This document shows, one piece after another, positions 1 through 64,000 of a DNA stretch of 64,000 nt (position 1 is its first letter; each line of letters starts with the position of its first letter). Made by a program: the position numbers and the translations under genes. The stretch covers positions 1,116,001 through 1,180,000 of the forward strand of contig NZ_CP024047.1 of NCBI RefSeq assembly GCF_003430825.1, written 5' to 3'. The notes under the pieces were generated by a model. That model was not told the DNA's origin and did no database searches. It saw only the letters and a program-made list of their open reading frames with translations. This DNA comes from Natrarchaeobaculum sulfurireducens (GTDB lineage: Archaea; Halobacteriota; Halobacteria; Halobacteriales; Natrialbaceae).

Positions 1-1
1 G

Positions 2-493
2 GAACTCCACCGCGTCGCATCCGAGATCGACGGCGGCGAGGGAAGCGGCGTTCATACGGTCAGAAACAGCGATCGGTTCGAGGGCGCTGGCAAGGAGTAC
101 GAGATCACGCTGACGGTGACCGACGCCGAGGGGAACGTCACCGAGGAACGCGAGGAACTCTCGCTCGACGAGCGTTCCCCCGCGCCCAGCATCGACCGGT
201 TCGAAGTCTCGAGCGACGACTTCCTCGGAACGCCCGAGGCCGTCGTCGACTGGGCGGTCTCGGACGACGGCGAGGAACTCGACGGCGTCGAACTCGAGTT
301 GGTCCGGGCCGACGACGGCGAGGTCGTCGACGACTCGAGTTCGATGGCACGGGGCGAGGAGGCGTCCGACACCGACTCGCTCAGAGACGGTGAGTTCGAC
401 GGCGGAGAAGCGGACTACGACGTCACGATCCGTGCGACCGATTACTTCGAACAGACAAGTGAGGAGACGACGCGGATCACGCTGGGCGAGTAA
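2..493 (+). CDS. C-terminal part of a secreted Ig/PKD-like domain protein (5' end outside window)
   Basis: The frame is open from base 2 and ends at the TAA at 491-493, so this is the last ~163 residues of a gene that begins before the window. The sequence is very acidic and has the alternating beta-strand look of PKD/cadherin-like Ig folds (EYEITLTVTDAEGNVTE is a typical PKD-like strand F/G, followed by a second repeat with VDWAVSDDGEELDGVELEL and ending YDVTIRATDYFEQTSEETTRI). Such repeats are usual in haloarchaeal cell-surface proteins. No catalytic motif or membrane anchor is visible in this portion. A GTG at 116 is internal to the open frame and is not a likely start. Confidence 0.75.
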   Translation, partial: ELHRVASEIDGGEGSGVHTVRNSDRFEGAGKEYEITLTVTDAEGNVTEEREELSLDERSPAPSIDRFEVSSDDFLGTPEAVVDWAVSDDGEELDGVELELVRADDGEVVDDSSSMARGEEASDTDSLRDGEFDGGEADYDVTIRATDYFEQTSEETTRITLGE

Positions 494-572
494 CAGGGAC
501 CGTCGACCACACAGTGGCAACCGCAACACGGAGCTGGATCCGGGTGAGGCCTAAATACGAGCGAGGGCCAGA

Positions 573-797
573 TCAAAAAAGCGGCACCTCGAGTCCAGAC
601 CAGTGTGTGTCAGAGCAGGTGTCTTCGGTCGGTTCGGCTCCTTCCCCTTCGCTCGAGGCGTGTGACTCGAGACTCGACATGAGGAGTCCGAGGACTTCCG
701 GGTTGCTCAGGTCGTACCCCATCCGTTCCGAGAGTTCGCCTTTGATCGTCTCGAATCGGCGTGCCTTCGAGCCGTGAAGCTTGATGTGTGTAGTCAT
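573..797 (-). CDS. Small conserved haloarchaeal protein, function unknown
   Basis: A 74-residue ORF starting MTTHIKLHGSKARRFETIKG. The N-terminal 45 residues look like a short helical DNA-binding or antitoxin-like segment (basic KARRFETIKGELSERMGY followed by SNPEVLGLLM), while the C-terminus is polar and low in complexity. I recall similar haloarchaeal small proteins but cannot name a family. It is the only plausible coding frame in this stretch, is not overlapped by a better one, and is transcribed towards the end of the surface-protein gene. Function is not inferred. Confidence 0.55.
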   Translation of the reverse strand: MTTHIKLHGSKARRFETIKGELSERMGYDLSNPEVLGLLMSSLESHASSEGEGAEPTEDTCSDTHWSGLEVPLF

Positions 798-1035
798 AGC
801 GTCAGGGGGTGTGATACCGTCGCGTTCTGAGTCGGCGGCTCGATTTGGCGCCCCCAGTTCATCCGAGACGCCTCGCTTCGGGTTCGTCTTCGCAGACTGC
901 GTCCGTGTCGTGGTGAGAGGTGCCGATGGCTCGTGTCTGGCAGTCCTGTGTCATGGTTGGAATCTTCGAGACACGACGGCGACCGTTCGATCGCGTTTGG
1001 GTCCGTGTCGTCGGACGTAACCGGGAGGGAACACG

Positions 1036-1410
1036 TGAACTACCCTACCCTACCGCGCTCGGGGCTACTCGCCCCTCGGTTGTAGAGGGTGGGGCTTCCT
1101 GTTTCTGTGTCGGAGCTTGCATCCGACGTGGACACAGCGGCTCCAGACTCCGCAGGCGGCTTCCCTTTACGGGTGGTTCGGAGTGTCCCACTCCTACCGG
1201 ATGGACGCTCGGCCACAACCAACGGTGCGCGCTTCTTGTCGCGCTTGAACACCGCCGGAAGCGTGGTAAGCCGTACTACTCCCTTCGACTGCAGGGATAG
1301 TAAGGCCATACCATGCGGTGAAAATAAAACGATGGCGGCGCTGTATCCCCGCCCTACTCGCTCACTTCGTTCGCTCCTCGAGGACGGGGGCTTAGCGCCT
1401 ATAATCAGCT
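1036..1410 (-). mobile_element. Internally deleted IS200/IS605-type (TnpB, IS1341-like) element remnant
   Basis: Reading the minus strand, the segment opens with the palindromic end typical of haloarchaeal TnpB elements (a CCCCCGTCC..GGGCGGGG stem around 1345-1395). It closes with a short coding tail (ESGAAVSTSDASSDTETGSP) resembling the usual C-terminus of haloarchaeal TnpB proteins, followed by a GGGGCGAGTAGCCCC hairpin at about 1054-1080 that would be the right-end/omega-RNA-like structure. The transposase core (RuvC DED motifs, zinc ribbon) is absent, so I read it as a MITE-like derivative with both ends kept. Exact ends are uncertain by tens of bases. Family assignment rests on recalled end sequences, not a search. 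Confidence 0.5.
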
Positions 1411-1411
1411 A

Positions 1412-1620
1412 AACCTCGGTCGAAAGGACAGCGGCGATCGGGAGGATGTGGGATGGTTCGGCGACGTGTTGCTCTTGCCGAGGCCCGACGACCGGTTCGA
1501 TCACCGGACTGTCGGCCTGCCGTAAAACCTCGCGGCGTAGGCGGACTCGAGGGCCGAACGCTGTCGCTCCGTGAGCGTGGCGTCGACCGTCTGTCGAAGG
1601 GTGTCCGATGGTGTACATTG
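1412..1620 (-). pseudogene. Degraded HTH-10 (bat-like) regulator C-terminus
   Basis: On the minus strand a frame contains LTERQRSALESAYAARFYGR, which matches the opening of the HTH-10 domain of bacterio-opsin-activator-like regulators (usual pattern LTdRQreaLeaAYeaGYFe-pR). It then meets a stop, and the expected recognition-helix region (VAEPSH..., roughly vsePTfh.HLr) continues only in another frame down to about 1412. There is no sensor domain upstream. I read it as the decayed tail of such a regulator next to the IS remnant. The similarity is short. Confidence 0.4.
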
Positions 1621-1681
1621 GCTGTGCCAGACCGAGGCCCATAGGTACCAGTGGTAGGAGTGGCGCGCCCGTTCGTAGCGT

Positions 1682-2158
1682 ATGGTATCTGAAACGGCCA
1701 CACCGACTGAGACTCGAACACAGCCGCGTTTCGAACCGTGGCAAGCAGGGCTCGTGGGCGGACTCGCCGGCGGCCTCGCGTTCGGCGTGCTAATGACGAT
1801 GGCGATGGAGACAGTCATCGAGATGGCGATCCCTGGAATGTACGGCTTCGGCCCGTCGCTCGCTCTCGGGTGGGCGATCCACGTGTTTCACTCGATCACC
1901 CTCGGCATCGTTTTCGCGCTCGTCCTCCAGATGACCGGGCTCGAGGACCGACTGGGAAGCAACGTCGCTATCGCCGGTGCGGGGCTCGCCTACGGGATCG
2001 GCCTCTGGCTCGTCCTCGCGTCGTTCGTCATGCCCGCATGGGTCGGCCTGATGAGGGAGATGGCACCGCCCGTGCCGGACTGGAGCGGCGCGAGTTTCCT
2101 GGGTCACGCCGTCTACGGCGTTCTCCTGGGGCTGCTGTACGCATTGCTCGCCCGGTAA
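1682..2158 (+). CDS. Conserved haloarchaeal integral membrane protein
   Basis: 158 residues with four strongly hydrophobic stretches: about 24-46 (GLVGGLAGGLAFGVLMTMAM), 57-82, 92-117 and 138-157. A polar N-terminus with Glu and Thr precedes the first helix. A Gly-rich first helix and a conserved MPAWVGLM loop are visible, but no catalytic or metal-binding motif is recognised. It stands alone between a remnant region and an empty intergenic stretch. Likely a small four-helix membrane protein; function unknown. Confidence 0.75.
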   Translation: MVSETATPTETRTQPRFEPWQAGLVGGLAGGLAFGVLMTMAMETVIEMAIPGMYGFGPSLALGWAIHVFHSITLGIVFALVLQMTGLEDRLGSNVAIAGAGLAYGIGLWLVLASFVMPAWVGLMREMAPPVPDWSGASFLGHAVYGVLLGLLYALLAR

Positions 2159-2475
2159 CGCACGGTACCGCGCCGACCCGGTCGACCCAGTTATCAGAAC
2201 CGAAGAACCACAGTAGTTGCCCGCTTCGATCACGGGAAGGGTGCGGTTGCGTGCGAGCCCCCGGTGCCGACGACCGCCGGTCGGACGGTCCCGACGGGAC
2301 CCGCTGTCTGCCAGTCACGACGACCGAACGCTTCGAGGTAGGATTCCAGTCCCATCTCGACCGTACACCGCCCCGCCTGAGCGGTCGTCTCGAGGGATCA
2401 CCAGCGGTCGTCACGACGACTGAGACGGCACCGACTCGAGGACGCTGACGGTCGAACCGTGAAACCAACCGGTCC
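2159..2475. other. Intergenic, no gene supported
   Basis: No frame here has protein-like composition; the long open frames are arginine-rich GC shadows. I see no tRNA, hairpin terminator or repeat worth naming. Confidence 0.5.
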
Positions 2476-3108
2476 TCATCCCGACGATTGCTCGTCGTCC
2501 TCATCATCGCCATCGTCAATCTCGTCGTCTTCGTCTTCATCGCCGTCTTCGCCGTCACTCTCCGCTTCCTCGTCGTCGGCTGGGTCGTCGGCGTCCTCGG
2601 CTGGTGCTTCCGACTCGAACGTCTGTGCGATACGGGTGAGCAGCTCGCGCCACTCGAGGGAGTCGGCGAGGTACGCCTCGATCCACTCGGTTTCGATCGT
2701 GAAGTAGTCGAGTAGGTCCCCGTCGGGATCGGAGGCGATCGCGTCGAGAGACGTCGACGACAGCCCCAGTTCGATAGCGCTCGTGTAGCCGTCGGTGATC
2801 AGCTCGATTTCCGTCGCGACGTCGTCGTCGCTCGTCCCGGTCGCGTCGTAGCCGAGTTGGACTCCGTCGTCGGTCTCGTCGACGCTCACTCCCTCGAACC
2901 CACGGTCCTCGAGTCCCGTTTCGAACGCCTCGAGTACGGCGTCGTCACTCGGCTGGTCGTCGCCCGAGTCGCTCTCTGTATCCCCTTGCTCGTCCGAGGC
3001 CGACCGGTTTTCGGTCTCGTCTTCGCCTGGCCCGGCACTTGGGGTTTCCGTCGAGCACCCTGCAACCACTACTCCAGCTGCCGCTGTCAACAGTGTCCGG
3101 CGTTTCAT
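2476..3108 (-). CDS. Predicted lipoprotein with acidic low-complexity tail
   Basis: 210 residues if started at the ATG at 3108, which places a signal peptide at the N-terminus: MKRRTLLTAAAGVVVAGC, with a lipobox (VAGC) at residues 15-18. Longer upstream ATGs would bury this signal, so 3108 is preferred. Residues 20-55 are acidic linker; about 55-165 look folded (VLEAFETGLEDRGFEGVSVDE, then YTSAIELGLSS, then YFTIETEWIEAYLADSLEWREL). The last 40 residues are almost all D/E/S, as is common in exported haloarchaeal proteins. It should be anchored on the outer face of the membrane. No family recognised. Confidence 0.75.
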   Translation of the reverse strand: MKRRTLLTAAAGVVVAGCSTETPSAGPGEDETENRSASDEQGDTESDSGDDQPSDDAVLEAFETGLEDRGFEGVSVDETDDGVQLGYDATGTSDDDVATEIELITDGYTSAIELGLSSTSLDAIASDPDGDLLDYFTIETEWIEAYLADSLEWRELLTRIAQTFESEAPAEDADDPADDEEAESDGEDGDEDEDDEIDDGDDEDDEQSSG

Positions 3109-3214
3109 GGCCGTAGCTGGCTCGAGAGCCTTGTCAAGGCGAGTCGAACGATGACCGCGAACGGTGAAGTAACGGGTGGATACGTCCACGGGAGTCCAAA
3201 ACAGTCTTGAGCCG

Positions 3215-3559
3215 CTACTTCCAGGGCGTTCTCACAGCCTCGGCCTGGACCTCGTGACCGACACGGAGCCGACAATCGGTTTGTGGCGTCGCGATGCAGC
3301 CCAGCACGTATCCCCGCTCGAGCGCGTCGGCGTTCAACGCCCGCGGTGGCTCGCGGTGTGCAATCTCGCCCTCGAGCACGCGGACAGTGCAGGTCCCACA
3401 GACACCGTAGAGACACCCGTAGGGAACTGACACGCCGGCGGCGTCGGCGGCGTCGACGACGGTCTCGCCGGGATTGATCGCGAGTTCGGTCTCGTGGCCG
3501 TCTCCAGAGACGAGGGTGGCGGTGAGAGGGTCGTCGGGTTCGTCCGACCCCGCCGTCAT
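3215..3559 (-). CDS. 2Fe-2S ferredoxin
   Basis: 114 residues from the ATG at 3559. The plant-type 2Fe-2S signature is clear: Cys-X4-Cys-X2-Cys in PYGCLYGVCGTCTVRV near residues 48-62, and the fourth Cys in GYVLGCIATP around residue 88. Its ATG overlaps the stop of the upstream selenium-binding-protein gene by 4 bp (ATGA), so the two are co-transcribed and probably translationally coupled. This suggests it exchanges electrons with that enzyme; the partnership is inferred from gene order only. Longer upstream starts run through the neighbour's coding sequence and are rejected. Confidence 0.88.
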   Translation of the reverse strand: MTAGSDEPDDPLTATLVSGDGHETELAINPGETVVDAADAAGVSVPYGCLYGVCGTCTVRVLEGEIAHREPPRALNADALERGYVLGCIATPQTDCRLRVGHEVQAEAVRTPWK

Positions 3560-4956
3560 TGCCAGACGTCGCTCGTACAGTCGCCGCCGGGCCATCTGAT
3601 CTCGTGGGCGCGGGCGGGACCGCCTGGAGCCTCGCCGAAGTCGACGAGGAACTCCTCGTCGAGTTCCATCCGTCCGTCTTCGGGGTAGACATCGGCTTTC
3701 AACATCAACGACCCTTCCTCGGCGATATCGGGATAGAACTGGTTGTCCCACGAGGAAAACAGCGACGTCGTCCAGTACAGTCGCTGGCCATCTCGCGAGA
3801 GCTGGAGCATCTGTGGTGCGCCGCGGATCTCCGTCCCCTGGACCTCCTGGCGGTCGCCGAAGAGCCCGCCGGCCCAGATCTGATCGACCAGCCGCGGGTT
3901 ACCCATGTCGCTGACGTCGTACATGCGGACGTCGCCGTGGAGCCAGTTCGAAAAGAAGAGATACTGGTCGTCGAGCGAGAGGACGATGTCCGTGATCAGC
4001 GGCGGCACCGGCATCTCCCAGTCGGGATGTTCGCGGGGGTCCTCGTCGATGACGACGTCCCAGTCCCACGTTCCGTCAGCCGTCCGGTAGAAGTGGATCA
4101 TGTTCGAGGAGAGCGCTGCCCCGACGAACCCCTGGGTCTCCTCCGGATTGTGGCTCATCCGCACCTCGAGTGGAACCTGTCCCGCCTCGCCGAACTCGAG
4201 GGTCTGGACGTGTTCGCGGGACTCCCAGTCCCAGATATGGATGCTATCGCCGTACTTGCCTGCCTCGACGTCCTCGAGGTCGAAGCCGGGGTAGTAGGTC
4301 TCGGGTGCGGCCCACTCGCTCGAGACCATGACGTTGTGGCGGGGCTGATACCAGTAGTCGTAGTTCATCGCCATCTCACCGCGGTCTGCTTCCCAGCGGC
4401 CGTCGATGCTGAAGTCCTCCTGGTCGAGTTGCAAGAAGCCTCCGGGGAGTTCGCCGTCGGCATTTCCGAGCATACTGACGACGATCTTGCCGCCCGGGAC
4501 GCAATGGACCGTGTGGGGAGCCGAAAGGTCGTATTCGAAGACCGCCTCGGGCTCGATAACAGTTACCAGTTCGGGACTTCGCGGGGTTTCGACGTCGATG
4601 ACGTGGATCCTCGAGGATCGCTGGCCGGGGACGACGAGGTACTGTCGTGCGAGGCCGCCGACGTGACAGGACGATGAGCAGGCGTTCCAGCCGAAATGAT
4701 GCAACTCATCGCCCTTGTTCGGCATCTCGACGACGTCGATCAGTTCGCTGTAGGTCTCCGAATCGGGATCCAGATCAACGATGCCGACGAGGTCGTGGCC
4801 CCCCTCGGCCATCCCGACACGGGGTGCCATTACGTACGCCGTCTCCTCGCGTTTAGACTCCGTTCGCATCGCCGCTGGCGTTGGGTAGCCCGGACCCTCA
4901 GTGTCCGAGTGTTCGTGCGCGCCAGCGTGATCCGTTGCGTGATCGTGTGAACTCAT
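3556..4956 (-). CDS. Selenium-binding protein (SBP56 / methanethiol oxidase family)
   Basis: 466 residues, the usual length of the SBP56 family. Family features are visible throughout: MAPRVGMAEGGHDLVGIVDLDP near the N-terminus, HHFGWNACSSSCHVGG, HTVHCVPGGKIVVSMLGN, YDYWYQPRHNVMVSSEWA, and repeated His-containing blade motifs (FFSNWLHGDVRMYDV; RAHEIRWPGGDC). The family is a beta-propeller; bacterial members oxidise methanethiol to formaldehyde, H2S and H2O2 and use copper, and a selenium-binding role is described for eukaryotic members. A His/Asp-rich N-terminus precedes the propeller. It leads an operon with the overlapping ferredoxin gene. Activity in this organism is an inference from the family. 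Confidence 0.9.
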   Translation of the reverse strand: MSSHDHATDHAGAHEHSDTEGPGYPTPAAMRTESKREETAYVMAPRVGMAEGGHDLVGIVDLDPDSETYSELIDVVEMPNKGDELHHFGWNACSSSCHVGGLARQYLVVPGQRSSRIHVIDVETPRSPELVTVIEPEAVFEYDLSAPHTVHCVPGGKIVVSMLGNADGELPGGFLQLDQEDFSIDGRWEADRGEMAMNYDYWYQPRHNVMVSSEWAAPETYYPGFDLEDVEAGKYGDSIHIWDWESREHVQTLEFGEAGQVPLEVRMSHNPEETQGFVGAALSSNMIHFYRTADGTWDWDVVIDEDPREHPDWEMPVPPLITDIVLSLDDQYLFFSNWLHGDVRMYDVSDMGNPRLVDQIWAGGLFGDRQEVQGTEIRGAPQMLQLSRDGQRLYWTTSLFSSWDNQFYPDIAEEGSLMLKADVYPEDGRMELDEEFLVDFGEAPGGPARAHEIRWPGGDCTSDVWQ

Positions 4957-5181
4957 AGCAGGATATCGTTACGACTCACGTCACCGAGTGTCAAGGGTTT
5001 TTTCGAGGGGAGCCGAACTGTACTGACGAGAGATATATTTCGACGTTCCCTCGTGATCGTCCGTCAACGGCGACAGCTCAGCGTGTATGGCAACGTTATC
5101 CGACGTATGTGCGTGCCCTGGGGAACGGATACATACACTCGCTGGCACAACCCAAAGCCAGGAGACGGCAAAAGAATCGGA

Positions 5182-5204
5182 TGCTCCGTCAGGGATTCGA
5201 ACCC
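5182..5204 (-). repeat. Short tRNA-Glu 3'-end fragment (older attachment-site scar)
   Basis: Twenty-three bases identical to the 3' end of tRNA-Glu, then divergence into unrelated sequence. The outward flank (about 5145-5181) also resembles, with mismatches, the flank just inside the intact tRNA at 43764-43806 (both contain ccaggagac, then gc and aaag with similar spacing). This suggests a trace of an earlier related integration at the same tRNA. Confidence 0.6.
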
Positions 5205-5290
5205 GATGCAAATCCTCGCTCCGCTCGGATTTCCGTGCTTCAAATCCAGAATGAGACTTCTGTAGCTCACGACTTTGTTCGCCACAGAAA

Positions 5291-5331
5291 TGCTCCGTCA
5301 GGGATTCGAACCCTGGTCATTGCCGTGAGAG
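5291..5331 (-). repeat. attL: 41-bp direct repeat of tRNA-Glu 3' half
   Basis: Bases 5291-5331 are identical over 41 bp to 43807-43847, which is the 3' half of the intact tRNA-Glu gene up to and including part of the anticodon loop. The match stops abruptly on both sides (A versus G before, T versus G after). A tRNA 3'-half copy ending in the anticodon loop is the usual core of a tyrosine-integrase attachment site, so this marks the far end of the island. Confidence 0.9.
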
Positions 5332-5567
5332 TCCAACCCGACTCGAACGGCTTAGACACCCAAACTGCTCCGATCCCTTCCACGTTTTCCCTGATAGAGG
5401 GCTGTGGCACCCGGTTGAACACCACGCACATACATAAACCACCAGTTCATTGCCTGTTAGGCAATCCCGATTCACCTAATTAGCTCTCTCAAAATTTTAT
5501 TTTTAAATTTGGATCTTGATGGTCCTGCTCTTTCCCCTTCACAACCCAGTACATAATTCAAATTGTA

Positions 5568-5618
5568 TGAAAGTACCGTCGTGCTGAAAGTACCGTCGTG
5601 CTGAAAGTACCGTCGTGC
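5568..5618. repeat. Three exact tandem copies of a 17-bp unit
   Basis: The unit TGAAAGTACCGTCGTGC occurs three times head to tail at 5568-5584, 5585-5601 and 5602-5618 with no mismatch, just inside the island end and upstream of the IS110 element. It could be an iteron-like protein-binding array or a slippage product. Confidence 0.9.
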
Positions 5619-5649
5619 TGACTCGATGGAAATTCTGCTATATCCCATG

Positions 5650-5843
5650 AGAGCGTGAAACAAGTATGGGACGCAAGAGACCGAGCTGTATTCCGTGCCC
5701 GAGAGCACGTGGTGCTGACTGGTCCGAGTGCGTAGGAAGCCGAGTCCTGGGCATCACAGCCCGACTGCCGCTCCCGGCGGCAGTCGGGAAAGCCCGTATA
5801 GGTGAATCTCTGTTTCACGCACCGGCGTTCCAAGGTGAGTCCA
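5650..5843 (+). ncRNA. Candidate bridge-RNA region of the IS110 element
   Basis: About 190 bases of noncoding sequence lie directly upstream of the IS110-type transposase. They contain a perfect 11-bp stem (5760-5770 with 5778-5788, loop CTCCCGG). In the IS110 group the noncoding end upstream of the transposase is known to produce a structured bridge RNA that specifies donor and target. The location and hairpin fit that, but target- and donor-binding loops were not derived, and the element's outer ends were not determined. Confidence 0.45.
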
Positions 5844-6842
5844 ATGTTCATTGGAATCGACGTACACAAGCGGTACTCACAGATCGCAGTACTGGACAAA
5901 AACGGTGAGATCGTCGAAGAGGTTCGCGTCGAAAACGCGAACCTCGACGACTTTGCCCAGCAGTACGCTGGGTCCAAGGCCGCGCTTGAAGCGACCAGCA
6001 ATTACTACCACATCCACGATACTCTTTCAGAGTATCTGGATGTGACTGTCGCCAATCCAGGCGAATTAAAGCTGATCTCCGACTCGGATAAGAAAACCGA
6101 CCGCGTCGACGCCAAACAACTCGCTCGGATGGTTCGGTTAGGATCGGTTCCTGAGAGCTACGTTCCAACCGACGAGGTTCGGCAAGCCCGCGCACTTGTG
6201 CGCGGGCGCCAGAAGCTCGTTGAGAACCGGACCGAGTACGCGAACAAGATCCATGGCCTGTTGAGTGACCACGGCATCACTCGGGAAGTAAAGCCGTTGA
6301 GTGTAAAGGGACGAGAGTTCCTGGCGGAACTCTCGCTCCCGGCACCGTGGGACGCGTTGTTGGAGTCGTACCTGGAACTGATTCAGGTGCTCACCGAGCA
6401 GATCGAATCGTTAGAAGCAGAGATCGAGGAGCGGGCTGGGTCTCTGAAAGAGACCCAGCTCCTGATGACGATTCCTGGTGTGAGTTACTTTACGGCGTTG
6501 ACGATTTACGCGGAGTTGGGCGAGGTCAACCGGTTTGATCGGGCCAAAGAGGTCGTAAGTTACGTCGGGCTGAACCCGATAATCCGCGAGTCTGGCGACT
6601 CGCGGTTTGAGGGGAGCATCTCGAAGCGAGGATCAGGACGAGTCCGGTGGTTGCTCGTTCAAGCGTCGTACAGTGCGGTTCATACGTGCGAAGACGAGTA
6701 TCTCAGCCGGTTTTACAACCGGTTAGCTCGAAAGAAGAACTCGAAAACAGCGATTGTGGCAACCGCTCGGAAGTTGCTGGTATCAATGTATCACATGCTT
6801 GACCGTGAGGAGGTGTACGATCCACCAGGGGTGAGTGCCTGA
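5844..6842 (+). CDS. IS110-family transposase (DEDD recombinase)
   Basis: 332 residues from the ATG at 5844 (MFIGIDVHKRYSQIAVLDKN), which starts exactly at the RuvC-like domain as is normal for the family; the longer frame adds only non-conserved residues. The DEDD catalytic set is visible: D in GIDVHK, E in ALEATSNY, and two D residues in TDRVDAKQLARM. The C-terminal Transposase_20 half has the family hallmark IPGVSYFTALTIYAELG, then YVGLNPIIRESG and the serine-containing SISKRGSGRVRWLLVQAS. The gene appears intact. A G+C hairpin (GAGCGCCGCC/GGCGGCGCTC) at 6842-6863 directly follows the stop and may act as terminator. Confidence 0.93.
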   Translation: MFIGIDVHKRYSQIAVLDKNGEIVEEVRVENANLDDFAQQYAGSKAALEATSNYYHIHDTLSEYLDVTVANPGELKLISDSDKKTDRVDAKQLARMVRLGSVPESYVPTDEVRQARALVRGRQKLVENRTEYANKIHGLLSDHGITREVKPLSVKGREFLAELSLPAPWDALLESYLELIQVLTEQIESLEAEIEERAGSLKETQLLMTIPGVSYFTALTIYAELGEVNRFDRAKEVVSYVGLNPIIRESGDSRFEGSISKRGSGRVRWLLVQASYSAVHTCEDEYLSRFYNRLARKKNSKTAIVATARKLLVSMYHMLDREEVYDPPGVSA

Positions 6843-6863
6843 GCGCCGCCGGGGCGGCGCTCA

Positions 6864-7334
6864 TTGGCCGGCTGGCGGCAGCGTGAGTGATTACTCTCGC
6901 AAACAAGAAGTCCCCCGCCTGATGGCTGTTTCAGTAGCTATCGGTTCGCCGGTTGTCGATTCTACGCCAGAAAACTACAGCAAGTCCTCGTCGCCCGAAG
7001 AATTATCTTGGCAAACGTGGTTTGATCAATCGGCAGAATTTCCATAGGTGAATACACAGCGCATCTTCAGCATAGCACCGAATCAAATAAAGGGGAATAA
7101 CTGGGGCTGACTTGGTCAGATGGCTTGGTTGAGTAGTAAGGCCGGAAGATAGGCAAAGAGTTAGAAGATCAGGGCTATGGAGTCCGACAAATATCAGCTT
7201 ATTCACCTATTTGGATAGCGGTTCTTCACGACTCTTCGGAGAATAAGGGATACGGTCGATCGTAGACGTTGTTAAAGACGAGAGATGAAGTAGCCAATAT
7301 TTTCAATTTCGGGATCGCACATTAGAGATAAGAG
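6864..7334. other. AT-richer intergenic region, no gene supported
   Basis: No convincing frame is found between the IS110 element and the AT-rich operon. Short AT-rich tracts just before 7335 (for example ccaatattttcaatttc, about 7293-7309) could serve as the promoter of the gene starting at 7335. Confidence 0.4.
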
Positions 7335-8006
7335 GTGGATAATGTGGTAACACAAGAAGACGTGCTTAATCTTATGGAGGATAGCCAGGATAGTCCGGAG
7401 GTCGCAGAAGCAGCCTATCTCGCTGCTGAACATCTAAAGACAGAGCAAATCAACCGCAATCTCCGGCTACGGTATAGATCCGGACAAGGATTTGCCAAAT
7501 TCAAAGAAAAGTTTACTGAGATAACAGCATACAACTCTATCACTAGCGAATCCAGTAGTTACGGTGCTCAAATTGAACTCCGAACAGAAGAGGAATCCAC
7601 ACGTCTCGATAAAATCACTGTTGATGACATAGATATTGACTTGGACAAAGTGATTCAGGACGCTTTCTCTGAGAAAATTGCTGCACAACTTGCTGAAGAA
7701 GTCCGAGAGAACCTGAATTCCCTTAGTCCGGAGTCAAGAATTCTCGCATATACAGCTATTAGAGGATATGACCTTGGCGTCTGGAGCAATAGAACCAAAC
7801 CTGACAACGATGTTCTCTGGAGATTTTACTCAATTATAACCGGTGACACGCCAACTGACGATAAGAAGACGGATTACATTGAGGAGTTAGTAGCGAATGG
7901 CTGTTTCTACGTCAACAACAGCAAAATCATTCTGACACCGGCTTACACCAAATTGGAAGATCCGTATGAGTTCCTACCGAAGTTAAGGATTGAGTCGCCT
8001 AACTAA
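7335..8006 (+). CDS. Unknown protein convergent with the AAA+ operon
   Basis: 223 residues starting at GTG (MDNVVTQEDVLNLMEDSQD); no in-frame ATG lies nearby. Composition is acidic and mostly helical, with an N-terminal helical stretch, a beta-rich middle (SSYGAQIELRTEEESTRLDKITVDDIDIDLD) and a C-terminal part resembling a winged-helix-like segment (WRFYSIITGD...YIEELVANGCFYVNNSKIILT). The AT-rich codon use matches the neighbouring three-gene operon and differs from the chromosome, and the last 4 bp overlap tail-to-tail with the end of the AAA+ gene. No family recognised. Co-occurrence suggests, without proof, that it belongs to the same functional module. Confidence 0.7.
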   Translation: MDNVVTQEDVLNLMEDSQDSPEVAEAAYLAAEHLKTEQINRNLRLRYRSGQGFAKFKEKFTEITAYNSITSESSSYGAQIELRTEEESTRLDKITVDDIDIDLDKVIQDAFSEKIAAQLAEEVRENLNSLSPESRILAYTAIRGYDLGVWSNRTKPDNDVLWRFYSIITGDTPTDDKKTDYIEELVANGCFYVNNSKIILTPAYTKLEDPYEFLPKLRIESPN

Positions 8007-9667
8007 TCTTGGTATATCTGGCTGACTTCTTCAAGGATGTTTGAGGCTGATTTCGGTAGAATTAGTAGATTCTCTTCTTCCCACAGGAGGAACTGTTCAT
8101 TGATGATTCCGATCAGACGGTCTATCAGTGAGGATCTTTCACTACCTCGTATTAGTAGCCCTGCATTCTCTAGATACAGAGCAATTCGTTCGTTTTCTCG
8201 GTGCTGAAATGCTTGGACGGTTTCTTCTCGTGCTCGTACCGAATCACTATTCAAAATGTCTTTTGGACTAACTTTTCGGAACTTATACGTCAAGTCTCGT
8301 TCTTTTTCTTCTTGGTTAACTTTTCTAAAGTACATCTTCGCAACTTCTGCTGGGTCTTCAGCGTCCAAATAATGGATTGCAGGTTGCTCTGAAGAATAAT
8401 CAACATCGGTGTGCCCCTCTGCTTGTAATTCGGGCTGTGAAAGCTCCTTCTCAGAGAAATCTTGTCCAGCTTTGAAATCACCGCCGTCAATGACCTCCTT
8501 CAAGAATTCACGGCCCAGTATCTCCTGTCTGGTTTCAGAAAGACGACTTACCGCTTCTTGGATCAGGTCCTCTATATCTGCTCCAGTAAATCCCTCAGTC
8601 TCCTTAATTAGGGGGTTCAGGTACTCCAAGTCCCTCCCTTCTACGAACTGTTTCAATTCTTTGCTGAGCTGTCCGTCTTCACTGACGTACACGTTTTCCA
8701 AATAGTGATGGAGAATTGCTTTTCTCTCGGTTCGGTCAGGACGACTAAACTGGATCGGACGGTTTCCAAGTCTTCCAGGCCGTCGAAGAGCAGGATCAAC
8801 GACGTGAGACAGATTCGTGGAAGCTACCACTTTTAGCGCCCGTTCGAAGTCATCGGACTGTTCTTTCGACTCAACTCCATCCAAAAGAACTAGCAGTTGA
8901 GCGACTATCTGGGCACTATAACTTTCGGAGACCTCGCTCCGTGACTGAGCGATTGCATCTAGTTCATCGATATACAGTACTTTGTGTTCTGTACTCCAAG
9001 CTTCATCGAATTTCTCACGAAGCATTCTCTCTGATTCACCAACCCACTTACTCAAGATTTCAGGTCCAGAGATTGTGACAGGTATAGATCCATACTTTTC
9101 CTGGCATACCTCCATAACTAACTCCGTTTTTCCTGTACCAGGAGGACCTTCTAAGATAATCCCCGTTGATTCAGACAATCCCCAATCTTCCTCTGCCTCT
9201 TTTAAGAACCGCTCTAATTTCTGTTTCTCGTCTTCCAACCCCGCAACTCTATCCGCATTTACCGGGTCGTACCCACTCTCCTTCTCCAGCAAGTCAGAAG
9301 CAAAACGAACCTCAGATTTCGAGTCCCAAGGCGTAGTCTTTGGTACCTCACCGCTATCAGAGACTTCGATGACTACTTTCAAGTCATCACTGACCTCTTC
9401 TTCCTCATCCGATTCAACCTTCCGTCTGATCGGGAAAACAAAACGCCCCCATCCAACAACCCTCTCTTCACTTTCTTCAGGTTGTAGTGTATAACGAGGT
9501 TCGCCTTCATCTTCTACATCAAGAATATATTCCTCTGGCTGACCATCGCCAGTCAGCGAAGAACGATCAATCCAAGCACCGTCGCCGGTTTGAAGAGAGA
9601 TACGTGTCCTCAACCCAGTTCCTCTCCGAAGTTCTTCAAAATCTGATCGTTCACCTAGCTCGCTCAT
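8003..9667 (-). CDS. CDC48/SpoVK-type AAA+ ATPase of the three-gene operon
   Basis: 554 residues with a single AAA+ module. Visible motifs: Walker A GPPGTGKT (about 174-181), pore-type KWVGESERMLREKF (207-220), Walker B LYIDELDAIA (231-240), sensor-1 STN (283-285), arginine fingers DPALRRPGR (291-299) and sensor-2-type GFTGADIEDLI. An acidic ~115-residue N-terminal region with beta character precedes it, and a ~190-residue C-terminal extension of unknown fold follows. The best fit is a remodelling ATPase of the CDC48 type, not a replication loader. Its ATG overlaps the stop of the upstream gene by 4 bp, so it is the third gene of an operon; it probably acts on, or is recruited by, the two upstream proteins. 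Confidence 0.9.
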   Translation of the reverse strand: MSELGERSDFEELRRGTGLRTRISLQTGDGAWIDRSSLTGDGQPEEYILDVEDEGEPRYTLQPEESEERVVGWGRFVFPIRRKVESDEEEEVSDDLKVVIEVSDSGEVPKTTPWDSKSEVRFASDLLEKESGYDPVNADRVAGLEDEKQKLERFLKEAEEDWGLSESTGIILEGPPGTGKTELVMEVCQEKYGSIPVTISGPEILSKWVGESERMLREKFDEAWSTEHKVLYIDELDAIAQSRSEVSESYSAQIVAQLLVLLDGVESKEQSDDFERALKVVASTNLSHVVDPALRRPGRLGNRPIQFSRPDRTERKAILHHYLENVYVSEDGQLSKELKQFVEGRDLEYLNPLIKETEGFTGADIEDLIQEAVSRLSETRQEILGREFLKEVIDGGDFKAGQDFSEKELSQPELQAEGHTDVDYSSEQPAIHYLDAEDPAEVAKMYFRKVNQEEKERDLTYKFRKVSPKDILNSDSVRAREETVQAFQHRENERIALYLENAGLLIRGSERSSLIDRLIGIINEQFLLWEEENLLILPKSASNILEEVSQIYQD

Positions 9668-11520
9668 CTCTCCTCACCCCTGTAGAGACGATCTACAACC
9701 TCATCTGCTGATTCCAAGCCTCGACAATAGCCGTCTTCCAATACCGGGACAAAAACCTCTGCCGAAAGATTCTGACCGGGATCTTCCTTGTCCCACGAAC
9801 TCACTAAGTCAAGTATCATTTGTGCCCTTTTTTCGCCTCTGAAGAAGAGGCGGGTAGGGAGAACCAGACAGATCATCTTCCTACTGGCTTCAGCATCCGG
9901 ATACTTCTCCAGAGTCTCCCGTACTTTTCGGAAATTGAATGCTCCCTCACTTCGACCTGTTTCAAATTCAATGGCTACGTCCTGAGTTATATCTTCATCC
10001 AGATCGAGGAACTTCTTGGTACCGTCCTCAACCCAGTTCTGGTAGAAAGACTTGATAAAAATATCCGGCTCTATCCCCGTTTCCTCATCTGAATCACCCA
10101 TATCTTTCTCTGTCTCAATAATCCTGTTCTCTAATATCTCGTCTCTAACAAATCCTTCAAAGGATTGATCGTCTTGATTTGGACGCTCCTGGGTCTCAAA
10201 GTATTGCTGCATTTCCCAGGCTAAACCCTCAGTGATTGCGGCTTTCCAGAAGTAATGTTCATCGCTTTCTTTCCCAGAGGATTGTCTTTCAGTAAGAGCA
10301 ATCCGTTTCCAGTCATTCCTTTTCAGTGCTCGCTCCCTAACCTGCTCTACTTGGTCAACGCTAACAAAACGATCTGGACTACTGTTGATGGAAAAGTAAC
10401 GAGCAACGCTTTCGATCAATTCACTCTTGTCCTCAACTTTCGGGTCTGCGATAACCACCGGTGAAGACTGTAATACCTCAAAAAAGCCTTCTGACTCTTC
10501 CTCTTCTGGGAGACCTGCTTCTGCAACCCGCTTAACTAGTCTATCAAAGAAATCACCTTGGAGCAGGTCGCCTTCCCATTCATCCGGTATATTCACAACG
10601 AAATATCCGAGTTCTCCGGTATAGAGAGTGGAAGAGACTTCCCGTAGAGTGGAAACAATATCAACGTCGTTTCGCTCGATAACCGGGGTTTCACCCCGCA
10701 TATTCGACTTCCACTCGCCGTTAGTCAAATCCAAGGTGACGATATTCTTCTGGACCTGTGGAATCCGAGGCTCATTCGCCACAAACTCAACTGTCTCCGC
10801 ACCCGGTTCCCCTCCCTCGATTTCTTTGTAGGTATCACGCAGTAGAACTTGGAGAAATGGGAGTGTGTCTAAGTTCTCAGTGCTTCGATGGAGGACTAAC
10901 TTAGGTCTCCCAGAACTGTACGGTGATCCTCCGCCCCAAGTAAAAACCGGGTCTTCTTTATCCAATTCCATCGGTTCTCTACTCTGTGACTGTTGTTGTG
11001 CGGGGATCATATGGTGATTCACTGAGTGTTCGATTTTATCTGAAAGAAGTTCTTGGAGAGTCGCCAATTGGAACTCTTCTTCCTCCTCTAACTTCTGATT
11101 GGGGGAGACCGTTTTGATATCGGTGTGTGAAACCGTGTATGCTTCCAAACCCTTTGTAACCGGGATCGTGAGTTGATTACAGGTAGCCGTGATATCTTTC
11201 TGGGGGGCGATTCGTTGATCAACAGAGTGGCGGATTTTTGAAATATCTATATTGTCTTTACTAAGAGTCTCTAACCCGGTTACCCCCGTTGGTGAAATAT
11301 CTGTTTCGGGCTTGATCTGCCTATCAACGTGGACCTGCTGTTTCTCCGCCTCTAACACCTCATCAACCAGTTTAACTTGGATGTCCTTCAAATCAGATGG
11401 ACTACCTTCGCCTGACTCTTCCCCTGAGATAGAGCTTTGCCCTGTTCTTGGTTCACTTGCTCCTGTTTCCTGATCTCCATCAATAGGTTCCCGCGGTTTC
11501 TCCTCAGAATCTCGACTCAT
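9664..11520 (-). CDS. Unknown 618-aa protein with PD-(D/E)XK-like C-terminal motif
   Basis: Three regions can be seen. Residues 1-180 are polar with three degenerate repeats of the pattern H-x-V-D/N-x-x-I/M-x-P (VHVDRQIKPETDIS 63-76; RHSVDQRIAPQKDIT 97-111; EHSVNHHMIPAQQ 164-176). Residues 190-400 look alpha/beta (KLVLHRSTENLDTLPFLQVLL; ELGYFVVNIPDEWEGDLL). Residues 420-560 resemble a PD-(D/E)XK nuclease-like core: helix HYFWKAAITEGL with E431, EPDIFI with D486, and AIEFETG with E518 and E520, followed by a helix with Arg/Lys. The usual lysine is replaced by Thr in ExET, as in many nuclease-like families, so activity is uncertain. It overlaps both neighbours by 4 bp (ATGA). No named family is recognised. 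Confidence 0.8.
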   Translation of the reverse strand: MSRDSEEKPREPIDGDQETGASEPRTGQSSISGEESGEGSPSDLKDIQVKLVDEVLEAEKQQVHVDRQIKPETDISPTGVTGLETLSKDNIDISKIRHSVDQRIAPQKDITATCNQLTIPVTKGLEAYTVSHTDIKTVSPNQKLEEEEEFQLATLQELLSDKIEHSVNHHMIPAQQQSQSREPMELDKEDPVFTWGGGSPYSSGRPKLVLHRSTENLDTLPFLQVLLRDTYKEIEGGEPGAETVEFVANEPRIPQVQKNIVTLDLTNGEWKSNMRGETPVIERNDVDIVSTLREVSSTLYTGELGYFVVNIPDEWEGDLLQGDFFDRLVKRVAEAGLPEEEESEGFFEVLQSSPVVIADPKVEDKSELIESVARYFSINSSPDRFVSVDQVEQVRERALKRNDWKRIALTERQSSGKESDEHYFWKAAITEGLAWEMQQYFETQERPNQDDQSFEGFVRDEILENRIIETEKDMGDSDEETGIEPDIFIKSFYQNWVEDGTKKFLDLDEDITQDVAIEFETGRSEGAFNFRKVRETLEKYPDAEASRKMICLVLPTRLFFRGEKRAQMILDLVSSWDKEDPGQNLSAEVFVPVLEDGYCRGLESADEVVDRLYRGEER

Positions 11521-12629
11521 TCTTTAAGATATCCGTTAGCCTCCATAACATCTGCAACCTCTCGTCGCTTCAGTCTACTGTAATACCCCGATTTGTCAGA
11601 GTTGGGAGAATATAGTCCCAATGTTGCGAATATCGGTTTCCTTCTTTTGAGACGGAGCGGAGCTGAAAACGCAATACTTCCAAAAATAGGCTCTTGACCC
11701 TCATCTAACGAATCTGGGTTCCAATCATCGGCTTGGCTAATCCACTGGTCTATCTCTTGATTACCGGAATAATTCTTCGCCCAGTTCTCATAGAACAACC
11801 CTTCAAGACCACCCAACTCATCGAACTTCTCCGTGCCTGGAACAACTAGATCGAACACCTGTCTCAGACCTAAAATCTCTTCTAAGGGTTTCTGATATTC
11901 CCTCTCAAAAATTCTGCCGTTAGAAATCTCTAACTCATCCATCTTTTCTAACAGCTCAGACGGAACCACGTCTTCTACAGCTTCCCGCTGAACACCTGTA
12001 TTCACCATCAATAAGGCAGTCAGCTCGCTATTGACTGGAGGACAAACTCCAATTAGTGAGTTGAACCAAGACTCAAAACTAGAGGTTGTACTAATCGAAT
12101 CCTCTTCTATCTCAAAAATATTGGATGGAAGTGATAAATCGGTAGAATTACTTTCAATAGCTATCCGTTCATCAAGAGATTTAAACAAATACTTAAAGCC
12201 CTCAAGGATATCTAAGATTGTCTGTCTATTGTATGGGTTTCGGAAACTCGGTTTGTGAATCTCCGTAGCTTTCGGATCAAAATTCTCCAACTTCGACAAC
12301 TCATCATCAAAGTCATCTCCTCTATCTAAAGTGATCTCTTCTCCCCTAGAACTGGCTTTCCACTCAAAAGATACCAACCACCACGGAATGAATTGCTCAT
12401 CATCCTCTCCTTCTACATATCCAATGACCGATTTGCTTTTCTCCGACAAAGACTCATAAGCCACAGAATTCCCAGGATTCTGCTTCCCCGTAAACGTCTG
12501 CCAGAGATCGTCCTCAATTTTATCTTTGAACTCCTCTCGTTCCGGGAGCCCCGCAATTTTCGCACCAACCTCTCTTAACCGGTCGATATCTAAGGTCTTG
12601 GTTAATGACGCCTGCCGTGTTTCAGCCAT
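11517..12629 (-). CDS. Unknown 370-aa protein, first gene of the AAA+ operon
   Basis: Starts MAETRQASLTKTLDIDRLRE at 12629 and ends 4 bp inside the next gene. The sequence is mixed alpha/beta with an aromatic-rich patch (FIPWWLVSFEWKASS, about residues 82-96), a helical centre (RQTILDILEGFKYLFKSLDE) and a C-terminal basic segment (RLKRRKPIFATLGLY...YYSRLKRREVADVMEANGYL) that looks winged-helix-like. No catalytic motif is seen. A TTTTATT box about 45-55 bp upstream (12673-12682 read in reverse) is a candidate TATA element for the whole operon. Function unknown; sensor or effector roles are both open. Confidence 0.8.
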   Translation of the reverse strand: MAETRQASLTKTLDIDRLREVGAKIAGLPEREEFKDKIEDDLWQTFTGKQNPGNSVAYESLSEKSKSVIGYVEGEDDEQFIPWWLVSFEWKASSRGEEITLDRGDDFDDELSKLENFDPKATEIHKPSFRNPYNRQTILDILEGFKYLFKSLDERIAIESNSTDLSLPSNIFEIEEDSISTTSSFESWFNSLIGVCPPVNSELTALLMVNTGVQREAVEDVVPSELLEKMDELEISNGRIFEREYQKPLEEILGLRQVFDLVVPGTEKFDELGGLEGLFYENWAKNYSGNQEIDQWISQADDWNPDSLDEGQEPIFGSIAFSAPLRLKRRKPIFATLGLYSPNSDKSGYYSRLKRREVADVMEANGYLKE

Positions 12630-12964
12630 GATCAGTTTCCCGTACAGATTGCAATCACTAATAGACTTACGGGGAATAAAAGTCAGGGGGGAGTAACCAA
12701 TCTCTCTCTTCTTCCGCTTATTAGTGGCACTGTTCGGTGCAGGGCCCCTAATGATTCAAGAATGTTGTAAGATCTTTGCACCTCGGTGTTAATTCCGATA
12801 GAAATACCGGTGGTCACTGCGCAGATCTCCTTAACAGCTCACTCACGAGAACTAGCATGAAATCGACAGTGACCGAGTGCTGCATGGACCCTCTATATTC
12901 AGCACTGTCGAACAATCTCGATTTTGAATAGTTTCTCTGGGAACCGCGCACATCTCTGGCTGTA
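12630..12964. other. Intergenic region with promoter of the AAA+ operon; otherwise nothing
   Basis: Contains the likely TATA element of the leftward operon near 12675. Two stretches reading GCACTGT (about 12728 and 12904) look like IS-end fragments but could not be paired into a convincing inverted repeat. No coding frame supported. Confidence 0.4.
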
Positions 12965-13669
12965 ATGACACAGCATCAGTCTGAGTCATCAACGTGGGCG
13001 AAGCGACATCGACGAGCATTGACGACACGACATTCTCACGAAGATGTCCTCACCGACCGGGAGTTCGAGTTGTTGCTCGAAGCCTGTTCGGAGTTACCCA
13101 GTCCCCGTGATTTCCAAGCACGATTCATCTGTTTGGTCGCAGGTCGGCTCGGACTCCGTGGGGGCGAGATTTCACATCTCACTACCGACTGGTTCGACTG
13201 GGATCGGAAACTTCTCCAGATTCCACAGCACGAGCCGTGTGCCTGTGGGTACTGTCGTCGCCAAGCAACTCAGGAAGCGAACCACTGTGACGACCTCACC
13301 GAGGACGAGGCAGTAGAGTCACGGTGGCACCCAAAGACGGTTTCCTCCGCGCGGGCGATCCCGTTCGACCTGTCGTTACGTCTCGAATTGTGTCTCGAAC
13401 GCTTCGCCAATCGGTACGATTCGTTTCCACATTCGCGCTCAACGATCAATAGGCGGGTGAACGAAGCTGCGGAGACTGCCGATCTTCGGGGGCGCGTCTA
13501 CCCACACTGTTTACGAGCAACAGCCGCGAGCTATCACGCCTATCAGGGAGTTGCGCCAGTTCCGCTTCAGGCCTTGATGGGGTGGAGCGATCTCGCCACC
13601 GCCCAGAAATACATCCGAATTTCCGGAACAGCGACCGCAGATGCACTCCGGCAGGCGCACCATCGCTAA
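12965..13669 (+). CDS. Haloarchaeal tyrosine recombinase, catalytic domain only (XerC/D-like)
   Basis: 234 residues. The tyrosine-recombinase active site is complete: Arg in GRLGLRGGEISHL, H-x-x-R in YPHCLRATAASY, the His/Trp position in ALMGWSD, and the nucleophile Tyr in AQKYIRISG. A Cys-rich insertion (CACGYCRRQ) after the first Arg is characteristic of this haloarchaeal subgroup. There is no SAM-like core-binding N-terminal domain; the protein starts almost directly at the catalytic domain, which is normal for the subgroup and not a truncation. It stands alone with its own upstream region. Natural substrate unknown. Confidence 0.88.
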   Translation: MTQHQSESSTWAKRHRRALTTRHSHEDVLTDREFELLLEACSELPSPRDFQARFICLVAGRLGLRGGEISHLTTDWFDWDRKLLQIPQHEPCACGYCRRQATQEANHCDDLTEDEAVESRWHPKTVSSARAIPFDLSLRLELCLERFANRYDSFPHSRSTINRRVNEAAETADLRGRVYPHCLRATAASYHAYQGVAPVPLQALMGWSDLATAQKYIRISGTATADALRQAHHR

Positions 13670-13800
13670 TTAACACGCTACTCACTACTCTTCCAGCCTC
13701 CGCTGAATTCAGGGCGTATGTGTCCTTCAGAGAAGTTCTTGATCAACCCGGCACAGTCACAATAGATGATAGTAGGGTGTCTCTTGATCGGAGTCGTTAT

Positions 13801-14121
13801 TTACTGATTCTGAACGCCATAATTGACGTGAACGGTCGGTGTACTTGGAGACGCTGCTCCTTCAACACCGTTCCAGTCAACGACACTGATATTGGCTAAC
13901 TCTCCAGAGAATCGGAATCGTTGCACACCGGTATCAATCGAACCCTCAACGGCTGACTTCGTAACGACCGTTCCCTCTTCGAATGGATCATCTGCAAGCA
14001 TTTCGAGCTCGCCAGCTACAGAGATTTCAAAATTCGATGGAACACCACGTCCAACAATCGTTACAAGATTCGGCAATCGACCGGCTTCAGAGGTGTCAGA
14101 TTCCGACGTGTCGCGTGTCAT
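13801..14121 (-). CDS. Conserved haloarchaeal hypothetical protein
   Basis: 106 residues. After a Ser/Glu-rich start comes LVTIVGRGVPSNFEISVAGELEM, then ETGVQRFRF-like VEGSIDTGVQRFRFSGELANISVVDW and a terminal VHVNYG. I recall this beta-rich pattern in several haloarchaeal proteins but cannot attach a function. It is divergent from the PadR-like regulator gene that starts 163 bp away, so the two may share a control region. Confidence 0.65.
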   Translation of the reverse strand: MTRDTSESDTSEAGRLPNLVTIVGRGVPSNFEISVAGELEMLADDPFEEGTVVTKSAVEGSIDTGVQRFRFSGELANISVVDWNGVEGAASPSTPTVHVNYGVQNQ

Positions 14122-14284
14122 GATCCGGAGAACTGGCTATCTCGTTATCAAATCTAGGATCGATATATGGACGCATTTTACACTGGGAGTTACAACAGCG
14201 TTAAAAACTACCTGCACGGGTAGATGCATTTTAAAAGTCAATCAGCCTGGTGATTACAATTACTCAACCCATGGTGATCAGACT

Positions 14285-14557
14285 ATGGATGATTTGACTG
14301 GGTTCCAGCGTGACTTGCTGTATGTCATTGCTGGTGCCGATCAACCGTCGGGCCAAGAAGTCAAAGACGAAATAGAGGAGTACTATGCGAGCGAGATCAA
14401 TCATGGACGACTGTATCCGAACCTCGATACGCTCGTCAACAAGGGAGTAGTTGAGAAAGGGCAACTTGATCGGCGAACGAATTACTATGCGATCACGGAC
14501 GCTGGATTCGAAACGATTGAAGATCGGCGAGAATGGGAAGAGCGGTATGTGAATTAA
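14285..14557 (+). CDS. PadR-like winged-helix transcriptional regulator
   Basis: 90 residues from the ATG at 14285 (MDDLTGFQRDLLYVIAGADQ). The winged-helix core is typical of the haloarchaeal PadR group: FQRDLLYVIAG, then PSGQEVKDEIEEYY, INHGRLYPNLDTLVNKGVVEKG, and the wing RRTNYYAITDAGFETIEDRREW. There is no C-terminal effector domain, as usual for the short haloarchaeal form. The frame is open far upstream, but the family start and composition argue for 14285. Its targets are unknown; the divergent hypothetical gene is one candidate. Confidence 0.87.
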   Translation: MDDLTGFQRDLLYVIAGADQPSGQEVKDEIEEYYASEINHGRLYPNLDTLVNKGVVEKGQLDRRTNYYAITDAGFETIEDRREWEERYVN

Positions 14558-14977
14558 GGGAGTCGAAGAATATCTCATGTAGAGTTGGCTCTCCTTTCGT
14601 CCGGTGAGCAAACCGATGCGTGGTGTGTATTGGATGTTCTATCGGACTCAGGAGATAACCAGTACTTCGTCCGGAATATATGACGAGAGTCTTGCAGAAA
14701 GAACCGGTCTGATTAGGCCATTGGAATTCGTGCCATCTGGTCCGTGGGGAAGTCCTCAATTTCGTGCTGGCTTTGTTACCTGCTTGATTCTCGTAGCGCC
14801 GGGTCGAAGAATCTAGTTGGAGTAACAAATTGTCTCTTCCGCCGTATCGCCCACCAGCAGATTGCGACGCTCCCGGCCGCCAGCGACGCCACAGTTTTTG
14901 CACTCGGCGACGACCGTCTGTTTCGTCGCGTCGCGACGGCGTGTCGCTCGTTATTGGGGCCCACTCGAATGTCCGGC
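14558..14977. other. Intergenic; possible fragment of a zinc-ribbon protein
   Basis: No intact gene. On the minus strand around 14855-14935 one frame reads TVVAECKNCG, which resembles the start of a small zinc-ribbon protein, but it is interrupted and has no second Cys pair. I leave it as a possible relic. Confidence 0.3.
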
Positions 14978-15796
14978 CTACAGTCCTTCGACGAACTCTC
15001 GAAGCTCACGATTGTACCGCTCGGGCTGTTCCCAGAAGGGCGAGTGTCCTGTCTCGGGGAACCATGACAGTTCAGAAGTTTCGATCAGTTCAGCATGTTC
15101 CTCGGCTGCAGCTGGTAAAACGATGATATCTTCTTCTCCATGAGTGATCAGCGTCGGGACATCGACCTTTCGAAGGTCGCTATCGTGACTTACTTCTCGT
15201 GTGTGGAGCCCCTCTCGCACGTGCGGTGGGACGACTGCATTGAAGCCGAGGAAATAGTAGTGATCCTGCGGACTGAGTTCATCATAGGCGCACCGTTCGA
15301 CGAACGTTTCGAGAGTGTCGACGCTTTCTTGCGTATCTGTTGACTCGAATCCGGGAATGAGATTGAGATACTTGTCGCCGATAACAGCGAGAGCATCCTC
15401 AGTACCTGTCTTTGAGATTGCTCCGACGAAGTTCAACCCTGCGATATGTTCGGTCCCGTACTCTGAAATATAATCCGAGAGAATGAGGCCGCCGTAGGAC
15501 CATCCAGCGAGGACGGGCTGGTCGAGTTCCAGTTCGTCGATGACAGCCTGAACGTCGTTTGCCCATACGGACGAACGGTTGTAAGCATTCTTCGGCTTAT
15601 CCGAGTTTCCGTGGCCCCGAATATCCATCGCCAGCAGCCGATACTCGTCCGCCAGATCTGAGTGCATCTGCTTGTCCCATGACAGTCGTGACTGACTGTA
15701 CCCGTGAATGAACAAGATGGAGTGTCCGTCTGCCTGTCCGGTTTCGTCAACGTGCAGGTTGGCACCTTCACCACCTGTTACAGTGTGAGACTGCAT
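14978..15796 (-). CDS. Alpha/beta-fold hydrolase
   Basis: 272 residues with the alpha/beta-hydrolase order: oxyanion motif LFIHGYSQSRLSWDKQ, RLLAMDIRGHGNSDKP, nucleophile elbow GWSYGG (Ser near residue 100), acid in THGEEDIIVL, and catalytic His in PETGHSPFWEQP. Length and spacing fit small esterases, haloperoxidase-like or lactonase-like enzymes; the substrate cannot be told. A TATAATT box about 26 bp before the ATG (15818-15826, reverse strand) suggests a leaderless transcript. No operon partner. Confidence 0.9.
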   Translation of the reverse strand: MQSHTVTGGEGANLHVDETGQADGHSILFIHGYSQSRLSWDKQMHSDLADEYRLLAMDIRGHGNSDKPKNAYNRSSVWANDVQAVIDELELDQPVLAGWSYGGLILSDYISEYGTEHIAGLNFVGAISKTGTEDALAVIGDKYLNLIPGFESTDTQESVDTLETFVERCAYDELSPQDHYYFLGFNAVVPPHVREGLHTREVSHDSDLRKVDVPTLITHGEEDIIVLPAAAEEHAELIETSELSWFPETGHSPFWEQPERYNRELREFVEGL

Positions 15797-15829
15797 ACAA
15801 GAACTGTAAACCCAAAATCAATTATAGCT

Positions 15830-16198
15830 ACTCCCGGCGTACGACACACTGACTTGAAGAATATGGCACCGGCAGTCGGTAATACCCCTGATATCCGTCG
15901 CGATAAAGGATCGTGTTGGACTCATGCTCTGGCTCCACATTCAGCAGTCGATATTTATAATCCGCCGAAGGTTTCAATAGAGTCGAACCTTCAGGAACGA
16001 GCACTAGCCTACGTAGCCACCTTCAAACCCTCTCGACTGTCCCCTACACCAGAATCAGGAAGAGCCAATTCATCAAAGCCACTCGAGCAATCCCACCAGT
16101 CCCAGCGAGGTTATTGGTCGCTGCATCGCCATCAACAGAGACCGAAGAGGTCGACCGAAGGCTAGCATTTTTGTACTGATGCGAACAGGAACAACTCA
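15830..16198. other. Intergenic, no gene supported
   Basis: Short frames exist on both strands but none has recognisable motifs or a start with promoter context. An AT-rich tract near 15950 (gatatttataa) may be a promoter element for xseA, though it lies more than 240 bp upstream. Confidence 0.35.
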
Positions 16199-17425
16199 AT
16201 GGGCACAGACTCGAGGACGGACGCAGACACAGCCTCATCTATCGAAGCCCACCAGGACACACTCGAGACAGAGAACATCGCGTTCGTGGACACCCTCAAT
16301 GACGGGATCGCGACACTCCTGAAAGAGACAAGCGACCTGCAGTACGATTACGTCCTCGGGGAGGTATCCGACTATGGAGTCTCCGGCAACGGCCACGCCC
16401 ATTTCGACCTTGGTCATGCCGACGCTACGATCCACTGTGTGATCTTCAGCTACCGGCTGCAGTCGCTGGCCGTCTCGATTGACGATGGAACGCAGATCGC
16501 CGTGAAAGGTGATCTTTCGTTTTACGAGGCAAAGGGAAGCGTCTCTCTCATCGTCGAGGACTTCGTCGAAGTCGGGAAAGGAGCCTACCACCAAACGTAC
16601 CAGGAGAACAAAGAGCTTCTCGAGGAGGATGGCCTCCTAGCCGAAGACGCGAAACAACCGCTTCCTGAGTTTCCACATCGAATCGGGATCGTCACGAGCG
16701 CAGATAGCGACGCGAGAAAGGATGCCGTCACGAGTATCCATAACCGCCATCCCGACGTCGACATCCGCATCCAGCATACGACCGTGCAGGGCGACGACGC
16801 GATGCTGTCGATGATGCAAGCGATCAGCGTACTTGACGATAACGCCCAGATCGACGTGATCGTGGTTACCCGCGGTGGCGGAGCAGATACAGATCTGCGC
16901 GTTTTCAACGAAACGCCGCTTTGCCGCGTTATCCACAACACGGCCACGCCGATTGTCGTCGGGATCGGCCATGAGGACGACCGGACACTTGCAGAGGAGG
17001 TCGCTGACAAACGCGTCATGACGCCCACCCACGCCGGCGAGATCGTCCCGAAGAAGGAAGACCTCGAGGCCACCGTTCAGACCGCTGGCGAGCGACTGAA
17101 CAGCGCATACGAACGGCTGGTTCGAGACCGGCTCGGAACAACACAGCAGGAACTGGACAGCGTCTACACCCAGCACGTGAGTTCTGTGCTCGCGACCCAC
17201 TCGATGGAACTCGATCACGCCTTCGAGACCGTCGCTACTGAGCGACTCACCACACTCGAGAATCAGCTTGATCACGCACTCGAGTCGTTTGAACAGCAGA
17301 AAGCCCACGAAGAGGAGAAAGCCGAAGTTGCGAGCGAGTACGAACAGTCCCAGCGGCTACAGCGCATCATCATCGTGATGCTCGTCATTCTGCTGGTGGT
17401 GTTACTCGGCTACATCCTCCTTTGA
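16199..17425 (+). CDS. xseA: Exodeoxyribonuclease VII large subunit with C-terminal membrane helix
   Basis: 408 residues. The N-terminus has the OB-fold found in XseA (YDYVLGEVSDYGVSGNGHAHFDLGHADATIHCVIF), followed by the catalytic domain with PLPEFPHRIGIVTSADSDARKDAVTSI, VVTRGGGADTDLRVFNE, PIVVGIGHEDDRTLAEEVADKRVMTPTHAGE, all diagnostic of XseA. A coiled-coil follows, and the last ~20 residues (about 388-407) form a strongly hydrophobic helix after a basic/polar stretch. Bacterial XseA has no such helix, so this version may be membrane-tethered. ExoVII degrades single-stranded DNA from both ends. xseB follows after 18 bp. Confidence 0.92.
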   Translation: MGTDSRTDADTASSIEAHQDTLETENIAFVDTLNDGIATLLKETSDLQYDYVLGEVSDYGVSGNGHAHFDLGHADATIHCVIFSYRLQSLAVSIDDGTQIAVKGDLSFYEAKGSVSLIVEDFVEVGKGAYHQTYQENKELLEEDGLLAEDAKQPLPEFPHRIGIVTSADSDARKDAVTSIHNRHPDVDIRIQHTTVQGDDAMLSMMQAISVLDDNAQIDVIVVTRGGGADTDLRVFNETPLCRVIHNTATPIVVGIGHEDDRTLAEEVADKRVMTPTHAGEIVPKKEDLEATVQTAGERLNSAYERLVRDRLGTTQQELDSVYTQHVSSVLATHSMELDHAFETVATERLTTLENQLDHALESFEQQKAHEEEKAEVASEYEQSQRLQRIIIVMLVILLVVLLGYILL

Positions 17426-17443
17426 GACAGTGATAGAGATACT

Positions 17444-17665
17444 ATGAGTGACAGTTCAGAGATACCGGCCGATGCATCGATTTCAGACAAGACCGATCGA
17501 CTCGAGGAGATTATCGCCCAGCTCGAGGACGGTGGACTCTCCCTCGAGCGAGCCAAAGAGCTTCACACCGAAGGAACGCGTCTTCTCGCTGAGCTGGAGG
17601 AGGAATTGGATATCGGCGGTGGAGAAATCATTGAGCGGAGTGCTGAGGATTCGCTCGAGAGCTGA
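17444..17665 (+). CDS. xseB: Exodeoxyribonuclease VII small subunit
   Basis: 73 residues with the XseB helical-hairpin signature DRLEEIIAQLEDGGLSLERAKELHTEGTRLLAELEEEL. It starts 18 bp after xseA, which confirms the assignment of both subunits. In bacteria several XseB copies wrap the coiled-coil of XseA. The acidic C-terminal tail is a normal haloarchaeal feature. Confidence 0.92.
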   Translation: MSDSSEIPADASISDKTDRLEEIIAQLEDGGLSLERAKELHTEGTRLLAELEEELDIGGGEIIERSAEDSLES

Positions 17666-17871
17666 AAACAGACAACTGAATCGACGGCGCTAAAGTGGAG
17701 ACCGCGGATATCCAGTGTTCACTTATCGCGACGAAAATATTCCACCACGAGTTGAGATCGTCTCGTTCTCATACAACCCGTTCGGATCGACTACTTCTGA
17801 AACCGTGACTAACTCCTGGGTGTCGACATCCGCTGATCCCTTATTTGAAAAGCGGTGTCAGTAAACGGCTA

Positions 17872-18063
17872 TCAGGAATTACTCGAACCGCCAATGTCGA
17901 GACAATTGATTGCCTCTCGAGGCTCAACCTCGTATTCGAGCAACCGATCAGCTGCTAACAACCATGCCCTCCTCGAGAGTTCTGGATCCACACCTTCGTA
18001 CTGAACACTAAATTCTGTCAGCGCGACTGCGATCAACAGATCATCTCGCTTTCGATCAGACAT
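17872..18063 (-). CDS. Small conserved haloarchaeal protein
   Basis: 63 residues from the ATG at 18063 (MSDRKRDDLLIAVALTEFSVQYEG), with a helical pattern (DPELSRRAWLLAADRLLEYEVEPREAINCL). I recall similar short haloarchaeal helical proteins but no function. The longer start at 18072 adds only three residues. Isolated gene; low complexity of information makes this a cautious call. Confidence 0.5.
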   Translation of the reverse strand: MSDRKRDDLLIAVALTEFSVQYEGVDPELSRRAWLLAADRLLEYEVEPREAINCLDIGGSSNS

Positions 18064-18072
18064 CGCCCGCAT

Positions 18073-18477
18073 TGGCTGCCTCCTCCTGTATAAACCTCAG
18101 CCCCTACCCCAGTATCGGAGATTCCCGAATCCGCTCGGTGAAAGGTAACCAAGTAGCTACGCCAGTCTCGAGTAGAACCTGTCACAGAACGCTTCTCGAG
18201 GATTCGATCGGTTGTTGGCACAGGTGACCGTTAGCTTGAGAAATAAACAAGATCTATATGCTATGTGAAACACGCAGAACGTGGCTACGTTCCATCATCT
18301 ACGATGGCTATGAGTTTTGAGTCATATCTCAACTCAACTTGTCGGAGTGCCTGATAGATATATAGCTCGTAAATCCCGGCGATTGGCTCCACGACCAATC
18401 TGGCACAATAGGCTCGGTCTGGTCCACTTCCTCAAGTCGGTGGCTGAACGGCAATAGCGATTCTATGATGAGCAAGA
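18073..18477. other. AT-rich intergenic region, nothing recognised
   Basis: No coding frame, tRNA or clear inverted repeat; contains AT-rich runs near 18245-18260 and 18355-18370. Confidence 0.4.
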
Positions 18478-18738
18478 CTACTCATCTAGATGCAGCTCAT
18501 CAGCATTGATATCTCCTGAGAGAAAATCCTCTCCTAGTTCTGTAATTCGATAGTTTGTTGCATCAACTCGTTGGATTAGACCCACTTCGGCAAGCTTTCT
18601 GCAACGCCGGGAGACGTATTCCCCAGTATAATCAATATTTGCTCCGATGACTGTAGGCGATGCTACGATATCTTTCTCAAAAAGAAATTCTAAAATCCGT
18701 TCGTCCGCCTGAGTCATCCAATCTACCCGGGGGCGCAT
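18478..18738 (-). CDS. Winged-helix regulator (phiH1-repressor-like)
   Basis: 86 residues. The pattern VDWMTQADERILEFLFEKDIVASPTVIGANIDYTGEYVSRRCRKLAEVGLIQRVDATNYRITELGEDFL is the haloarchaeal phiH1-repressor-type winged helix: helix 1 with DERILEFL, recognition helix with YVSRRCRKL, and wing ending in YRITELG. Such repressors are frequent on haloarchaeal plasmids and proviruses. It is divergent from the Cas4-like nuclease gene at 18878, and may control it. Start could also be the ATG at 18717 (MTQADE). Confidence 0.82.
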   Translation of the reverse strand: MRPRVDWMTQADERILEFLFEKDIVASPTVIGANIDYTGEYVSRRCRKLAEVGLIQRVDATNYRITELGEDFLSGDINADELHLDE

Positions 18739-18877
18739 TAGGAACTCCGTACAAGAAAGAGCAACCTAAGAGGGCAGCATAACCTGTCTTTAGCCCCAAT
18801 ATTTTGTGGTCATAGATACAAAATATTGTGTTTATAACTACACCATTTCACCACGGACACGATTATGGTCATCCGAG

Positions 18878-20017
18878 ATGGTAAGTGAACAGACACAGTT
18901 TCCAACGCTCTATGAATTACTCACGGCGGAGTACACGAATGAAGAAGTTTCTAATACAATCAACAAAGTTACCCAACGGGTGAAAAATACGTCATTCCAG
19001 CGCTGGTATCGCGCCCAGGAGTTTGCGGACAATGTACAAGATGGTAAGTCGTATTTCAATGGCCCCAGCCCGTCACGAGAACCCTTGTATCATACCCCAA
19101 GCCAACTCTTACAGTGTCACCGCAAACTCTACTATCGTCAACACAACGCTCCGAAAGAGACTCCTGACCCGTCAGGGATTTTCTGGATTGGCGAAAATGT
19201 TGAAACCGAACTGATTATACCATTTTTCAAGGCTGTATTGGGGGATAGAACCTACGTTCAAAACTCAATCTGGGTGGATTTTACAATTAAATCTCGTACG
19301 GGACAGTTACGACTCAGAGGCGAAACCGACCCCGCGTTCGTTGATCAGGATGGCGTCCCAATTTTGCTAACCGAGGTCAAAACCAAAGATTCGATTGACC
19401 ACCTTGAATCACCAAACGCTCACCACCTCGCACAGGTACACGCCTACATGTACGGGTTGACCGACAAGTTTGATCGGCGGATCACCGACGCGCTGCTCGT
19501 CTATGTGGATCGAACGACGCTGGAATTGAAAGTGTTCCGTTGTGAGTTCGATCCGCTGTTCTGGCGACGGCGCGTCCTTGACTGGGCCGCATCCCACAGC
19601 GAGTGTCGGATCGAAAATCGACTCCCGCCGGCTGACCCGGAATTCGACTGGGAGTGCCAGTTTTGTTCCTATCGAGAGCGGTGCGGCAAAGAAACGGATG
19701 GGATCGGTGAAGATAGCCCACCTCGAGGCTTCCTACCGTTACACGAGTACCCCGAAGAGAAGGTTGTCACTCACCTCGAGGCTCACCGTGGCGATGTGAA
19801 GCTGACCCCGACAATAGCTCACCAGTTTCCCGAGTTAGCGAAAGAGTTCGAAGTTCACAAGTGGAGATGCCAATCATGTACTGACGAGTTCTCGTGGCGA
19901 CGTCTCGAACCGGGCCAACCTCGTCAACCCATCCAGTGCCCGAACTGCAAGTCAGTAACGGTTGATCAGGGGAGCGTTCGTGGACCGACTCCGAAAGAAC
20001 AGAGCTCGCGGGAGTGA
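18878..20017 (+). CDS. Cas4-like PD-(D/E)XK nuclease with C-terminal zinc ribbon (not part of the cas operon)
   Basis: 379 residues from the ATG at 18878. Cas4/RecB-type features: Cys80 in QLLQCHRKLYYR, E109 in GENVETEL, D151 in LRGETDPAF, E166-x-K168 in LTEVKTKD, Q186 in HHLAQVHAYMYG, and three Cys in CQFCSYRERC (260-269), giving the four Cys of an iron-sulfur cluster. Residues 330-360 add a two-pair zinc ribbon (CQSC...CPNC). It lies 12 kb from the cas genes, with a partner gene 6 bp downstream, so it is a solo Cas4-like enzyme of the type found on haloarchaeal mobile elements, not the adaptation Cas4 of the CRISPR locus. Confidence 0.87.
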   Translation: MVSEQTQFPTLYELLTAEYTNEEVSNTINKVTQRVKNTSFQRWYRAQEFADNVQDGKSYFNGPSPSREPLYHTPSQLLQCHRKLYYRQHNAPKETPDPSGIFWIGENVETELIIPFFKAVLGDRTYVQNSIWVDFTIKSRTGQLRLRGETDPAFVDQDGVPILLTEVKTKDSIDHLESPNAHHLAQVHAYMYGLTDKFDRRITDALLVYVDRTTLELKVFRCEFDPLFWRRRVLDWAASHSECRIENRLPPADPEFDWECQFCSYRERCGKETDGIGEDSPPRGFLPLHEYPEEKVVTHLEAHRGDVKLTPTIAHQFPELAKEFEVHKWRCQSCTDEFSWRRLEPGQPRQPIQCPNCKSVTVDQGSVRGPTPKEQSSRE

Positions 20018-20023
20018 GTAAAG

Positions 20024-20587
20024 ATGCTTGGGGAGAAACAGTGGTTCGCCGAACCTGATGACTCCGTGGGATCTTGGCTCCTCCTCGTATTGGAAACTCC
20101 AAGTCAGGAGGAAGAGACGTACATTTCGGGGTGGCAGGTCGGCCTTGCCAATACTCAGAATATCCTACAATTCGAATCGATGGAGATCGGCTCTCCCATG
20201 CGAGAAACCGAATTGCTCAGCGCGCTTCTGGATGAATTACGACCCCACCGTCGTTCTGATTTAACGATCATTACCCCTACAGAACACACTCTTCACTTGC
20301 TCAGATCTCGCCTCTTGGTCTCTCCGATCACGTCTGCAACGCTCCGAGGATTCGATCACTTGTCTACTGCGAAACTGGTAGAACAATATTTTATGATTCA
20401 AATTGACGCTGATGATCACTTCTTGAGTTCTGATCTACCAAATTCAGATCAACCGTTGCAATCCACTTGCTCTTTAGGTGATTTAGATGTGGCAGAGCAC
20501 CAGGCTGCGGTGGAACAGCTATGGGGCATATTTATTCAACTTGGTCCGCTGGTACCACGTCGTCTCCTAATTGGTTCTCCTCTTTGA
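20024..20587 (+). CDS. Unknown partner of the Cas4-like nuclease
   Basis: 187 residues starting MLGEKQWFAEPDDSVGSWLL six bases after the Cas4-like gene, so the two form an operon. The first part is beta-rich (SWLLLVLETPSQEEETYISGWQVGLA), then ETELLSALLDELRPHRRSDLTIITPTEHTLHLLRSRLL. The arrangement of an early strand pair, an ELLSALLDEL helix and a DLTIIT strand is reminiscent of RNase H-like or DnaQ-like folds, but the catalytic acids are not convincing. Function is not assigned. Confidence 0.7.
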   Translation: MLGEKQWFAEPDDSVGSWLLLVLETPSQEEETYISGWQVGLANTQNILQFESMEIGSPMRETELLSALLDELRPHRRSDLTIITPTEHTLHLLRSRLLVSPITSATLRGFDHLSTAKLVEQYFMIQIDADDHFLSSDLPNSDQPLQSTCSLGDLDVAEHQAAVEQLWGIFIQLGPLVPRRLLIGSPL

Positions 20588-20767
20588 ACATTATATGAAA
20601 ACGAAAGATTGTGTGTACAAAATACACATGATAAAAATGCTTATGTGCCTAAGCAGAACAATCGTGTGTATATCCTACACATCCATCTGTGGGTCATCTG
20701 ATTTTTGGCTGTCCAGGTAAATGGCATAGAAAATGCCAATCCACAATAGTTCGATAAGATCTTTTCC

Positions 20768-21802
20768 TTATATACCTTCGAAATCAGAATGATATGATTT
20801 AAATACAGTTTCTTTTCTATCCTTTGCGTATCGCTGGGTGGTTTCAATCGAGCTGTGCCCCAATATATCTCGAATATAGCGTAGGTTCACCCCATCCTCA
20901 ACCATATGAGTTGCGAGACTATGACGTAATATGTGTGGAGTGATTCGGTATTTGTTTCTACCATCTGCAGTTGTGCCTATTACTTCTTGTAGACCAGACC
21001 GATCAGCACTCTCCATGACAATATCATAAAACCCTTTCGGGCCAAGGCGTTCACCAAAACCTCGTCCTGATTCTCCTAAGAACAGGGCCGGTTTTGAAGC
21101 CCCTGGTCTGTCCGGTCGGATCTCGTCGATCCAGAGGTCCAACAAACGGTCTAATTCCGCTGAGTAAGGAACAGTCCTCGGTTTCGAATTTTTCCCATCC
21201 CGTACCAGTATCTCTCTAATATCTCTGTCCACATCTTCTACATTCAATTCCGATAGTTCAGACCTTCGTAGGCCCGTATAATAAAAAAGAGCGTTAATCA
21301 ATGTATCTCGTACTCCATTTGCAGCATCAATGAGCTTCCGGACCTCCTCCCGACTAATCGCTTTTCGCTCGGTGGACCTGGGTACTTTCGCCGCATATTC
21401 TTCACCCTTGATATTTATTGAAGGAACACTTTTATCCAGTTCATCTTTGATATGCCCGTATAATGCTCTTAAAGTCGATATTTCTTTATCCAGTGTTTCG
21501 ACAGTAATTCCCTCCCGTGCTCGAGAGTCAAAAAAATCACGAATGTCTGACTTCTCCGCCTGAGTGATTGAAGTAGACCTAGCCGCGAGGAAATTCTCAA
21601 ATTCTCTATACTTGTACAACTTATCTGCTATTACTTTACCATTTGTTCTTGCAGTTAATCTAAGTGCATAATCAAGAATCTCATCACTTTCAAATATTTC
21701 AGTTAATCCGTTTTCAAGGTTATTTCGGAACTCTTCTTCGTTCTGGTCGGGGCTCCTTCGTACGAGCGAATGGATTGGTGGGGTTTGAGGATTAGTGCTC
21801 AT
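20768..21802 (-). CDS. XerD-type tyrosine recombinase
   Basis: 344 residues with the two-domain layout of Xer recombinases: a SAM-like core-binding domain (YKYREFENFLAARSTSITQAEKSDIRDFF, then TVETLDKEISTLRALYGHI) and a complete catalytic domain: Arg in YTGLRRSELSEL, Lys in RDGKNSKPRTVP, H-x-x-R in HILRHSLATHM, His in LGHSS and Tyr in TQRYAKD. It is the last gene of a four-gene leftward operon, 2 bp after the preceding gene. It differs from the other recombinases in the island and is likely a DNA-strand exchange enzyme of a mobile element. Confidence 0.92.
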   Translation of the reverse strand: MSTNPQTPPIHSLVRRSPDQNEEEFRNNLENGLTEIFESDEILDYALRLTARTNGKVIADKLYKYREFENFLAARSTSITQAEKSDIRDFFDSRAREGITVETLDKEISTLRALYGHIKDELDKSVPSINIKGEEYAAKVPRSTERKAISREEVRKLIDAANGVRDTLINALFYYTGLRRSELSELNVEDVDRDIREILVRDGKNSKPRTVPYSAELDRLLDLWIDEIRPDRPGASKPALFLGESGRGFGERLGPKGFYDIVMESADRSGLQEVIGTTADGRNKYRITPHILRHSLATHMVEDGVNLRYIRDILGHSSIETTQRYAKDRKETVFKSYHSDFEGI

Positions 21803-21804
21803 TG

Positions 21805-22323
21805 TTATTTTTGTAGCTTCCAGCGGGTCGTGTCACTTTCTTCACCTTTTGAATCTATGCGTTGCACCACGAATTGCTCCTCAAGGTGTCTAAGTCCGGC
21901 TTCGACGTCTGACGGTGACAATGACAATCGGCCAGATAGATCAGGAATGGAAAGCGGATGATCTGCGATCTTCAGTTCTTTCTCAACTTGATCGGCGATA
22001 TGATCCTCCGCTGGCCCCAACTGTGCTGCGATTCTCTCAACGAGTTCGATGATCTGATTGAGTTTCTCATCGATACCGTCCGTCTCAGCATCAAGGTCGT
22101 CTAATCGTTTGACAACTGACCGAATGTCATCTTGTTGGGCCGTATTTCCTCCAGGACCTATATAGTCATAGAGCGACTGTGCAACAAGACCACTGAAATT
22201 CGTTCCTCGTTCTTCGGCATGATTCTGCGCTCTATTGTGTAATTTAGGGTAGATAGTGATATTTACCCGTTTCTTCTGGGTACTTTCAGTGACGTTGGGT
22301 TCTCCCTGAAATGAATCAGTCAA
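21805..22323 (-). CDS. DNA-binding protein: ribbon-helix-helix-like N-terminus, coiled coil, winged helix
   Basis: 172 residues. N-terminal KKRVNITIYPKLHNRAQNHAEERGTNFSGLV looks like a ribbon-helix-helix strand and helices (VNITIYP strand; NFSGLVAQSLYDYI). A heptad-rich coiled coil follows (VVKRLDDLDAETDGIDEKLNQIIELVERI), and the C-terminus resembles a winged helix (SIPDLSGRLSLSPSDVEAGLRHLEEQFVVQRI). It overlaps the preceding gene by 4 bp and precedes the XerD-like gene by 2 bp. A role as regulator or DNA-bridging accessory factor for the recombinases is inferred from position. Confidence 0.75.
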   Translation of the reverse strand: MTDSFQGEPNVTESTQKKRVNITIYPKLHNRAQNHAEERGTNFSGLVAQSLYDYIGPGGNTAQQDDIRSVVKRLDDLDAETDGIDEKLNQIIELVERIAAQLGPAEDHIADQVEKELKIADHPLSIPDLSGRLSLSPSDVEAGLRHLEEQFVVQRIDSKGEESDTTRWKLQK

Positions 22324-22622
22324 TATACTTCCCCTCCGTTCAGTATTGGATGAGTTTCGTGTTCATTTCTTGTTTCCCGAAAGAATCTGCTGTACTCATC
22401 GGGGTCAATTCTGCAGGATGGCTGTAACCACATTTTGTGACTCATCTTGTTACAGTTCTGCCGGCTATTCGTCTTCCAAACAACATTGGTCACTGTGCTG
22501 GCGATTTTTCTATTATCGCGCTCTGACGATGGAGCAACGATTGAGCTGCAACTTACAGTCGAACTATCCCCGGTCGGTAGCTCTACAAGATATCTACAAG
22601 CAGAGGTCGACTTAGTCATCAT
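22320..22622 (-). CDS. Small unknown protein inside the recombinase operon
   Basis: 100 residues starting MMTKSTSACRYLVELPTG. The start overlaps the end of the upstream recombinase by 11 bp and the stop overlaps the next gene by 4 bp (ATGA), which is strong operon geometry and the main reason to accept it. It has four Cys (ACRY, VSCSS, QNCNKMS, PSCRID), a basic centre and an acidic end. No family recognised. It could be a DNA-binding accessory protein, but this is a guess. Confidence 0.55.
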   Translation of the reverse strand: MMTKSTSACRYLVELPTGDSSTVSCSSIVAPSSERDNRKIASTVTNVVWKTNSRQNCNKMSHKMWLQPSCRIDPDEYSRFFRETRNEHETHPILNGGEVY

Positions 22623-23859
22623 ACCTCACCTCTGAAGAAGAAACTGATTTATCGTCGATTGAATTCACCTGAGTGTCTCCCAGCTTAGCGACTGAATGCT
22701 CGCTGAGCTGGTCGAGCGCGTTCTGACGTGCCTCCACTGGAATCTCGACATATCGAAGAGTGGACTGTCGGGATTTATGCCGGAGTTGTTCTTTCGCGTA
22801 GGCCAGAGACCGAAAGTGAGTGAGATATGTTCCCGTAGACCGGCGAATTGACATCCACGTTATCTTTCGATTTGATTGATTGATCCCGGCCTCTTCAAGG
22901 AGCTGATCTAGTAGGTAATTCAATGAGTCTGACCGATACGGGTTTGCTTCTCGGTTCAGCCAGAGCGTCTCAATGCCGTCGTATTTCGGCATAGCATCGC
23001 GCTGGCGTAACCACTTATTCGTGGCCTGAACTGATCGGGTACTCAAGCCAGGTTCCCAACATGCATCGTTCTTCGGCGATTCATCTTTTGGAATCTGGAA
23101 TACCCCTGTCTCTGGCTTGTACCACAGTTTGGAACACCTCGAGATGAACGCAGGGCGGGCTCCGAGATCGAGGGCGACACTCACCAAGGAAGGAATTTTC
23201 CAGCTAGTTCTGGAGCGTTCGAAATCGTCTGGAGTGACTTCTGCCTTCGGCTTTCCAAGCTTTTGAGCGAAGTAGGCTTTGTATCTATCTCGAGTCTCAG
23301 GCGACAGGTTATCATATTTCCCAACATCGTCGTACGTAAGCGCTGCTTCATACAATCGATCCCGTTCTTTCAGGTTAAAGTAATCCGCTTGGTCGTACTC
23401 ACTTTGAGTGAACGTTAGACTCGGTGTCCATGGCTCTTCACCAGTGCGATTTGATTTGAATCTGAAATAATTCACCACCGCTTGCTGGAGTTTGCGTTTA
23501 CTTCCTTCAGCATACGGTTTCTCGTTCTTGGTTTGAATCCTGTCCTGTGCAAGCGCCTTCTCATACGCATCAGCATGCGCATGGGTGATTCGTCTGCTGA
23601 TTGTTTCAGTACGGGCCCATACCCATCGATGGAATTGCGTTGTTCGATGGAACTGATCAGACACTGAGCCAGGTGCAAACCCTACCTTGCGTTGAGGAAT
23701 TTTTCCGGTCTGTTGTAACCATGTCCAGTACTCTTGATAATGGCTCTCCAGTTCGTTTAGCTGCCGGTATGAGAGATCGTTCCGGATCGACTCCGGAACA
23801 AATCTAATCTCATCACTTGTTTCGGCTTGTTTTTTATCTTGGTGATTGGTTTCTAGCAT
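22612..23859 (-). CDS. Tyrosine integrase, paralogue of the tRNA-proximal integrase
   Basis: 415 residues. Catalytic signatures: Arg in ALDLGARPAFISR, Lys region in QIPKDESPKNDACW, the S-x-R variant of the H-x-x-R box in WMSIRRSTGTYLTHF, His in QLRHKSRQST, and Tyr in LRYVEIP. The N-terminal domain (LNELESHYQEYWTWLQQTGK, FHRWVWARTETISRRITHAHADAYEKAL) has the same layout as the integrase at 42406-43521 (shared KDESxKN, QLRH, ADAY). The two are therefore paralogues from one integrase family. It leads the four-gene operon running to 20768. Confidence 0.88.
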   Translation of the reverse strand: MLETNHQDKKQAETSDEIRFVPESIRNDLSYRQLNELESHYQEYWTWLQQTGKIPQRKVGFAPGSVSDQFHRTTQFHRWVWARTETISRRITHAHADAYEKALAQDRIQTKNEKPYAEGSKRKLQQAVVNYFRFKSNRTGEEPWTPSLTFTQSEYDQADYFNLKERDRLYEAALTYDDVGKYDNLSPETRDRYKAYFAQKLGKPKAEVTPDDFERSRTSWKIPSLVSVALDLGARPAFISRCSKLWYKPETGVFQIPKDESPKNDACWEPGLSTRSVQATNKWLRQRDAMPKYDGIETLWLNREANPYRSDSLNYLLDQLLEEAGINQSNRKITWMSIRRSTGTYLTHFRSLAYAKEQLRHKSRQSTLRYVEIPVEARQNALDQLSEHSVAKLGDTQVNSIDDKSVSSSEVRYDD

Positions 23860-24379
23860 TTCTCTAAGTCTTTATTATCCATACTCCTCAGGAACATCTC
23901 CATTTACCGTATGCTATTTACCGATAGGTGTACGATTGGAGAATGGAGTCACGGCTACCGGGACTCCAGTGTACGTCCCTGGGGGCGTGCATTCAACATC
24001 TCTGTTGGAACCCTGGGCCTCAACCAATGGTTCCAACAGGGTTTTGACCGATTTTGGGTGTTTTAGATCATAATGGGATTCACTATGCGAGCCCACTTTA
24101 AATTACCCATAATTCGATTATTTGACACCCAGTGGTGTAAGAAACAAACTCATCAAAGATTCGTCTGGCTATTGACTCCACTTCAAAAGTAATAAGCCTT
24201 GAAGCCATCCGATTGTGAAATTCCTACATTTGATCATTTATTTGGATTATGTCTTTGGAAATATCTGTATTTTAATCATAGTTTATGAAATGGGGGTTCG
24301 GCGATGATATTGGCAGAGGAGTCGACAGCGTCGCTGGACCGTGATCCCGTTTGGAGTCCTTGGTTCTTCCGACAACCTA
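23860..24379. other. Intergenic region with inverted repeats upstream of the recombinase operon
   Basis: No gene. Two perfect inverted repeats are seen: TGGAGTC (23944-23950) with GACTCCA (23962-23968), and an 11-bp pair CTGTTGGAACC (24002-24012) with GGTTCCAACAG (24029-24039). They lie 85-180 bp before the start of the operon and could be operator or recombinase-binding sites. The rest is AT-rich without features. Confidence 0.55.
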
Positions 24380-25590
24380 GTACCGTCCCAACCGTGGACA
24401 GCTAGGTTATATCCTCTGGGCACGTATCTATAGGAATGAGCCGAAAGAAGTACACTGTCGATCTTTCTGACGAAGAACGTGCTGAACTCGAGGAGTTCGT
24501 TACGAAGGGCACACACCGAGCAGAGGCCATCACCCGTGCACGGATCCTTCTGAAGGCTGACGACGGGCTCACAGATGCGGCCATCTGTGAGCACGTCGGC
24601 TGTTCGGTCGGGACACCCCATCGGGCGCGCAAAGCGTACACCGAGCGAGGGATTGCGGCGATTCATCGCCGCAAGCCCGATCGTGACTACGAGCCGAAAC
24701 TCGACGGCCGAGCCGAAGCTCACCTCGTTGCACTTGCCTGCTCAGAGCCACCAGACGGCCGCACGCGCTGGACGTACGCCCTGCTCGCCGACCGTCTTGT
24801 TACTCTCGAGGAGATCGAGTTCGACTCGATCTCCGAGGAAGCTGTCCGACAGCGTCTAAAAAAACGACCTGAAGCCACACCGCTCTGAGTACTGGCTGAT
24901 TCCACCCACAGAGAACGCCGAGTTCGTCTATCGGATGGAAACGATCCTTTCGCTGTACGAAGAACCATACGACGAGAGCCGTCCAGTCGTCTGTTTCGAC
25001 GAGTCCAGCAAGGAACTTCGCAAGCACGTCCGCGACCCGCTCCCGGCGTCACCGGGAGCGGTCGCTCGAACGGATCACCACTACGAACGCAACGGAACCC
25101 GGATGCTCCACGTTGCGACTGAGCCGTTGACCGGCCAGTGTCGCCTTCACGTGACGGAACGCCGACGAACGTCCGAGTGGATCGACTGCATGGTAGCGAT
25201 CGCTAACGACTACCCGGATGCAGACCGCATCCGGGTAGTCCTGGACAACCTCAGCACGCACAATCCCGCCGCGTTCTATCGGTTCTTCCCGCCCGAAACA
25301 GCACGCGAGTATCTCGACCGGTTCGAGTTCTACTACACGCCCACGCACGGCAGCTGGCTGAATATGGCCGAACTCGTCTGGAGTTCACTCCAGAGCCAGT
25401 GTCTCAACCGCCGCATTCCCGACGCAGCGACCCTCCAGTCGGAGGTCGCTGCGTGGGAAGCCGAGCGCAATGAGGTCGATGTCACGATCAACTGGCAATT
25501 CAGAAACGAGGACGCTCGAACGAAACTACACCGACTCTATCCGACTCTCGAAGAGGCCGAGAACTAGTCACTCGACGCTTGGGAAGCTAC
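24380..25590 (+). mobile_element. IS630-family insertion sequence (1211 bp)
   Basis: The ends are imperfect inverted repeats: left GTACCGTCCCAACCGTGGA (24380-24398), right reverse complement GTAGCTTCCCAAGCGTCGA (25572-25590), 14 of 19 identical. Each end is flanked by TA (24378-24379 and 25591-25592), the target duplication expected of IS630/Tc1-type elements. The element contains one split transposase gene. Confidence 0.8.
24436..25567 (+). pseudogene. IS630-family transposase, split by a single-base frameshift
   Basis: The first frame (24436-24888, 150 residues) carries the N-terminal HTH region (VDLSDEERAELEEFV, ARILLKADDGLTDAAICEHV); the second continues DLKPHRSEYWLIPPTENAEF and holds the DDE part (VVCFDESSKEL, RIRVVLDNLSTHNPAAF, YTPTHGSWLNMAELVWSSL). 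The join falls at a run of seven A (24858-24864). Adding one A would read LKKNDLKPH in one frame, the usual family sequence. So it is a one-base loss in an A-tract, or a natural slippage site producing the fusion. The start and end otherwise look complete. Confidence 0.85.
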
Positions 25591-25661
25591 TAGTGCGGTT
25601 TCAGTTTTGATCTGCTAGGATCAATTGGGAGGCGCTGTACTGCATGAATCTAGCATTTCAC

Positions 25662-26599
25662 GGCTCTGGTGAATCGCCAGACTGCGTCGAGTTGATCCGT
25701 CAGAACTAGGGAGTTGAAGCGGGAAACGGCGGATGGTTCATGTCCAAAATTTCCCGCTTCACTGGGAAGGTCGTGACGTTGGCTAAAAGTGCTGTTGGTG
25801 GCCGAGGCGAATCCGCCGCCCCGCAAGGTGGCGGCGGATTCGCCGACTACGCCGTCGTTTCTCTGCATTGTCTGCGGATTTACTTGGAGAAATCCTACCG
25901 CGAAGCGCTCGATCTCTTGAGCGAGATGCCACAAATACTGGCGGAGATCGGCCTTGAGAAGGCCGATCTCCCTGATCACTCGACGCTAGTGAAAGCGTTT
26001 GACAGGACCAAGATGGAAGTCTGGCGAGTGCTGTTGCGCCTGTCGGCGCAACTGCACGAGCCATCTGGTCATGCAGCGATGGACGCGACGTTTTTCGACC
26101 GCGAAAACGCCAGCAAACACTACTGCCGCCGGACAAATTACCGGGTTCAGACGCTCAAAACAACCGCTCTCGTCGATACAGCGTCACAAGCTGTCCTCGA
26201 CGTTCATTGCACAACCGAGAAACGTCACGACACGCAGATCGGCTGGCAACTCGCCCGCCGCAACGCGGGCGAGTTGCACAGCCTTGCCGCCGACAAAGGT
26301 TACGACTGGCAACGATTACGTGAGAAACTCCGAGAAGAGGGCGTCAGACCGCTGATCAAGCATCGAGAGTTCCGCCCCATCGATCACGCGCATAACGCGC
26401 GGATCGATGAGACTCTTTACGGCCAGAGAGCGTTGTCTAAGACCGTTTTCTCGGTGATCAAGCGCACGCTCGGCGATGCCGTGCGTGCGCGAAGCTGGTA
26501 TCGTGAGTTCCGTGAAATCGTTCTGATGTGTGTCGTCTACAACATCAAGCGTGCCGTCAACTAGCCAAATCAAGTGCCGTATGGCGATTCACCACGGCC
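25662..26599 (+). mobile_element. IS5-family insertion sequence (938 bp) with 8-bp target duplication
   Basis: Terminal inverted repeats of 18 bp: left GGCTCTGGTGAATCGCCA (25662-25679), right reverse complement GGCCGTGGTGAATCGCCA (26582-26599), 16 of 18 identical. The flanks carry an exact 8-bp direct duplication CATTTCAC (25654-25661 and 26600-26607), the length reported for ISH1-like elements. The intact duplication shows simple insertion without later rearrangement. Confidence 0.9.
25740..26564 (+). CDS. IS5-family transposase, apparent catalytic Glu to Lys change
   Basis: 274 residues starting MSKISRFTGKVVTLAKSAVG, complete in length. The DDE layout is visible: first D in AAMDATFFDRENASKHY, second D in SLAADKGYDW, and the third block in YGQRALSKTVFSVIKRTLGD. 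In this block the family normally has Glu before T-x-F-S (ETVFS); here it is Lys (codon AAG at the GAG position). If that reading is right, the transposase is inactive though otherwise intact. The element's ends are preserved, so it could still be moved in trans. Confidence 0.88.
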   Translation: MSKISRFTGKVVTLAKSAVGGRGESAAPQGGGGFADYAVVSLHCLRIYLEKSYREALDLLSEMPQILAEIGLEKADLPDHSTLVKAFDRTKMEVWRVLLRLSAQLHEPSGHAAMDATFFDRENASKHYCRRTNYRVQTLKTTALVDTASQAVLDVHCTTEKRHDTQIGWQLARRNAGELHSLAADKGYDWQRLREKLREEGVRPLIKHREFRPIDHAHNARIDETLYGQRALSKTVFSVIKRTLGDAVRARSWYREFREIVLMCVVYNIKRAVN

Positions 26600-26654
26600 C
26601 ATTTCACAGCTGAAGGGGCACTAGACGCCAGTACCAACGTTAAAATATAAGTTT

Positions 26655-29600
26655 GCTATTATTTGTTTGCTAGATTTTTCTCCGTCGCGACGCCACCCCG
26701 CGGTGAGGTAGTCGCGCCTCGATGTTTCAATCCCGTGCTAGGTTTTCTCTCCGTCGCGACTCTCGGTAGTGACAACTAAGACCGCACTCCGAAGTTTCAA
26801 TCCCGTGCTGGGTTTTCTCTCCGTCGCGACTCACGTCGCCAATTGTCCACGCAATATCCATTAACTATGTTTCAATCCCGTGCTGGGTTTTCTCTCCGTC
26901 GCGACTCACGTCTCGACCGATAGCCGGCGCTCGACCTGCGGGTTTCAATCCCGTGCTGGGTTTTCTCTCCGTCGCGACATGGACTCGAATCACATCAAAG
27001 CGATTCTGAACGCTGCGTTTCAATCCCGTGCTGGGTTTTCTCTCCGTCGCGACGGTCGACAGACCTCCGTGATTCTCGAGAGACAAGTTTCAATCCCGTG
27101 CTGGGTTTTCTCTCCGTCGCGACCGTTCGCGAGCGTGTGGGTGAGTGGTGCGAGGACCGTGTTTCAATCCCGTGCTGGGTTTTCTCTCCGTCGCGACCTA
27201 TCCCTCGGCGTACGACGGCGCACGCGGGCGCTACGTTTCAATCCCGTGCTGGGTTTTCTCTCCGTCGCGACATCGAAGCGGAACAGGAAGTCGAGCAGGC
27301 ATACATCGTTTCAATCCCGTGCTGGGTTTTCTCTCCGTCGCGACACGCTGCCGGCGAACTGGCGTCTCGCGACGGCCGAGGGTTTCAATCCCGTGCTGGG
27401 TTTTCTCTCCGTCGCGACAGCGTGATACCCAATGAATACAATCGAAAGTCGCAATGTTTCAATCCCGTGCTGGGTTTTCTCTCCGTCGCGACCGCCGGAC
27501 CTGAGCGCGCTTCGGCTGCAGGATAGTTTCAATCCCGTGCTGGGTTTTCTCTCCGTCGCGACCTGGCCGCTCTGGGGGGGTGTGAACCGTGCCTTTTCGT
27601 TTCAATCCCGTGCTGGGTTTTCTCTCCGTCGCGACATGACGAGTGATCTGGGCCATCGTTGCTCTGGAAAGTTTCAATCCCGTGCTGGGTTTTCTCTCCG
27701 TCGCGACAGGTCTACGAAAATGCAAGCCAGGCTCCGTCAGAAAGTTTCAATCCCGTGCTGGGTTTTCTCTCCGTCGCGACGTGACTCTCAGCGTGTCTTC
27801 GGTATGGTCCGACACTGTTTCAATCCCGTGCTGGGTTTTCTCTCCGTCGCGACCGAGCCGGTCCTCGACGGCGTCCTGCAGATCCTCTTGTTTCAATCCC
27901 GTGCTGGGTTTTCTCTCCGTCGCGACCTTGGGAACTAGGTTACAGGGCCGGATACCACAATGGAGTTTCAATCCCGTGCTGGGTTTTCTCTCCGTCGCGA
28001 CACGGTCGACGTCCAGGGCGATGTCTACTGGGACACGTTTCAATCCCGTGCTGGGTTTTCTCTCCGTCGCGACGACTTCGCGGAACTTGAAGTGACCAAA
28101 GATCAGCTTGTTTCAATCCCGTGCTGGGTTTTCTCTCCGTCGCGACCGACGGCACGACCGGCCAGGCGGCGAAGTACGGCGGTTTCAATCCCGTGCTGGG
28201 TTTTCTCTCCGTCGCGACCGGACACGATCGAGGCGACGTCCACATCCTCTTTCGGTTTCAATCCCGTGCTGGGTTTTCTCTCCGTCGCGACCGAGTCCGT
28301 TGCCTATCCGAACAGCGCTGCAAGAGCGTTTCAATCCCGTGCTGGGTTTTCTCTCCGTCGCGACCTATCGCTGGCGTCAAACTACGTTATGGGAATACTG
28401 TTTCAATCCCGTGCTGGGTTTTCTCTCCGTCGCGACGAGCGACGGGGTCGTCTACTCTGCGAGTTTGGATGAGTTTCAATCCCGTGCTGGGTTTTCTCTC
28501 CGTCGCGACCGGCGGGCACGCCGGATACGCTAACCTCAAACCCACCGTTTCAATCCCGTGCTGGGTTTTCTCTCCGTCGCGACATCTCGGCGTCTCGATC
28601 GCCGTCCATGTGGACGCTCAGTTTCAATCCCGTGCTGGGTTTTCTCTCCGTCGCGACCTCGTAGCGTCGTCTTCGGGCGTCGCCGTGCTGATATGTTTCA
28701 ATCCCGTGCTGGGTTTTCTCTCCGTCGCGACCTTCACAGAATTGAACGAGTGGGAGTTCGAGCACGAGTTTCAATCCCGTGCTGGGTTTTCTCTCCGTCG
28801 CGACAGTCTGGAACGCAGCCTCGGAAGGTCACTCGATGGACGTTTCAATCCCGTGCTGGGTTTTCTCTCCGTCGCGACCGTCCGTGTCTTGTTCAAGCGT
28901 TCTTGGCGTGACAGACTGTTTCAATCCCGTGCTGGGTTTTCTCTCCGTCGCGACCGGTCTATCTGCTTGATACCGAGGCCGATTCGGTGCTGTTTCAATC
29001 CCGTGCTGGGTTTTCTCTCCGTCGCGACCTGGCGACTACGACGAAGGCGAGGGCTACCTCGTTGAGTTTCAATCCCGTGCTGGGTTTTCTCTCCGTCGCG
29101 ACGATCCTCTGGACTGAGAGCGAGACGATTTACTACGTGTTTCAATCCCGTGCTGGGTTTTCTCTCCGTCGCGACAACCTTGTGGGTCTGTGTCGGCAGA
29201 TCGCCGTTTCGGTTTCAATCCCGTGCTGGGTTTTCTCTCCGTCGCGACGGTTCGCAAAGGGTCTGGTTCGAGGGGCTATCGCTGTGTTTCAATCCCGTGC
29301 TGGGTTTTCTCTCCGTCGCGACCCAAACAAGGAGAAACGGGCTTGGGACTCGAACTTGGTTTCAATCCCGTGCTGGGTTTTCTCTCCGTCGCGACGCTCT
29401 AACGCGGATTGTTCTGAGAGGCTGGTTGACAGTTTCAATCCCGTGCTGGGTTTTCTCTCCGTCGCGACCGTCGACGACCTCGAGGCCGAGATCGAGGGAC
29501 AGCGAGTGTTTCAATCCCGTGCTGGGTTTTCTCTCCGTCGCGACGTCCTCACTATCGTCGAACAGCGACCGTGACGTGAGTTTCAATCCCGTGCTGGGTT

Positions 29601-30123
29601 TTCTCTCCGTCGCGACTCCCGCACTCGGGGCACTCGTCGACGTCGTCGCCGAGTTTCAATCCCGTGCTGGGTTTTCTCTCCGTCGCGACGACATCGTTTA
29701 AGAACTCGTCAATAGCGTCTGGCTGTTTCAATCCCGTGCTGGGTTTTCTCTCCGTCGCGACATCAGAAATTGCCTCAACGATCGACGTCCCAAAGAGTTT
29801 CAATCCCGTGCTGGGTTTTCTCTCCGTCGCGACGAAGCGCCGCTTATGCGACCGAAAGACTCCGACAAGTTTCAATCCCGTGCTGGGTTTTCTCTCCGTC
29901 GCGACCGATCGAGGGTGACGCGGGCCAGACGATCGCGACGTTTCAATCCCGTGCTGGGTTTTCTCTCCGTCGCGACAAAAGAGACCCTTCGGACTCTGTC
30001 GGGAGTCGAACGTTTCAATCCCGTGCTGGGTTTTCTCTCCGTCGCGACACCAGCAGATGGTCCCCGAAGACACTCGCGTCTGGCTAGTTTCAATCCCGTG
30101 CTGGGTTTTCTCTCCGTCGCGAC
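26655..30123 (-). CRISPR. CRISPR array 1: 48 repeats, 47 spacers, 37-bp repeat
   Basis: In crRNA sense (minus strand) the repeat starts GTCGCGACGGAGAG and ends CACGGGATTGAAAC; units recur every 69-75 bp. I counted 48 repeat units from 26655 to 30123. The unit at the low-coordinate end (26655-26691) keeps only its GTCGCGAC-proximal third, and the next (26724) has one substitution; the rest are identical by eye. Decay at that end, and the leader-like sequence at 30124-30240 next to cas2, set the transcription direction as leftward. The 3' handle ATTGAAAC is shared with array 2. Confidence 0.97.
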
Positions 30124-30240
30124 AGGGGGTTAACATCGGTGTAAAAGGTAAATAAGCGTTCCTCAACTCGTGATCTAGTACCAGTTGTTCGTGGATAGGG
30201 GCTGTCCACGGACTTAATAAAGGTCCACGAAGGCTCCCAG
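30124..30240 (-). promoter_or_regulatory. Leader of CRISPR array 1
   Basis: Lies between cas2 and the first repeat of array 1. Read on the minus strand, it matches the array 2 leader over its whole 106-bp length at many positions: CGTGGA at 30229-30224 and 30210-30205, TCCACG at 30195-30190, then AACGCTT and finally TTAACCCCCT directly abutting the repeat. AACGCTTATTTAC, about 37 bp from the repeat, is a candidate TATA region. The CGTGGA/TCCACG pair also forms an inverted repeat. Confidence 0.85.
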
Positions 30241-30513
30241 TCAAATCACGTTCGAAGATTTGCCTGGTTGATTCGCACCAAGGTCCGTCGTTGCGTCCTG
30301 GCAGGCGTTACAGAGGCGATATATCCGGATTCGGTCACCATCAGACGGATCGATATGGGACTCGAGTTCATCCTCAAGTTCGACACGGTCAGTTTTTGAG
30401 ACCTCAATTTCGAACACGCTGTACTGTTTCCATGCGCCGTATCGCTCGAGGGTGCGGTATACGCGTCGTCGGTTTGCATCGCCGCTGATGTCGTAGGCAA
30501 TGGCGAGTCGCAT
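30241..30513 (-). CDS. cas2: Cas2 adaptation endonuclease subunit
   Basis: 90 residues from the ATG at 30513 (MRLAIAYDISGDANRRRVYRTLERYGAWKQYSVFEIEV), the standard Cas2 ferredoxin-like beginning with the conserved Asp after the first strand (AYDIS). The longer frame to 30555 would overlap cas1 and lacks homology. It is the last gene of the cas operon, one base after cas1, and its stop borders the leader of array 1. Cas2 dimer bridges Cas1 dimers in the spacer-integration complex. Confidence 0.95.
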   Translation of the reverse strand: MRLAIAYDISGDANRRRVYRTLERYGAWKQYSVFEIEVSKTDRVELEDELESHIDPSDGDRIRIYRLCNACQDATTDLGANQPGKSSNVI

Positions 30514-30514
30514 C

Positions 30515-31510
30515 TTATTTCGTGAAAGTGAGAGAATGGTACATCTCGAGTTCATCGGTGATTGCCTTTCGGAGTAGGATTGCCTGCTGTCTGACCGCCT
30601 TTCGGCGCGTGACAGTATACTCGAAGTGAGGATGAGTCAACTCCTCGTTCATGTAGTTCTCGAACTTCTCGAGGTATATTTTGAAGGCGTCGTCACTCAG
30701 CCGATTGTCTTTCCGGAAGTCTTCGTGATCAATCACGCCACGGTTGACCAGGCGCACGACGAAGGCGTCACAAAAGATTGGGCGAAACTCCTCCTGGAGG
30801 TCGAGTGCGAGCGAGGGACGACCGTGGCGGTCGGCGTGTAACACGCCGAGGAACGGGTCGAGGTTGTACTGGCGAAGCGCCGACAGAACCTCGTTTTTCA
30901 TGAAGACGTAGGTTAGCGACAACAGTGAGTTAATGTGGTCCTCGGGTGGTCGCTTTGTCCGCTTCTCGAATGTCCAGCCATCGACGAGCGTCTCGTCGAG
31001 AAGATGGAAATATCGCTCTGCGGCCTCACCCTCTGTCCCACGGAGGTCGTCTTTCGTCGTGTCGGACTCTGCCCGAACGCCGAGGTCTTTTAGTACGTCT
31101 GTCCCACGGACGCCTTTCCGCGAGAGGAGTGTCCGTGCGTTGCGAATTTTGCCAGCGATCATTTGCTGAGCAATGGCGAGTTCTTCATCTCTCGAGAGGT
31201 CGTATTGCGCCCGTCGAACTTCAGCGATCGTATTCTTCTCGGGGACGAAGCTCCCTCGATACTTGCCGTGCTGGGTGAAGTAGTTGAGGACGATCCCGTG
31301 TTCATTTGCTCGAGCGACAAAGGGCGTACTGAAGTTGACACCCCCGAAGACGTTGATCGTATCAAGTTTCTCAATCGGGAACGAAGCCAGCTCACCCTCG
31401 TCGCCGTCAACGTCCCATACTACGATTCTACCACCGTCGACCTGAACCTGTGCGCCTTGTCTGGTCACGTAGATGACCGACTCGTCAAACATTCCTTCCG
31501 GCGGTTTCAT
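30515..31510 (-). CDS. cas1: Cas1 integrase
   Basis: 331 residues. The Cas1 fold is clear: N-terminal beta domain (SVIYVTRQGAQVQVDGGRIVVW; FPIEKLDTINVFGGVNFSTPF) and the catalytic helical domain with Glu in RGTEGEAAERYFHLL, His in FLGVLHADRHGRPSLALDLQEEFRP and the acidic residue at its end. Start at 31510 overlaps the cas4 stop by 4 bp. Together with Cas4 and Cas2 it forms the adaptation module. Confidence 0.97.
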   Translation of the reverse strand: MKPPEGMFDESVIYVTRQGAQVQVDGGRIVVWDVDGDEGELASFPIEKLDTINVFGGVNFSTPFVARANEHGIVLNYFTQHGKYRGSFVPEKNTIAEVRRAQYDLSRDEELAIAQQMIAGKIRNARTLLSRKGVRGTDVLKDLGVRAESDTTKDDLRGTEGEAAERYFHLLDETLVDGWTFEKRTKRPPEDHINSLLSLTYVFMKNEVLSALRQYNLDPFLGVLHADRHGRPSLALDLQEEFRPIFCDAFVVRLVNRGVIDHEDFRKDNRLSDDAFKIYLEKFENYMNEELTHPHFEYTVTRRKAVRQQAILLRKAITDELEMYHSLTFTK

Positions 31511-32100
31511 ATTCGACCCTCCCAGCCCGTTCCGCGGACCTTCTTAGGCTCGAGTCGGGCTGTTTCTTCCGGCAGGCAGTATTCACGTGCGGAACATGCC
31601 TCGCACTTTTTCGGGTTGTCGGTAAACGGTGGGATTGAGTCGACAGTCATAGACTGCATTGCATCGATCTGTTCTCGGACTGTTTCGCGGTGATCTTCTG
31701 TGATTGGTACATGCATTCGCTGGTCGGTTTCATAGAGGTAGATCGCACCTTGCCGGACTGGTTCGTCGAGATGATCCTCAAGAAGCATACAGTAGCCTGC
31801 GAGCTGTACTTCGTCGCTCTTGTAGTAATCACCGCTCTCTGCTCGTTTTCGTTCGACTGGGACAGTTCGACCGTTTTCAAGATCAAGAACATCGATCTTC
31901 CCTTTGAGGCCAAGGCGTTCGGACTCGAGGTAGAGTTCATTCAGCCAGTTACCCCGTTCAGACTGGTTCTCGTGTTTCGTTTTTCCCTCGATCCGCTCGT
32001 AGTTGCGCCCTTGCGTGTCGTAGAAGTGGAGATACCAGTACCGACGCGGGCAGTACGCGTGCTGGTTCAAGTCGGACACGTTGACCAATTCCTCGCTCAT
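31507..32100 (-). CDS. cas4: Cas4 nuclease
   Basis: 197 residues. Iron-sulfur Cys: one in NQHAYCPRRYWYLHF near the N-terminus and three in KKCEACSAREYC near the C-terminus. RecB-like motifs: GKIDVLDLENGRTVPVERKRA (D and E-x-K) and DEVQLAGYCMLL (QxxxY). In adaptation complexes Cas4 trims prespacers and selects the PAM side. Overlaps cas3 by 4 bp and cas1 by 4 bp. Confidence 0.95.
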   Translation of the reverse strand: MSEELVNVSDLNQHAYCPRRYWYLHFYDTQGRNYERIEGKTKHENQSERGNWLNELYLESERLGLKGKIDVLDLENGRTVPVERKRAESGDYYKSDEVQLAGYCMLLEDHLDEPVRQGAIYLYETDQRMHVPITEDHRETVREQIDAMQSMTVDSIPPFTDNPKKCEACSAREYCLPEETARLEPKKVRGTGWEGRI

Positions 32101-33995
32101 ATCACTCGCTGGGTGATGTCGATCGTTGGCGGTCCATTGCGGCCCGAATCGATCTCAATCTCGTAGCTTGCGGTCGTAATGCGGCTTGGAACGACAGCGT
32201 TTGTGATTTGTATGACACGGAAGAACCGATGTAAGAGGTCCGTATTAACCTCAAACTCGTCGCTTAACTCGAGTTGATCGATCTGACGATGAATCTTCGT
32301 CTGGAGGAGGTCCTCAATCTCGATTGTTGGCTTGTCGTACCGTGTCGGCTCTGTTTCATATTCGGGAAGTCGTGCTGTTACTGGTGAGAGTCTATCGTCG
32401 TCCGATGGTTCGAGAACGAGAATATCGTCGTTTTCCACGTGCGAGATGTCGTAGTGGCGAAGCGTCGTCGTCAGATCGTAGGTCGTCACACCGAGTCGAT
32501 CGCCTCGTGGGTATTTGATCGATGCCGGTAACGATTGTCCACGGAGTCCACGAAATACTTGGAAGCAGTGTTCTGTGAACTGCAACAGCTTGGCTTCCGG
32601 GTCGTTCTCCTGGTACTTTCCGGGACTGAACCCGTCTTTAATCTCGCCGATCTCCCGTTCGATGTTCGCGATAAATCCACGCCAACGATCATATCGCTCG
32701 ATGTTCGCCTCGAAGTCTTCTCGCAACTCCTCGTTGAACCATCCTGAGCTGTTCTCTCGGACCGAAATTGCGTAGGCCGCTCGAAAACCAACGAGGTCAG
32801 AGAGCCAGTCGTGGTTCATCTCGGTTGCCTCGAGACCCTCGTAAACCTGGGAAGCGAACGTGGGAAAGTCGACATCGTCACCCCACGAACCCTGACCAAG
32901 TCCGTAGAGGTGGACTGTCGCTTCGGATTCTCGACCGGCACGGCCAAATCGCTGAAGGAAGGCGCTCGCGGATCGTGGACTTTCCATGTACTGTGTCGTG
33001 ATGTCGTAGTCCAGCCCGACTTCGCCCTTACTCGTTGTATTGAGCACGTAGAACTCCTCACTGTCGAGATCGACCGACTCGTCGTTCGTGTCGAACCCGT
33101 TATCCTTGACGGTATGTTCGTAGACAACCGGATACTCGTCGTGCAAGAACTGGTGGAACTTGTTGCTGTCTCGTGCGCTGTTGAACACGACAACAGCGTG
33201 TGGTTCGTCGTAACTGCTTGCTGATTCGATTTCGTCCCGAAGTGCCGTGGCAACGTCTTCACGCTGATCCAGTAACTTCTGTTCCTCGTGTCGAACGACT
33301 TTAACGGCCTGTCGAAACCGATCGCCATTTTCGACGTAGTCGGCGTCGATATCGTAAAGATTGAGACCGACTCGCTCGCGCAAGAAGTTAACGAAGTCCT
33401 CGTTTGGTGTTGCTGAAGCAAGTAGGATTTTTGGATCCGGTCGGCGTTCCTCGAGTATCTTTATTTGGAGTAACAACCCGCTCGCAGCGAGCGCGTCGTA
33501 GAAGTGAAACTCGTCATAGACGATTGCATCGAATTGGTCAAAAAACCGCATCGGCTCACCGCCTTGGTACATAGCCTGGATCACGGCCTGTAGAATGTCT
33601 GGGTTCGTGAGAACGACCTCATGGTCAGCAGCGTACGTATTCACGTACTGGAGGAGACTTTCAGTCCGTTCATGTCCGTGTCCATCCAGAGTATTCCCAT
33701 TGAGAACAGCCACCGAAATCCCATCGTCCTCAAATCGCTCGCGTTGTTGTCTTAACAGAGCGTTTGTCGGATAGACGAGCAACGACATTTCTCGTGAGTC
33801 GATGAGTTCGTAGAACGTGGCCGTCTTTCCTGCCCCAGTTGGTGCTCGAACGACAGCAACGGGTTCCGTCCCGTCGTGAATCCACTCTACAACACGGTTC
33901 TGGAACGCACGAGCGTATTCAAATCCGCGCTCCTCAAGTGCGGGTTCCGGCGGTTCCGTCGCGAGAGACGCACCAGCTACTTCGAACTGATTCAT
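32097..33995 (-). CDS. cas3: Type I-D Cas3 helicase (Cas3', without HD domain)
   Basis: 632 residues of superfamily-2 helicase: Walker A RAPTGAGKT (50-58), DEFH box (161-164) within IVYDEFHFYDALAASG, SAT motif in LLASATPNEDF, and motif VI FLQRFGRAGRES. No HD phosphohydrolase is present; in type I-D the HD nuclease is carried by Cas10d, which fits. Its start overlaps the csc1 stop by one base (TGATG). It unwinds target DNA during interference. Confidence 0.94.
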   Translation of the reverse strand: MNQFEVAGASLATEPPEPALEERGFEYARAFQNRVVEWIHDGTEPVAVVRAPTGAGKTATFYELIDSREMSLLVYPTNALLRQQRERFEDDGISVAVLNGNTLDGHGHERTESLLQYVNTYAADHEVVLTNPDILQAVIQAMYQGGEPMRFFDQFDAIVYDEFHFYDALAASGLLLQIKILEERRPDPKILLASATPNEDFVNFLRERVGLNLYDIDADYVENGDRFRQAVKVVRHEEQKLLDQREDVATALRDEIESASSYDEPHAVVVFNSARDSNKFHQFLHDEYPVVYEHTVKDNGFDTNDESVDLDSEEFYVLNTTSKGEVGLDYDITTQYMESPRSASAFLQRFGRAGRESEATVHLYGLGQGSWGDDVDFPTFASQVYEGLEATEMNHDWLSDLVGFRAAYAISVRENSSGWFNEELREDFEANIERYDRWRGFIANIEREIGEIKDGFSPGKYQENDPEAKLLQFTEHCFQVFRGLRGQSLPASIKYPRGDRLGVTTYDLTTTLRHYDISHVENDDILVLEPSDDDRLSPVTARLPEYETEPTRYDKPTIEIEDLLQTKIHRQIDQLELSDEFEVNTDLLHRFFRVIQITNAVVPSRITTASYEIEIDSGRNGPPTIDITQRVI

Positions 33996-34696
33996 CAGAG
34001 AACCTCTGGCAAGATCCAGTCACGGACGAAGCCCGGGTCCGGTCCGACGAAGTGCTGTAATCGCGGGTCGTTGCCTCGCTTGAACGACTGACTTCGTTCC
34101 ATCAACTTTGCGAGAAGTTCGTCGGAGAGACCATAGACCTCCGAAAGGAGGTACTTGTTCAAGACCAGCGTATCCAGATCCGAGGTTTTCGCCCGGATTT
34201 CACCAGTCTGCTTGATTCCCATCCGGAAGAAAGGCCGATCTGGAAGCTCATCTTCGCTCCAGACGGTAAATTCGAAGGTCGAACCAGGCGTAATTCCGAC
34301 GTAGTTACGCATCGTCTGGTAGGCTGCCCCCGAGTTCTCGAGAACCGAAGGCACCGACTTCGTCCCGGCGACCTGATCCGCGATGTCCGGGTCGTTCGTC
34401 GTGAAATGTCGCTCTGATCGAAAGTCAGTACTTCGGAATGTCCGTTCGTCCGTCTGGACAGCGACTGGCCGCATGTCCGTGACGAAAAACGACGTATCCG
34501 CGAGGTGTGAATAGTCTGGCGAAGTCGCTTCGTCTCCGAGTTCGGCATACCGTTTTTCCATACCGAAGTACCGGTATCCGAGGGCATGCATGAGTGCCGT
34601 TGCCGAGAGCGTCGGCTGTGTTCGGATCGCCCGCCCTTCCGAACTGGAGTAAAAGAGCGGGGCGTACAACGTTGCTTCGAACGTCTGTTCAATCAT
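33995..34696 (-). CDS. csc1: Csc1 (Cas5d-type subunit of I-D Cascade)
   Basis: 233 residues from the ATG at 34696. The start MIEQTFEATLYAPLFYSSSE is typical of Csc1, followed by TQPTLSATALMHALGYRYFG, and later VGITPGSTFEFTVW and LPDRPFFRMGIKQTGEIRA. It overlaps the csc2 stop by 8 bp; an upstream ATG at 34840 would lie inside csc2 and is rejected. In type I-D it caps the crRNA 5' handle, the role of Cas5. Confidence 0.9.
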   Translation of the reverse strand: MIEQTFEATLYAPLFYSSSEGRAIRTQPTLSATALMHALGYRYFGMEKRYAELGDEATSPDYSHLADTSFFVTDMRPVAVQTDERTFRSTDFRSERHFTTNDPDIADQVAGTKSVPSVLENSGAAYQTMRNYVGITPGSTFEFTVWSEDELPDRPFFRMGIKQTGEIRAKTSDLDTLVLNKYLLSEVYGLSDELLAKLMERSQSFKRGNDPRLQHFVGPDPGFVRDWILPEVL

Positions 34697-35630
34697 CGTC
34701 CAGGAGTTTGCTTTTCGCCCCCTCCAGCAGACTTTCGAACTCCTCGCGTAGCACCTCGTCAGCGTCGTCGGCTTCTCTCGCAGCGACTGCCTGGAGTCGC
34801 TCGAACCAATCAGGTGCGTCGTTGGCATCTTCAAAGTCACCGTAGACGTCCCAGTCAGTACGGCTCACGTCCGAGACGTACTCGCCGATACTCGCACGAA
34901 GGTCGTCACCCTCGTCGTGATACTCCATCAGGAGCTCCCCAGTCGACAGTGACGTGTCGTGGTTTCCAAGGATGATGCCGAGCACATCGTTCCGGATGTT
35001 CCGCCCTGTCCGTGTCTCTCGAGCCCCGTACTTGCCAGTGTTCAGGATATTGTGTAGGACATACAGCAACATCGGACCCGTCGCCGCCTCGAGCGTGACG
35101 AAGTGTACGAGATCATTGCCGGGTTGGACTTTCACGAAGTCGAAGAGAGCTTCGGATTGTCCGCCGTCCTCGTTCCTCATCGTTCCCGATTCGTAGACGG
35201 CGTTTCGCGTCTCCTTGTTCATCAGGTCGTACTCGTCGGTGGTGTACGTGTACCCCTCGACGACCCGAGATTTGATCGCGAAGTCCTGATCGCCCGTTCC
35301 GGCAAGTCCGTAGGTGATTGTCCCGACGTTGAGCGATTTCTCGAGCGTTTCGGGTTCGTTGTACGCGTACTCTTCGTGGACAAACTCCTCGTCCAGGCCG
35401 CGAAGCAACGCAAGCCCTGTAAGTCGTTCCTTGCTCGTGAATTTCTCACCGTTTACCTGGGCGTGAAGCTTGTCGCCGAACTCCTGTGTCTCCGCTCGAT
35501 CGTGGTTCGAATTACGGAACAGCGTCGGCTCAGTCACATCTCGTTTTACGACGAGGGTGACGGACGGCTTCTCTTTTCGGTAGATATCGAACGATTCGAC
35601 GAGACCTTTGTCGGGGTATTCGAGTGTCAT
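34689..35630 (-). CDS. csc2: Csc2 (Cas7-type backbone subunit of I-D Cascade)
   Basis: 313 residues. Csc2-like sequence: VTLVVKRDVTEPTLFRNSN near the N-terminus, the glycine-rich loop region LNVGTITYGLAGTGDQDFAIKSRVVEGYTYT, FVKVQPGNDLVHFVTLEAATGPMLLYVLHNIL, and KYGARETRTGRNIRNDVLGIILG. It binds the crRNA spacer as a filament. The acidic C-terminus is a haloarchaeal trait. Overlaps cas10d by 4 bp and csc1 by 8 bp. Confidence 0.93.
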   Translation of the reverse strand: MTLEYPDKGLVESFDIYRKEKPSVTLVVKRDVTEPTLFRNSNHDRAETQEFGDKLHAQVNGEKFTSKERLTGLALLRGLDEEFVHEEYAYNEPETLEKSLNVGTITYGLAGTGDQDFAIKSRVVEGYTYTTDEYDLMNKETRNAVYESGTMRNEDGGQSEALFDFVKVQPGNDLVHFVTLEAATGPMLLYVLHNILNTGKYGARETRTGRNIRNDVLGIILGNHDTSLSTGELLMEYHDEGDDLRASIGEYVSDVSRTDWDVYGDFEDANDAPDWFERLQAVAAREADDADEVLREEFESLLEGAKSKLLDDD

Positions 35631-36121
35631 TGGAGATCTTGAAGTGCTTGTTCGTATGCGTAGTAGTACGAGTTGACGAGCGCGTCTTCCCAGTCCGAGA
35701 GCTTCTTCAGGTCATACAGGTCGTTCTCGAGGAGATATGACCGAATCGCCTCGACGAACGCCTCTGCCTGCTCAGGTGTCGCATTTCCTGCGTAGTCTTC
35801 GCGATCGGCTGCAGCGTACACCTGGCTCTCAACGTACTCGACGAGCCGATCGTCATCCATTTGCTGGTTCTTTCCGCTGAGGAACGCATCGAGTGCCTCG
35901 CGGAACACTTTCGTTTTCTTATACTTGCTGTCGTACTGTTGGCCGAACAGGTCGATTCCTCGTTCGGCGACGGTTTTCATGTCCATGAGTGCATCTTCAT
36001 GATAAGTTTCGAAATACTCTCGAAGATCCGAGAGCCTGACCGCATTGTCGTGGTTGACGACTGCGAAGTCGGCGATGCTGTGGAAGGTGTCGCGATCGAG
36101 ATGGAGGTACTGATTGCTCAT
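35627..36121 (-). CDS. cas11d: Probable Cas11d small subunit from an internal start in cas10d
   Basis: An in-frame ATG at 36121 inside cas10d (MSNQYLHLDRDTFHSIADFA) is preceded by AGGAGG at 36132-36127, a perfect anti-16S match, five bases before the ATG. It would give a 164-residue helical product sharing the C-terminus of Cas10d. Internal translation of a Cas11-like small subunit from the large-subunit gene is established for type I-D systems; here the ribosome-binding site is seen in the sequence, and the product itself is inferred. Confidence 0.65.
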   Translation of the reverse strand: MSNQYLHLDRDTFHSIADFAVVNHDNAVRLSDLREYFETYHEDALMDMKTVAERGIDLFGQQYDSKYKKTKVFREALDAFLSGKNQQMDDDRLVEYVESQVYAAADREDYAGNATPEQAEAFVEAIRSYLLENDLYDLKKLSDWEDALVNSYYYAYEQALQDLQ

Positions 36122-38056
36122 GTTCGCCTCCTGCCCGATCATGCTCATGATCTTGAATAGCTGGAGTGTACGCCGGAGATGTGACTCCGACTGATTCCCG
36201 TCAACGAATTCGGGAAGCGGCCCGAATCGCTCGGCTTCGTCCAGCCCGAGGAGTTCTTGTGGTCGGGTGGCCTCCTCGTCTTTAAAGACCGTATCCGCGC
36301 TTTCGAAGCGCGTGAATGGTCGTCCGACGACCACCTTCATCCCGGATTCTCGGGCTGCCTCCATTACCTGCCGGATAACTGCCATCCGGTGGTTCTCGTT
36401 TAGAACGTAGACGGGCTGGAGGAAATACTGAGGTTTCACCAACTCAGCTTTCACTTCAGGATCGTCCAGTTCGTCACTGTCTCCTTGGACGATATTGCCG
36501 ACCCGTTGGCTTCGGACCCGGACATCTCCGAGGAAGTCATCGAAGTAAAAGTACGCAATCTCGAGTGAATTGTTGGTACTCACATCATGTTGCTCGCAGA
36601 GGTGTGAGAGAAGGGCATACTCGAGATTACACACTTCACAGATAGACTTGTACTTTGCATGTGGGGGGACACGCCGAGAGTACTCTTGCGTTCGGTAGAC
36701 TGCACTGAGCCCCTTCTGATACTTTGTGTCCGTTTCCGCGCCACAGAGAAAACACATCTCGTCCTTCGAGCCAAGAGTTTGGGAAACCCGTCCATCGAAG
36801 AATCGATCGACGACGGCACCGATCGCGTCTGTTTCCGGCTCGAGATCGTCGTGAAGCTCGGGGCGGACATCTGCGGCGAAAGTCTCGAGGAAGCCGGCGT
36901 GTTCCTCGTGGTGCTGAACGAGATACGCGATAAAGTGGAGTTTGACCTTCTGGGGGCCTTGATCTTCTTTGATTTGATTATACGCGTCTTGGACTGCTGG
37001 ATCATCAAACTCTGACTTTCCATCGATGTAGATGCCCTTCGCCAATACCGGAAAGTATCCGTCAAACTCCTCAGGTATATGCTCAAACGGTTCGACGCCT
37101 GCGGATCCCCGCCCGAGAAGCTCGCGGAACGCGTCAGCTATCTTCTGTTTTTTCTCTTCAACTGGAATGCTGACCTCAGCCAAGATATCGTAGTCGAACG
37201 AATTCCAGTTGAGCTTGCAGTCAAATTCGAAGTCAGCACTGATTCGTTTCGGAACCCGCTCTGCAACAGCGGTCCTGAGAGTCGATCGGTCGATCGGGTC
37301 GCCGAGATAGACGATCGCGGCCGGTGAACTACCGACAACGACTCCATACGGGTCCTCGCCCGTTTCACCTGCAATAACCTCCTTTGCTGTGGCGAGGAGT
37401 GTATCGTTCAAGATCGGCTGCTCGAGTTGCGTGAACGTAACGAGATGGACATCATCCGCCCCCATCAGTGTCTGAAGTTGTTCATACGCACCGTCGACAC
37501 CCTCACGGAGTGCAACCGACGCAGTGCTATCTCCGATTCGACAGTACCGCTCGAGTCCGTTGAAATCGGTGTTGATACCTCGTGTTTCGGTACTATTCTC
37601 GGTCGTTTCGGTTCGCTGAACAAGATACTGGAGATCGTCGCGATATCCCTCACCGAGGAACTCTTCTATTCCGAACGGATCGGCTTTACGTAACTCTCCG
37701 ATTTTGTCAGGTTCCGGGTCAAAGTACCAGTCGAACGCTTCTGCGGTATTTCCATCGACGTCAGCTCCGTGTGCCTCACGAACAAATTTGTCCGTATCGT
37801 GAAGAGCGAGAGCGGATGCAAGCACACGAATGTCTTCACTATACTCCTCGAACAGATCTTCATCCGGTCCGACAGCCTCATAGACGAACGCATTCACGCC
37901 AATCGTTACTGCGTTCAGGATATGGGCAGCCAGCGACGAGTTCGCGCTAGAATCGACTTTTGCGTCGTATTGACCTGCTGCATCAATAACGTTCGAGTAT
38001 AGGTCCGTACTCCCGACAAGCGTTTCGTGAGCCTCTCGAGCAGCTTCTGGGTTCAT
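35627..38056 (-). CDS. cas10d: Cas10d/Csc3 large subunit with HD nuclease domain
   Basis: 809 residues from the ATG at 38056, which overlaps the cas6 stop by 4 bp. The N-terminal HD domain shows H45 (SLAAHILNAVTIG) and HD at 86-87 (ALALHDTDKFV). A zinc-finger-like CFLCGAETD...SICEVCNLEY lies in the middle. No GGDD cyclase motif was seen, as expected of Cas10d. The helical C-terminus matches a Cas11-like region and contains an internal start (see Cas11d). It is the signature protein of type I-D: large Cascade subunit plus the nuclease. Confidence 0.95.
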   Translation of the reverse strand: MNPEAAREAHETLVGSTDLYSNVIDAAGQYDAKVDSSANSSLAAHILNAVTIGVNAFVYEAVGPDEDLFEEYSEDIRVLASALALHDTDKFVREAHGADVDGNTAEAFDWYFDPEPDKIGELRKADPFGIEEFLGEGYRDDLQYLVQRTETTENSTETRGINTDFNGLERYCRIGDSTASVALREGVDGAYEQLQTLMGADDVHLVTFTQLEQPILNDTLLATAKEVIAGETGEDPYGVVVGSSPAAIVYLGDPIDRSTLRTAVAERVPKRISADFEFDCKLNWNSFDYDILAEVSIPVEEKKQKIADAFRELLGRGSAGVEPFEHIPEEFDGYFPVLAKGIYIDGKSEFDDPAVQDAYNQIKEDQGPQKVKLHFIAYLVQHHEEHAGFLETFAADVRPELHDDLEPETDAIGAVVDRFFDGRVSQTLGSKDEMCFLCGAETDTKYQKGLSAVYRTQEYSRRVPPHAKYKSICEVCNLEYALLSHLCEQHDVSTNNSLEIAYFYFDDFLGDVRVRSQRVGNIVQGDSDELDDPEVKAELVKPQYFLQPVYVLNENHRMAVIRQVMEAARESGMKVVVGRPFTRFESADTVFKDEEATRPQELLGLDEAERFGPLPEFVDGNQSESHLRRTLQLFKIMSMIGQEANMSNQYLHLDRDTFHSIADFAVVNHDNAVRLSDLREYFETYHEDALMDMKTVAERGIDLFGQQYDSKYKKTKVFREALDAFLSGKNQQMDDDRLVEYVESQVYAAADREDYAGNATPEQAEAFVEAIRSYLLENDLYDLKKLSDWEDALVNSYYYAYEQALQDLQ

Positions 38057-38916
38057 GCTGTCACCTCCACACTCACGTTCCCGCACCCTCGAGCCACGGC
38101 GCTTCCGACGCCACTATACTCACCGAACAACGCGAGTGCCACAACGGCATTCTGGACGGACTCGCTTGCATCCTTGAACGCATAGGTACACTCGCCGGTG
38201 AATCCCTGCTTGAACAGATTTCGCGTCTCGCCATCGCCGTTTTTCACGCGATTAACAAGCACGCTATGCGTCCGATACGTACGTGCGTTGGGCTTCTCGA
38301 TTACCGACGACAGTAACGCATCTCGAGTCAACTCGACTTCCAGCTCGTCAGGCGCAGTCTGGTTCCACTTATTGAGTAGCGATCGGAACACCGCGACACG
38401 ATGAGGGAACATCGTCGTCACGTCATCGGCCTCTTCGAGACACGTCGCCGTCCGGAATCGGATCGTGACCGAAGGATCGTTGAGATCGCTCGCACGCTTG
38501 AGCAACTCCTCGTGGCTCACGTTTTCGCTCTCGAACGATTCCACCCGGAGCGTGCCATTGGTGAGCTCGGTCGTCGATCCTTCAAGCACGAGTTCTTTGA
38601 CGAGCGCCTGGAACACTGCCTCGTCATCGGAATCGACGATTCCAAGCGTGACCTCGTATGTCTCATCTGGACGGACCGACTTGTGATGGGGTCGGTCGCT
38701 ATCACCGAAGACGCCATGGAGGCCGCTGTTGTGCAAGCTCCCAAGCGGAGAATCGTGGACGCGCTTGCTCACTGATTCGTCGGCGTCGTCGAGAACTCCA
38801 AGTAGTGCCCCGTAGAGCGGATAGCCGTCCGACTTCGGGACTGGAAACCGTTCGATCGGCCGAACGGTAAGCGTGACACGTCTGGCACGCGAAACTTTTT
38901 CTGTTAGTTCTCCCAT
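38053..38916 (-). CDS. cas6: Cas6 crRNA endonuclease
   Basis: 287 residues from the ATG at 38916 (MGELTEKVSRARRVTLTVRP). The sequence has two RAMP-like halves and ends with the Gly-rich loop FGEYSGVGSAVARGCGNVSVEV, the Cas6 hallmark. A candidate catalytic His is in FPHRVAVFRSLL or HNSGLHGVFG; the sequence alone does not decide. It leads the cas operon. A TTTATTT element about 34 bp upstream (38947-38956, reverse) is a plausible TATA box. It cleaves both repeat types, which share the handle ATTGAAAC. Confidence 0.92.
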   Translation of the reverse strand: MGELTEKVSRARRVTLTVRPIERFPVPKSDGYPLYGALLGVLDDADESVSKRVHDSPLGSLHNSGLHGVFGDSDRPHHKSVRPDETYEVTLGIVDSDDEAVFQALVKELVLEGSTTELTNGTLRVESFESENVSHEELLKRASDLNDPSVTIRFRTATCLEEADDVTTMFPHRVAVFRSLLNKWNQTAPDELEVELTRDALLSSVIEKPNARTYRTHSVLVNRVKNGDGETRNLFKQGFTGECTYAFKDASESVQNAVVALALFGEYSGVGSAVARGCGNVSVEVTA

Positions 38917-39062
38917 GTGATCGATACGAACTAACCGTCGGAGACGTAACAAATAAAGTTGTCGGCTATTTGAAACAGTTGCGCGAAAAAGCAATCTTCG
39001 CCCAACGGTTTCACCTTTCTGCAACGGTGGACTTTTCCTGCTCGTCCTTGATCATGTTCGAT

Positions 39063-39716
39063 ATGCGTACGTACGTCTCCCCAATCGGCTACAACTCGAC
39101 CAGTGTCGTTCGTCCAGTTCTCAGTCGTGGGGTCGATCCGGGAGACGAAATTTGCTTGCTCCGTCCGAACGAGGAATCGGACGAACAACGGGCGACAGAA
39201 GCAATCGAGGACATCAAACGACTTCTCAACGAGATTGAGCCGGACGTGACGCTCACACTCAAGCGAATTACCTACGACGACTATCCGACTGCTGTACTTG
39301 AATGCAGCGACATCATCACTGATGCGAATGGTGACGTTATCGTCAATCTCAGTGGTGGTGCCCGCGATATCCTTGTCCCGCTGACGACCGCGTCGTTTGT
39401 ACACAGCGAACAGACCAATGCGACGCTGTCGTTCAGCGATATCGATGGTTCTGTTCGCGAACTCGAGTCGCCTGCGATGACAGCGTCAGTTCCGGATAAT
39501 GTCGCTTCGACACTGGCCATGATCGTCGATCAGAACGAATGTGTTTCCGTACCAACCCTCACTGAGGAGTTGGATCGGTCGAAGAGTTCGATTACGCGTC
39601 ACATAAGTAGTCTTGAAGAACAAGGACTTGTTCAAGCTGAGAAGCACGGTCGAACGAAAATCGTCCAATCGACGTTTGCCGGAGAATTGTATCTTCGCGG
39701 TCGCGGTAGCCAGTGA
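39063..39716 (+). CDS. csa3: Csa3 CARF-HTH transcription regulator
   Basis: 217 residues from the ATG at 39063 (MRTYVSPIGYNSTSVVRPVL), the family's usual beginning; the ATG at 39054 would add three residues. The N-terminal CARF domain has SPIGYNSTSVVRPVLSRG, LLRPNEESDEQRATEAIEDI and NLSGGARDILVPLTTASF; the C-terminal winged helix has SVPTLTEELDRSKSSITRHISSLEEQGLVQAE. Csa3 proteins regulate cas and adaptation genes in response to cyclic oligoadenylate-type signals. It is divergent from cas6 and its stop borders the leader of array 2. Confidence 0.94.
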   Translation: MRTYVSPIGYNSTSVVRPVLSRGVDPGDEICLLRPNEESDEQRATEAIEDIKRLLNEIEPDVTLTLKRITYDDYPTAVLECSDIITDANGDVIVNLSGGARDILVPLTTASFVHSEQTNATLSFSDIDGSVRELESPAMTASVPDNVASTLAMIVDQNECVSVPTLTEELDRSKSSITRHISSLEEQGLVQAEKHGRTKIVQSTFAGELYLRGRGSQ

Positions 39717-39826
39717 GCTTCATGGACTTTTTTAAAATCCGTGGACAGCCCCGGTCCATGAACGATAGGCAAACTATCGCTTGATGAAAAACGCTTTTAG
39801 CGCTGATCAGTGTATCTTAACCCCCT
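39717..39826 (+). promoter_or_regulatory. Leader of CRISPR array 2
   Basis: Between csa3 and the first repeat. It carries CATGGA (39721-39726), CGTGGA (39740-39745) and TCCATG (39755-39760), then AACGCTT and TTAACCCCCT next to the repeat. The spacing of all of these equals that in the leader of array 1, although the two leaders face away from each other across the cas genes. Confidence 0.85.
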
Positions 39827-42345
39827 GTCGCAGGACACCGAAAACCCAGAACGGGATTGAAACGTTGCGGAGTCTTCGGGCGGGACGAGGCCAAGTCCCA
39901 GTCGCAGGACACCGAAAACCCAGAACGGGATTGAAACCGTCGGTTGTGGATCGGTGTCGGTCATGCCTTCGGGATGTCGCAGGACACCGAAAACCCAGAA
40001 CGGGATTGAAACTCGCTGCTGAGCTTTCGTGATGATCCTCGTTGCGATGTCGCAGGACACCGAAAACCCAGAACGGGATTGAAACACTGTCGTCTCGTAC
40101 GTCTCGATCTCTTCGAACGGCGTCGCAGGACACCGAAAACCCAGAACGGGATTGAAACCGGTCGACACTCACGTCGTCGTCGATCCACGCCGGCTGTCGC
40201 AGGACACCGAAAACCCAGAACGGGATTGAAACTTGGATCTCTGCCCCGCTTGGATCGTCTAATCTGGCGTCGCAGGACACCGAAAACCCAGAACGGGATT
40301 GAAACCCGGACGCTTGCGGATCACGACCTACTGGACAAGGCCGTCGCAGGACACCGAAAACCCAGAACGGGATTGAAACCGTTTGGCGTCACGATCGACG
40401 AAGTTGCTCTTGTGGCGTCGCAGGACACCGAAAACCCAGAACGGGATTGAAACTCGGCTCTGGTAGCCACATGCATGATAATCAGTACGAGTCGCAGGAC
40501 ACCGAAAACCCAGAACGGGATTGAAACGGGCCGCTGTTAGAGGACGGCCCGACGCCCGGCAGGTCGCAGGACACCGAAAACCCAGAACGGGATTGAAACA
40601 CGTTCGACGGCACACGCATCGACGTGGCAGTCACGTCGCAGGACACCGAAAACCCAGAACGGGATTGAAACCGCCCCAGTCGTCCGGGTCGTAGTCGTCG
40701 ATTTCGTTGTCGCAGGACACCGAAAACCCAGAACGGGATTGAAACCGAGTGCCCTTGTGCTCCGAACTCCGAAGCGTGGTCGCAGGACACCGAAAACCCA
40801 GAACGGGATTGAAACCGAGTCGATAGATTCGCCTTCCGAGACGGCCATATTGTCGCAGGACACCGAAAACCCAGAACGGGATTGAAACGCCGTGCACACG
40901 GACGACCTCGTGGACGCGGTCGACGGGTCGCAGGACACCGAAAACCCAGAACGGGATTGAAACTTCGGAGCGTTCGCGTTCCCGATCACATTCGCCGTGT
41001 CGCAGGACACCGAAAACCCAGAACGGGATTGAAACAGCGTACGGTTCTCGTAGCTCACCTCGAGTTCGAGCGGTCGCAGGACACCGAAAACCCAGAACGG
41101 GATTGAAACTGTATTCACTTTCTGGTTTGTCCGGCGGTGGGTTTGTCGCAGGACACCGAAAACCCAGAACGGGATTGAAACCGCGTGCGCTCCTGCCGTT
41201 GCTCGAGAACACCGAGGAGTCGCAGGACACCGAAAACCCAGAACGGGATTGAAACGGACGTCTGGTCGGTGATGGAGCCGATCTTCAACCACTCGTCGCA
41301 GGACACCGAAAACCCAGAACGGGATTGAAACATTCCGATGGGATTCATTCAGTACCGAGCGGGGCCGTCGCAGGACACCGAAAACCCAGAACGGGATTGA
41401 AACCGCGCCGATCACTCCCGAGCACTAAGTGAGCCGCTTGTCGCAGGACACCGAAAACCCAGAACGGGATTGAAACCCGCCGGCCGCGACCGTTCCCGTC
41501 CTCGTCTCCATGTCGCAGGACACCGAAAACCCAGAACGGGATTGAAACTGTGCCCCTCCGAGCGTTCAGACTGTCCCGGTCAAGTCGCAGGACACCGAAA
41601 ACCCAGAACGGGATTGAAACTTAATGACGGCGGATGGGTAGATGTTTCATCGGACAGTCGCAGGACACCGAAAACCCAGAACGGGATTGAAACTCCGGCC
41701 GCTCGCGCTCGTCGTCGGTCTCGTCGCCGTGTCGCAGGACACCGAAAACCCAGAACGGGATTGAAACATGACCGACGAGATCGTCATCGGGCGGTCGCGT
41801 CGCAGGACACCGAAAACCCAGAACGGGATTGAAACAGCGCGTAATGCAGTCCCTACTCGAGCGGGCGATGGCGTCGCAGGACACCGAAAACCCAGAACGG
41901 GATTGAAACGAGCTACCGCGTCCGAGACTTTGAGGATGCGGAGGGTCGCAGGACACCGAAAACCCAGAACGGGATTGAAACACCAGTATATCGGAACCAT
42001 CACCGCCTACAAACCGTGGGTCGCAGGACACCGAAAACCCAGAACGGGATTGAAACCAGTTAGGCTGGTGGGATCGGACCGGACGTCCCGCGGTCGCAGG
42101 ACACCGAAAACCCAGAACGGGATTGAAACGGGTTGGCCAGTGGATTTCCGGCCGATCGTTTCGAGTCGCAGGACACCGAAAACCCAGAACGGGATTGAAA
42201 CGGTCAGACCTCGCTCTTTCATCGCCTGAACCTCAGGTCGTAGGACACCGAAAACCCAGAACGGGATTGAAACAAAGTAGAGATCCACTGTGCTTCTCGA
42301 GCGACAGCGTCGCAGGACACCGAAAACCCAGAACGGGATTGAAAT
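39827..42345 (+). CRISPR. CRISPR array 2: 35 repeats, 34 spacers, 37-bp repeat
   Basis: The repeat starts GTCGCAGGACACCG and ends GAACGGGATTGAAAC; units recur every 68-76 bp, average 73. Counted starts run from 39827 to 42309. The last two repeats show decay: C to T near the start at 42237 and the terminal C replaced by T at 42345, so the leader end is at 39826 and transcription is rightward. It differs from the array 1 repeat at 8 of 37 positions, mostly in the first third. Confidence 0.97.
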
Positions 42346-42405
42346 ATGTCGTTATAGTTTAAACAGTATAATGCAAGCGGTGGATGAGTATAGTTGTGAT
42401 AACCG

Positions 42406-43521
42406 TTATCCCATTCGATCTAAGGCGTCGCGTCGGTCTTCAACCGGGGCTTGGTCGTATTTCATCGTCGTCTGTTCGCACTGATGCCGTAGTTGCATTT
42501 GTGCTGCTGCCAATCCTTCTTCTCGAGTCATGTACGTTCCTACGGAGTGACGAATCGTGTACCAACTAATCGTCCGATTCGTTGTATCAATGTCGGCAAT
42601 TTCGCAAAGCTGTTGAAGGAGATATTTGAGCGACGACGACCGATACGTATTCCCTTCACGGGTTAACCAGAGTGTGTCTGTTTCGTCGTAATCCAGGTAC
42701 GAGTCTCGCTCGTTGATCCATCGGTGGAGAATATCGGCAGTCCGTGAGTGTAAACTCACAACCCAGTTGTCTCGATTTTTCGAACTTTCATCTTTGGGAA
42801 TCCGCAACACCTGATTGTCCACATCAACCCAGTACGTACGCGCTCGAGCGACTTCGATTGGTCGTAATCCTGTATCCAAACTTGTCGCGACGAGCGACGG
42901 AATTTTCCAGCCGTTTGCTCGCTCCCAGTCTTCGGAAGTCACCGCCGATTTTGGTTTCTCAAACCGCTGTGCGAGATATGCACGCCACCGGTCACGACCC
43001 GATGGTGAGAGATCGCCGTATCCTGGTATACTCCCATACTCAAGTGCCGCATCACGAAGCAGCCCTCGTTCCTCGCGAGTAAAGAAGTCCTTTGGTTGAG
43101 CCGCAGAATTTGACGCTGAAAACGTGATTGATGGGGTCCATTCTGCTATCCCATGCTCGTGCGTGCGCCATTTGAACAGCATCTGAACGGCTTTCTGATG
43201 GTTTGATTTATCAGCATTACTGGTATTTCGATAGGCGAGATCCTTCAGATAGGCGTCAGCATGTCTGTGGTCCGGAGTAGATACGTATCGATCCTCAGTC
43301 TCCCAAACCCATCGGTAAAACATGTCCATGCGACTGGCGCGTGCTCGAACAGTTTCAAAAGCGTACCCCTCTGCATGATCAGGATCTTTGCCGAAATGGA
43401 GTAACCATCGAAGACAATCTCTCCGCTGTGACCGATAGTCAACCAACTGTCGCTCGTTCAGCGTGGCCTCTGACGGTCCCGTAACTAACGTGATCTCGTC
43501 TAAGTCAGTCATCGAAATCAC
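42406..43521 (-). CDS. Tyrosine integrase of the island (tRNA-proximal)
   Basis: 371 residues starting MISMTDLDEITLVTGPSEA at 43521; the ATG at 43512 (MTDLDEITL) is an alternative. Catalytic set: Arg in SLDTGLRPIEVARA, Lys region in RIPKDESSKNRDNW, the x-x-R box in WYTIRHSVGTYMT, His in QLRHQCEQTT, Tyr in MKYDQAP. It lies about 285 bp inside the island from tRNA-Glu and is transcribed away from the tRNA. It is intact and resembles the 415-aa integrase at 22612, with which it shares motif wording. Most likely the enzyme that recombines the 41-bp att repeats. Confidence 0.9.
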   Translation of the reverse strand: MISMTDLDEITLVTGPSEATLNERQLVDYRSQRRDCLRWLLHFGKDPDHAEGYAFETVRARASRMDMFYRWVWETEDRYVSTPDHRHADAYLKDLAYRNTSNADKSNHQKAVQMLFKWRTHEHGIAEWTPSITFSASNSAAQPKDFFTREERGLLRDAALEYGSIPGYGDLSPSGRDRWRAYLAQRFEKPKSAVTSEDWERANGWKIPSLVATSLDTGLRPIEVARARTYWVDVDNQVLRIPKDESSKNRDNWVVSLHSRTADILHRWINERDSYLDYDETDTLWLTREGNTYRSSSLKYLLQQLCEIADIDTTNRTISWYTIRHSVGTYMTREEGLAAAQMQLRHQCEQTTMKYDQAPVEDRRDALDRMG

Positions 43522-43661
43522 ACTGGACGGGATAGCCGGGACCCAATTGACGGAGGGACTGGAACCAATTTATGTACGCTGTCACCCGTCTATTCCCGGA
43601 ATTCTGCCGAAATGGCTGCGCAGTTGCCGATCGCCAACTGTTATTTCTTCCGAACACTAAT

Positions 43662-43735
43662 CCGTTGAATCGGGATGTTGGGCAAAACCGTCTAATCGAC
43701 AGACGGCGAAACGATACGTCGACCCGTTGAATCGG
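43662..43735. repeat. Direct and inverted repeats between integrase and attR (possible arm sites)
   Basis: CCGTTGAATCGG occurs twice at 43662-43673 and 43724-43735, 62 bp apart. Between them lies an inverted repeat CCGTCT (43688-43693) with AGACGG (43701-43706). The place, between integrase gene and attachment core, is where arm-type integrase sites or a regulatory element would be expected. Confidence 0.55.
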
Positions 43736-43806
43736 ATTGCCCTGGGGCAACATCGAAGTACACCTGTTGCCACAGCTCGAAACCAGGAGACAGCGAAAGG
43801 ATGGAG

Positions 43807-43847
43807 TGCTCCGTCAGGGATTCGAACCCTGGTCATTGCCGTGAGAG
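43807..43847 (-). repeat. attR: 41-bp repeat within tRNA-Glu
   Basis: Exact copy of 5291-5331. It forms the 3' half of the intact tRNA gene, from the discriminator base into the anticodon loop, so the integration restored the tRNA. Confidence 0.9.
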
Positions 43848-43881
43848 GGCAATATGATTGGCCGGACTACACCAACGGAGC
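43807..43881 (-). tRNA. tRNA-Glu (anticodon CTC)
   Basis: 75 nt. On the minus strand the acceptor GCTCCGT (43881-43875) pairs with ACGGAGC near the 3' end and A is the discriminator. The anticodon stem TTGCC/GGCAA encloses the loop CTCTCAC (anticodon CTC), and the T arm reads CCAGGGTTCGAATCCCTG. No intron is seen and CCA is not encoded. Downstream of its 3' end lies the integrated island. Confidence 0.95.
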
Positions 43882-43979
43882 GCGTTGGACTTCGTCTGCA
43901 ATCGATTATTGCGCGGTAGTTCGTTTAAGAGTTGCGTTTCGACCCAGCGATGGGCTGCGTTCGCACGCCTCGGCGCCGA

Positions 43980-45182
43980 TTACTCGTCGAATGGGGATTT
44001 CGTTGCTTCCGGTTCGAACCCCTCGAGGCTGATGATGTTCTCGCGGCCGACCCGGAGTTTGCTGATGGTCCCGTCTTCTTCCATGTCCGACAGCAACATG
44101 CTCACTTTCGACTTCGACCAGCCGGTTTCTTCGACGATGTTGACTTGCTTCATCCGGCCGCCGTTCTCACGGATAAGGGTGACGACGCGGTCTTCGTCGG
44201 TCAGAAGTTCCTCGTCGGAGAGTGGGTCGGCTGTAGCGTGCTCATCGGTGTCGTCTCGAGTGGTGGTCCCGGGATTGTCTTTGGAGTCGTCGGTCGGGCC
44301 GGTCGCCGTGGACGAACTGCCTACAGTGTCCCCGGAAGATCGGCGGTACCAGACGGCCCCTGCAGCGAGGCCGAGTGCGAGGACGAAGAGTGCGAGCGCC
44401 CAAGGGAGTGGGCTGTCGCCAGCTATCGTTCCGTCGGACAACGTACCACTGTCGCCGGTCGAGCCGGCATCAGGCTCCTCGAGGACGGCGTGGGGCTGGC
44501 CGTCGAGGAACTCCTGTTCGCCGCTCCACTGGATCGAGGAAGCGTCCGAAAGCGAAGCGCCCACGTAGTCCGGTTCGGGTTCTGCACGCTGGAACTCGAG
44601 GTCGCCGCCGGGTTGGATGGCGATCGACTGATCGTCAGTGATGTAGAGGTCTTGGAAGACATCGCCGACGACGACTGCCCCATCGTCGGTCTCGGCGAAT
44701 CCGTCCCACTGGAACGACATCTCGACGACTCCCATCGAGTTGAGTTGTCCGTCGACGGTCGCTGATCGGTTGAACGTCGATGCCTCCATCTCCCGATCGG
44801 TCTGATCGTTCCCATCGACCATCGCGACTGCTTGCTCTCTAAACTGCACGTACATACCGGTTTCTTCGGATTCGAACTCCTCGGCGAACGCCTCGAAGTT
44901 CTCCTGCGTCGCCGAGCCGTCACCTTCGTCGAGTCGAAGTTCGTACCTGAACGTCCAGGTCGCGCTCCCGTTTTCGTGGACGGTGATATCGAACGTCGTC
45001 GTATCGAAGTCACCCGAACCGATGTCGTCAGAACTTGCAGTTACGGCAGTCGTCGACGGGGCACTTACGGCTGGCGACCCGTGATCCCCCCGTTCGGCGG
45101 CGGCGCCGCCCAGCACCATCGGCCCGAACAGCCCGGCAACGACGACGAGGACGACGATTCCGATAGAAACCGGCCGGTTCAT
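43980..45182 (-). CDS. Membrane-anchored protein with extracytoplasmic domain and cytoplasmic winged helix
   Basis: 400 residues. A signal/anchor helix (IGIVVLVVVAGLFGPMVLGG, about 7-26) is followed by an outer domain of ~220 residues (FDITVHENGSATWTFRYELRL; VVEMSFQWDGF), a second membrane helix (LPWALALFVLALGLAAGAVWY, about 260-280) and, after a polar linker, a winged helix (EDRVVTLIRENGGRMKQVNIVEETGWSKSKVSMLLSDMEEDG). This is the haloarchaeal pattern of DUF7345-type outer domain plus DUF7343-type HTH; the DUF numbers are from memory. It may connect an extracellular signal to transcription. Confidence 0.82.
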   Translation of the reverse strand: MNRPVSIGIVVLVVVAGLFGPMVLGGAAAERGDHGSPAVSAPSTTAVTASSDDIGSGDFDTTTFDITVHENGSATWTFRYELRLDEGDGSATQENFEAFAEEFESEETGMYVQFREQAVAMVDGNDQTDREMEASTFNRSATVDGQLNSMGVVEMSFQWDGFAETDDGAVVVGDVFQDLYITDDQSIAIQPGGDLEFQRAEPEPDYVGASLSDASSIQWSGEQEFLDGQPHAVLEEPDAGSTGDSGTLSDGTIAGDSPLPWALALFVLALGLAAGAVWYRRSSGDTVGSSSTATGPTDDSKDNPGTTTRDDTDEHATADPLSDEELLTDEDRVVTLIRENGGRMKQVNIVEETGWSKSKVSMLLSDMEEDGTISKLRVGRENIISLEGFEPEATKSPFDE

Positions 45183-45293
45183 TCAGTTACCACTACGTGG
45201 CGGAGTTCAAAATGCTTGTGAATACAGGGAAAATCGCGGTCGTGCCTGCCGTGTGTCGATACGCACAAACCACTCGACGGTGTAGCCCCGGAC

Positions 45294-45872
45294 ATGATCG
45301 ACAATCTCGCACAGGGTGTACGAGCGTTTACGAGCAACGTCTACCTGGTCGGCGGTGAACGGACGGTCATCGTCGATCCGGGAGCCAATTTCGACGTCGT
45401 CGACCGAATCCGTGACCGCGTCGACGACCTCGACGCAGTCGTCCTCACACACACGCATTCGGACCACGTCGAGAATCTCGAGGCGGTCACAGACGCCTTC
45501 GACGTCGACGCCTGGGGTTACGATCCGTCGATCGAGGGCGTCGATCACGCGATCGAAGACGAAGAACGGATTCAGCTGGGCGATCACGAGTACGTGGCGT
45601 TACACACCCCCGGCCACAAAGACGATCACCTCTGTTTTCACTCGGCGGACGCGGGCGTCCTCTTTGCAGGCGATTTGGTCTTCCAGAACGGCAGTTTCGG
45701 CCGAACCGACCTCGCAGAAGGCGACCGAGACACGCTGATCGAGAGCATCGATCGAGTTCTCGAGCGGATCTCATCCGACCTCGCGGAGCTACACACCGGA
45801 CACGGCCCGAGCGTGACGAACCAGCCCTACGATCACGTCGAACTGGCCGCACAGATGGCTCGCCAGATGTGA
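45294..45872 (+). CDS. MBL-fold metallohydrolase
   Basis: 192 residues. The metallo-beta-lactamase H-x-H-x-D-H motif is in VLTHTHSDHVENL, the third His in HTPGHKDDHLCF, the Asp in LFAGDLVFQNGSFGRTDLAEGD and the last His in LHTGHGPSV. Size and loop order fit glyoxalase II-like hydrolases; the substrate is open. The start MIDNLAQGVRAFTSNVYLVG is a normal beginning. It is divergent from the upstream membrane regulator. Confidence 0.92.
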   Translation: MIDNLAQGVRAFTSNVYLVGGERTVIVDPGANFDVVDRIRDRVDDLDAVVLTHTHSDHVENLEAVTDAFDVDAWGYDPSIEGVDHAIEDEERIQLGDHEYVALHTPGHKDDHLCFHSADAGVLFAGDLVFQNGSFGRTDLAEGDRDTLIESIDRVLERISSDLAELHTGHGPSVTNQPYDHVELAAQMARQM

Positions 45873-45930
45873 CGGGCCGGGTGTGACGGCTGTCAACCAG
45901 GAGATACGTTCTCCGTTCTCGCGTCGCTTT

Positions 45931-46197
45931 TTACTCTTTCAGTCCGTAGTAGCCGGGTTCGTCGTCGTGTCGCGGCTCGGCGACGACGAGGTCGTCGGCG
46001 TTGGTCATGATCCACGGGATCGCCCAGTCGAGCAGGATGTCCTCGGTCTCCCGATCGATGTTGACGTCGGCCTCGAGCCCCTGGAGGAGCCGAGCGATCT
46101 CGTAGACGGTGTACATCTGGTCGGTCTCGAAGAGCTCCTTGGGCGTGTAAAAATCACACGGCGGGAGGCTGTCGAACTCGGATTTCGGAACGGGCAT
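45931..46197 (-). CDS. Conserved haloarchaeal protein (possibly DUF5827)
   Basis: 88 residues starting MPVPKSEFDSLPPCDFYTPKELFE, with an amphipathic centre (QMYTVYEIARLLQGLEADVNI) and an end in DEPGYYGLKE. The pattern is conserved in haloarchaea and I recall it as DUF5827, unconfirmed. Function unknown. It stands alone between the MBL hydrolase and a degraded gene. Confidence 0.7.
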   Translation of the reverse strand: MPVPKSEFDSLPPCDFYTPKELFETDQMYTVYEIARLLQGLEADVNIDRETEDILLDWAIPWIMTNADDLVVAEPRHDDEPGYYGLKE

Positions 46198-46269
46198 ATC
46201 TCATCCGTACCGGCCGTGTGTGCCTAAATCGTTCGTTCTGGGCTCGCGTCGCCGACGGTCGGACGACTC

Positions 46270-46730
46270 TCAGCCCCGCCGCTCGAGTGCGTCCGCCAAC
46301 ATCTCGAGTGGGTGTTTCGGGCGGTCGTACCCCTCGAAGTCGCCGAGTTGCGTTCGACAGGGAGGGTTCCGGGAGCGTTCTGATGGTAATGGCCGTGGTA
46401 CACCAGCCGATCGGTGCCGGTCACGTCGAGCGAGAGTCGTTCGCCCGACCGACTGGCGTCGAGATACTCACAGACGTCCTATGCGTTCCAGGCGAGTCGC
46501 TCGAATCGCTCGTCGGCTATCGTTTTGGCGAGCGGCGACCGGTACTCGCCGACGACCATAGACGCGTCCGACGGCTCGACGAAGACGACCGACCAGCCGC
46601 GATCGAGATACGGGATCGGGGCCGCCTGCTCGGTGTTGGCTCGGTCGGTCGCCGTCGGGTGGTTCGTCCTGGGCGGCCGTGTACGCTTGTAGTTGCCATT
46701 TTTCACTGTGGATCACGGCAGTGGCTTGCA
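46270..46730 (-). pseudogene. Degraded C-terminus of an (Fe-S)/FAD-linked oxidoreductase
   Basis: On the minus strand pieces of a GlpC/D-lactate-dehydrogenase-type C-terminal domain appear in different frames: GWSVVFVEPSDASMVVGEYRS (about 46590-46530), then LSLDVTGTDRLVYHGHYHQN (about 46440-46380), where YHGHCHQK is expected, and finally GDFEGYDRPKHPLEMLADAL ending at the stop at 46270. The Cys of the usual HGHCHQ motif is Tyr, and frames shift between pieces, so the gene is broken and truncated. Confidence 0.6.
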
Positions 46731-46805
46731 CCGGCGGCGACGCAGGACGGAGCCGTCGCTCGTTCGCGAACGATCAAAAAACAGCGGGATTGACTGGCTC
46801 GTCGC

Positions 46806-47408
46806 TTACTCGAAGTGGCCGAGGCACTTCTGGTACTCTTCTTCGACTTTGTCCCAGTTGACGACGTCGAAGAAGCCTTCGATGAAGCTGCCGCGGTCCG
46901 GGCCGTAGTCGTAGTAGTAGGAGTGCTCCCAGACGTCACAGGCGAGGATCGGGTGCGAGCCCCAGAGTGCGCCCTGGTCGTGTTTGTCGACGGCGACGTT
47001 GCGGAGCTGCTTGGCGACCGGGTCGTAGACCAGTAGCGCCCAGCCACCGGCGGCGCCGGCGGCGGCCTCGAACTCGCCCTTCCAGCCCTCGTAGGAGCCA
47101 AAGTCCGCCTCGATTCGGTCGGCGAGGTCGCCCTCTGGCTCGCCGCCGCCGTCAGCGGACATGTTCTCCCAGAACAGCGTGTGGAGATAGTGACCACAGC
47201 CGTTGTGGGTAACACTCGAGAGCGCGCCCGGCGTCGAGTCGAAGTCGCCGGACTCGCGGTTCTCAGCGAGCGTCTCCTCGGCACTGTTGAGGCCGTTTAC
47301 GTAGCCCTGGTGGTGGGTGTCGTGATGCCAGGTGACGACCTGTTCGGAGATCGATGGCTCGAGTGCGTCGTAATCGTATGGAAGTGGTGGAAGTTCGTGG
47401 TCAGTCAT
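46806..47408 (-). CDS. sod: Superoxide dismutase (Mn/Fe type)
   Basis: 200 residues from the ATG at 47408 (MTDHELPPLPYDYDALEPSI). Metal ligands are visible: His in VTWHHDTHHQGYVNGLN, His in NGCGHYLHTLFWENM, and Asp/His in LACDVWEHSYYYDYG. These are the conserved positions of the Fe/Mn-SOD family, and haloarchaeal members use manganese. The longer frame to 47417 adds three residues only. It detoxifies superoxide in the cytoplasm. Confidence 0.95.
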   Translation of the reverse strand: MTDHELPPLPYDYDALEPSISEQVVTWHHDTHHQGYVNGLNSAEETLAENRESGDFDSTPGALSSVTHNGCGHYLHTLFWENMSADGGGEPEGDLADRIEADFGSYEGWKGEFEAAAGAAGGWALLVYDPVAKQLRNVAVDKHDQGALWGSHPILACDVWEHSYYYDYGPDRGSFIEGFFDVVNWDKVEEEYQKCLGHFE

Positions 47409-47615
47409 TGATAACACCTGTTAGTCTATATCGGTATCTCTCCTGTTAAGTGTTGAGGAGTGGAACGATATCACACCTCACGTCGTTCGGTCAGTGGAGA
47501 GCCGATACAGACGACACGGAGAGCAACCACGAACTTCGTGTTAAACCTTTCAGCGTACCACCAATCAACGCCCTACGACCGTCGTCGACTGATGCTCGGT
47601 TTCGAACGGTGTCGC

Positions 47616-47996
47616 TTACGAGAGTTCCTTATGCTTTGCGTGCTCGAGCCACTCTTCGAGCGACGGCTGGGTCCAGTACCGGACCGTCTCGCTGCGCCGG
47701 TCAAGCTCGATGATTCCTGCGTCCTCGAGTTTCGGTAGGTGGACGTGTTGGAGTTCGACCCGAACGTCGTGGCTCCGCTCGTCGGCGCTCACCTCAGTGT
47801 CAGCACCGGTTTCCTGCATCTCGAGTACGACCACGTGGTCGGCGACGTCCTCGATCGTCGCGACCCCGTCTGGCTGGTCGTAGAGGTAGTACAGCACATA
47901 GCGTCGGCAGCGATTCGAGAGCAGATCGAAAATGAGATTCAACGACGGTGTCGACTCCGCGACGAGTGTCGTCGATTCCCGTTCGGTCTCACGCAT
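47616..47996 (-). CDS. Winged-helix protein of the haloarchaeal DUF7344 type
   Basis: 126 residues. The core LIFDLLSNRCRRYVLYYLYDQPDGVATIEDVADHVV, then VRVELQHVHLPKLEDAGIIELDRRSETVRYW, is the winged-helix pattern common in haloarchaeal regulators (recalled as DUF7344). The N-terminus is polar. It is likely a DNA-binding transcription factor with unknown targets, upstream of nothing in the same direction. Confidence 0.82.
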   Translation of the reverse strand: MRETERESTTLVAESTPSLNLIFDLLSNRCRRYVLYYLYDQPDGVATIEDVADHVVVLEMQETGADTEVSADERSHDVRVELQHVHLPKLEDAGIIELDRRSETVRYWTQPSLEEWLEHAKHKELS

Positions 47997-48206
47997 CCCC
48001 GGACCACCTACCGTAAGTTACCATTCGAAACCACCAGCAGAGTCTACTGCAGGCGACACATTAGATGTTACGTCTACCACGAACGATACCTGTCTAAAAT
48101 ACACAAACAAAAAATATGATTGTAAACTAGGCGCTCGAGTGATGTGACCGTCGGTAAGAAATTGTGATCGACTACTGAGCGTCGAAACCGATTGGACGAC
48201 GGGCGT

Positions 48207-48671
48207 CTACTCGTAGAGCCACTCGGCGTCGTGCTGGTCGTAGTCGATCAGTTCGTCGTCGTCGAAGTGAATCGCGATCTCGCGTTCGTTCGCTCCCTCG
48301 TCTTCGTGGTCGGCCGCGTGGACGACGTTTCGGCCGAGGTCGAGCGCATAGTCGCCTCGGATCGTGCCCGGGGCAGCCTCGAGCGGATCGGTTTCACCGA
48401 TCATCTGGCGGACCTGACGGGTCGCGTCCTGGCCTTCCCAGACCATCGGAACCACGGGACCTGCGGTAATGAACTCGATGAGGTCGTCGAAGAACGGCTT
48501 GTCGTCGTGTTCGGCGTAGTGTTCTTTGGCACGCTCTTCGGGCATGTTGATGACCTTGATGCCGACGAGTTTGAGCCCGCGCTCCTCGAGTCGGGAGACG
48601 ACCTCGCCAACCAGCCCACGCGCGAAGGCGTCGGGCTTGACCATCACGAACGTCCGCTCGGTGTCGGCCAT
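48207..48671 (-). CDS. ndk: Nucleoside-diphosphate kinase
   Basis: 154 residues, complete family sequence: TFVMVKPDAFARGLVGEVVSRLEERGLKLVGIKVI, HYAEHDDKPFFDDLIEFITAGPVVPMVWEG, GATRQVR-like DATRQVRQMIGETDPLEAAPGTIRGDYALDLGRNVVHAADHEDEG. The phosphohistidine is the His of NVVHAADH. It is the last gene of the ribosomal-protein operon, starting two bases after rpl24e. It balances NTP pools in the cytoplasm. Confidence 0.97.
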   Translation of the reverse strand: MADTERTFVMVKPDAFARGLVGEVVSRLEERGLKLVGIKVINMPEERAKEHYAEHDDKPFFDDLIEFITAGPVVPMVWEGQDATRQVRQMIGETDPLEAAPGTIRGDYALDLGRNVVHAADHEDEGANEREIAIHFDDDELIDYDQHDAEWLYE

Positions 48672-48673
48672 GG

Positions 48674-49057
48674 TTAGTTGTCCTCCTCGTCAGCGTCGGC
48701 CGATTCGTCTTCGGCGTCTGCGTCGTCTTCGTCCTCGTCCTCGTCGTCTGCGGCTTCGTCGTCGGACTCCGCCTCGTCCTCAGCGGCTTCGTCTGCCTCT
48801 GAGTCGTCGACCTCGTCTTCGTCCGCGGACGGTTCGTCGGCGTCTTCAACCGCAGGCGCTTCCTCTTGGACGGGGCCCTTACCGGCGCGGCCGGCTTCGG
48901 TCCACTCGAGGTCCCGGGGTTCACGACCGAGCTTGTAGTTTTTCTCCGCCTTCGAGTCGACGAAGTGGAGCACGCTCCCGTCGTTTTTGACGTACATGAT
49001 GCCCGTTCCGGGCTCGATCTCTTCGCCCGTATAGTCGCAGGTGCGTTTCTCGACCAT
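48674..49057 (-). CDS. rpl24e: Ribosomal protein L24e with long acidic tail
   Basis: 127 residues. The first ~62 are the L24e zinc-finger-like core: [53 protein letters not shown]. Only one Cys of the archaeal four-Cys finger is left, as is seen in some haloarchaea. Residues 66-127 are almost entirely D, E, A and S. Archaeal L24e is normally about 55-70 residues, so the tail doubles it. It starts one base inside the S28e stop. Confidence 0.93.
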
Positions 49058-49281
49058 TATTGTCCTCCGATGGAGTCCGCCTCGCGGGCGGTCTCGCGAA
49101 GCTGGAGGACGTCCCCTTCGCGGACCGGTCCGAGGCAGTTACGGGTGATGATTCGTCCCTGATTCTCCCCCTCCTTGATCCGGCATTTGACCTGCATGGC
49201 CTCGCCGTGCATGCCGGTCTTGCCGACGATCTCGATGACTTCGGCGGGGGTTGAGCCGCCGTTTTCTTCTTCAGCACTCAT
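49057..49281 (-). CDS. rps28e: Ribosomal protein S28e
   Basis: 74 residues with the S28e OB-fold sequence [57 protein letters not shown]. It sits between L7Ae and L24e in the conserved haloarchaeal order, 11 bp after L7Ae. Confidence 0.96.
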
Positions 49282-49292
49282 GTTCGATCACC

Positions 49293-49655
49293 TCAGTCGA
49301 GGTCCTCGACCTTGTCGGCGATGTCTTCGACGTCACCGGAGGCCTCTCCGGCGTCGACGATCGCCGCGGCGGCCGAGCCGACCTCGAGGCCGGCAGCGTG
49401 GCCGACGTCGTCCTGCGTCTCGATGAAGACGACGGAGATACCCTTCTCCTCCGCCAGGTCGGGGATGTGCATCACGATCTCTTCAGGAGAGACGTCTTCG
49501 GCGACGTAGACGAGGTCGGCGTTGCCGCGCTCGATCGCTTTCGTCGTTTCGTTCGTTCCTTTCTTTACTCGTCCGGTGTCTCGAGCGACCTCGAGCGCCT
49601 CGAGGGCGTCGTCTGCGAGGTCGGCTGGGATGTCTGTGGTTACGTAGACTGACAT
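49293..49655 (-). CDS. rpl7ae: Ribosomal protein L7Ae
   Basis: 120 residues from the ATG at 49655 ([21 protein letters not shown]). The L7Ae core is clear: [55 protein letters not shown]. It binds K-turns in 23S rRNA, box C/D and H/ACA RNAs and RNase P. A strong ribosome-binding site (GGAGAGGTGA) stands eight bases before the ATG, unusual where leaderless mRNAs dominate. The frame upstream to 49850 is non-coding. It leads the operon. Confidence 0.96.
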
Positions 49656-49814
49656 TGGTTGTTCACCTCTCCTACACGTGGGCTCGCGCTCCCCTGCCGT
49701 CCGGGACGCTGGGCATCCCGTGCCGGATCGATTCCGGCGGAAGTCCTGTGAGGCTAGGAGCATCATCAACCCCGCGTAGGGTGTACTACGGAGTAGCGCT
49801 GCCCCCCTTAAAAG
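49656..49814 (-). promoter_or_regulatory. Promoter and long structured 5' leader of the L7Ae operon
   Basis: A TATA element (CTTTTAAGG, 49814-49806) would put the transcript start near 49784, leaving a 5' leader of about 130 nt. It contains two stem-loops: GCCGGA/TCCGGC (49722-49738) and CGGGA/TCCCG (49702-49720), and a C-box-like TGATGATG (49768-49761 region). L7Ae is known to repress its own mRNA through a K-turn in other archaea. The K-turn here is not proven. Confidence 0.5.
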
Positions 49815-49956
49815 CGTGTTCAAACTGCTGGAGCTGTGCGATAGCGCCACACGGGTACTCTTCCCGTCCGCCGCTCCTCCCGTCCACCACTCGTCCCCCT
49901 CCCGAATTCCACCCGGGTCCGGTGGCTATTACTTCCGGGCCACCCGACGTTCGAGC

Positions 49957-52230
49957 ATGAGTTTCGACGTCGTCGGTCTCGCCGAATCCCTCGCCGGTGA
50001 GGCGAGTGCGACGAACGAGCGACGGCTGCTGGTGCTCTCGGGCGAGCGCGAGCGAGGATACGCCGCTCTCGAGTCGGTCCTCGATGCACTTCCCGTGGCG
50101 ATTACGGCGACGACGCTGGTCGGACCGGACGACCGTCTCCGCTGTGAGCAGGTCACTCAGGCTCATGCCCGGAAACTCCTCGGGACGACGCAAGCGGTCG
50201 TCGCCCTCGACGTCCACGATGGGCTCCGACCCAACGCGCTGGGAACGGTCACGGGTGCGGTCGATGGCGGTGGGCTGCTCGTGTTGCTCACACCCCCGCT
50301 CGAGTCGTGGTCCGAAGTCCAGGACACGTTCGACGAGTCGCTTGCCGTTCCGCCGTACTCGTTGGCGGACGTCACGAGTCGGTTCCGGGACCGCCTCGTC
50401 GAGACGCTCTACGCCCATCGTGGAATCGCCGTCGTCGACCTCGAGGCTGAACGTATCGAGGACGATGGGCTGACACGGCCAGCACCGCAGCGAACGGAGT
50501 CGACACCCCCGCTCGAGGCACCTGCTGACGCCTCGTTTCCCACAGCCGTGTACGAAGCGTGTCAGACGGCCGATCAGGTCGACGCAGTCGGGGCGTTCGA
50601 GTCGCTTGGGGCGGCCGACGAGGGAACGGCTCGTGCCGTCGTCCTCGAGGCTGACCGGGGTCGCGGAAAGTCGAGCGCCGCGGGACTCGCCGCCGGTGCG
50701 CTCGCGGCGTCCGGCGAGGACGTGCTCGTCACCGCACCGCGGTGGCGCAACGCTCGCGAAGTGTTCGAACGCGCCCGCGAACGGCTCGTGGCGCTCGACC
50801 GACTCGCCGAAAGCGCCTCGAGACGGCTCGAGACGACGACTGGCGGGTGCATCCGCTTTCGCACACCCACGTTGCTCGTCGACGACGGATCGCTCGACGG
50901 TGCCGATATCGTGATCGTCGACGAGGCCGCAGCGCTTCCGGTTCGCTTGCTCGAGTCGCTGCTCGCGGCCGACCGGATCGCCTTCGCGACGACGATCCAC
51001 GGCTACGAGGGTGCCGGACGGGGCTTTTCGGTCCGGTTCCGTGATCGGCTCGCCGAACGCGACCACGTCGTCGAAGCGCGGACGCTGCGGGAGCCGATCC
51101 GCTATGCGGCGGGCGATCCCGTCGAGGTGTGGGCCTTCCGTGCGCTGTTGCTCGACGCACGGCCGCCGGTCGACCCCCTCGTGGCGGACGCCGACCCCGG
51201 AGCGGTCGAGTACCGCCGACTCGAGCACGACGAACTGCTCACAGATGAGCCCGTGCTCAGAGAAGCGTTCGGCCTGCTCGTCCTCGCTCACTACCGGACC
51301 GAACCCAACGACCTCGCTCGGCTGCTCGACGCGCCCAATCTCGAGGCTCGAGCGCTCGTGTACGACGGCCACGTCGTTAGTGTCGCGCTGCTCGCTCGCG
51401 AGGGAGGCCTCGCTGACAAAACCCGGGCGGAGATGTACGAGGGCGGTCGGGTCCGGGGGAACATGCTTCCGGACGTGCTCACGAGCCAACTTCGGGACGA
51501 GTCCGCAGGCGACCCGGTTGGCATCCGGGTCGTGCGCATTGCCACCCATCACGCGGTCCGATCACAGGGGCTCGGCTCACACCTGCTCGAGCGAATCCGG
51601 ACGGAGTTCGCCGAAAACGTCGACTGGCTCGGAACCAGCTTCGGCGCAACGGCGAGGTTACTTTCGTTCTGGCGCGAGAACGGATACCGGACGGTCCACG
51701 TCTCGACCACCAGAAACGACGCCAGTGGCGAATACTCCGCGCTCATGCTCGCGCCGACGAGCGAAGCCGGTTGGGCGCTCTGTGATCGCCACACGACGTG
51801 GTTCGCCCGCCGGTTCCCGTCAGTGTGTGCAGATACGCTCCGTGATCTCGAGCCCGACGTGGCCCGTTTGGCCCTCAGAAGCGTTCCTCCCGAATCGGCA
51901 CCCCCGGTCGAGCTTTCCGACCACGAGTGGCGGGTCGTCGCGGGGGCGGCGTACGGCCCCGGCCTGTTCGACGTCGACCCTCGGCCGTTTCGGCAACTGG
52001 CCGTTCGGTACTTCCTCGACGACCCGGACGCGGTCGACCTCTCGGCTCGTGAGGAACGACTGCTCGTTCTGCGCGCCCTACAGGGGCGAGACTGGGCGTC
52101 CGTCGCCGAGGGGCTCGAGTATCACTCGACGGGGCAGTGCATGCGCGCCATCGGCGAGGCCTTCTGTCCGCTCATCGACCACTACGGGACCGAGACGGCC
52201 CTCGAAGCCCGCGACAGATTCCGCGGCTAA
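49957..52230 (+). CDS. tmcA: tRNA(Met) cytidine acetyltransferase TmcA
   Basis: 757 residues from the ATG at 49957 (MSFDVVGLAESLAGEASATN). Domain order of TmcA: N-terminal DUF1726-like region, RecA-like helicase domain with Walker A EADRGRGKSSAAGLAAG and DEAA box in IVIVDEAAALPV, GNAT domain with RIATHHAVRSQGLGSHLLERI, and a C-terminal tRNA-binding tail. It forms N4-acetylcytidine in RNA using acetyl-CoA and ATP; in haloarchaea targets include tRNA. It is divergent from the L7Ae operon. Confidence 0.95.
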   Translation: MSFDVVGLAESLAGEASATNERRLLVLSGERERGYAALESVLDALPVAITATTLVGPDDRLRCEQVTQAHARKLLGTTQAVVALDVHDGLRPNALGTVTGAVDGGGLLVLLTPPLESWSEVQDTFDESLAVPPYSLADVTSRFRDRLVETLYAHRGIAVVDLEAERIEDDGLTRPAPQRTESTPPLEAPADASFPTAVYEACQTADQVDAVGAFESLGAADEGTARAVVLEADRGRGKSSAAGLAAGALAASGEDVLVTAPRWRNAREVFERARERLVALDRLAESASRRLETTTGGCIRFRTPTLLVDDGSLDGADIVIVDEAAALPVRLLESLLAADRIAFATTIHGYEGAGRGFSVRFRDRLAERDHVVEARTLREPIRYAAGDPVEVWAFRALLLDARPPVDPLVADADPGAVEYRRLEHDELLTDEPVLREAFGLLVLAHYRTEPNDLARLLDAPNLEARALVYDGHVVSVALLAREGGLADKTRAEMYEGGRVRGNMLPDVLTSQLRDESAGDPVGIRVVRIATHHAVRSQGLGSHLLERIRTEFAENVDWLGTSFGATARLLSFWRENGYRTVHVSTTRNDASGEYSALMLAPTSEAGWALCDRHTTWFARRFPSVCADTLRDLEPDVARLALRSVPPESAPPVELSDHEWRVVAGAAYGPGLFDVDPRPFRQLAVRYFLDDPDAVDLSAREERLLVLRALQGRDWASVAEGLEYHSTGQCMRAIGEAFCPLIDHYGTETALEARDRFRG

Positions 52231-52245
52231 CCATCTCCAGGGCCG

Positions 52246-52983
52246 TCAGGGCAGGAGTCGCCGCAGCAACGGTTTCGGCGTCGCTTTGAGCACCCACGCG
52301 ACGAGTCGCCATCGACGGGTGACGTAGGCGTGATCTCGTTCCTTCTTGACCGCCTGAACGATCTGCTTTGCCGCTGTCTCCGGCGAACACTGCCAGAACG
52401 AGCCGTACGCGAGGTCGGTGTCGACGAACCCCGGCTCGATGGTGGTAATGACGACGTCTGTGTCGGCACTGGCCTGTCGGACGCGCAGTCCCTCGAGGTA
52501 TCGCGAGACGAAGACTTTCGAGGCGTTGTACGCCTGTGTGCCACCGTTGCCGAAGTGAGCAGCCACCGAGGAGATACCGACGAGGTGGCCGTCCCGGTCG
52601 CTCGCAGGGTCCTGATTCCTCTCGAAATACTCGAGAGCCGCGGTCGCGATGGCCGCGAAGCCACGAACGTTGACGTCGATCGTCTGTCGTTCGACGGCCC
52701 ACTCGAGGTCGTCGTTGACGTCGGCGACGCCAGCGCTGATCACCACGAGGTCCACCGAGTCCATCGCCTCTGCGAGTTCGAGAAAACCCTCGCGGGCGTC
52801 TTCTGCGTCGGTGAGATCCATCGTCGCGACGTAGGATTTGGTCGGCAACTCGGCACCGATACGCTTCAGTCGCTCCGTTCTGCGTGCCGTCAGCCCGATT
52901 TCGCACCCCTGTTGGGCGTACTCTCGAGCGAGCGCCTCGCCGATACCGGACGACGCGCCGACGATAATCGCGCCTCTGGTCAT
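52246..52983 (-). CDS. Short-chain dehydrogenase/reductase
   Basis: 245 residues from the ATG at 52983 (MTRGAIIVGASSGIGEALAREYAQQG). Classical SDR motifs: GASSGIGEA cofactor loop, VISAGVAD in place of NNAG, GISSVAAHFGNGG with the catalytic Ser, and YNASKVFVSRYL (YxxxK). The C-terminus is short and basic (WVLKATPKPLLRRLLP). Substrate unknown. It is convergent with tmcA, 15 bp between the stops. Confidence 0.93.
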   Translation of the reverse strand: MTRGAIIVGASSGIGEALAREYAQQGCEIGLTARRTERLKRIGAELPTKSYVATMDLTDAEDAREGFLELAEAMDSVDLVVISAGVADVNDDLEWAVERQTIDVNVRGFAAIATAALEYFERNQDPASDRDGHLVGISSVAAHFGNGGTQAYNASKVFVSRYLEGLRVRQASADTDVVITTIEPGFVDTDLAYGSFWQCSPETAAKQIVQAVKKERDHAYVTRRWRLVAWVLKATPKPLLRRLLP

Positions 52984-53097
52984 ACCCACACGTCTGCAGA
53001 GTCCGGTATAACCGTGCTGGTCGAGGAACCTGCAACGGTGCGCTAAGTAAACTCCTAATCCAGTACGTTTTTTACTGGAACGTTTGTACCGGCTGTC

Positions 53098-54168
53098 ATG
53101 TCCCTGCTGATCCGCCACCGCCACGTCCTCGCGGTGTCTCTCGTCGTCGTCGGCCTCGTCTTCGTGCTCTCGTTCAACGCGGTCGGCATCGTCGCTCAGG
53201 ACCGTGAGGCGACCGTTTCGGCGACCGCATTCGATCCCGCAACCGAACCCGAGACGCTCGAGTCCGACCACACTGTCTACGTCGTGGACACTGGGAGCCC
53301 GCTCGGGGACGAACCGCGTGAGGCCGTCGAAACCGCAGCGACTGACGGCGAGTTCGACGGCGAGGTCTCAAACGCCCAGGCGCAGTTTTTCGCCACGGAC
53401 AGCTACGAGTACGTCGTCTTCGACGGAGCCGTCTATGCCTTCGAGTCGACCGTCGACGGCGAGTCGGTGACACTCGAGTTCGACGAGCGCGATCCAGCGT
53501 CGGCAGCCAGCGAAATCGCCGCCCCAGTCGACGAAGCCGAGTCGGCCGCTCGAGACGCTATCGAGACCGGTGAGCCGGCATCGACAGCGCCGGGCACGCT
53601 CGAAAACCCGATCGTCGAGACGAACGGGGAATTTTACGCCGTAACCCCGGACATTGATCCCGGCATGGCTTTGACGACGGTGATTGCACCGATCACGACG
53701 ATCCTCGCTGCGGTCGGTGTGGCGTTCGTCATTACTGGAGGATGGCTTTTCCGGCGGTTCCAGGCAGGTGAGGTTCGACCGTTAACCGTGCGCCGTGGCA
53801 CAGTCCTCGCGGCTGCGGCGGCTCCGGGAATGCTCGTCGTTTCCGTGCTCTTTCGGAGCGGGAACTCGCCGATGTGGGTCGTCGTCGGCACCGCCCTCGC
53901 GGTCGCCAGCGGATTGCTTCTCGTCGCTGGCGTCGCCCTGGCTCGAGAGCGACTGTGGCGGCTGGCGGCGACCCTCCTCGGTGGGCCGGCGTTGTTGCTC
54001 GCCGCGGGTCTCGTCGCTGCCGTCCTCGCTGGCCCCGTCGAGGGCGTTATGGGCGTCATCTTCGGCGCGTTCGGCCTCGTCGTCGTTGGCATCTTCGCTG
54101 CACCGTTGGTCCTGGTCGGCTACCGGTTCGCCGTCTCCGGAGAGCCCGCCCTCGCCGACGGCCAGTAG
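53098..54168 (+). CDS. Haloarchaeal membrane protein with extracytoplasmic domain
   Basis: 356 residues. An N-terminal helix (HVLAVSLVVVGLVFVLSFNAVGIV) is followed by a ~180-residue acidic outer domain (DPATEPETLESDHTVYVVDTGSP...) and then a membrane region with at least five helices from about 195 (TTVIAPITTILAAVGVAFVITGGWLF, then APGMLVVSVLF, VVVGTALAVASGLLLVAGVALA and others). No signature is recognised. An AT-rich element at about 53065-53075 (acgttttttactgg) may be its promoter. Confidence 0.8.
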   Translation: MSLLIRHRHVLAVSLVVVGLVFVLSFNAVGIVAQDREATVSATAFDPATEPETLESDHTVYVVDTGSPLGDEPREAVETAATDGEFDGEVSNAQAQFFATDSYEYVVFDGAVYAFESTVDGESVTLEFDERDPASAASEIAAPVDEAESAARDAIETGEPASTAPGTLENPIVETNGEFYAVTPDIDPGMALTTVIAPITTILAAVGVAFVITGGWLFRRFQAGEVRPLTVRRGTVLAAAAAPGMLVVSVLFRSGNSPMWVVVGTALAVASGLLLVAGVALARERLWRLAATLLGGPALLLAAGLVAAVLAGPVEGVMGVIFGAFGLVVVGIFAAPLVLVGYRFAVSGEPALADGQ

Positions 54169-54217
54169 CGGGTCAGTGGGACAAAACGGCTTTCTCGAGT
54201 GCGACCGACGGGGACGT

Positions 54218-54703
54218 ATGGTCGAGGTCGTTTCGATCCTCGCGATCGGACTGCTCGTCGCCGGCGTCGTCGGGACGCTCATCCCGCTGGTACCGGGCGG
54301 ACTCCTCTCGCTATCGGGGCTGTACCTCTACTGGTGGCACTCCGGGTTCGCCGAGCCGGGCCCTATCTGGCTCGTCGTCCTCACCACTCTCGGCGTGTTA
54401 ACGCTCCTGTTCGAGTTCTTCGGCGGTTCGATCGCCGCCCGTACCGGCGGAGCGTCGTGGACGACGACCGCCAGTGCCGCCGCCGTCGGCATCGTCCTCA
54501 TGCTCGTGACCGGCCCGATCGGACTCCTGATTGGGCTCTTCGGGACCGTCTTGGTCCTCGAGTTCGTCAGAAACGGCGACCTCGATCGGAGCATTACTGC
54601 TGCGCTCTATGCGACCGTCGGAATTCTCGCATCGACGGCTGTCCAGGCCCTGCTGACGCTGTCGATTCTGGGTGGTTTTCTCGTCGCGGTGTTCGTCCTG
54701 TAG
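54218..54703 (+). CDS. DUF456-family membrane protein
   Basis: 161 residues from the ATG at 54218 (MVEVVSILAIGLLVAGVVGT). Nearly all hydrophobic, with the DUF456 pattern: GTLIPLVPGGLLSLSGLYLYWW, then LTLLFEFFGGSIAARTGGASWTTTASAAAVGIVLMLVTGPIGLLIGLFGTVLVLEFVRN. Four to five membrane helices. Function of the family is unknown. The gene starts 49 bp after the preceding membrane-protein gene and may be co-transcribed. Confidence 0.87.
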   Translation: MVEVVSILAIGLLVAGVVGTLIPLVPGGLLSLSGLYLYWWHSGFAEPGPIWLVVLTTLGVLTLLFEFFGGSIAARTGGASWTTTASAAAVGIVLMLVTGPIGLLIGLFGTVLVLEFVRNGDLDRSITAALYATVGILASTAVQALLTLSILGGFLVAVFVL

Positions 54704-54760
54704 CCCTCGACGGCTCGAGCCCGGGGAAATGCTGAAGCTCCAGGTCTCGTTGAGACGGGT

Positions 54761-54925
54761 ATGGAGTGTTCGGAGCCCGAGTGTAGCCGACCAGCTGTCG
54801 TCGAGTTACACATCCCCTGGGACGACAACCGGCTCGTGTGTGCGCCACACGCTCGCGTACTCGGGCGGCAGAACGGCGTCGTCGCCGATCCACTGCCAGA
54901 CTGTAGCGACGAGTTGCTCGAGTGA
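54761..54925 (+). CDS. Very small conserved haloarchaeal Cys-containing protein
   Basis: 54 residues from the ATG at 54761: MECSEPECSRPAVVELHIPW, then DDNRLVCAPHARVLGRQNGV and VADPLPDCSDELLE before the TGA. The Cys pair (C-x4-C) near the start and a further C-x2-H pair (CAPH) form a plausible treble-clef or zinc-knuckle site. I recall near-identical small proteins in haloarchaea; function unknown. The GC-rich codon use matches the chromosome. Confidence 0.7.
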   Translation: MECSEPECSRPAVVELHIPWDDNRLVCAPHARVLGRQNGVVADPLPDCSDELLE

Positions 54926-55232
54926 ACCGGCCAGCTGAGTGACTACAGCGTCAGTCGACGCCTCATCGCGGGGTAGATATACCATGAGGGTGGCTCGTTC
55001 CAGTCATCACTATAGTAACACCTGCACCGAGTTGCACACTGACCGCCGGTCGGTCTGGCGAGCTGGTGCGCACTGACGTGCAGTGACTACTATAGTTCGA
55101 GACGGACACAGCAGCGTTCTATTTCAATCCGAGAACAACCACGATTCAGATAGCTCAGACTCAGGTAAAAATGTACTATATTCACAAACACACTCGAATT
55201 TATTTACAATTCTGGGAGTGGTGGTGTCAGAT
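54926..55232. other. Intergenic with promoter of the cupredoxin gene
   Basis: No gene seen. The AT-rich stretch at 55198-55207 (aatttattta) lies about 30 bp before the ATG at 55233 and is a likely TATA box giving a nearly leaderless transcript. Confidence 0.45.
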
Positions 55233-55886
55233 ATGCGTGGGATTGACGATACGACACGGAGACACGTACTCAAAGTGACAGGCGGGGTCGGTATCACTGC
55301 GTTGATCGCCGGCTGTGCCGACGACGAACCGGTCGACGACGAAGAACCGGACGACGAAGAGCCCGTTGACGACGAGGAGGAACCGGACGACGAACAACCG
55401 GACGACGAAGACGGGATCGAGATCGAGCCGGGAACGGAGATCGTCTTCGAGGGGCTTACCGAAGGCTGGCTCGGCGTCGAACCGGAAGAGATCGAGGGCG
55501 AAGAGAACCCGACGCTCGCCCTCCAGGAGGGTGAAGAGTACGAGATGGGGTGGGAAGAAGGCGACGGCTCTCAGCACAATATCGAGATCTGGGACGAAGA
55601 CGGCGAGGTCGTCGACGACCTCCAGACCGAAATCGAAGAAGAAGGTGGCGAAGACCAGTTCCTCGAGTTCGAGGCCACCGACGAGATGGCCCAGTACGTC
55701 TGTGAGCCACACGAAACGACGATGATCGGCGACCTCGAGATCACCGAGGCCGATGAAGGGCCGGACGACGACGAAGCGGCAGATGATGACGAAGACGACG
55801 ACGTGGACGATGAAGAAGTCGACAACGAGGAAATGGACGACGAGGACGTGAATGATGAAGCGAACGACGACACCGATGAGGAGTAA
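55233..55886 (+). CDS. Halocyanin-like blue copper protein (cupredoxin), exported lipoprotein
   Basis: 217 residues from the ATG at 55233. The N-terminus has a twin-arginine motif (TRRHVLKVTGG) and lipobox (IAGC). A ~45-residue acidic linker (D/E/P repeats) follows. The cupredoxin domain (about 75-180) has the copper ligands His in DGSQHNIEIW, and Cys, His and Met in YVCEPHETTMIGDLEI. A second ~40-residue D/E tail ends the protein. Such proteins carry electrons at the outer face of the haloarchaeal membrane. No neighbour shares its operon. Confidence 0.88.
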   Translation: MRGIDDTTRRHVLKVTGGVGITALIAGCADDEPVDDEEPDDEEPVDDEEEPDDEQPDDEDGIEIEPGTEIVFEGLTEGWLGVEPEEIEGEENPTLALQEGEEYEMGWEEGDGSQHNIEIWDEDGEVVDDLQTEIEEEGGEDQFLEFEATDEMAQYVCEPHETTMIGDLEITEADEGPDDDEAADDDEDDDVDDEEVDNEEMDDEDVNDEANDDTDEE

Positions 55887-55924
55887 TCGGTTGCTGAGGA
55901 GTGGCCAGTCGATCGCCTGGTGTG

Positions 55925-56420
55925 GCGCTCTTTGACCTCCTCCCACGACTGACGTCGTGGGGTTCCCCGAAGGGGAGTTCAAGATTGCGCGTTTCCTCGG
56001 TGGCGAAGTACGCTTTCGCGTCCCACCTCGACGGTTGCCTCCCAATTATGACCAAGGGAGTGCGTTGCAGCGCGTGTAGCCCGGCCAAACGGGCTCCGTC
56101 CGACGCGCGGTCGGCGTCTCGCCGCGACGAATACCGCTCGTCGCTCCATGACGGGGTATTCAGCCCGCACGATACCACGGTTCGCGTCACCCGAAGTCTG
56201 GCGGAACCGAAGATTCCGCTGCCCTCGCGGAACTGGGTTCCGCTTAGTGGTACGTCGTGGACTGGTTCGATCGGATTTGGTACCACGCGAGACAAGAGAG
56301 CGAAGCTCTGATACCGTCGAAGACGGCGTTTCCCGACGTAGGAACTCCGGTACTGCTGACTACGCTACTACGCCACATCCAGCTCACGGATTCATCCCAC
56401 AGCTACCGTCGTGAGCTTTC
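55925..56420 (-). mobile_element. Second TnpB-type (IS1341-like) element remnant
   Basis: The minus-strand 3' end is the classic palindromic end CCCACGAC/GTCGTGGG (55942-55961), flanked by GGAGGAGGTC. A broken frame upstream reads RWDAKAYFATEETRNLELPF, resembling the tail of haloarchaeal TnpB proteins. No full catalytic core survives. It lies just upstream of the cheW gene, in chromosomal sequence outside the island. The boundaries are approximate. Confidence 0.5.
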
Positions 56421-56445
56421 TCCTGTATTCCGTGTAATCGGCCGC

Positions 56446-56877
56446 TCAGACGCGGACGGCGGTCGGGTCGATCCAGAGGACGAACTCCTCCTCACGACGG
56501 ACGATACCGGCGATCTCCGAACCTTCGACCGACGTGTCCACGAGATCCGTCTGGAGTTCCCTCACCTGGTGGACCTCGTCTGCGAGCCAGCCGATCCGTT
56601 CGTTGGCACCGCGTTTGCGCTTGAAGACGATGATTCGTTCACCGAGTCGTTCGTCGTCGGTGGCACTGAAAATCTCTCGCAAGTTGACGATCTTCGTCGT
56701 TTCGCCGCGCAGATCCATCACGCCCTCGATGTGTGGGGGCGTGTTCGGGATCGGCGTGAGTTTATCCGTGTTGACGATCTCCGCGACGTATCCGATGTCG
56801 ACGCAGTATCGATTCTCTCCGAGATTGAACTCGAGAACGTGCGTGCTGGCTTCCGCGGTCGATTTCGTTGTTGCCAT
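56446..56877 (-). CDS. cheW: CheW adaptor protein
   Basis: 143 residues with the CheW SH3-like core: HVLEFNLGENRYCVDIGYVAEIV, PIPNTPPHIEGVMDLRGETTKIVNLREIF, GWLADEVHQVRELQTDLVD, VRREEEFVLWIDPTAV. CheW links transducers to CheA. It follows the longer CheW-domain gene 27 bp downstream in the same direction, forming a cheW-cheW-parA group divergent from cheB-cheA. Confidence 0.95.
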   Translation of the reverse strand: MATTKSTAEASTHVLEFNLGENRYCVDIGYVAEIVNTDKLTPIPNTPPHIEGVMDLRGETTKIVNLREIFSATDDERLGERIIVFKRKRGANERIGWLADEVHQVRELQTDLVDTSVEGSEIAGIVRREEEFVLWIDPTAVRV

Positions 56878-56904
56878 AGATTGTGGTAGGTGCGCCGATC
56901 GAAC

Positions 56905-58074
56905 CTAGCTCGTGTTCTCGATGATCGAGTCGATATCGAGCCAGGTGACGAGCGCGGTCCGGCCGTCGGTCGTTTTCTTGACGATACCGTTGATGAACTC
57001 GTGTTGGTGTTCACCCGAGGAGTCCATTACGCTGCCCGTTTCGTCGATCTGTGACTTCTGGTATGTCGCCGCTTGCAAGACGTCCGTCACGCGAATGCCG
57101 AGCTTTTGCTTGTCGTCGTCGCGCTCTAAGACGACGATGTACTGATCGTCGGTGAGTTCGTTTCGCTCGACGTCGAGCATGGCCGTCGGGTCGAGGACGG
57201 CCGTAATCTCGCCACGAAGGTCGGTGACGCCGTCGATCGCCTCGGGTCCACGGGGGAACCGCGTGATCTCTTTCATCTCGACGATCGCGCTGATTCGTTC
57301 GATTTCGACGGCGTAGCGGTTGTCGTTCAGGTAGAACTCGAGCATCTGGATCGTGCCGTCGGCGTCGTGGGTGGACGCAACGAGGCCATCGCCTTGCTCG
57401 AGAACGGCCCCGCCGCGGCCAACCCCTCCAGCTCCGTCGGCAGGTCCTGCCGCCGCATCGAGTGTCGCCTCCGCTCCAGCGTCTTCGACGAAGTCCGACT
57501 GAATCGCGTCGTCGGCGATCGCACCGCCGAACGGGGACTCCTTGGCGTGGTTCGGATCTACCATCGGGGTCAACTGCCGTGTGGCTCCCGTCGTACTCCC
57601 CGTGGCGACGCTCGGGATTGCCGACTCGTCGTAGCTGAAGGTATCGCCGCCAGCGTCCATCGACTCGGAGTCGGCCGATCCGGAGGCGGTCAGCTGTTCA
57701 GTCTGGTGACCAGCCTGGGCGGTCGATTCGGGCTCGGCCGGTACCGGTTGCTCGTCGGGTCCTTCGTCCGTCGTCGACTCAATCGTCCGTTCGTCGCCGC
57801 TCTCTGAGTCTGACCCGTCGGTCGCGTTCGCCGTCTCGGCTCCGTCTGCGAGGTCCTCAGAGCGGTCCGCAGAGCCACCTGGCTCGTCCGTCGGCTCGTC
57901 GTCACTGGCGTCGGACTCGTCGTCGCCGTTCCCATCTGTAGCTGTCGGGGCCGACGCCGGCTCGCCCTCGTCTCGAGGCTCCTCGGCGTCGTTCGACTCG
58001 TCGTCGTCCGACTCCTGTCCTCGTCCGTTTCGGTTCCGGAGGTTACGAATGCGCCGGGCCCGATCGTCGGTCAT
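56905..58074 (-). CDS. CheW-domain protein with long disordered acidic N-terminus
   Basis: 389 residues from the ATG at 58074 (MTDDRARRIRNLRNRNGRGQ). Residues 20-245 are low-complexity D/E/S/T/G, and the last ~140 form a CheW domain (MLEFYLNDNRYAVEIERISAIVE, RFPRGPEAIDGVTDLRGEITAVLDP, LGIRVTDVLQAATYQKS). The start overlaps the parA stop by 4 bp. A second adaptor with a long flexible arm suggests a different partner or localisation than the short CheW; this is inference. Confidence 0.9.
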   Translation of the reverse strand: MTDDRARRIRNLRNRNGRGQESDDDESNDAEEPRDEGEPASAPTATDGNGDDESDASDDEPTDEPGGSADRSEDLADGAETANATDGSDSESGDERTIESTTDEGPDEQPVPAEPESTAQAGHQTEQLTASGSADSESMDAGGDTFSYDESAIPSVATGSTTGATRQLTPMVDPNHAKESPFGGAIADDAIQSDFVEDAGAEATLDAAAGPADGAGGVGRGGAVLEQGDGLVASTHDADGTIQMLEFYLNDNRYAVEIERISAIVEMKEITRFPRGPEAIDGVTDLRGEITAVLDPTAMLDVERNELTDDQYIVVLERDDDKQKLGIRVTDVLQAATYQKSQIDETGSVMDSSGEHQHEFINGIVKKTTDGRTALVTWLDIDSIIENTS

Positions 58075-58859
58075 GCCGGCACCTCCTTGAGTTCGAACGC
58101 CGCTTCTATCATATCGGCCATCTCGAGAAACACGGTTTGCATGTCCGTCTCTTCTTCCCTGGCGAATACGGACGTCCCGTCGGCGAACGCCCGCTGGAGT
58201 GCCACTCGCTTTCGAATTCGGTACAGCGGGACGTCTGGTAGGGCCTCCTCGAACCACTCGAGCATGTGATCGGCCTCCCGCGTGGTCTCGATGCGGTTAG
58301 CGACCAGCGCTAGGGGGTCGATCTCGACGTCGTGATCGAGTTCGAGCGCGCCGACGTAATCGAACAGAAGCTCGAGGGATCGTTTGCTCGTCGGTTCGGC
58401 GAGTGCCGGAACGACCAGATTCTCCGTCGCGACGAGCGCGTTGTCGGTGACCATCCCGAGATAGGGTGGACAATCGACGACGATTACGTCGTAGTCCGCT
58501 TCGATTGCCGAAAGGAGGGTATCGAGGCGGGTTTCGCCGTCCGGTTCCTGACTGAGCGTCGATTCGGCCGCGTTCATGTCGACGTTACTCGGAACGACGT
58601 CCATCTCGGGATGGGAGTGGACGAGGTCCGCGAGCGAGACGGCCGATGGCTCGACGAGCGCATCGAGAAGCGTGGGTGGCTGTGCGTCGTAGGTCTTGAG
58701 CAAGCCGAGTCCTTCCGTCGCGTTCCCCTGTGGATCGAGGTCGACGAACAACACGTCGTGTCCACGATCGTTCAACGCACCGGCGAGGTTGATCGCGACG
58801 GTCGTCTTGCCGACGCCTCCCTTTTGATTTGTCACGCAGAGCCGAGCAGATCCCGCCAT
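58071..58859 (-). CDS. ParA/MinD-family ATPase of the chemotaxis cluster
   Basis: 262 residues from the ATG at 58859 (MAGSARLCVTNQKGGVGKTT). Deviant Walker A KGGVGKTT, FVDLDPQGNATEGLGL, Walker B DVIVVDCPPYLG. The start at 58889 would add a non-conserved stretch of ten residues. ParA-like proteins in chemotaxis gene clusters position signalling arrays in bacteria (ParC-type) and it is tempting to assign the same here. The overlap with the CheW-domain gene supports a shared role. Confidence 0.92.
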   Translation of the reverse strand: MAGSARLCVTNQKGGVGKTTVAINLAGALNDRGHDVLFVDLDPQGNATEGLGLLKTYDAQPPTLLDALVEPSAVSLADLVHSHPEMDVVPSNVDMNAAESTLSQEPDGETRLDTLLSAIEADYDVIVVDCPPYLGMVTDNALVATENLVVPALAEPTSKRSLELLFDYVGALELDHDVEIDPLALVANRIETTREADHMLEWFEEALPDVPLYRIRKRVALQRAFADGTSVFAREEETDMQTVFLEMADMIEAAFELKEVPA

Positions 58860-59045
58860 TCGCTTGGGTCGTTTCGATTGAGCCCACATAACTCACACGG
58901 CCGAAAACCGAAACGAAAGGCCATTTCGACGGTCTCGACTCTCGATCGAACCGGTGACGGGTGGCCGCCCGTTTCGCCAGGTTTCGCCCGTCGAACCCTT
59001 TCATTGGCCGAATTCTTTAAGCAGGGGTCATCACAATCCAACCGC

Positions 59046-59141
59046 ATGGCAGTGAGCGAATCGATCGTCGGCATCGTCGACGGCTCGAGGCGACGTAAAG
59101 AGCATTCGACGACGACTTACAGCAGCGACGTTGCTTGCTGA
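59046..59141 (+). CDS. Possible 31-aa leader peptide overlapping cheB
   Basis: The ATG at 59046 opens a 31-codon frame (MAVSESIVGIVDGSRRRKEH...) whose TGA (59139-59141) overlaps the cheB ATG (TGATG). A TATA-like TTCTTTAAG about 28 bp upstream (59013-59021) would start transcription near 59044, so this would be a leaderless ORF translated first, with cheB coupled to it. No family match is known to me. Confidence 0.4.
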   Translation: MAVSESIVGIVDGSRRRKEHSTTTYSSDVAC

Positions 59142-60190
59142 TGGTCCGAGCAGTTATCGCCGACGACTCGGCAGTCATGCGCGAAACTCTCGGGAAGATT
59201 CTCGAGGACGGTGGTATCGACGTCGTCGGCCGGGCGAAAGATGGGGTCGAAGCCGTCGAAGCGATCGAGGAACTCGAACCGGACGTCGCAACGGTTGACA
59301 TCCAGATGCCGCGGATGACCGGCCACGAAGTCATCGAGGAGGTGATGGCTGAGCGTCCGACGCCACTGATAGTTATCAGCTCACATACAACCAAGAACGC
59401 CGACGCGACCTTCGAGGCGCTCGAGGCCGGTGCAGTCGACTTCCTCGCGAAACCGTCGGGCGACAATTCGGTCGACATCTGGTCGAAACAGGACGAGATC
59501 GTCGAGCGGGTGCGGGCGGTCGCGGCAGCCGACGTCTCAACGGAGAAACCCGATCGGACTGAATCGGTACGGACGCCGACGGTCGAGGTCGACGACGAGT
59601 TTCCGAACGATCCGACGCTCGTCATCGGCGCCTCGACGGGCGGTCCACGGGTCGTCGAACAGGTGCTGTCGGAACTGCCCGTGCGAGCGGGATTGCGAAT
59701 CCTGGTGGTACAACATATGGCAGACCATTACACGGAACGATTTGCAGCGCGCCTCAACGAGCGAACCGACTACGAAATCTGCGAGGCCTCCGGCCGTGAA
59801 CGTATCGGACCCGGAGAGGCCGTCCTCGCGAAAGGCGGATATCACCTCGCCGTCACTGGCTTCAGAAACGGCGACGTCATCGTCGACCACGACGACGGGC
59901 CGGAACGACACAACGTCAAGCCAGCCGTCGACGTCACGATGGAGACCGCCGCCGACCGGGTCACTGGCAACCTCGCGGGTGTCATCATGACCGGCATGGG
60001 CTCCGATGGCGCGATCGGTCTCGAGGCGATCAAGAACGCGGGCGGGAAAGCGCTCGTCCAGGACGAGGCGACCTCGCGGGTCTACGGCATGCCGAAGGTG
60101 GCTGCCGAACGCGTCGACGTCGACATGGTGTTGCCGAAAGACCGAATCGCCGAAGGGATCACCAACGCGTTTCGGGGGTGGTCCGGATGA
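59141..60190 (+). CDS. cheB: CheB protein-glutamate methylesterase
   Basis: 349 residues from the ATG at 59141 (MVRAVIADDSAVMRETLGKI). Receiver domain with DD of ADDSAV, phospho-acceptor Asp in VATVDIQMPRMTG and Lys in LAKPSG; linker; methylesterase domain with catalytic Ser in IGASTGGPRVVEQVL, His in VVQHMADHYTERF and Asp in MTGMGSDGAIG. It removes methyl groups from chemotaxis transducers. Overlaps cheA by 4 bp. Confidence 0.96.
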   Translation: MVRAVIADDSAVMRETLGKILEDGGIDVVGRAKDGVEAVEAIEELEPDVATVDIQMPRMTGHEVIEEVMAERPTPLIVISSHTTKNADATFEALEAGAVDFLAKPSGDNSVDIWSKQDEIVERVRAVAAADVSTEKPDRTESVRTPTVEVDDEFPNDPTLVIGASTGGPRVVEQVLSELPVRAGLRILVVQHMADHYTERFAARLNERTDYEICEASGRERIGPGEAVLAKGGYHLAVTGFRNGDVIVDHDDGPERHNVKPAVDVTMETAADRVTGNLAGVIMTGMGSDGAIGLEAIKNAGGKALVQDEATSRVYGMPKVAAERVDVDMVLPKDRIAEGITNAFRGWSG

Positions 60191-62166
60191 GCGATCCGAC
60201 CAGCACCTTCGTCCAGGAGAGCCAGGAGGACATCCAGAAGCTCAACAACGCATTGCTCGATCTCGAGGACGCCGCCGACCCGGAGAACTCCGACGCGATC
60301 GAGACGGTGTTCCGGGTCGCACACAACCTCAAAGGCAACTTCGGCGTCATGGGCTACACCGACGCGAGCAATCTCGCACACGCCGTCGAGGACTTACTCG
60401 ATTGTATCCGCGACGGTGAACTCTCGGTGACCGGCGACCGAATGGACCTCATCTTCAGCGGGGTCGACCAGCTCGATCAGATGGTCCGAGAGATCTCCGA
60501 CGATGGCGAGACGGAGACGAATCCCGAGGCGACGATCGAGGAGATCCGCGCGTCGATCGAGGCAGGCGAAGACGAAGACGTGGCTGACACCGCTGACTCC
60601 GACGACGGTGGGACCACAGACGACGTTCCGATCGACGAGCTCGCGGCCGCCCTCGAGGGTGATCTCGAGGACCAGGAACTGTTTCGGGCGACTCTCGAGT
60701 TCGGCTCGAGCAGCTCAGCACACGTCGACGCGATGTTCGTCCTCGACGCGACGAACGACGAATACGACCTCCTGACGACGGCCCCGGACAACGAGGCGAT
60801 CGAACAGGGCGAGTTCGACGGCGAGTTCGACGTCTTCGTTTCGGCCGATGCGGACGCCACCGAAGCCGACGTCACGGAATTCTTCGAGGATAACCGCTAC
60901 CTCGAGGGAGCCAGCGCCGATCGGCTCACCGACCAGGTCGAAGCGTCCCTGGCCGAGGAGTCCGAGGCCGACGAGGATGCATCGAGCAGCTCCAGTGGAA
61001 GCTCGAGTACGACCCACTCGAGCCAGGAGGTCGAGTCGATCCGCGTCGACGTCGAGCAGGTCGACCAGCTCTACAACCAGGTCGAAGAGATGGTGACGAG
61101 CCGGATCAAACTCCGGAAGATCATCGAGGAGAACGGTCTCGTCGAGGCCGAAGACGAACTCGAAGAACACGGCAAGATCACCGCGAGCCTGCAGGATACA
61201 GTGCTCGAGATCCGGCTCGTACCGCTGAAAAAGATCGTCGGTAACTTCCCGCGAGTCGTCCGCGACATCTCCCGCAAGCAGGACAAAGAGATCGACTTCC
61301 AGATGGAGGGCGTCGACATCGAGATGGATCGGTCGATCCTGAACGAGCTGGGCGACCCGCTGATGCACCTCATTCGGAACGCAGTCGACCACGGCATCGA
61401 ACCACCCGAAGAGCGCGAGAAGAAGGGCAAGCCGCGTGAGGGAACGATCAAGCTCATCGGTGAACGCGAACGCGATCGCGTCTCCGTAACCGTCATGGAC
61501 GACGGCGGTGGTCTCGACGTCGATGAGATCAAAGAGAAAGCGATCACACAGGACGTCATCACCGAAGAAGAGGGTCGACTTCTCGACGACTCGGAGGTGT
61601 ACGACCTCATCTTCCACCCTGGTTTCTCGACGACAGACGAGGTCACCGAGGTCAGCGGTCGCGGCGTCGGCATGGACGTCGTCAATCAGGTCGTTCGCGG
61701 CGTCGACGGCTCGATCAACGTCGAGAGCGAACCCAACGCCGGAACCAGCGTCACGCTGATGCTCCCCGTGAGCGTCGCCATCGTTCGCGTCCTGTTCGTC
61801 ACCGCAGGCGACGAGATGTACGGCGTCCCGATCAAGAACATCGACGAAATCTCCGAACTCGAGGACGTCACCGTCGAATCCGTCGAGGGTCGCCCTACGA
61901 TCACCCACGACGAACGGGTCTACCCGCTACTGTCGCTTTCCGACCGACTCGACGTTCCCGACGCCGAACCCGACGATGACGACATGGTCGTCCGCATCAA
62001 AGACGGCGTCCGGCAGGTCTGTCTGCGCTGTTCTGACGTCGTCGGTCAGGAGGAAGTCGTCATCAAGCCATTTGAGGGTGTGTTAAGCGGTGCCCCGGGA
62101 ATCAGCGGTGCGTCGGTACTCGGCGAGGGGGAAGTCGTGATGATCCTCGACGTCGATACGCTGTAA
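60187..62166 (+). CDS. cheA: CheA chemotaxis histidine kinase
   Basis: 659 residues from the ATG at 60187 (MSDPTSTFVQESQEDIQKLN). HPt domain with phospho-His in FRVAHNLKGNFGVMGY, an acidic P2-like region, dimerisation helix (VEQVDQLYNQVEEMVTSRIKL), HATPase domain with N box HLIRNAVDHGIE, GGGLD and GRGVGMDVVNQV, and C-terminal CheW-like domain (RVLFVTAGDEMYGVPIKNIDEI). It phosphorylates CheY and CheB. The gene is complete. Confidence 0.97.
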   Translation: MSDPTSTFVQESQEDIQKLNNALLDLEDAADPENSDAIETVFRVAHNLKGNFGVMGYTDASNLAHAVEDLLDCIRDGELSVTGDRMDLIFSGVDQLDQMVREISDDGETETNPEATIEEIRASIEAGEDEDVADTADSDDGGTTDDVPIDELAAALEGDLEDQELFRATLEFGSSSSAHVDAMFVLDATNDEYDLLTTAPDNEAIEQGEFDGEFDVFVSADADATEADVTEFFEDNRYLEGASADRLTDQVEASLAEESEADEDASSSSSGSSSTTHSSQEVESIRVDVEQVDQLYNQVEEMVTSRIKLRKIIEENGLVEAEDELEEHGKITASLQDTVLEIRLVPLKKIVGNFPRVVRDISRKQDKEIDFQMEGVDIEMDRSILNELGDPLMHLIRNAVDHGIEPPEEREKKGKPREGTIKLIGERERDRVSVTVMDDGGGLDVDEIKEKAITQDVITEEEGRLLDDSEVYDLIFHPGFSTTDEVTEVSGRGVGMDVVNQVVRGVDGSINVESEPNAGTSVTLMLPVSVAIVRVLFVTAGDEMYGVPIKNIDEISELEDVTVESVEGRPTITHDERVYPLLSLSDRLDVPDAEPDDDDMVVRIKDGVRQVCLRCSDVVGQEEVVIKPFEGVLSGAPGISGASVLGEGEVVMILDVDTL

Positions 62167-62338
62167 ACGACCGCCGATCGGCAGTCAGTTCGTCGAGTGA
62201 GGTTCGTCCTTGCTGTCTTCACGTCCTGTTGTCTTCACGTCTTTTGTTAGCGCTCGTCACAAACCAGTCACCAGGCGCTCGATTCCAAAGGAAGAACGTT
62301 GACTCGAGTCAGGAGAGTATTGTCGGCTATTCGCTGTA

Positions 62339-62983
62339 TTACGCTTCGTCCGCGGACTCGTCGTCGACGGAGTGATCGTCTCCAGGCCGATCGCTCTCCT
62401 CGCTTTCGCTGGCGTTAGATCCGCTCTCGTCTTCCCCCGCCGCTGTCGACATGTCGGGACTGTCGCCGTCGTCAGGGCCATTCCCACGACTGACGTCGTC
62501 CCGCTGAACGTCGCTTACGGGCCGACCGAAAACCGTTCGGTCTTGGTCCCGAGACGACGGGCGCGAATCGCTCTCACGATCGAGAAACGACGGTCTTCTG
62601 ACCCGCTGGGTGCTGTCGGGCGGGAGCGAATCGATGTCGACCATTCCCAGGGCATCCGGAAGAGACGTGGCGTCGGATCCCCGCCGGTCACGGTCGTCGT
62701 CCCGCTCGAGTGGGGTGATCGTCGTCTTCTCTTCGACGAGTTCCTCCCAGATCTGTCGGTCGTCGTCGACCGACGCTGCAGCCGCCTCGTCGCGTCCCTT
62801 TCGGTAGGCCAGTTGAACGAAGCTACGGTCGTATGCCGTCTGTACCTGCGCCGCGAGTCGCTCGAGTTCGTCCGGCCACTCCTCGCCCAGTCGGACTGCC
62901 ACCCCGAGTGCGTACGCCCGGAGGACGACTTCGTCGCGGTCGTCGATAGTCGCCCAGTCGGTGCCGAAAGACTCCCCGTACAT
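62339..62983 (-). CDS. Conserved haloarchaeal protein of the chemotaxis cluster, disordered C-terminus
   Basis: 214 residues from the ATG at 62983 (MYGESFGTDWATIDDRDEVV). The first ~95 residues form a helical domain (RDEVVLRAYALGVAVRLGEEWPDELERLAAQVQTAYDRSFVQLAYRKGRDEAAA), then a long polar, Asp/Ser-rich tail. It starts one base after the KaiC-like ATPase gene ends, so they form an operon. I recall this as DUF7500 next to HTR-like proteins, from memory. Function unknown. Confidence 0.75.
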   Translation of the reverse strand: MYGESFGTDWATIDDRDEVVLRAYALGVAVRLGEEWPDELERLAAQVQTAYDRSFVQLAYRKGRDEAAAASVDDDRQIWEELVEEKTTITPLERDDDRDRRGSDATSLPDALGMVDIDSLPPDSTQRVRRPSFLDRESDSRPSSRDQDRTVFGRPVSDVQRDDVSRGNGPDDGDSPDMSTAAGEDESGSNASESEESDRPGDDHSVDDESADEA

Positions 62984-62984
62984 C

Positions 62985-63695
62985 TCAGACCTTGACCTTC
63001 TGATCGGGATGGACCGCGAGCCCGCGATCGGTGAACTCGATCTCGCGAATGTCACAGTCGATTTCGGTGCCGCGCATCTTGATGATCTGTATTCCACGGG
63101 TCATCCCGCCGGACTCGAGGTAGTTGTGCATGAAGATGACGCCGTGGGCGAGGTAGTGGCCGTCGGTGTAGGAGGTCGGGTCGGTCATCTCGGAGATCAA
63201 GAGGACGGTCGCATCGGCACGTTTGAGCTTCGTCAGGAACTTCACGAGGGCGTTCAGGTCATCGGAGAAATAATACTCGAGCAACATTGTCGAGTCGATC
63301 ACGAGGCGGTCGACGCCGCGGGACTCGATGAACGCGACGAGCTGATTCGCGAGGTTGTCGACGTTCGAGGGGAACTCGCCGCTCGAGCGCGAGGACGACG
63401 AGAGGAGCCGCTGGGCGTCGCTGTCGAAGACGTTGAGCACTTTCACGTGCCCGGAACTAACCGCCCGATCGAAACCGAACTCGTAGTTGGCCATATCGGA
63501 GACGATCTCCGCTTCTGACTCGTGTAAGGTCAGAAAGAGTGTCGTCTCGCCGTCGATCGCACCCTGGGTAACGAACTGAGAGCAAAACGTCGTCTTCCCG
63601 CTTCCTGGCGGGCCGCTGATGACGTAGAGCCGATCTTTCAAAATGCCGCCATCGACAAGCGCATCGAACCCCGGTACGCCCGTAGTAATTCGCAT
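62985..63695 (-). CDS. KaiC/RAD55-family ATPase (HTR-like protein)
   Basis: 236 residues from the ATG at 63695 (MRITTGVPGFDALVDGGILK). Single RecA-like domain: Walker A GPPGSGKTTFCSQF, GAIDGETTLFLTLHESEAE, Walker B RLVIDSTMLLEYYF, and VLLISEMTDPTSYTDGHYLAHGVIFM. Annotated in related genomes as HTR-like protein or RAD55-family ATPase beside che genes. It resembles the archaellum ATPase-regulator ArlH in fold, but its position suggests signalling. It leads an operon with the gene downstream. Confidence 0.88.
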   Translation of the reverse strand: MRITTGVPGFDALVDGGILKDRLYVISGPPGSGKTTFCSQFVTQGAIDGETTLFLTLHESEAEIVSDMANYEFGFDRAVSSGHVKVLNVFDSDAQRLLSSSSRSSGEFPSNVDNLANQLVAFIESRGVDRLVIDSTMLLEYYFSDDLNALVKFLTKLKRADATVLLISEMTDPTSYTDGHYLAHGVIFMHNYLESGGMTRGIQIIKMRGTEIDCDIREIEFTDRGLAVHPDQKVKV

Positions 63696-63893
63696 TGTCG
63701 ACAACCATGACTGTCCCGGGTAAATATATTCTGGGCTCTCGCCGACACTTCTGTGAGTGGACGCCTCCTCTGTCAGCGAGACAGCGGCCCACCGTAGTCG
63801 GAGCTGAGGCCCGACCGTTTTCGAGGAGGGTGCTAGCTCTATGAAACCTGACCTTTCGTAACGGCCAAGCGGGTCCACGTCTTCTCTCACGCT

Positions 63894-64000
63894 ATGAACT
63901 TCGCGCCGGGAGCCTGGAAGTACGCTATCGTTCCGCTGCTCGCAGCGCCGTTTGCAGTCATCTACAGCGTCGCTGCGGGCCTCCTCTCGCTCGCACTCGG
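63894..64000 (+). CDS. Start of a probable phosphatidylserine/archaetidylserine decarboxylase (truncated by window end)
   Basis: The ATG at 63894 begins MNFAPGAWKYAIVPLLAAPF and continues in frame to the window edge with a hydrophobic run (AVIYSVAAGLLSLALG). This beginning is what I recall for haloarchaeal Asd/PSD enzymes. The catalytic part lies outside the window, so the call rests on about 35 residues. Confidence 0.6.
   Translation, partial: MNFAPGAWKYAIVPLLAAPFAVIYSVAAGLLSLAL

Follow-up and report, generated by a model that had tools for sequence, protein, structure and literature searches.

A fixed-geometry inverted pair of half-sites shared by haloarchaeal type I-D and type I-B CRISPR leaders, a candidate docking site for spacer integration

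Leader-distal motifs are already known from several CRISPR systems. In the type I-A system of Sulfolobus islandicus, Csa3a binds a leader-distal motif and Cas1 binds the proximal end, and mutation of the distal motif cuts acquisition (PMC9456107); at cas promoters, Csa3a recognizes imperfect inverted repeats close to BRE/TATA elements (PMC4333418). Cyanobacterial type I-D leaders are reported in a review to have three conserved motifs that raise spacer uptake, a helper bending factor having been proposed (PMC10212523). Type I-E and I-F leaders combine an IHF site with integrase-anchoring sites, an upstream site at fixed distance positioning Cas1–Cas2 at the junction (PMC10212523; PMC9456107). 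In most systems, it is an open question how Cas1–Cas2 of archaea locates the leader end when there is no IHF. In Haloarcula hispanica, adaptation is abolished by removal of the array together with its leader (PMC10989794), a deletion that does not single out the pair of sites described below. In Haloferax volcanii, array C acquires no spacers and has a leader 75% identical to the active ones (PMC7521656).

The window analyzed here is a 64,000-nucleotide stretch of the Natrarchaeobaculum sulfurireducens genome, in which two outward-facing CRISPR arrays flank the genes cas6-cas10d-csc2-csc1-cas3'-cas4-cas1-cas2 on the minus strand and csa3 on the plus strand (Table 1). Family matches assign the locus to type I-D; Cas1, Csc2, and Cas3' pass the I-D models and Csc1 and Csc3 fall under the cut-off, which indicates a divergent I-D lineage. 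The csa3 product belongs to the Csa3 family, with a CARF domain and a MarR-like winged helix-turn-helix in the fold of 2WTE, its AlphaFold model having a pLDDT of 92.5 and its best PDB match being 2WTE Csa3 (TM 0.74). Each leader takes up essentially all of the DNA from the end of the adjoining gene, cas2 or csa3, to the first repeat, and csa3 is found next to leader B wherever an I-D locus is complete.

Table 1. Arrays, cas genes, and leader elements of the locus (coordinates within the window; negative numbers are distances from the first repeat).
Feature	Position	Strand	Remarks
CRISPR array 1	26724..30123	-	37-nt repeat GTCGCGACGGAGAGAAAACCCAGCACGGGATTGAAAC
Leader A	30124-30232	-	before array 1
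Leader A leader-proximal block ending ACCCCCT	30124..30136	-	adjoins first repeat; 1.24 bits
Leader A AGAAAnnTTTAT block, BRE/TATA-like	30152..30163	-	-40..-29; putative array promoter
Leader A outer half-site 3, inverted, ATCCACGAA	30188..30196	-	-73..-65
Leader A middle element, GTGGACAG	30202..30209	-	-86..-79; STGTACAG in most relatives
Leader A TATA-like block	30214..30221	-	-98..-91; mean 1.1 bits; missing from I-B leaders
Leader A outer half-site 1, TTCGTGGAC	30223..30231	-	-108..-100; T-W-C-R-T-S-G-A-C in nearly all I-D leaders
cas2	30241..30555	-	TIGR01573
cas1 (type I-D family)	30515..31510	-	TIGR04093; 389 bits, cut-off 385
cas4	31507..32100	-	TIGR00372
cas3' helicase (I-D family)	32097..33995	-	TIGR03158; 111 bits, cut-off 69
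cas5/csc1	33995..34693	-	TIGR03159; 31.0 bits, under curated cut-off 41.4
cas7/csc2	34689..35630	-	TIGR03157; 83.8 bits, cut-off 38
cas10d/csc3, divergent	35627..38056	-	TIGR03174 at 19.9 bits, cut-off 60; assigned by position and neighbours
cas6	38053..38916	-	PF10040
csa3 (CARF and winged helix-turn-helix regulator)	39054..39716	+	family match and structure model
Leader B	39718-39826	+	before array 2
Leader B outer half-site 1, TTCATGGAC	39719..39727	+
Leader B TATA-like block	39729..39736	+
Leader B middle element, GTGGACAG	39741..39748	+
Leader B outer half-site 3, inverted, GTCCATGAA	39754..39762	+	perfect inverse of half-site 1
Leader B AGAAAnnTTTAT-type block, here AAAAACGCTTTT	39787..39798	+
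Leader B leader-proximal block ending AACCCCCT	39814..39826	+
CRISPR array 2	39827..42344	+	37-nt repeat GTCGCAGGACACCGAAAACCCAGAACGGGATTGAAAC

An alignment of the two leaders runs for 137 bp without a gap, and identity over 110 bp is 66%. Both carry C(A/G)TGGA at -106, CGTGGA at -87, TCCA(C/T)G at -72, AACGCTT at -37, and TTAACCCCCT at -10 from the repeat, so the identical distances reported in the initial annotation are exact for every site. Its remark that spacing is conserved while the rest diverged is borne out as well: the distal boxes are 84% identical (31/37) against 11 of 23 positions, about half, in the linker from -64 to -42, and the boxes are thus conserved above the rest of the leader. 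The pair is not a chance occurrence, as I-D box-pair scoring over 19 unrelated loci of ~20 kb (~380 kb) gave a top pair of at most 19.2 bits, compared with 27–34 bits in control leaders.

Further I-D loci came from 391 haloarchaeal genomes searched with Csc2 and from a scan of GTDB. A MAFFT alignment of 32 I-D leaders contains no gap in 116 columns, and the leaders of the window share this gapless haloarchaeal type I-D layout of ~109 bp. It comprises, on the distal side, cTTCRTSGACC (-109..-99), yTTWTnAA (-98..-91), and STGTACAGC (-86..-78), followed by GTCSAYGAA (-73..-65), 23 unconserved bp, AGAAAnnTTTAT (-40..-29; mean 1.18 bits over -41..-29), T.T (-22, -20), and AT.T..ACCCCCT (-13..-1); upstream of -109 conservation drops to background. 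The same layout is common to ~97 I-D-type leaders from ~60 loci, found in the lineage of the window, in canonical I-D loci, and before scattered mini-arrays, and a sequence-only leader model recovered such leaders in 48 of the 391 genomes (two weakly) and 33 of 86 genera. The three-site motif proposed at the outset stands for its outer two sites and their spacing; the middle CGTGGA does not generalize, since the TGGAC of the window recurs in 4 of 60 loci and TGTACAG or a similar sequence takes its place in most. Three equal half-sites are therefore the exception of a few loci, and what is conserved is an inverted pair of outer sites, TTCRTSGAC ... GTCSAYGAA, with centres 35 bp apart, enclosing a different middle element. 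Each outer site independently fits T-W-C-R-T-S-G-A-C, the two being mutually inverse and degenerate alike. Conserved blocks at invariant distances between unconserved linkers in ~30 genera fit the bound factor that the initial annotation predicted, and this part of it is likely right.

The half-sites were also placed automatically by score, rather than by alignment, in 74 cas-linked leaders, and in 69 of these they lie exactly at -109/-74. Neither of the outcomes named in advance as contrary to the proposal, half-sites missing from other I-D leaders or free variation of their spacing, was found. Of the other five leaders, the two of locus L045 have half-sites too diverged to score yet in register by alignment, and the deviation at L109 reflects a one-base difference in the assumed repeat start. 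Real changes of spacing among cas-linked leaders are limited to L092, a locus with deletions of cas1 and cas4, and to L114, which retains a cas1 fragment and has lost cas4. Changed spacing thus affects two of four leaders with cas1/cas4 loss and none of 70 others (hand-calculated Fisher p ~0.002, with leaders of the same locus not independent), and it was seen in 3 of 23 orphan leaders. This loosening where cas1/cas4 are lost suggests that the spacing is under selection for adaptation, although both loci may instead be decaying as a whole.

Type I-B loci served as a control (40 loci, with 30 leaders measured) but, contrary to expectation, proved to have the same inverted pair in their leaders, again at ~35-bp spacing. 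With box scores trained on I-D leaders only, the best pair lies at -99 to -101 in 30/30 leaders, and 21 of the 30 score above the 99.9% level of shuffled leaders. The core of the inner half-site is at -64 in 28/30, compared with -74 in I-D leaders, a shift of 10 bp or one helical turn nearer to the repeat, and the two cores are 31–33 bp apart, compared with 31 in I-D. The half-sites have subtype flavours, TTCCRTCGACC in I-B and TTCRTSGACC in I-D, and the TATA/TGTACAG block of I-D leaders is replaced by CCCGGGGG...GGGTATTG-like sequence. The pair was found, for instance, in leaders of H. hispanica and Haloferax alexandrinus. The H. hispanica pHH126 I-B leader resembles those of the window in its inverted pair at ~35-bp spacing, its fixed-layout style, and its position next to cas2; it differs in that the pair is 10 bp nearer to a 30-nt repeat, no TATA/TGTACAG block separates the half-sites, and csa3 is absent. 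A reading that I-B leaders lack the motif was wrong, as a leader model spanning the whole I-D leader misses them.

Because one pair occurs in two CRISPR types across haloarchaea, it probably serves the spacer-inserting machinery as a docking site. Judged from sequence, we hold the specific reading of the outer pair as a leader-distal docking site for that machinery to be evenly balanced between right and wrong. The distance of the pair from the leader–repeat junction is fixed and in helical phase, so that bending or looping of the leader could bring the integrase of a bound complex to the first repeat; the ACCCCCT next to the repeat would be the end that the integrase contacts. The loss of adaptation on removal of array and leader in H. 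hispanica, whose leader bears the pair, agrees with this reading (PMC10989794). The likeliest binder would be the system's own Cas1–Cas2(–Cas4), followed by a host DNA-bending helper. Between the half-sites, I-D leaders appear to have gained an extra block made up of the TATA-like sequence and TGTACAG, a possible site of action for Csa3 or transcription factors, and the putative promoter AGAAAnnTTTAT at -40..-29 probably drives array transcription.

The closest precedent favours a different protein. Given a csa3 gene next to leader B in all complete I-D loci and a product predicted to have the Csa3 fold, the outer pair could be a Csa3 operator through which Csa3 switches on the arrays and passes Cas1 on to the junction, in the manner of S. 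islandicus Csa3a; the leader-distal motif of that system is bound by Csa3a and lowers acquisition when mutated (PMC9456107), and the csa1-promoter consensus TTCNTAACTAAANANGGNNNGAAA likewise begins with TTC and ends with GAAA (PMC4333418). S. islandicus I-A leaders also share with the window a leader-distal imperfect inverted motif, a leader-proximal Cas1 end, two inversely oriented arrays (with identical leaders in S. islandicus), and a nearby csa3 (PMC9456107; PMC4333418). However, their motif differs in sequence and spacing, whereas the pair of the window occurs also in I-B loci, which have cas1, cas2, and cas4 and of which 0/40 have csa3, and in genomes without the regulator, a Csa3 homologue at E<=1e-20 being missing from 36 of the 40 I-B genomes. 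The pair is thus present in I-B leaders of genomes that lack Csa3 and is not restricted to those that bear it. Moreover, the csa3/cas6 promoter region has no half-site, and Csa3 paralogues outside CRISPR are accompanied by another palindrome and lack the pair. It follows that Csa3, one of the two binders suggested in the initial annotation, probably does not bind the outer half-sites in general, and the operator reading is distinctly doubtful; Csa3 may still act at the I-D-specific middle element. By sequence, Cas1–Cas2(–Cas4) is a better candidate for the outer pair, in which we have moderate confidence, and proximity of csa3 alone should not assign leader motifs to Csa3.

A host DNA-bending or chromatin protein, an IHF substitute common to haloarchaea that binds the pair for both CRISPR types, is an unlikely alternative. 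It agrees with a pair common to I-B loci, I-D loci, and one Cst-type locus and kept in orphan arrays, and with a 10-bp offset that preserves helical phase. The subtype flavours of the half-sites and their difference within genome G129 speak against it: there, the canonical pair is found in the I-B leader, and the half-sites of the I-D leader have diverged, a contrast suggestive of a binder specific to each system, although G129 is a single genome with the most divergent system. These two observations are why we lean to the integrase over a host protein. A transcriptional role, with half-sites on either side of a TATA box governing pre-crRNA synthesis, is improbable. A TATA-like block does lie between half-site 1 and the middle element in I-D leaders, and archaeal activators often bind beside BRE/TATA (PMC4333418), but I-B leaders lack such a block between the half-sites, a second promoter-like block lies nearer to the repeat, invariance over ~100 bp exceeds the usual need of activation, and the spacing is loosened where cas1/cas4 are lost. 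Least probable is an RNA or cruciform hairpin: 86% of cells are paired against 20–47% in slid controls, and S. islandicus Cas1 prefers stem-loops (PMC9456107), but the loop would be 26 nt long and the S position is unpaired in 14 of 32 I-D leaders. It pairs in 18/32, the rate of independent variation, between fixed neighbours, and this free loss of pairing points to protein half-sites rather than a base-paired stem.

The docking reading is weakened by genome G130, where the pair is kept beside an I-B (Cst-type) operon in an assembly in which no Cas1d or Csa3 was found, and by an I-B half-site spacing of 31–33 rather than strictly 31. The S. islandicus precedent, with Csa3a on the leader-distal motif, likewise counts against Cas1 as the binder (PMC9456107). 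A further and more tentative proposal, which we consider unlikely, is that the integrases of haloarchaeal I-B and I-D systems rely on a single ancient docking code in helical phase, in which a symmetric Cas1–Cas2 would grip both half-sites for IHF-free delivery to the junction. At ~35 bp, the half-site spacing comes near the ~36-bp length of spacers in both types, so that a two-fold symmetric Cas1–Cas2 could grip both at once; among I-B leaders, half-site spacing showed no relation to spacer length.

The fixed geometry spanning two subtypes is provisionally the new part. No earlier description of the pair was found in the literature, a comparison outside which the H. hispanica leader-motif and cyanobacterial leader papers fell. 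Synechocystis I-D leaders resemble those of the window in being type I-D with several conserved motifs (I–III) and differ in a length of 202–220 bp (PMC10212523) compared with ~109 bp in haloarchaea; no TTCRTSGAC pair was seen on inspection of the Synechocystis pSYSA leader. Type I-E/I-F leaders are alike in having an upstream fixed-distance site that positions Cas1–Cas2, except that this is an IHF site rather than an inverted pair. The haloarchaeal pair bears on the question of how the leader end is found without IHF, and its conservation in two subtypes at a one-turn offset can be tested exactly and cheaply in H. hispanica, for which adaptation assays are in place.

Some minor observations concern csa3 and the half-site sequence. 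Auto-regulation of csa3/cas6 through the same box and use of that box at non-CRISPR csa3 paralogues were both considered and set aside, the half-site not being found in the csa3/cas6 promoter region, nor the box at those paralogues. A Csa3 recognition-helix code tracking the TTC/TAC change of the half-sites gave no clean match. The change itself, at position 2, speaks for the docking reading in that it occurs jointly on both sides (TAC...GTA) in Halorubrum-type leaders and in those of genome G174.

The type I-D locus of the window reads as a shared adaptation module whose effector genes have been exchanged. Its csc1 and cas10d fall below the curated I-D cut-offs owing to strong divergence, while csa3, cas6, and cas4-cas1-cas2 are common to this locus and canonical I-D loci. 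Transposase and integrase-like genes lie on either side of the pair of window arrays (table below) and may have a bearing on the mobility of the locus.

Features of the window and of a comparison locus with I-D-type leaders
Feature	Sequence	Position	Remark
csc1 to cas10d	window	33995-38056	csc1 and cas10d diverged
Transposase/integrase-like	window	22612-23859	flanks arrays; no Pfam match
Transposase/integrase-like	window	24436-25567	flanks arrays
Transposase/integrase-like	window	25740-26564	flanks arrays
Transposase/integrase-like	window	42406-43521	flanks arrays; matches Pfam phage integrase
Cst-type I-B operon (L115)	G130:C74	within 661-7592	cas6, unknown (607 aa), cst2, cas5t, cas3

The I-D leader geometry was also observed at L115, where two outward-facing arrays enclose a Cst-type I-B operon from which cas1, cas2, cas4, and csa3 are all absent. 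In a single genus, several dispersed mini-arrays of one to seven repeats each (L121-L129 in genomes G360 and G337; L098 in G182) have near-intact I-D-type leaders and comprise two repeat types, one of which starts with CTTTCAACTGTGCCAGC.

Csa3-family regulators were found distant from any array, at 19 haloarchaeal loci without CRISPR arrays (L130-L148). Most of them adjoin very large helicase-like ORFs of approximately 1,000-1,850 aa, some of them truncated where the retrieved sequence stops. Many of the loci carry a promoter palindrome of the type ACTGTTGCac...GGAACAGT. These loci constitute a candidate CARF-regulated non-CRISPR defence island.
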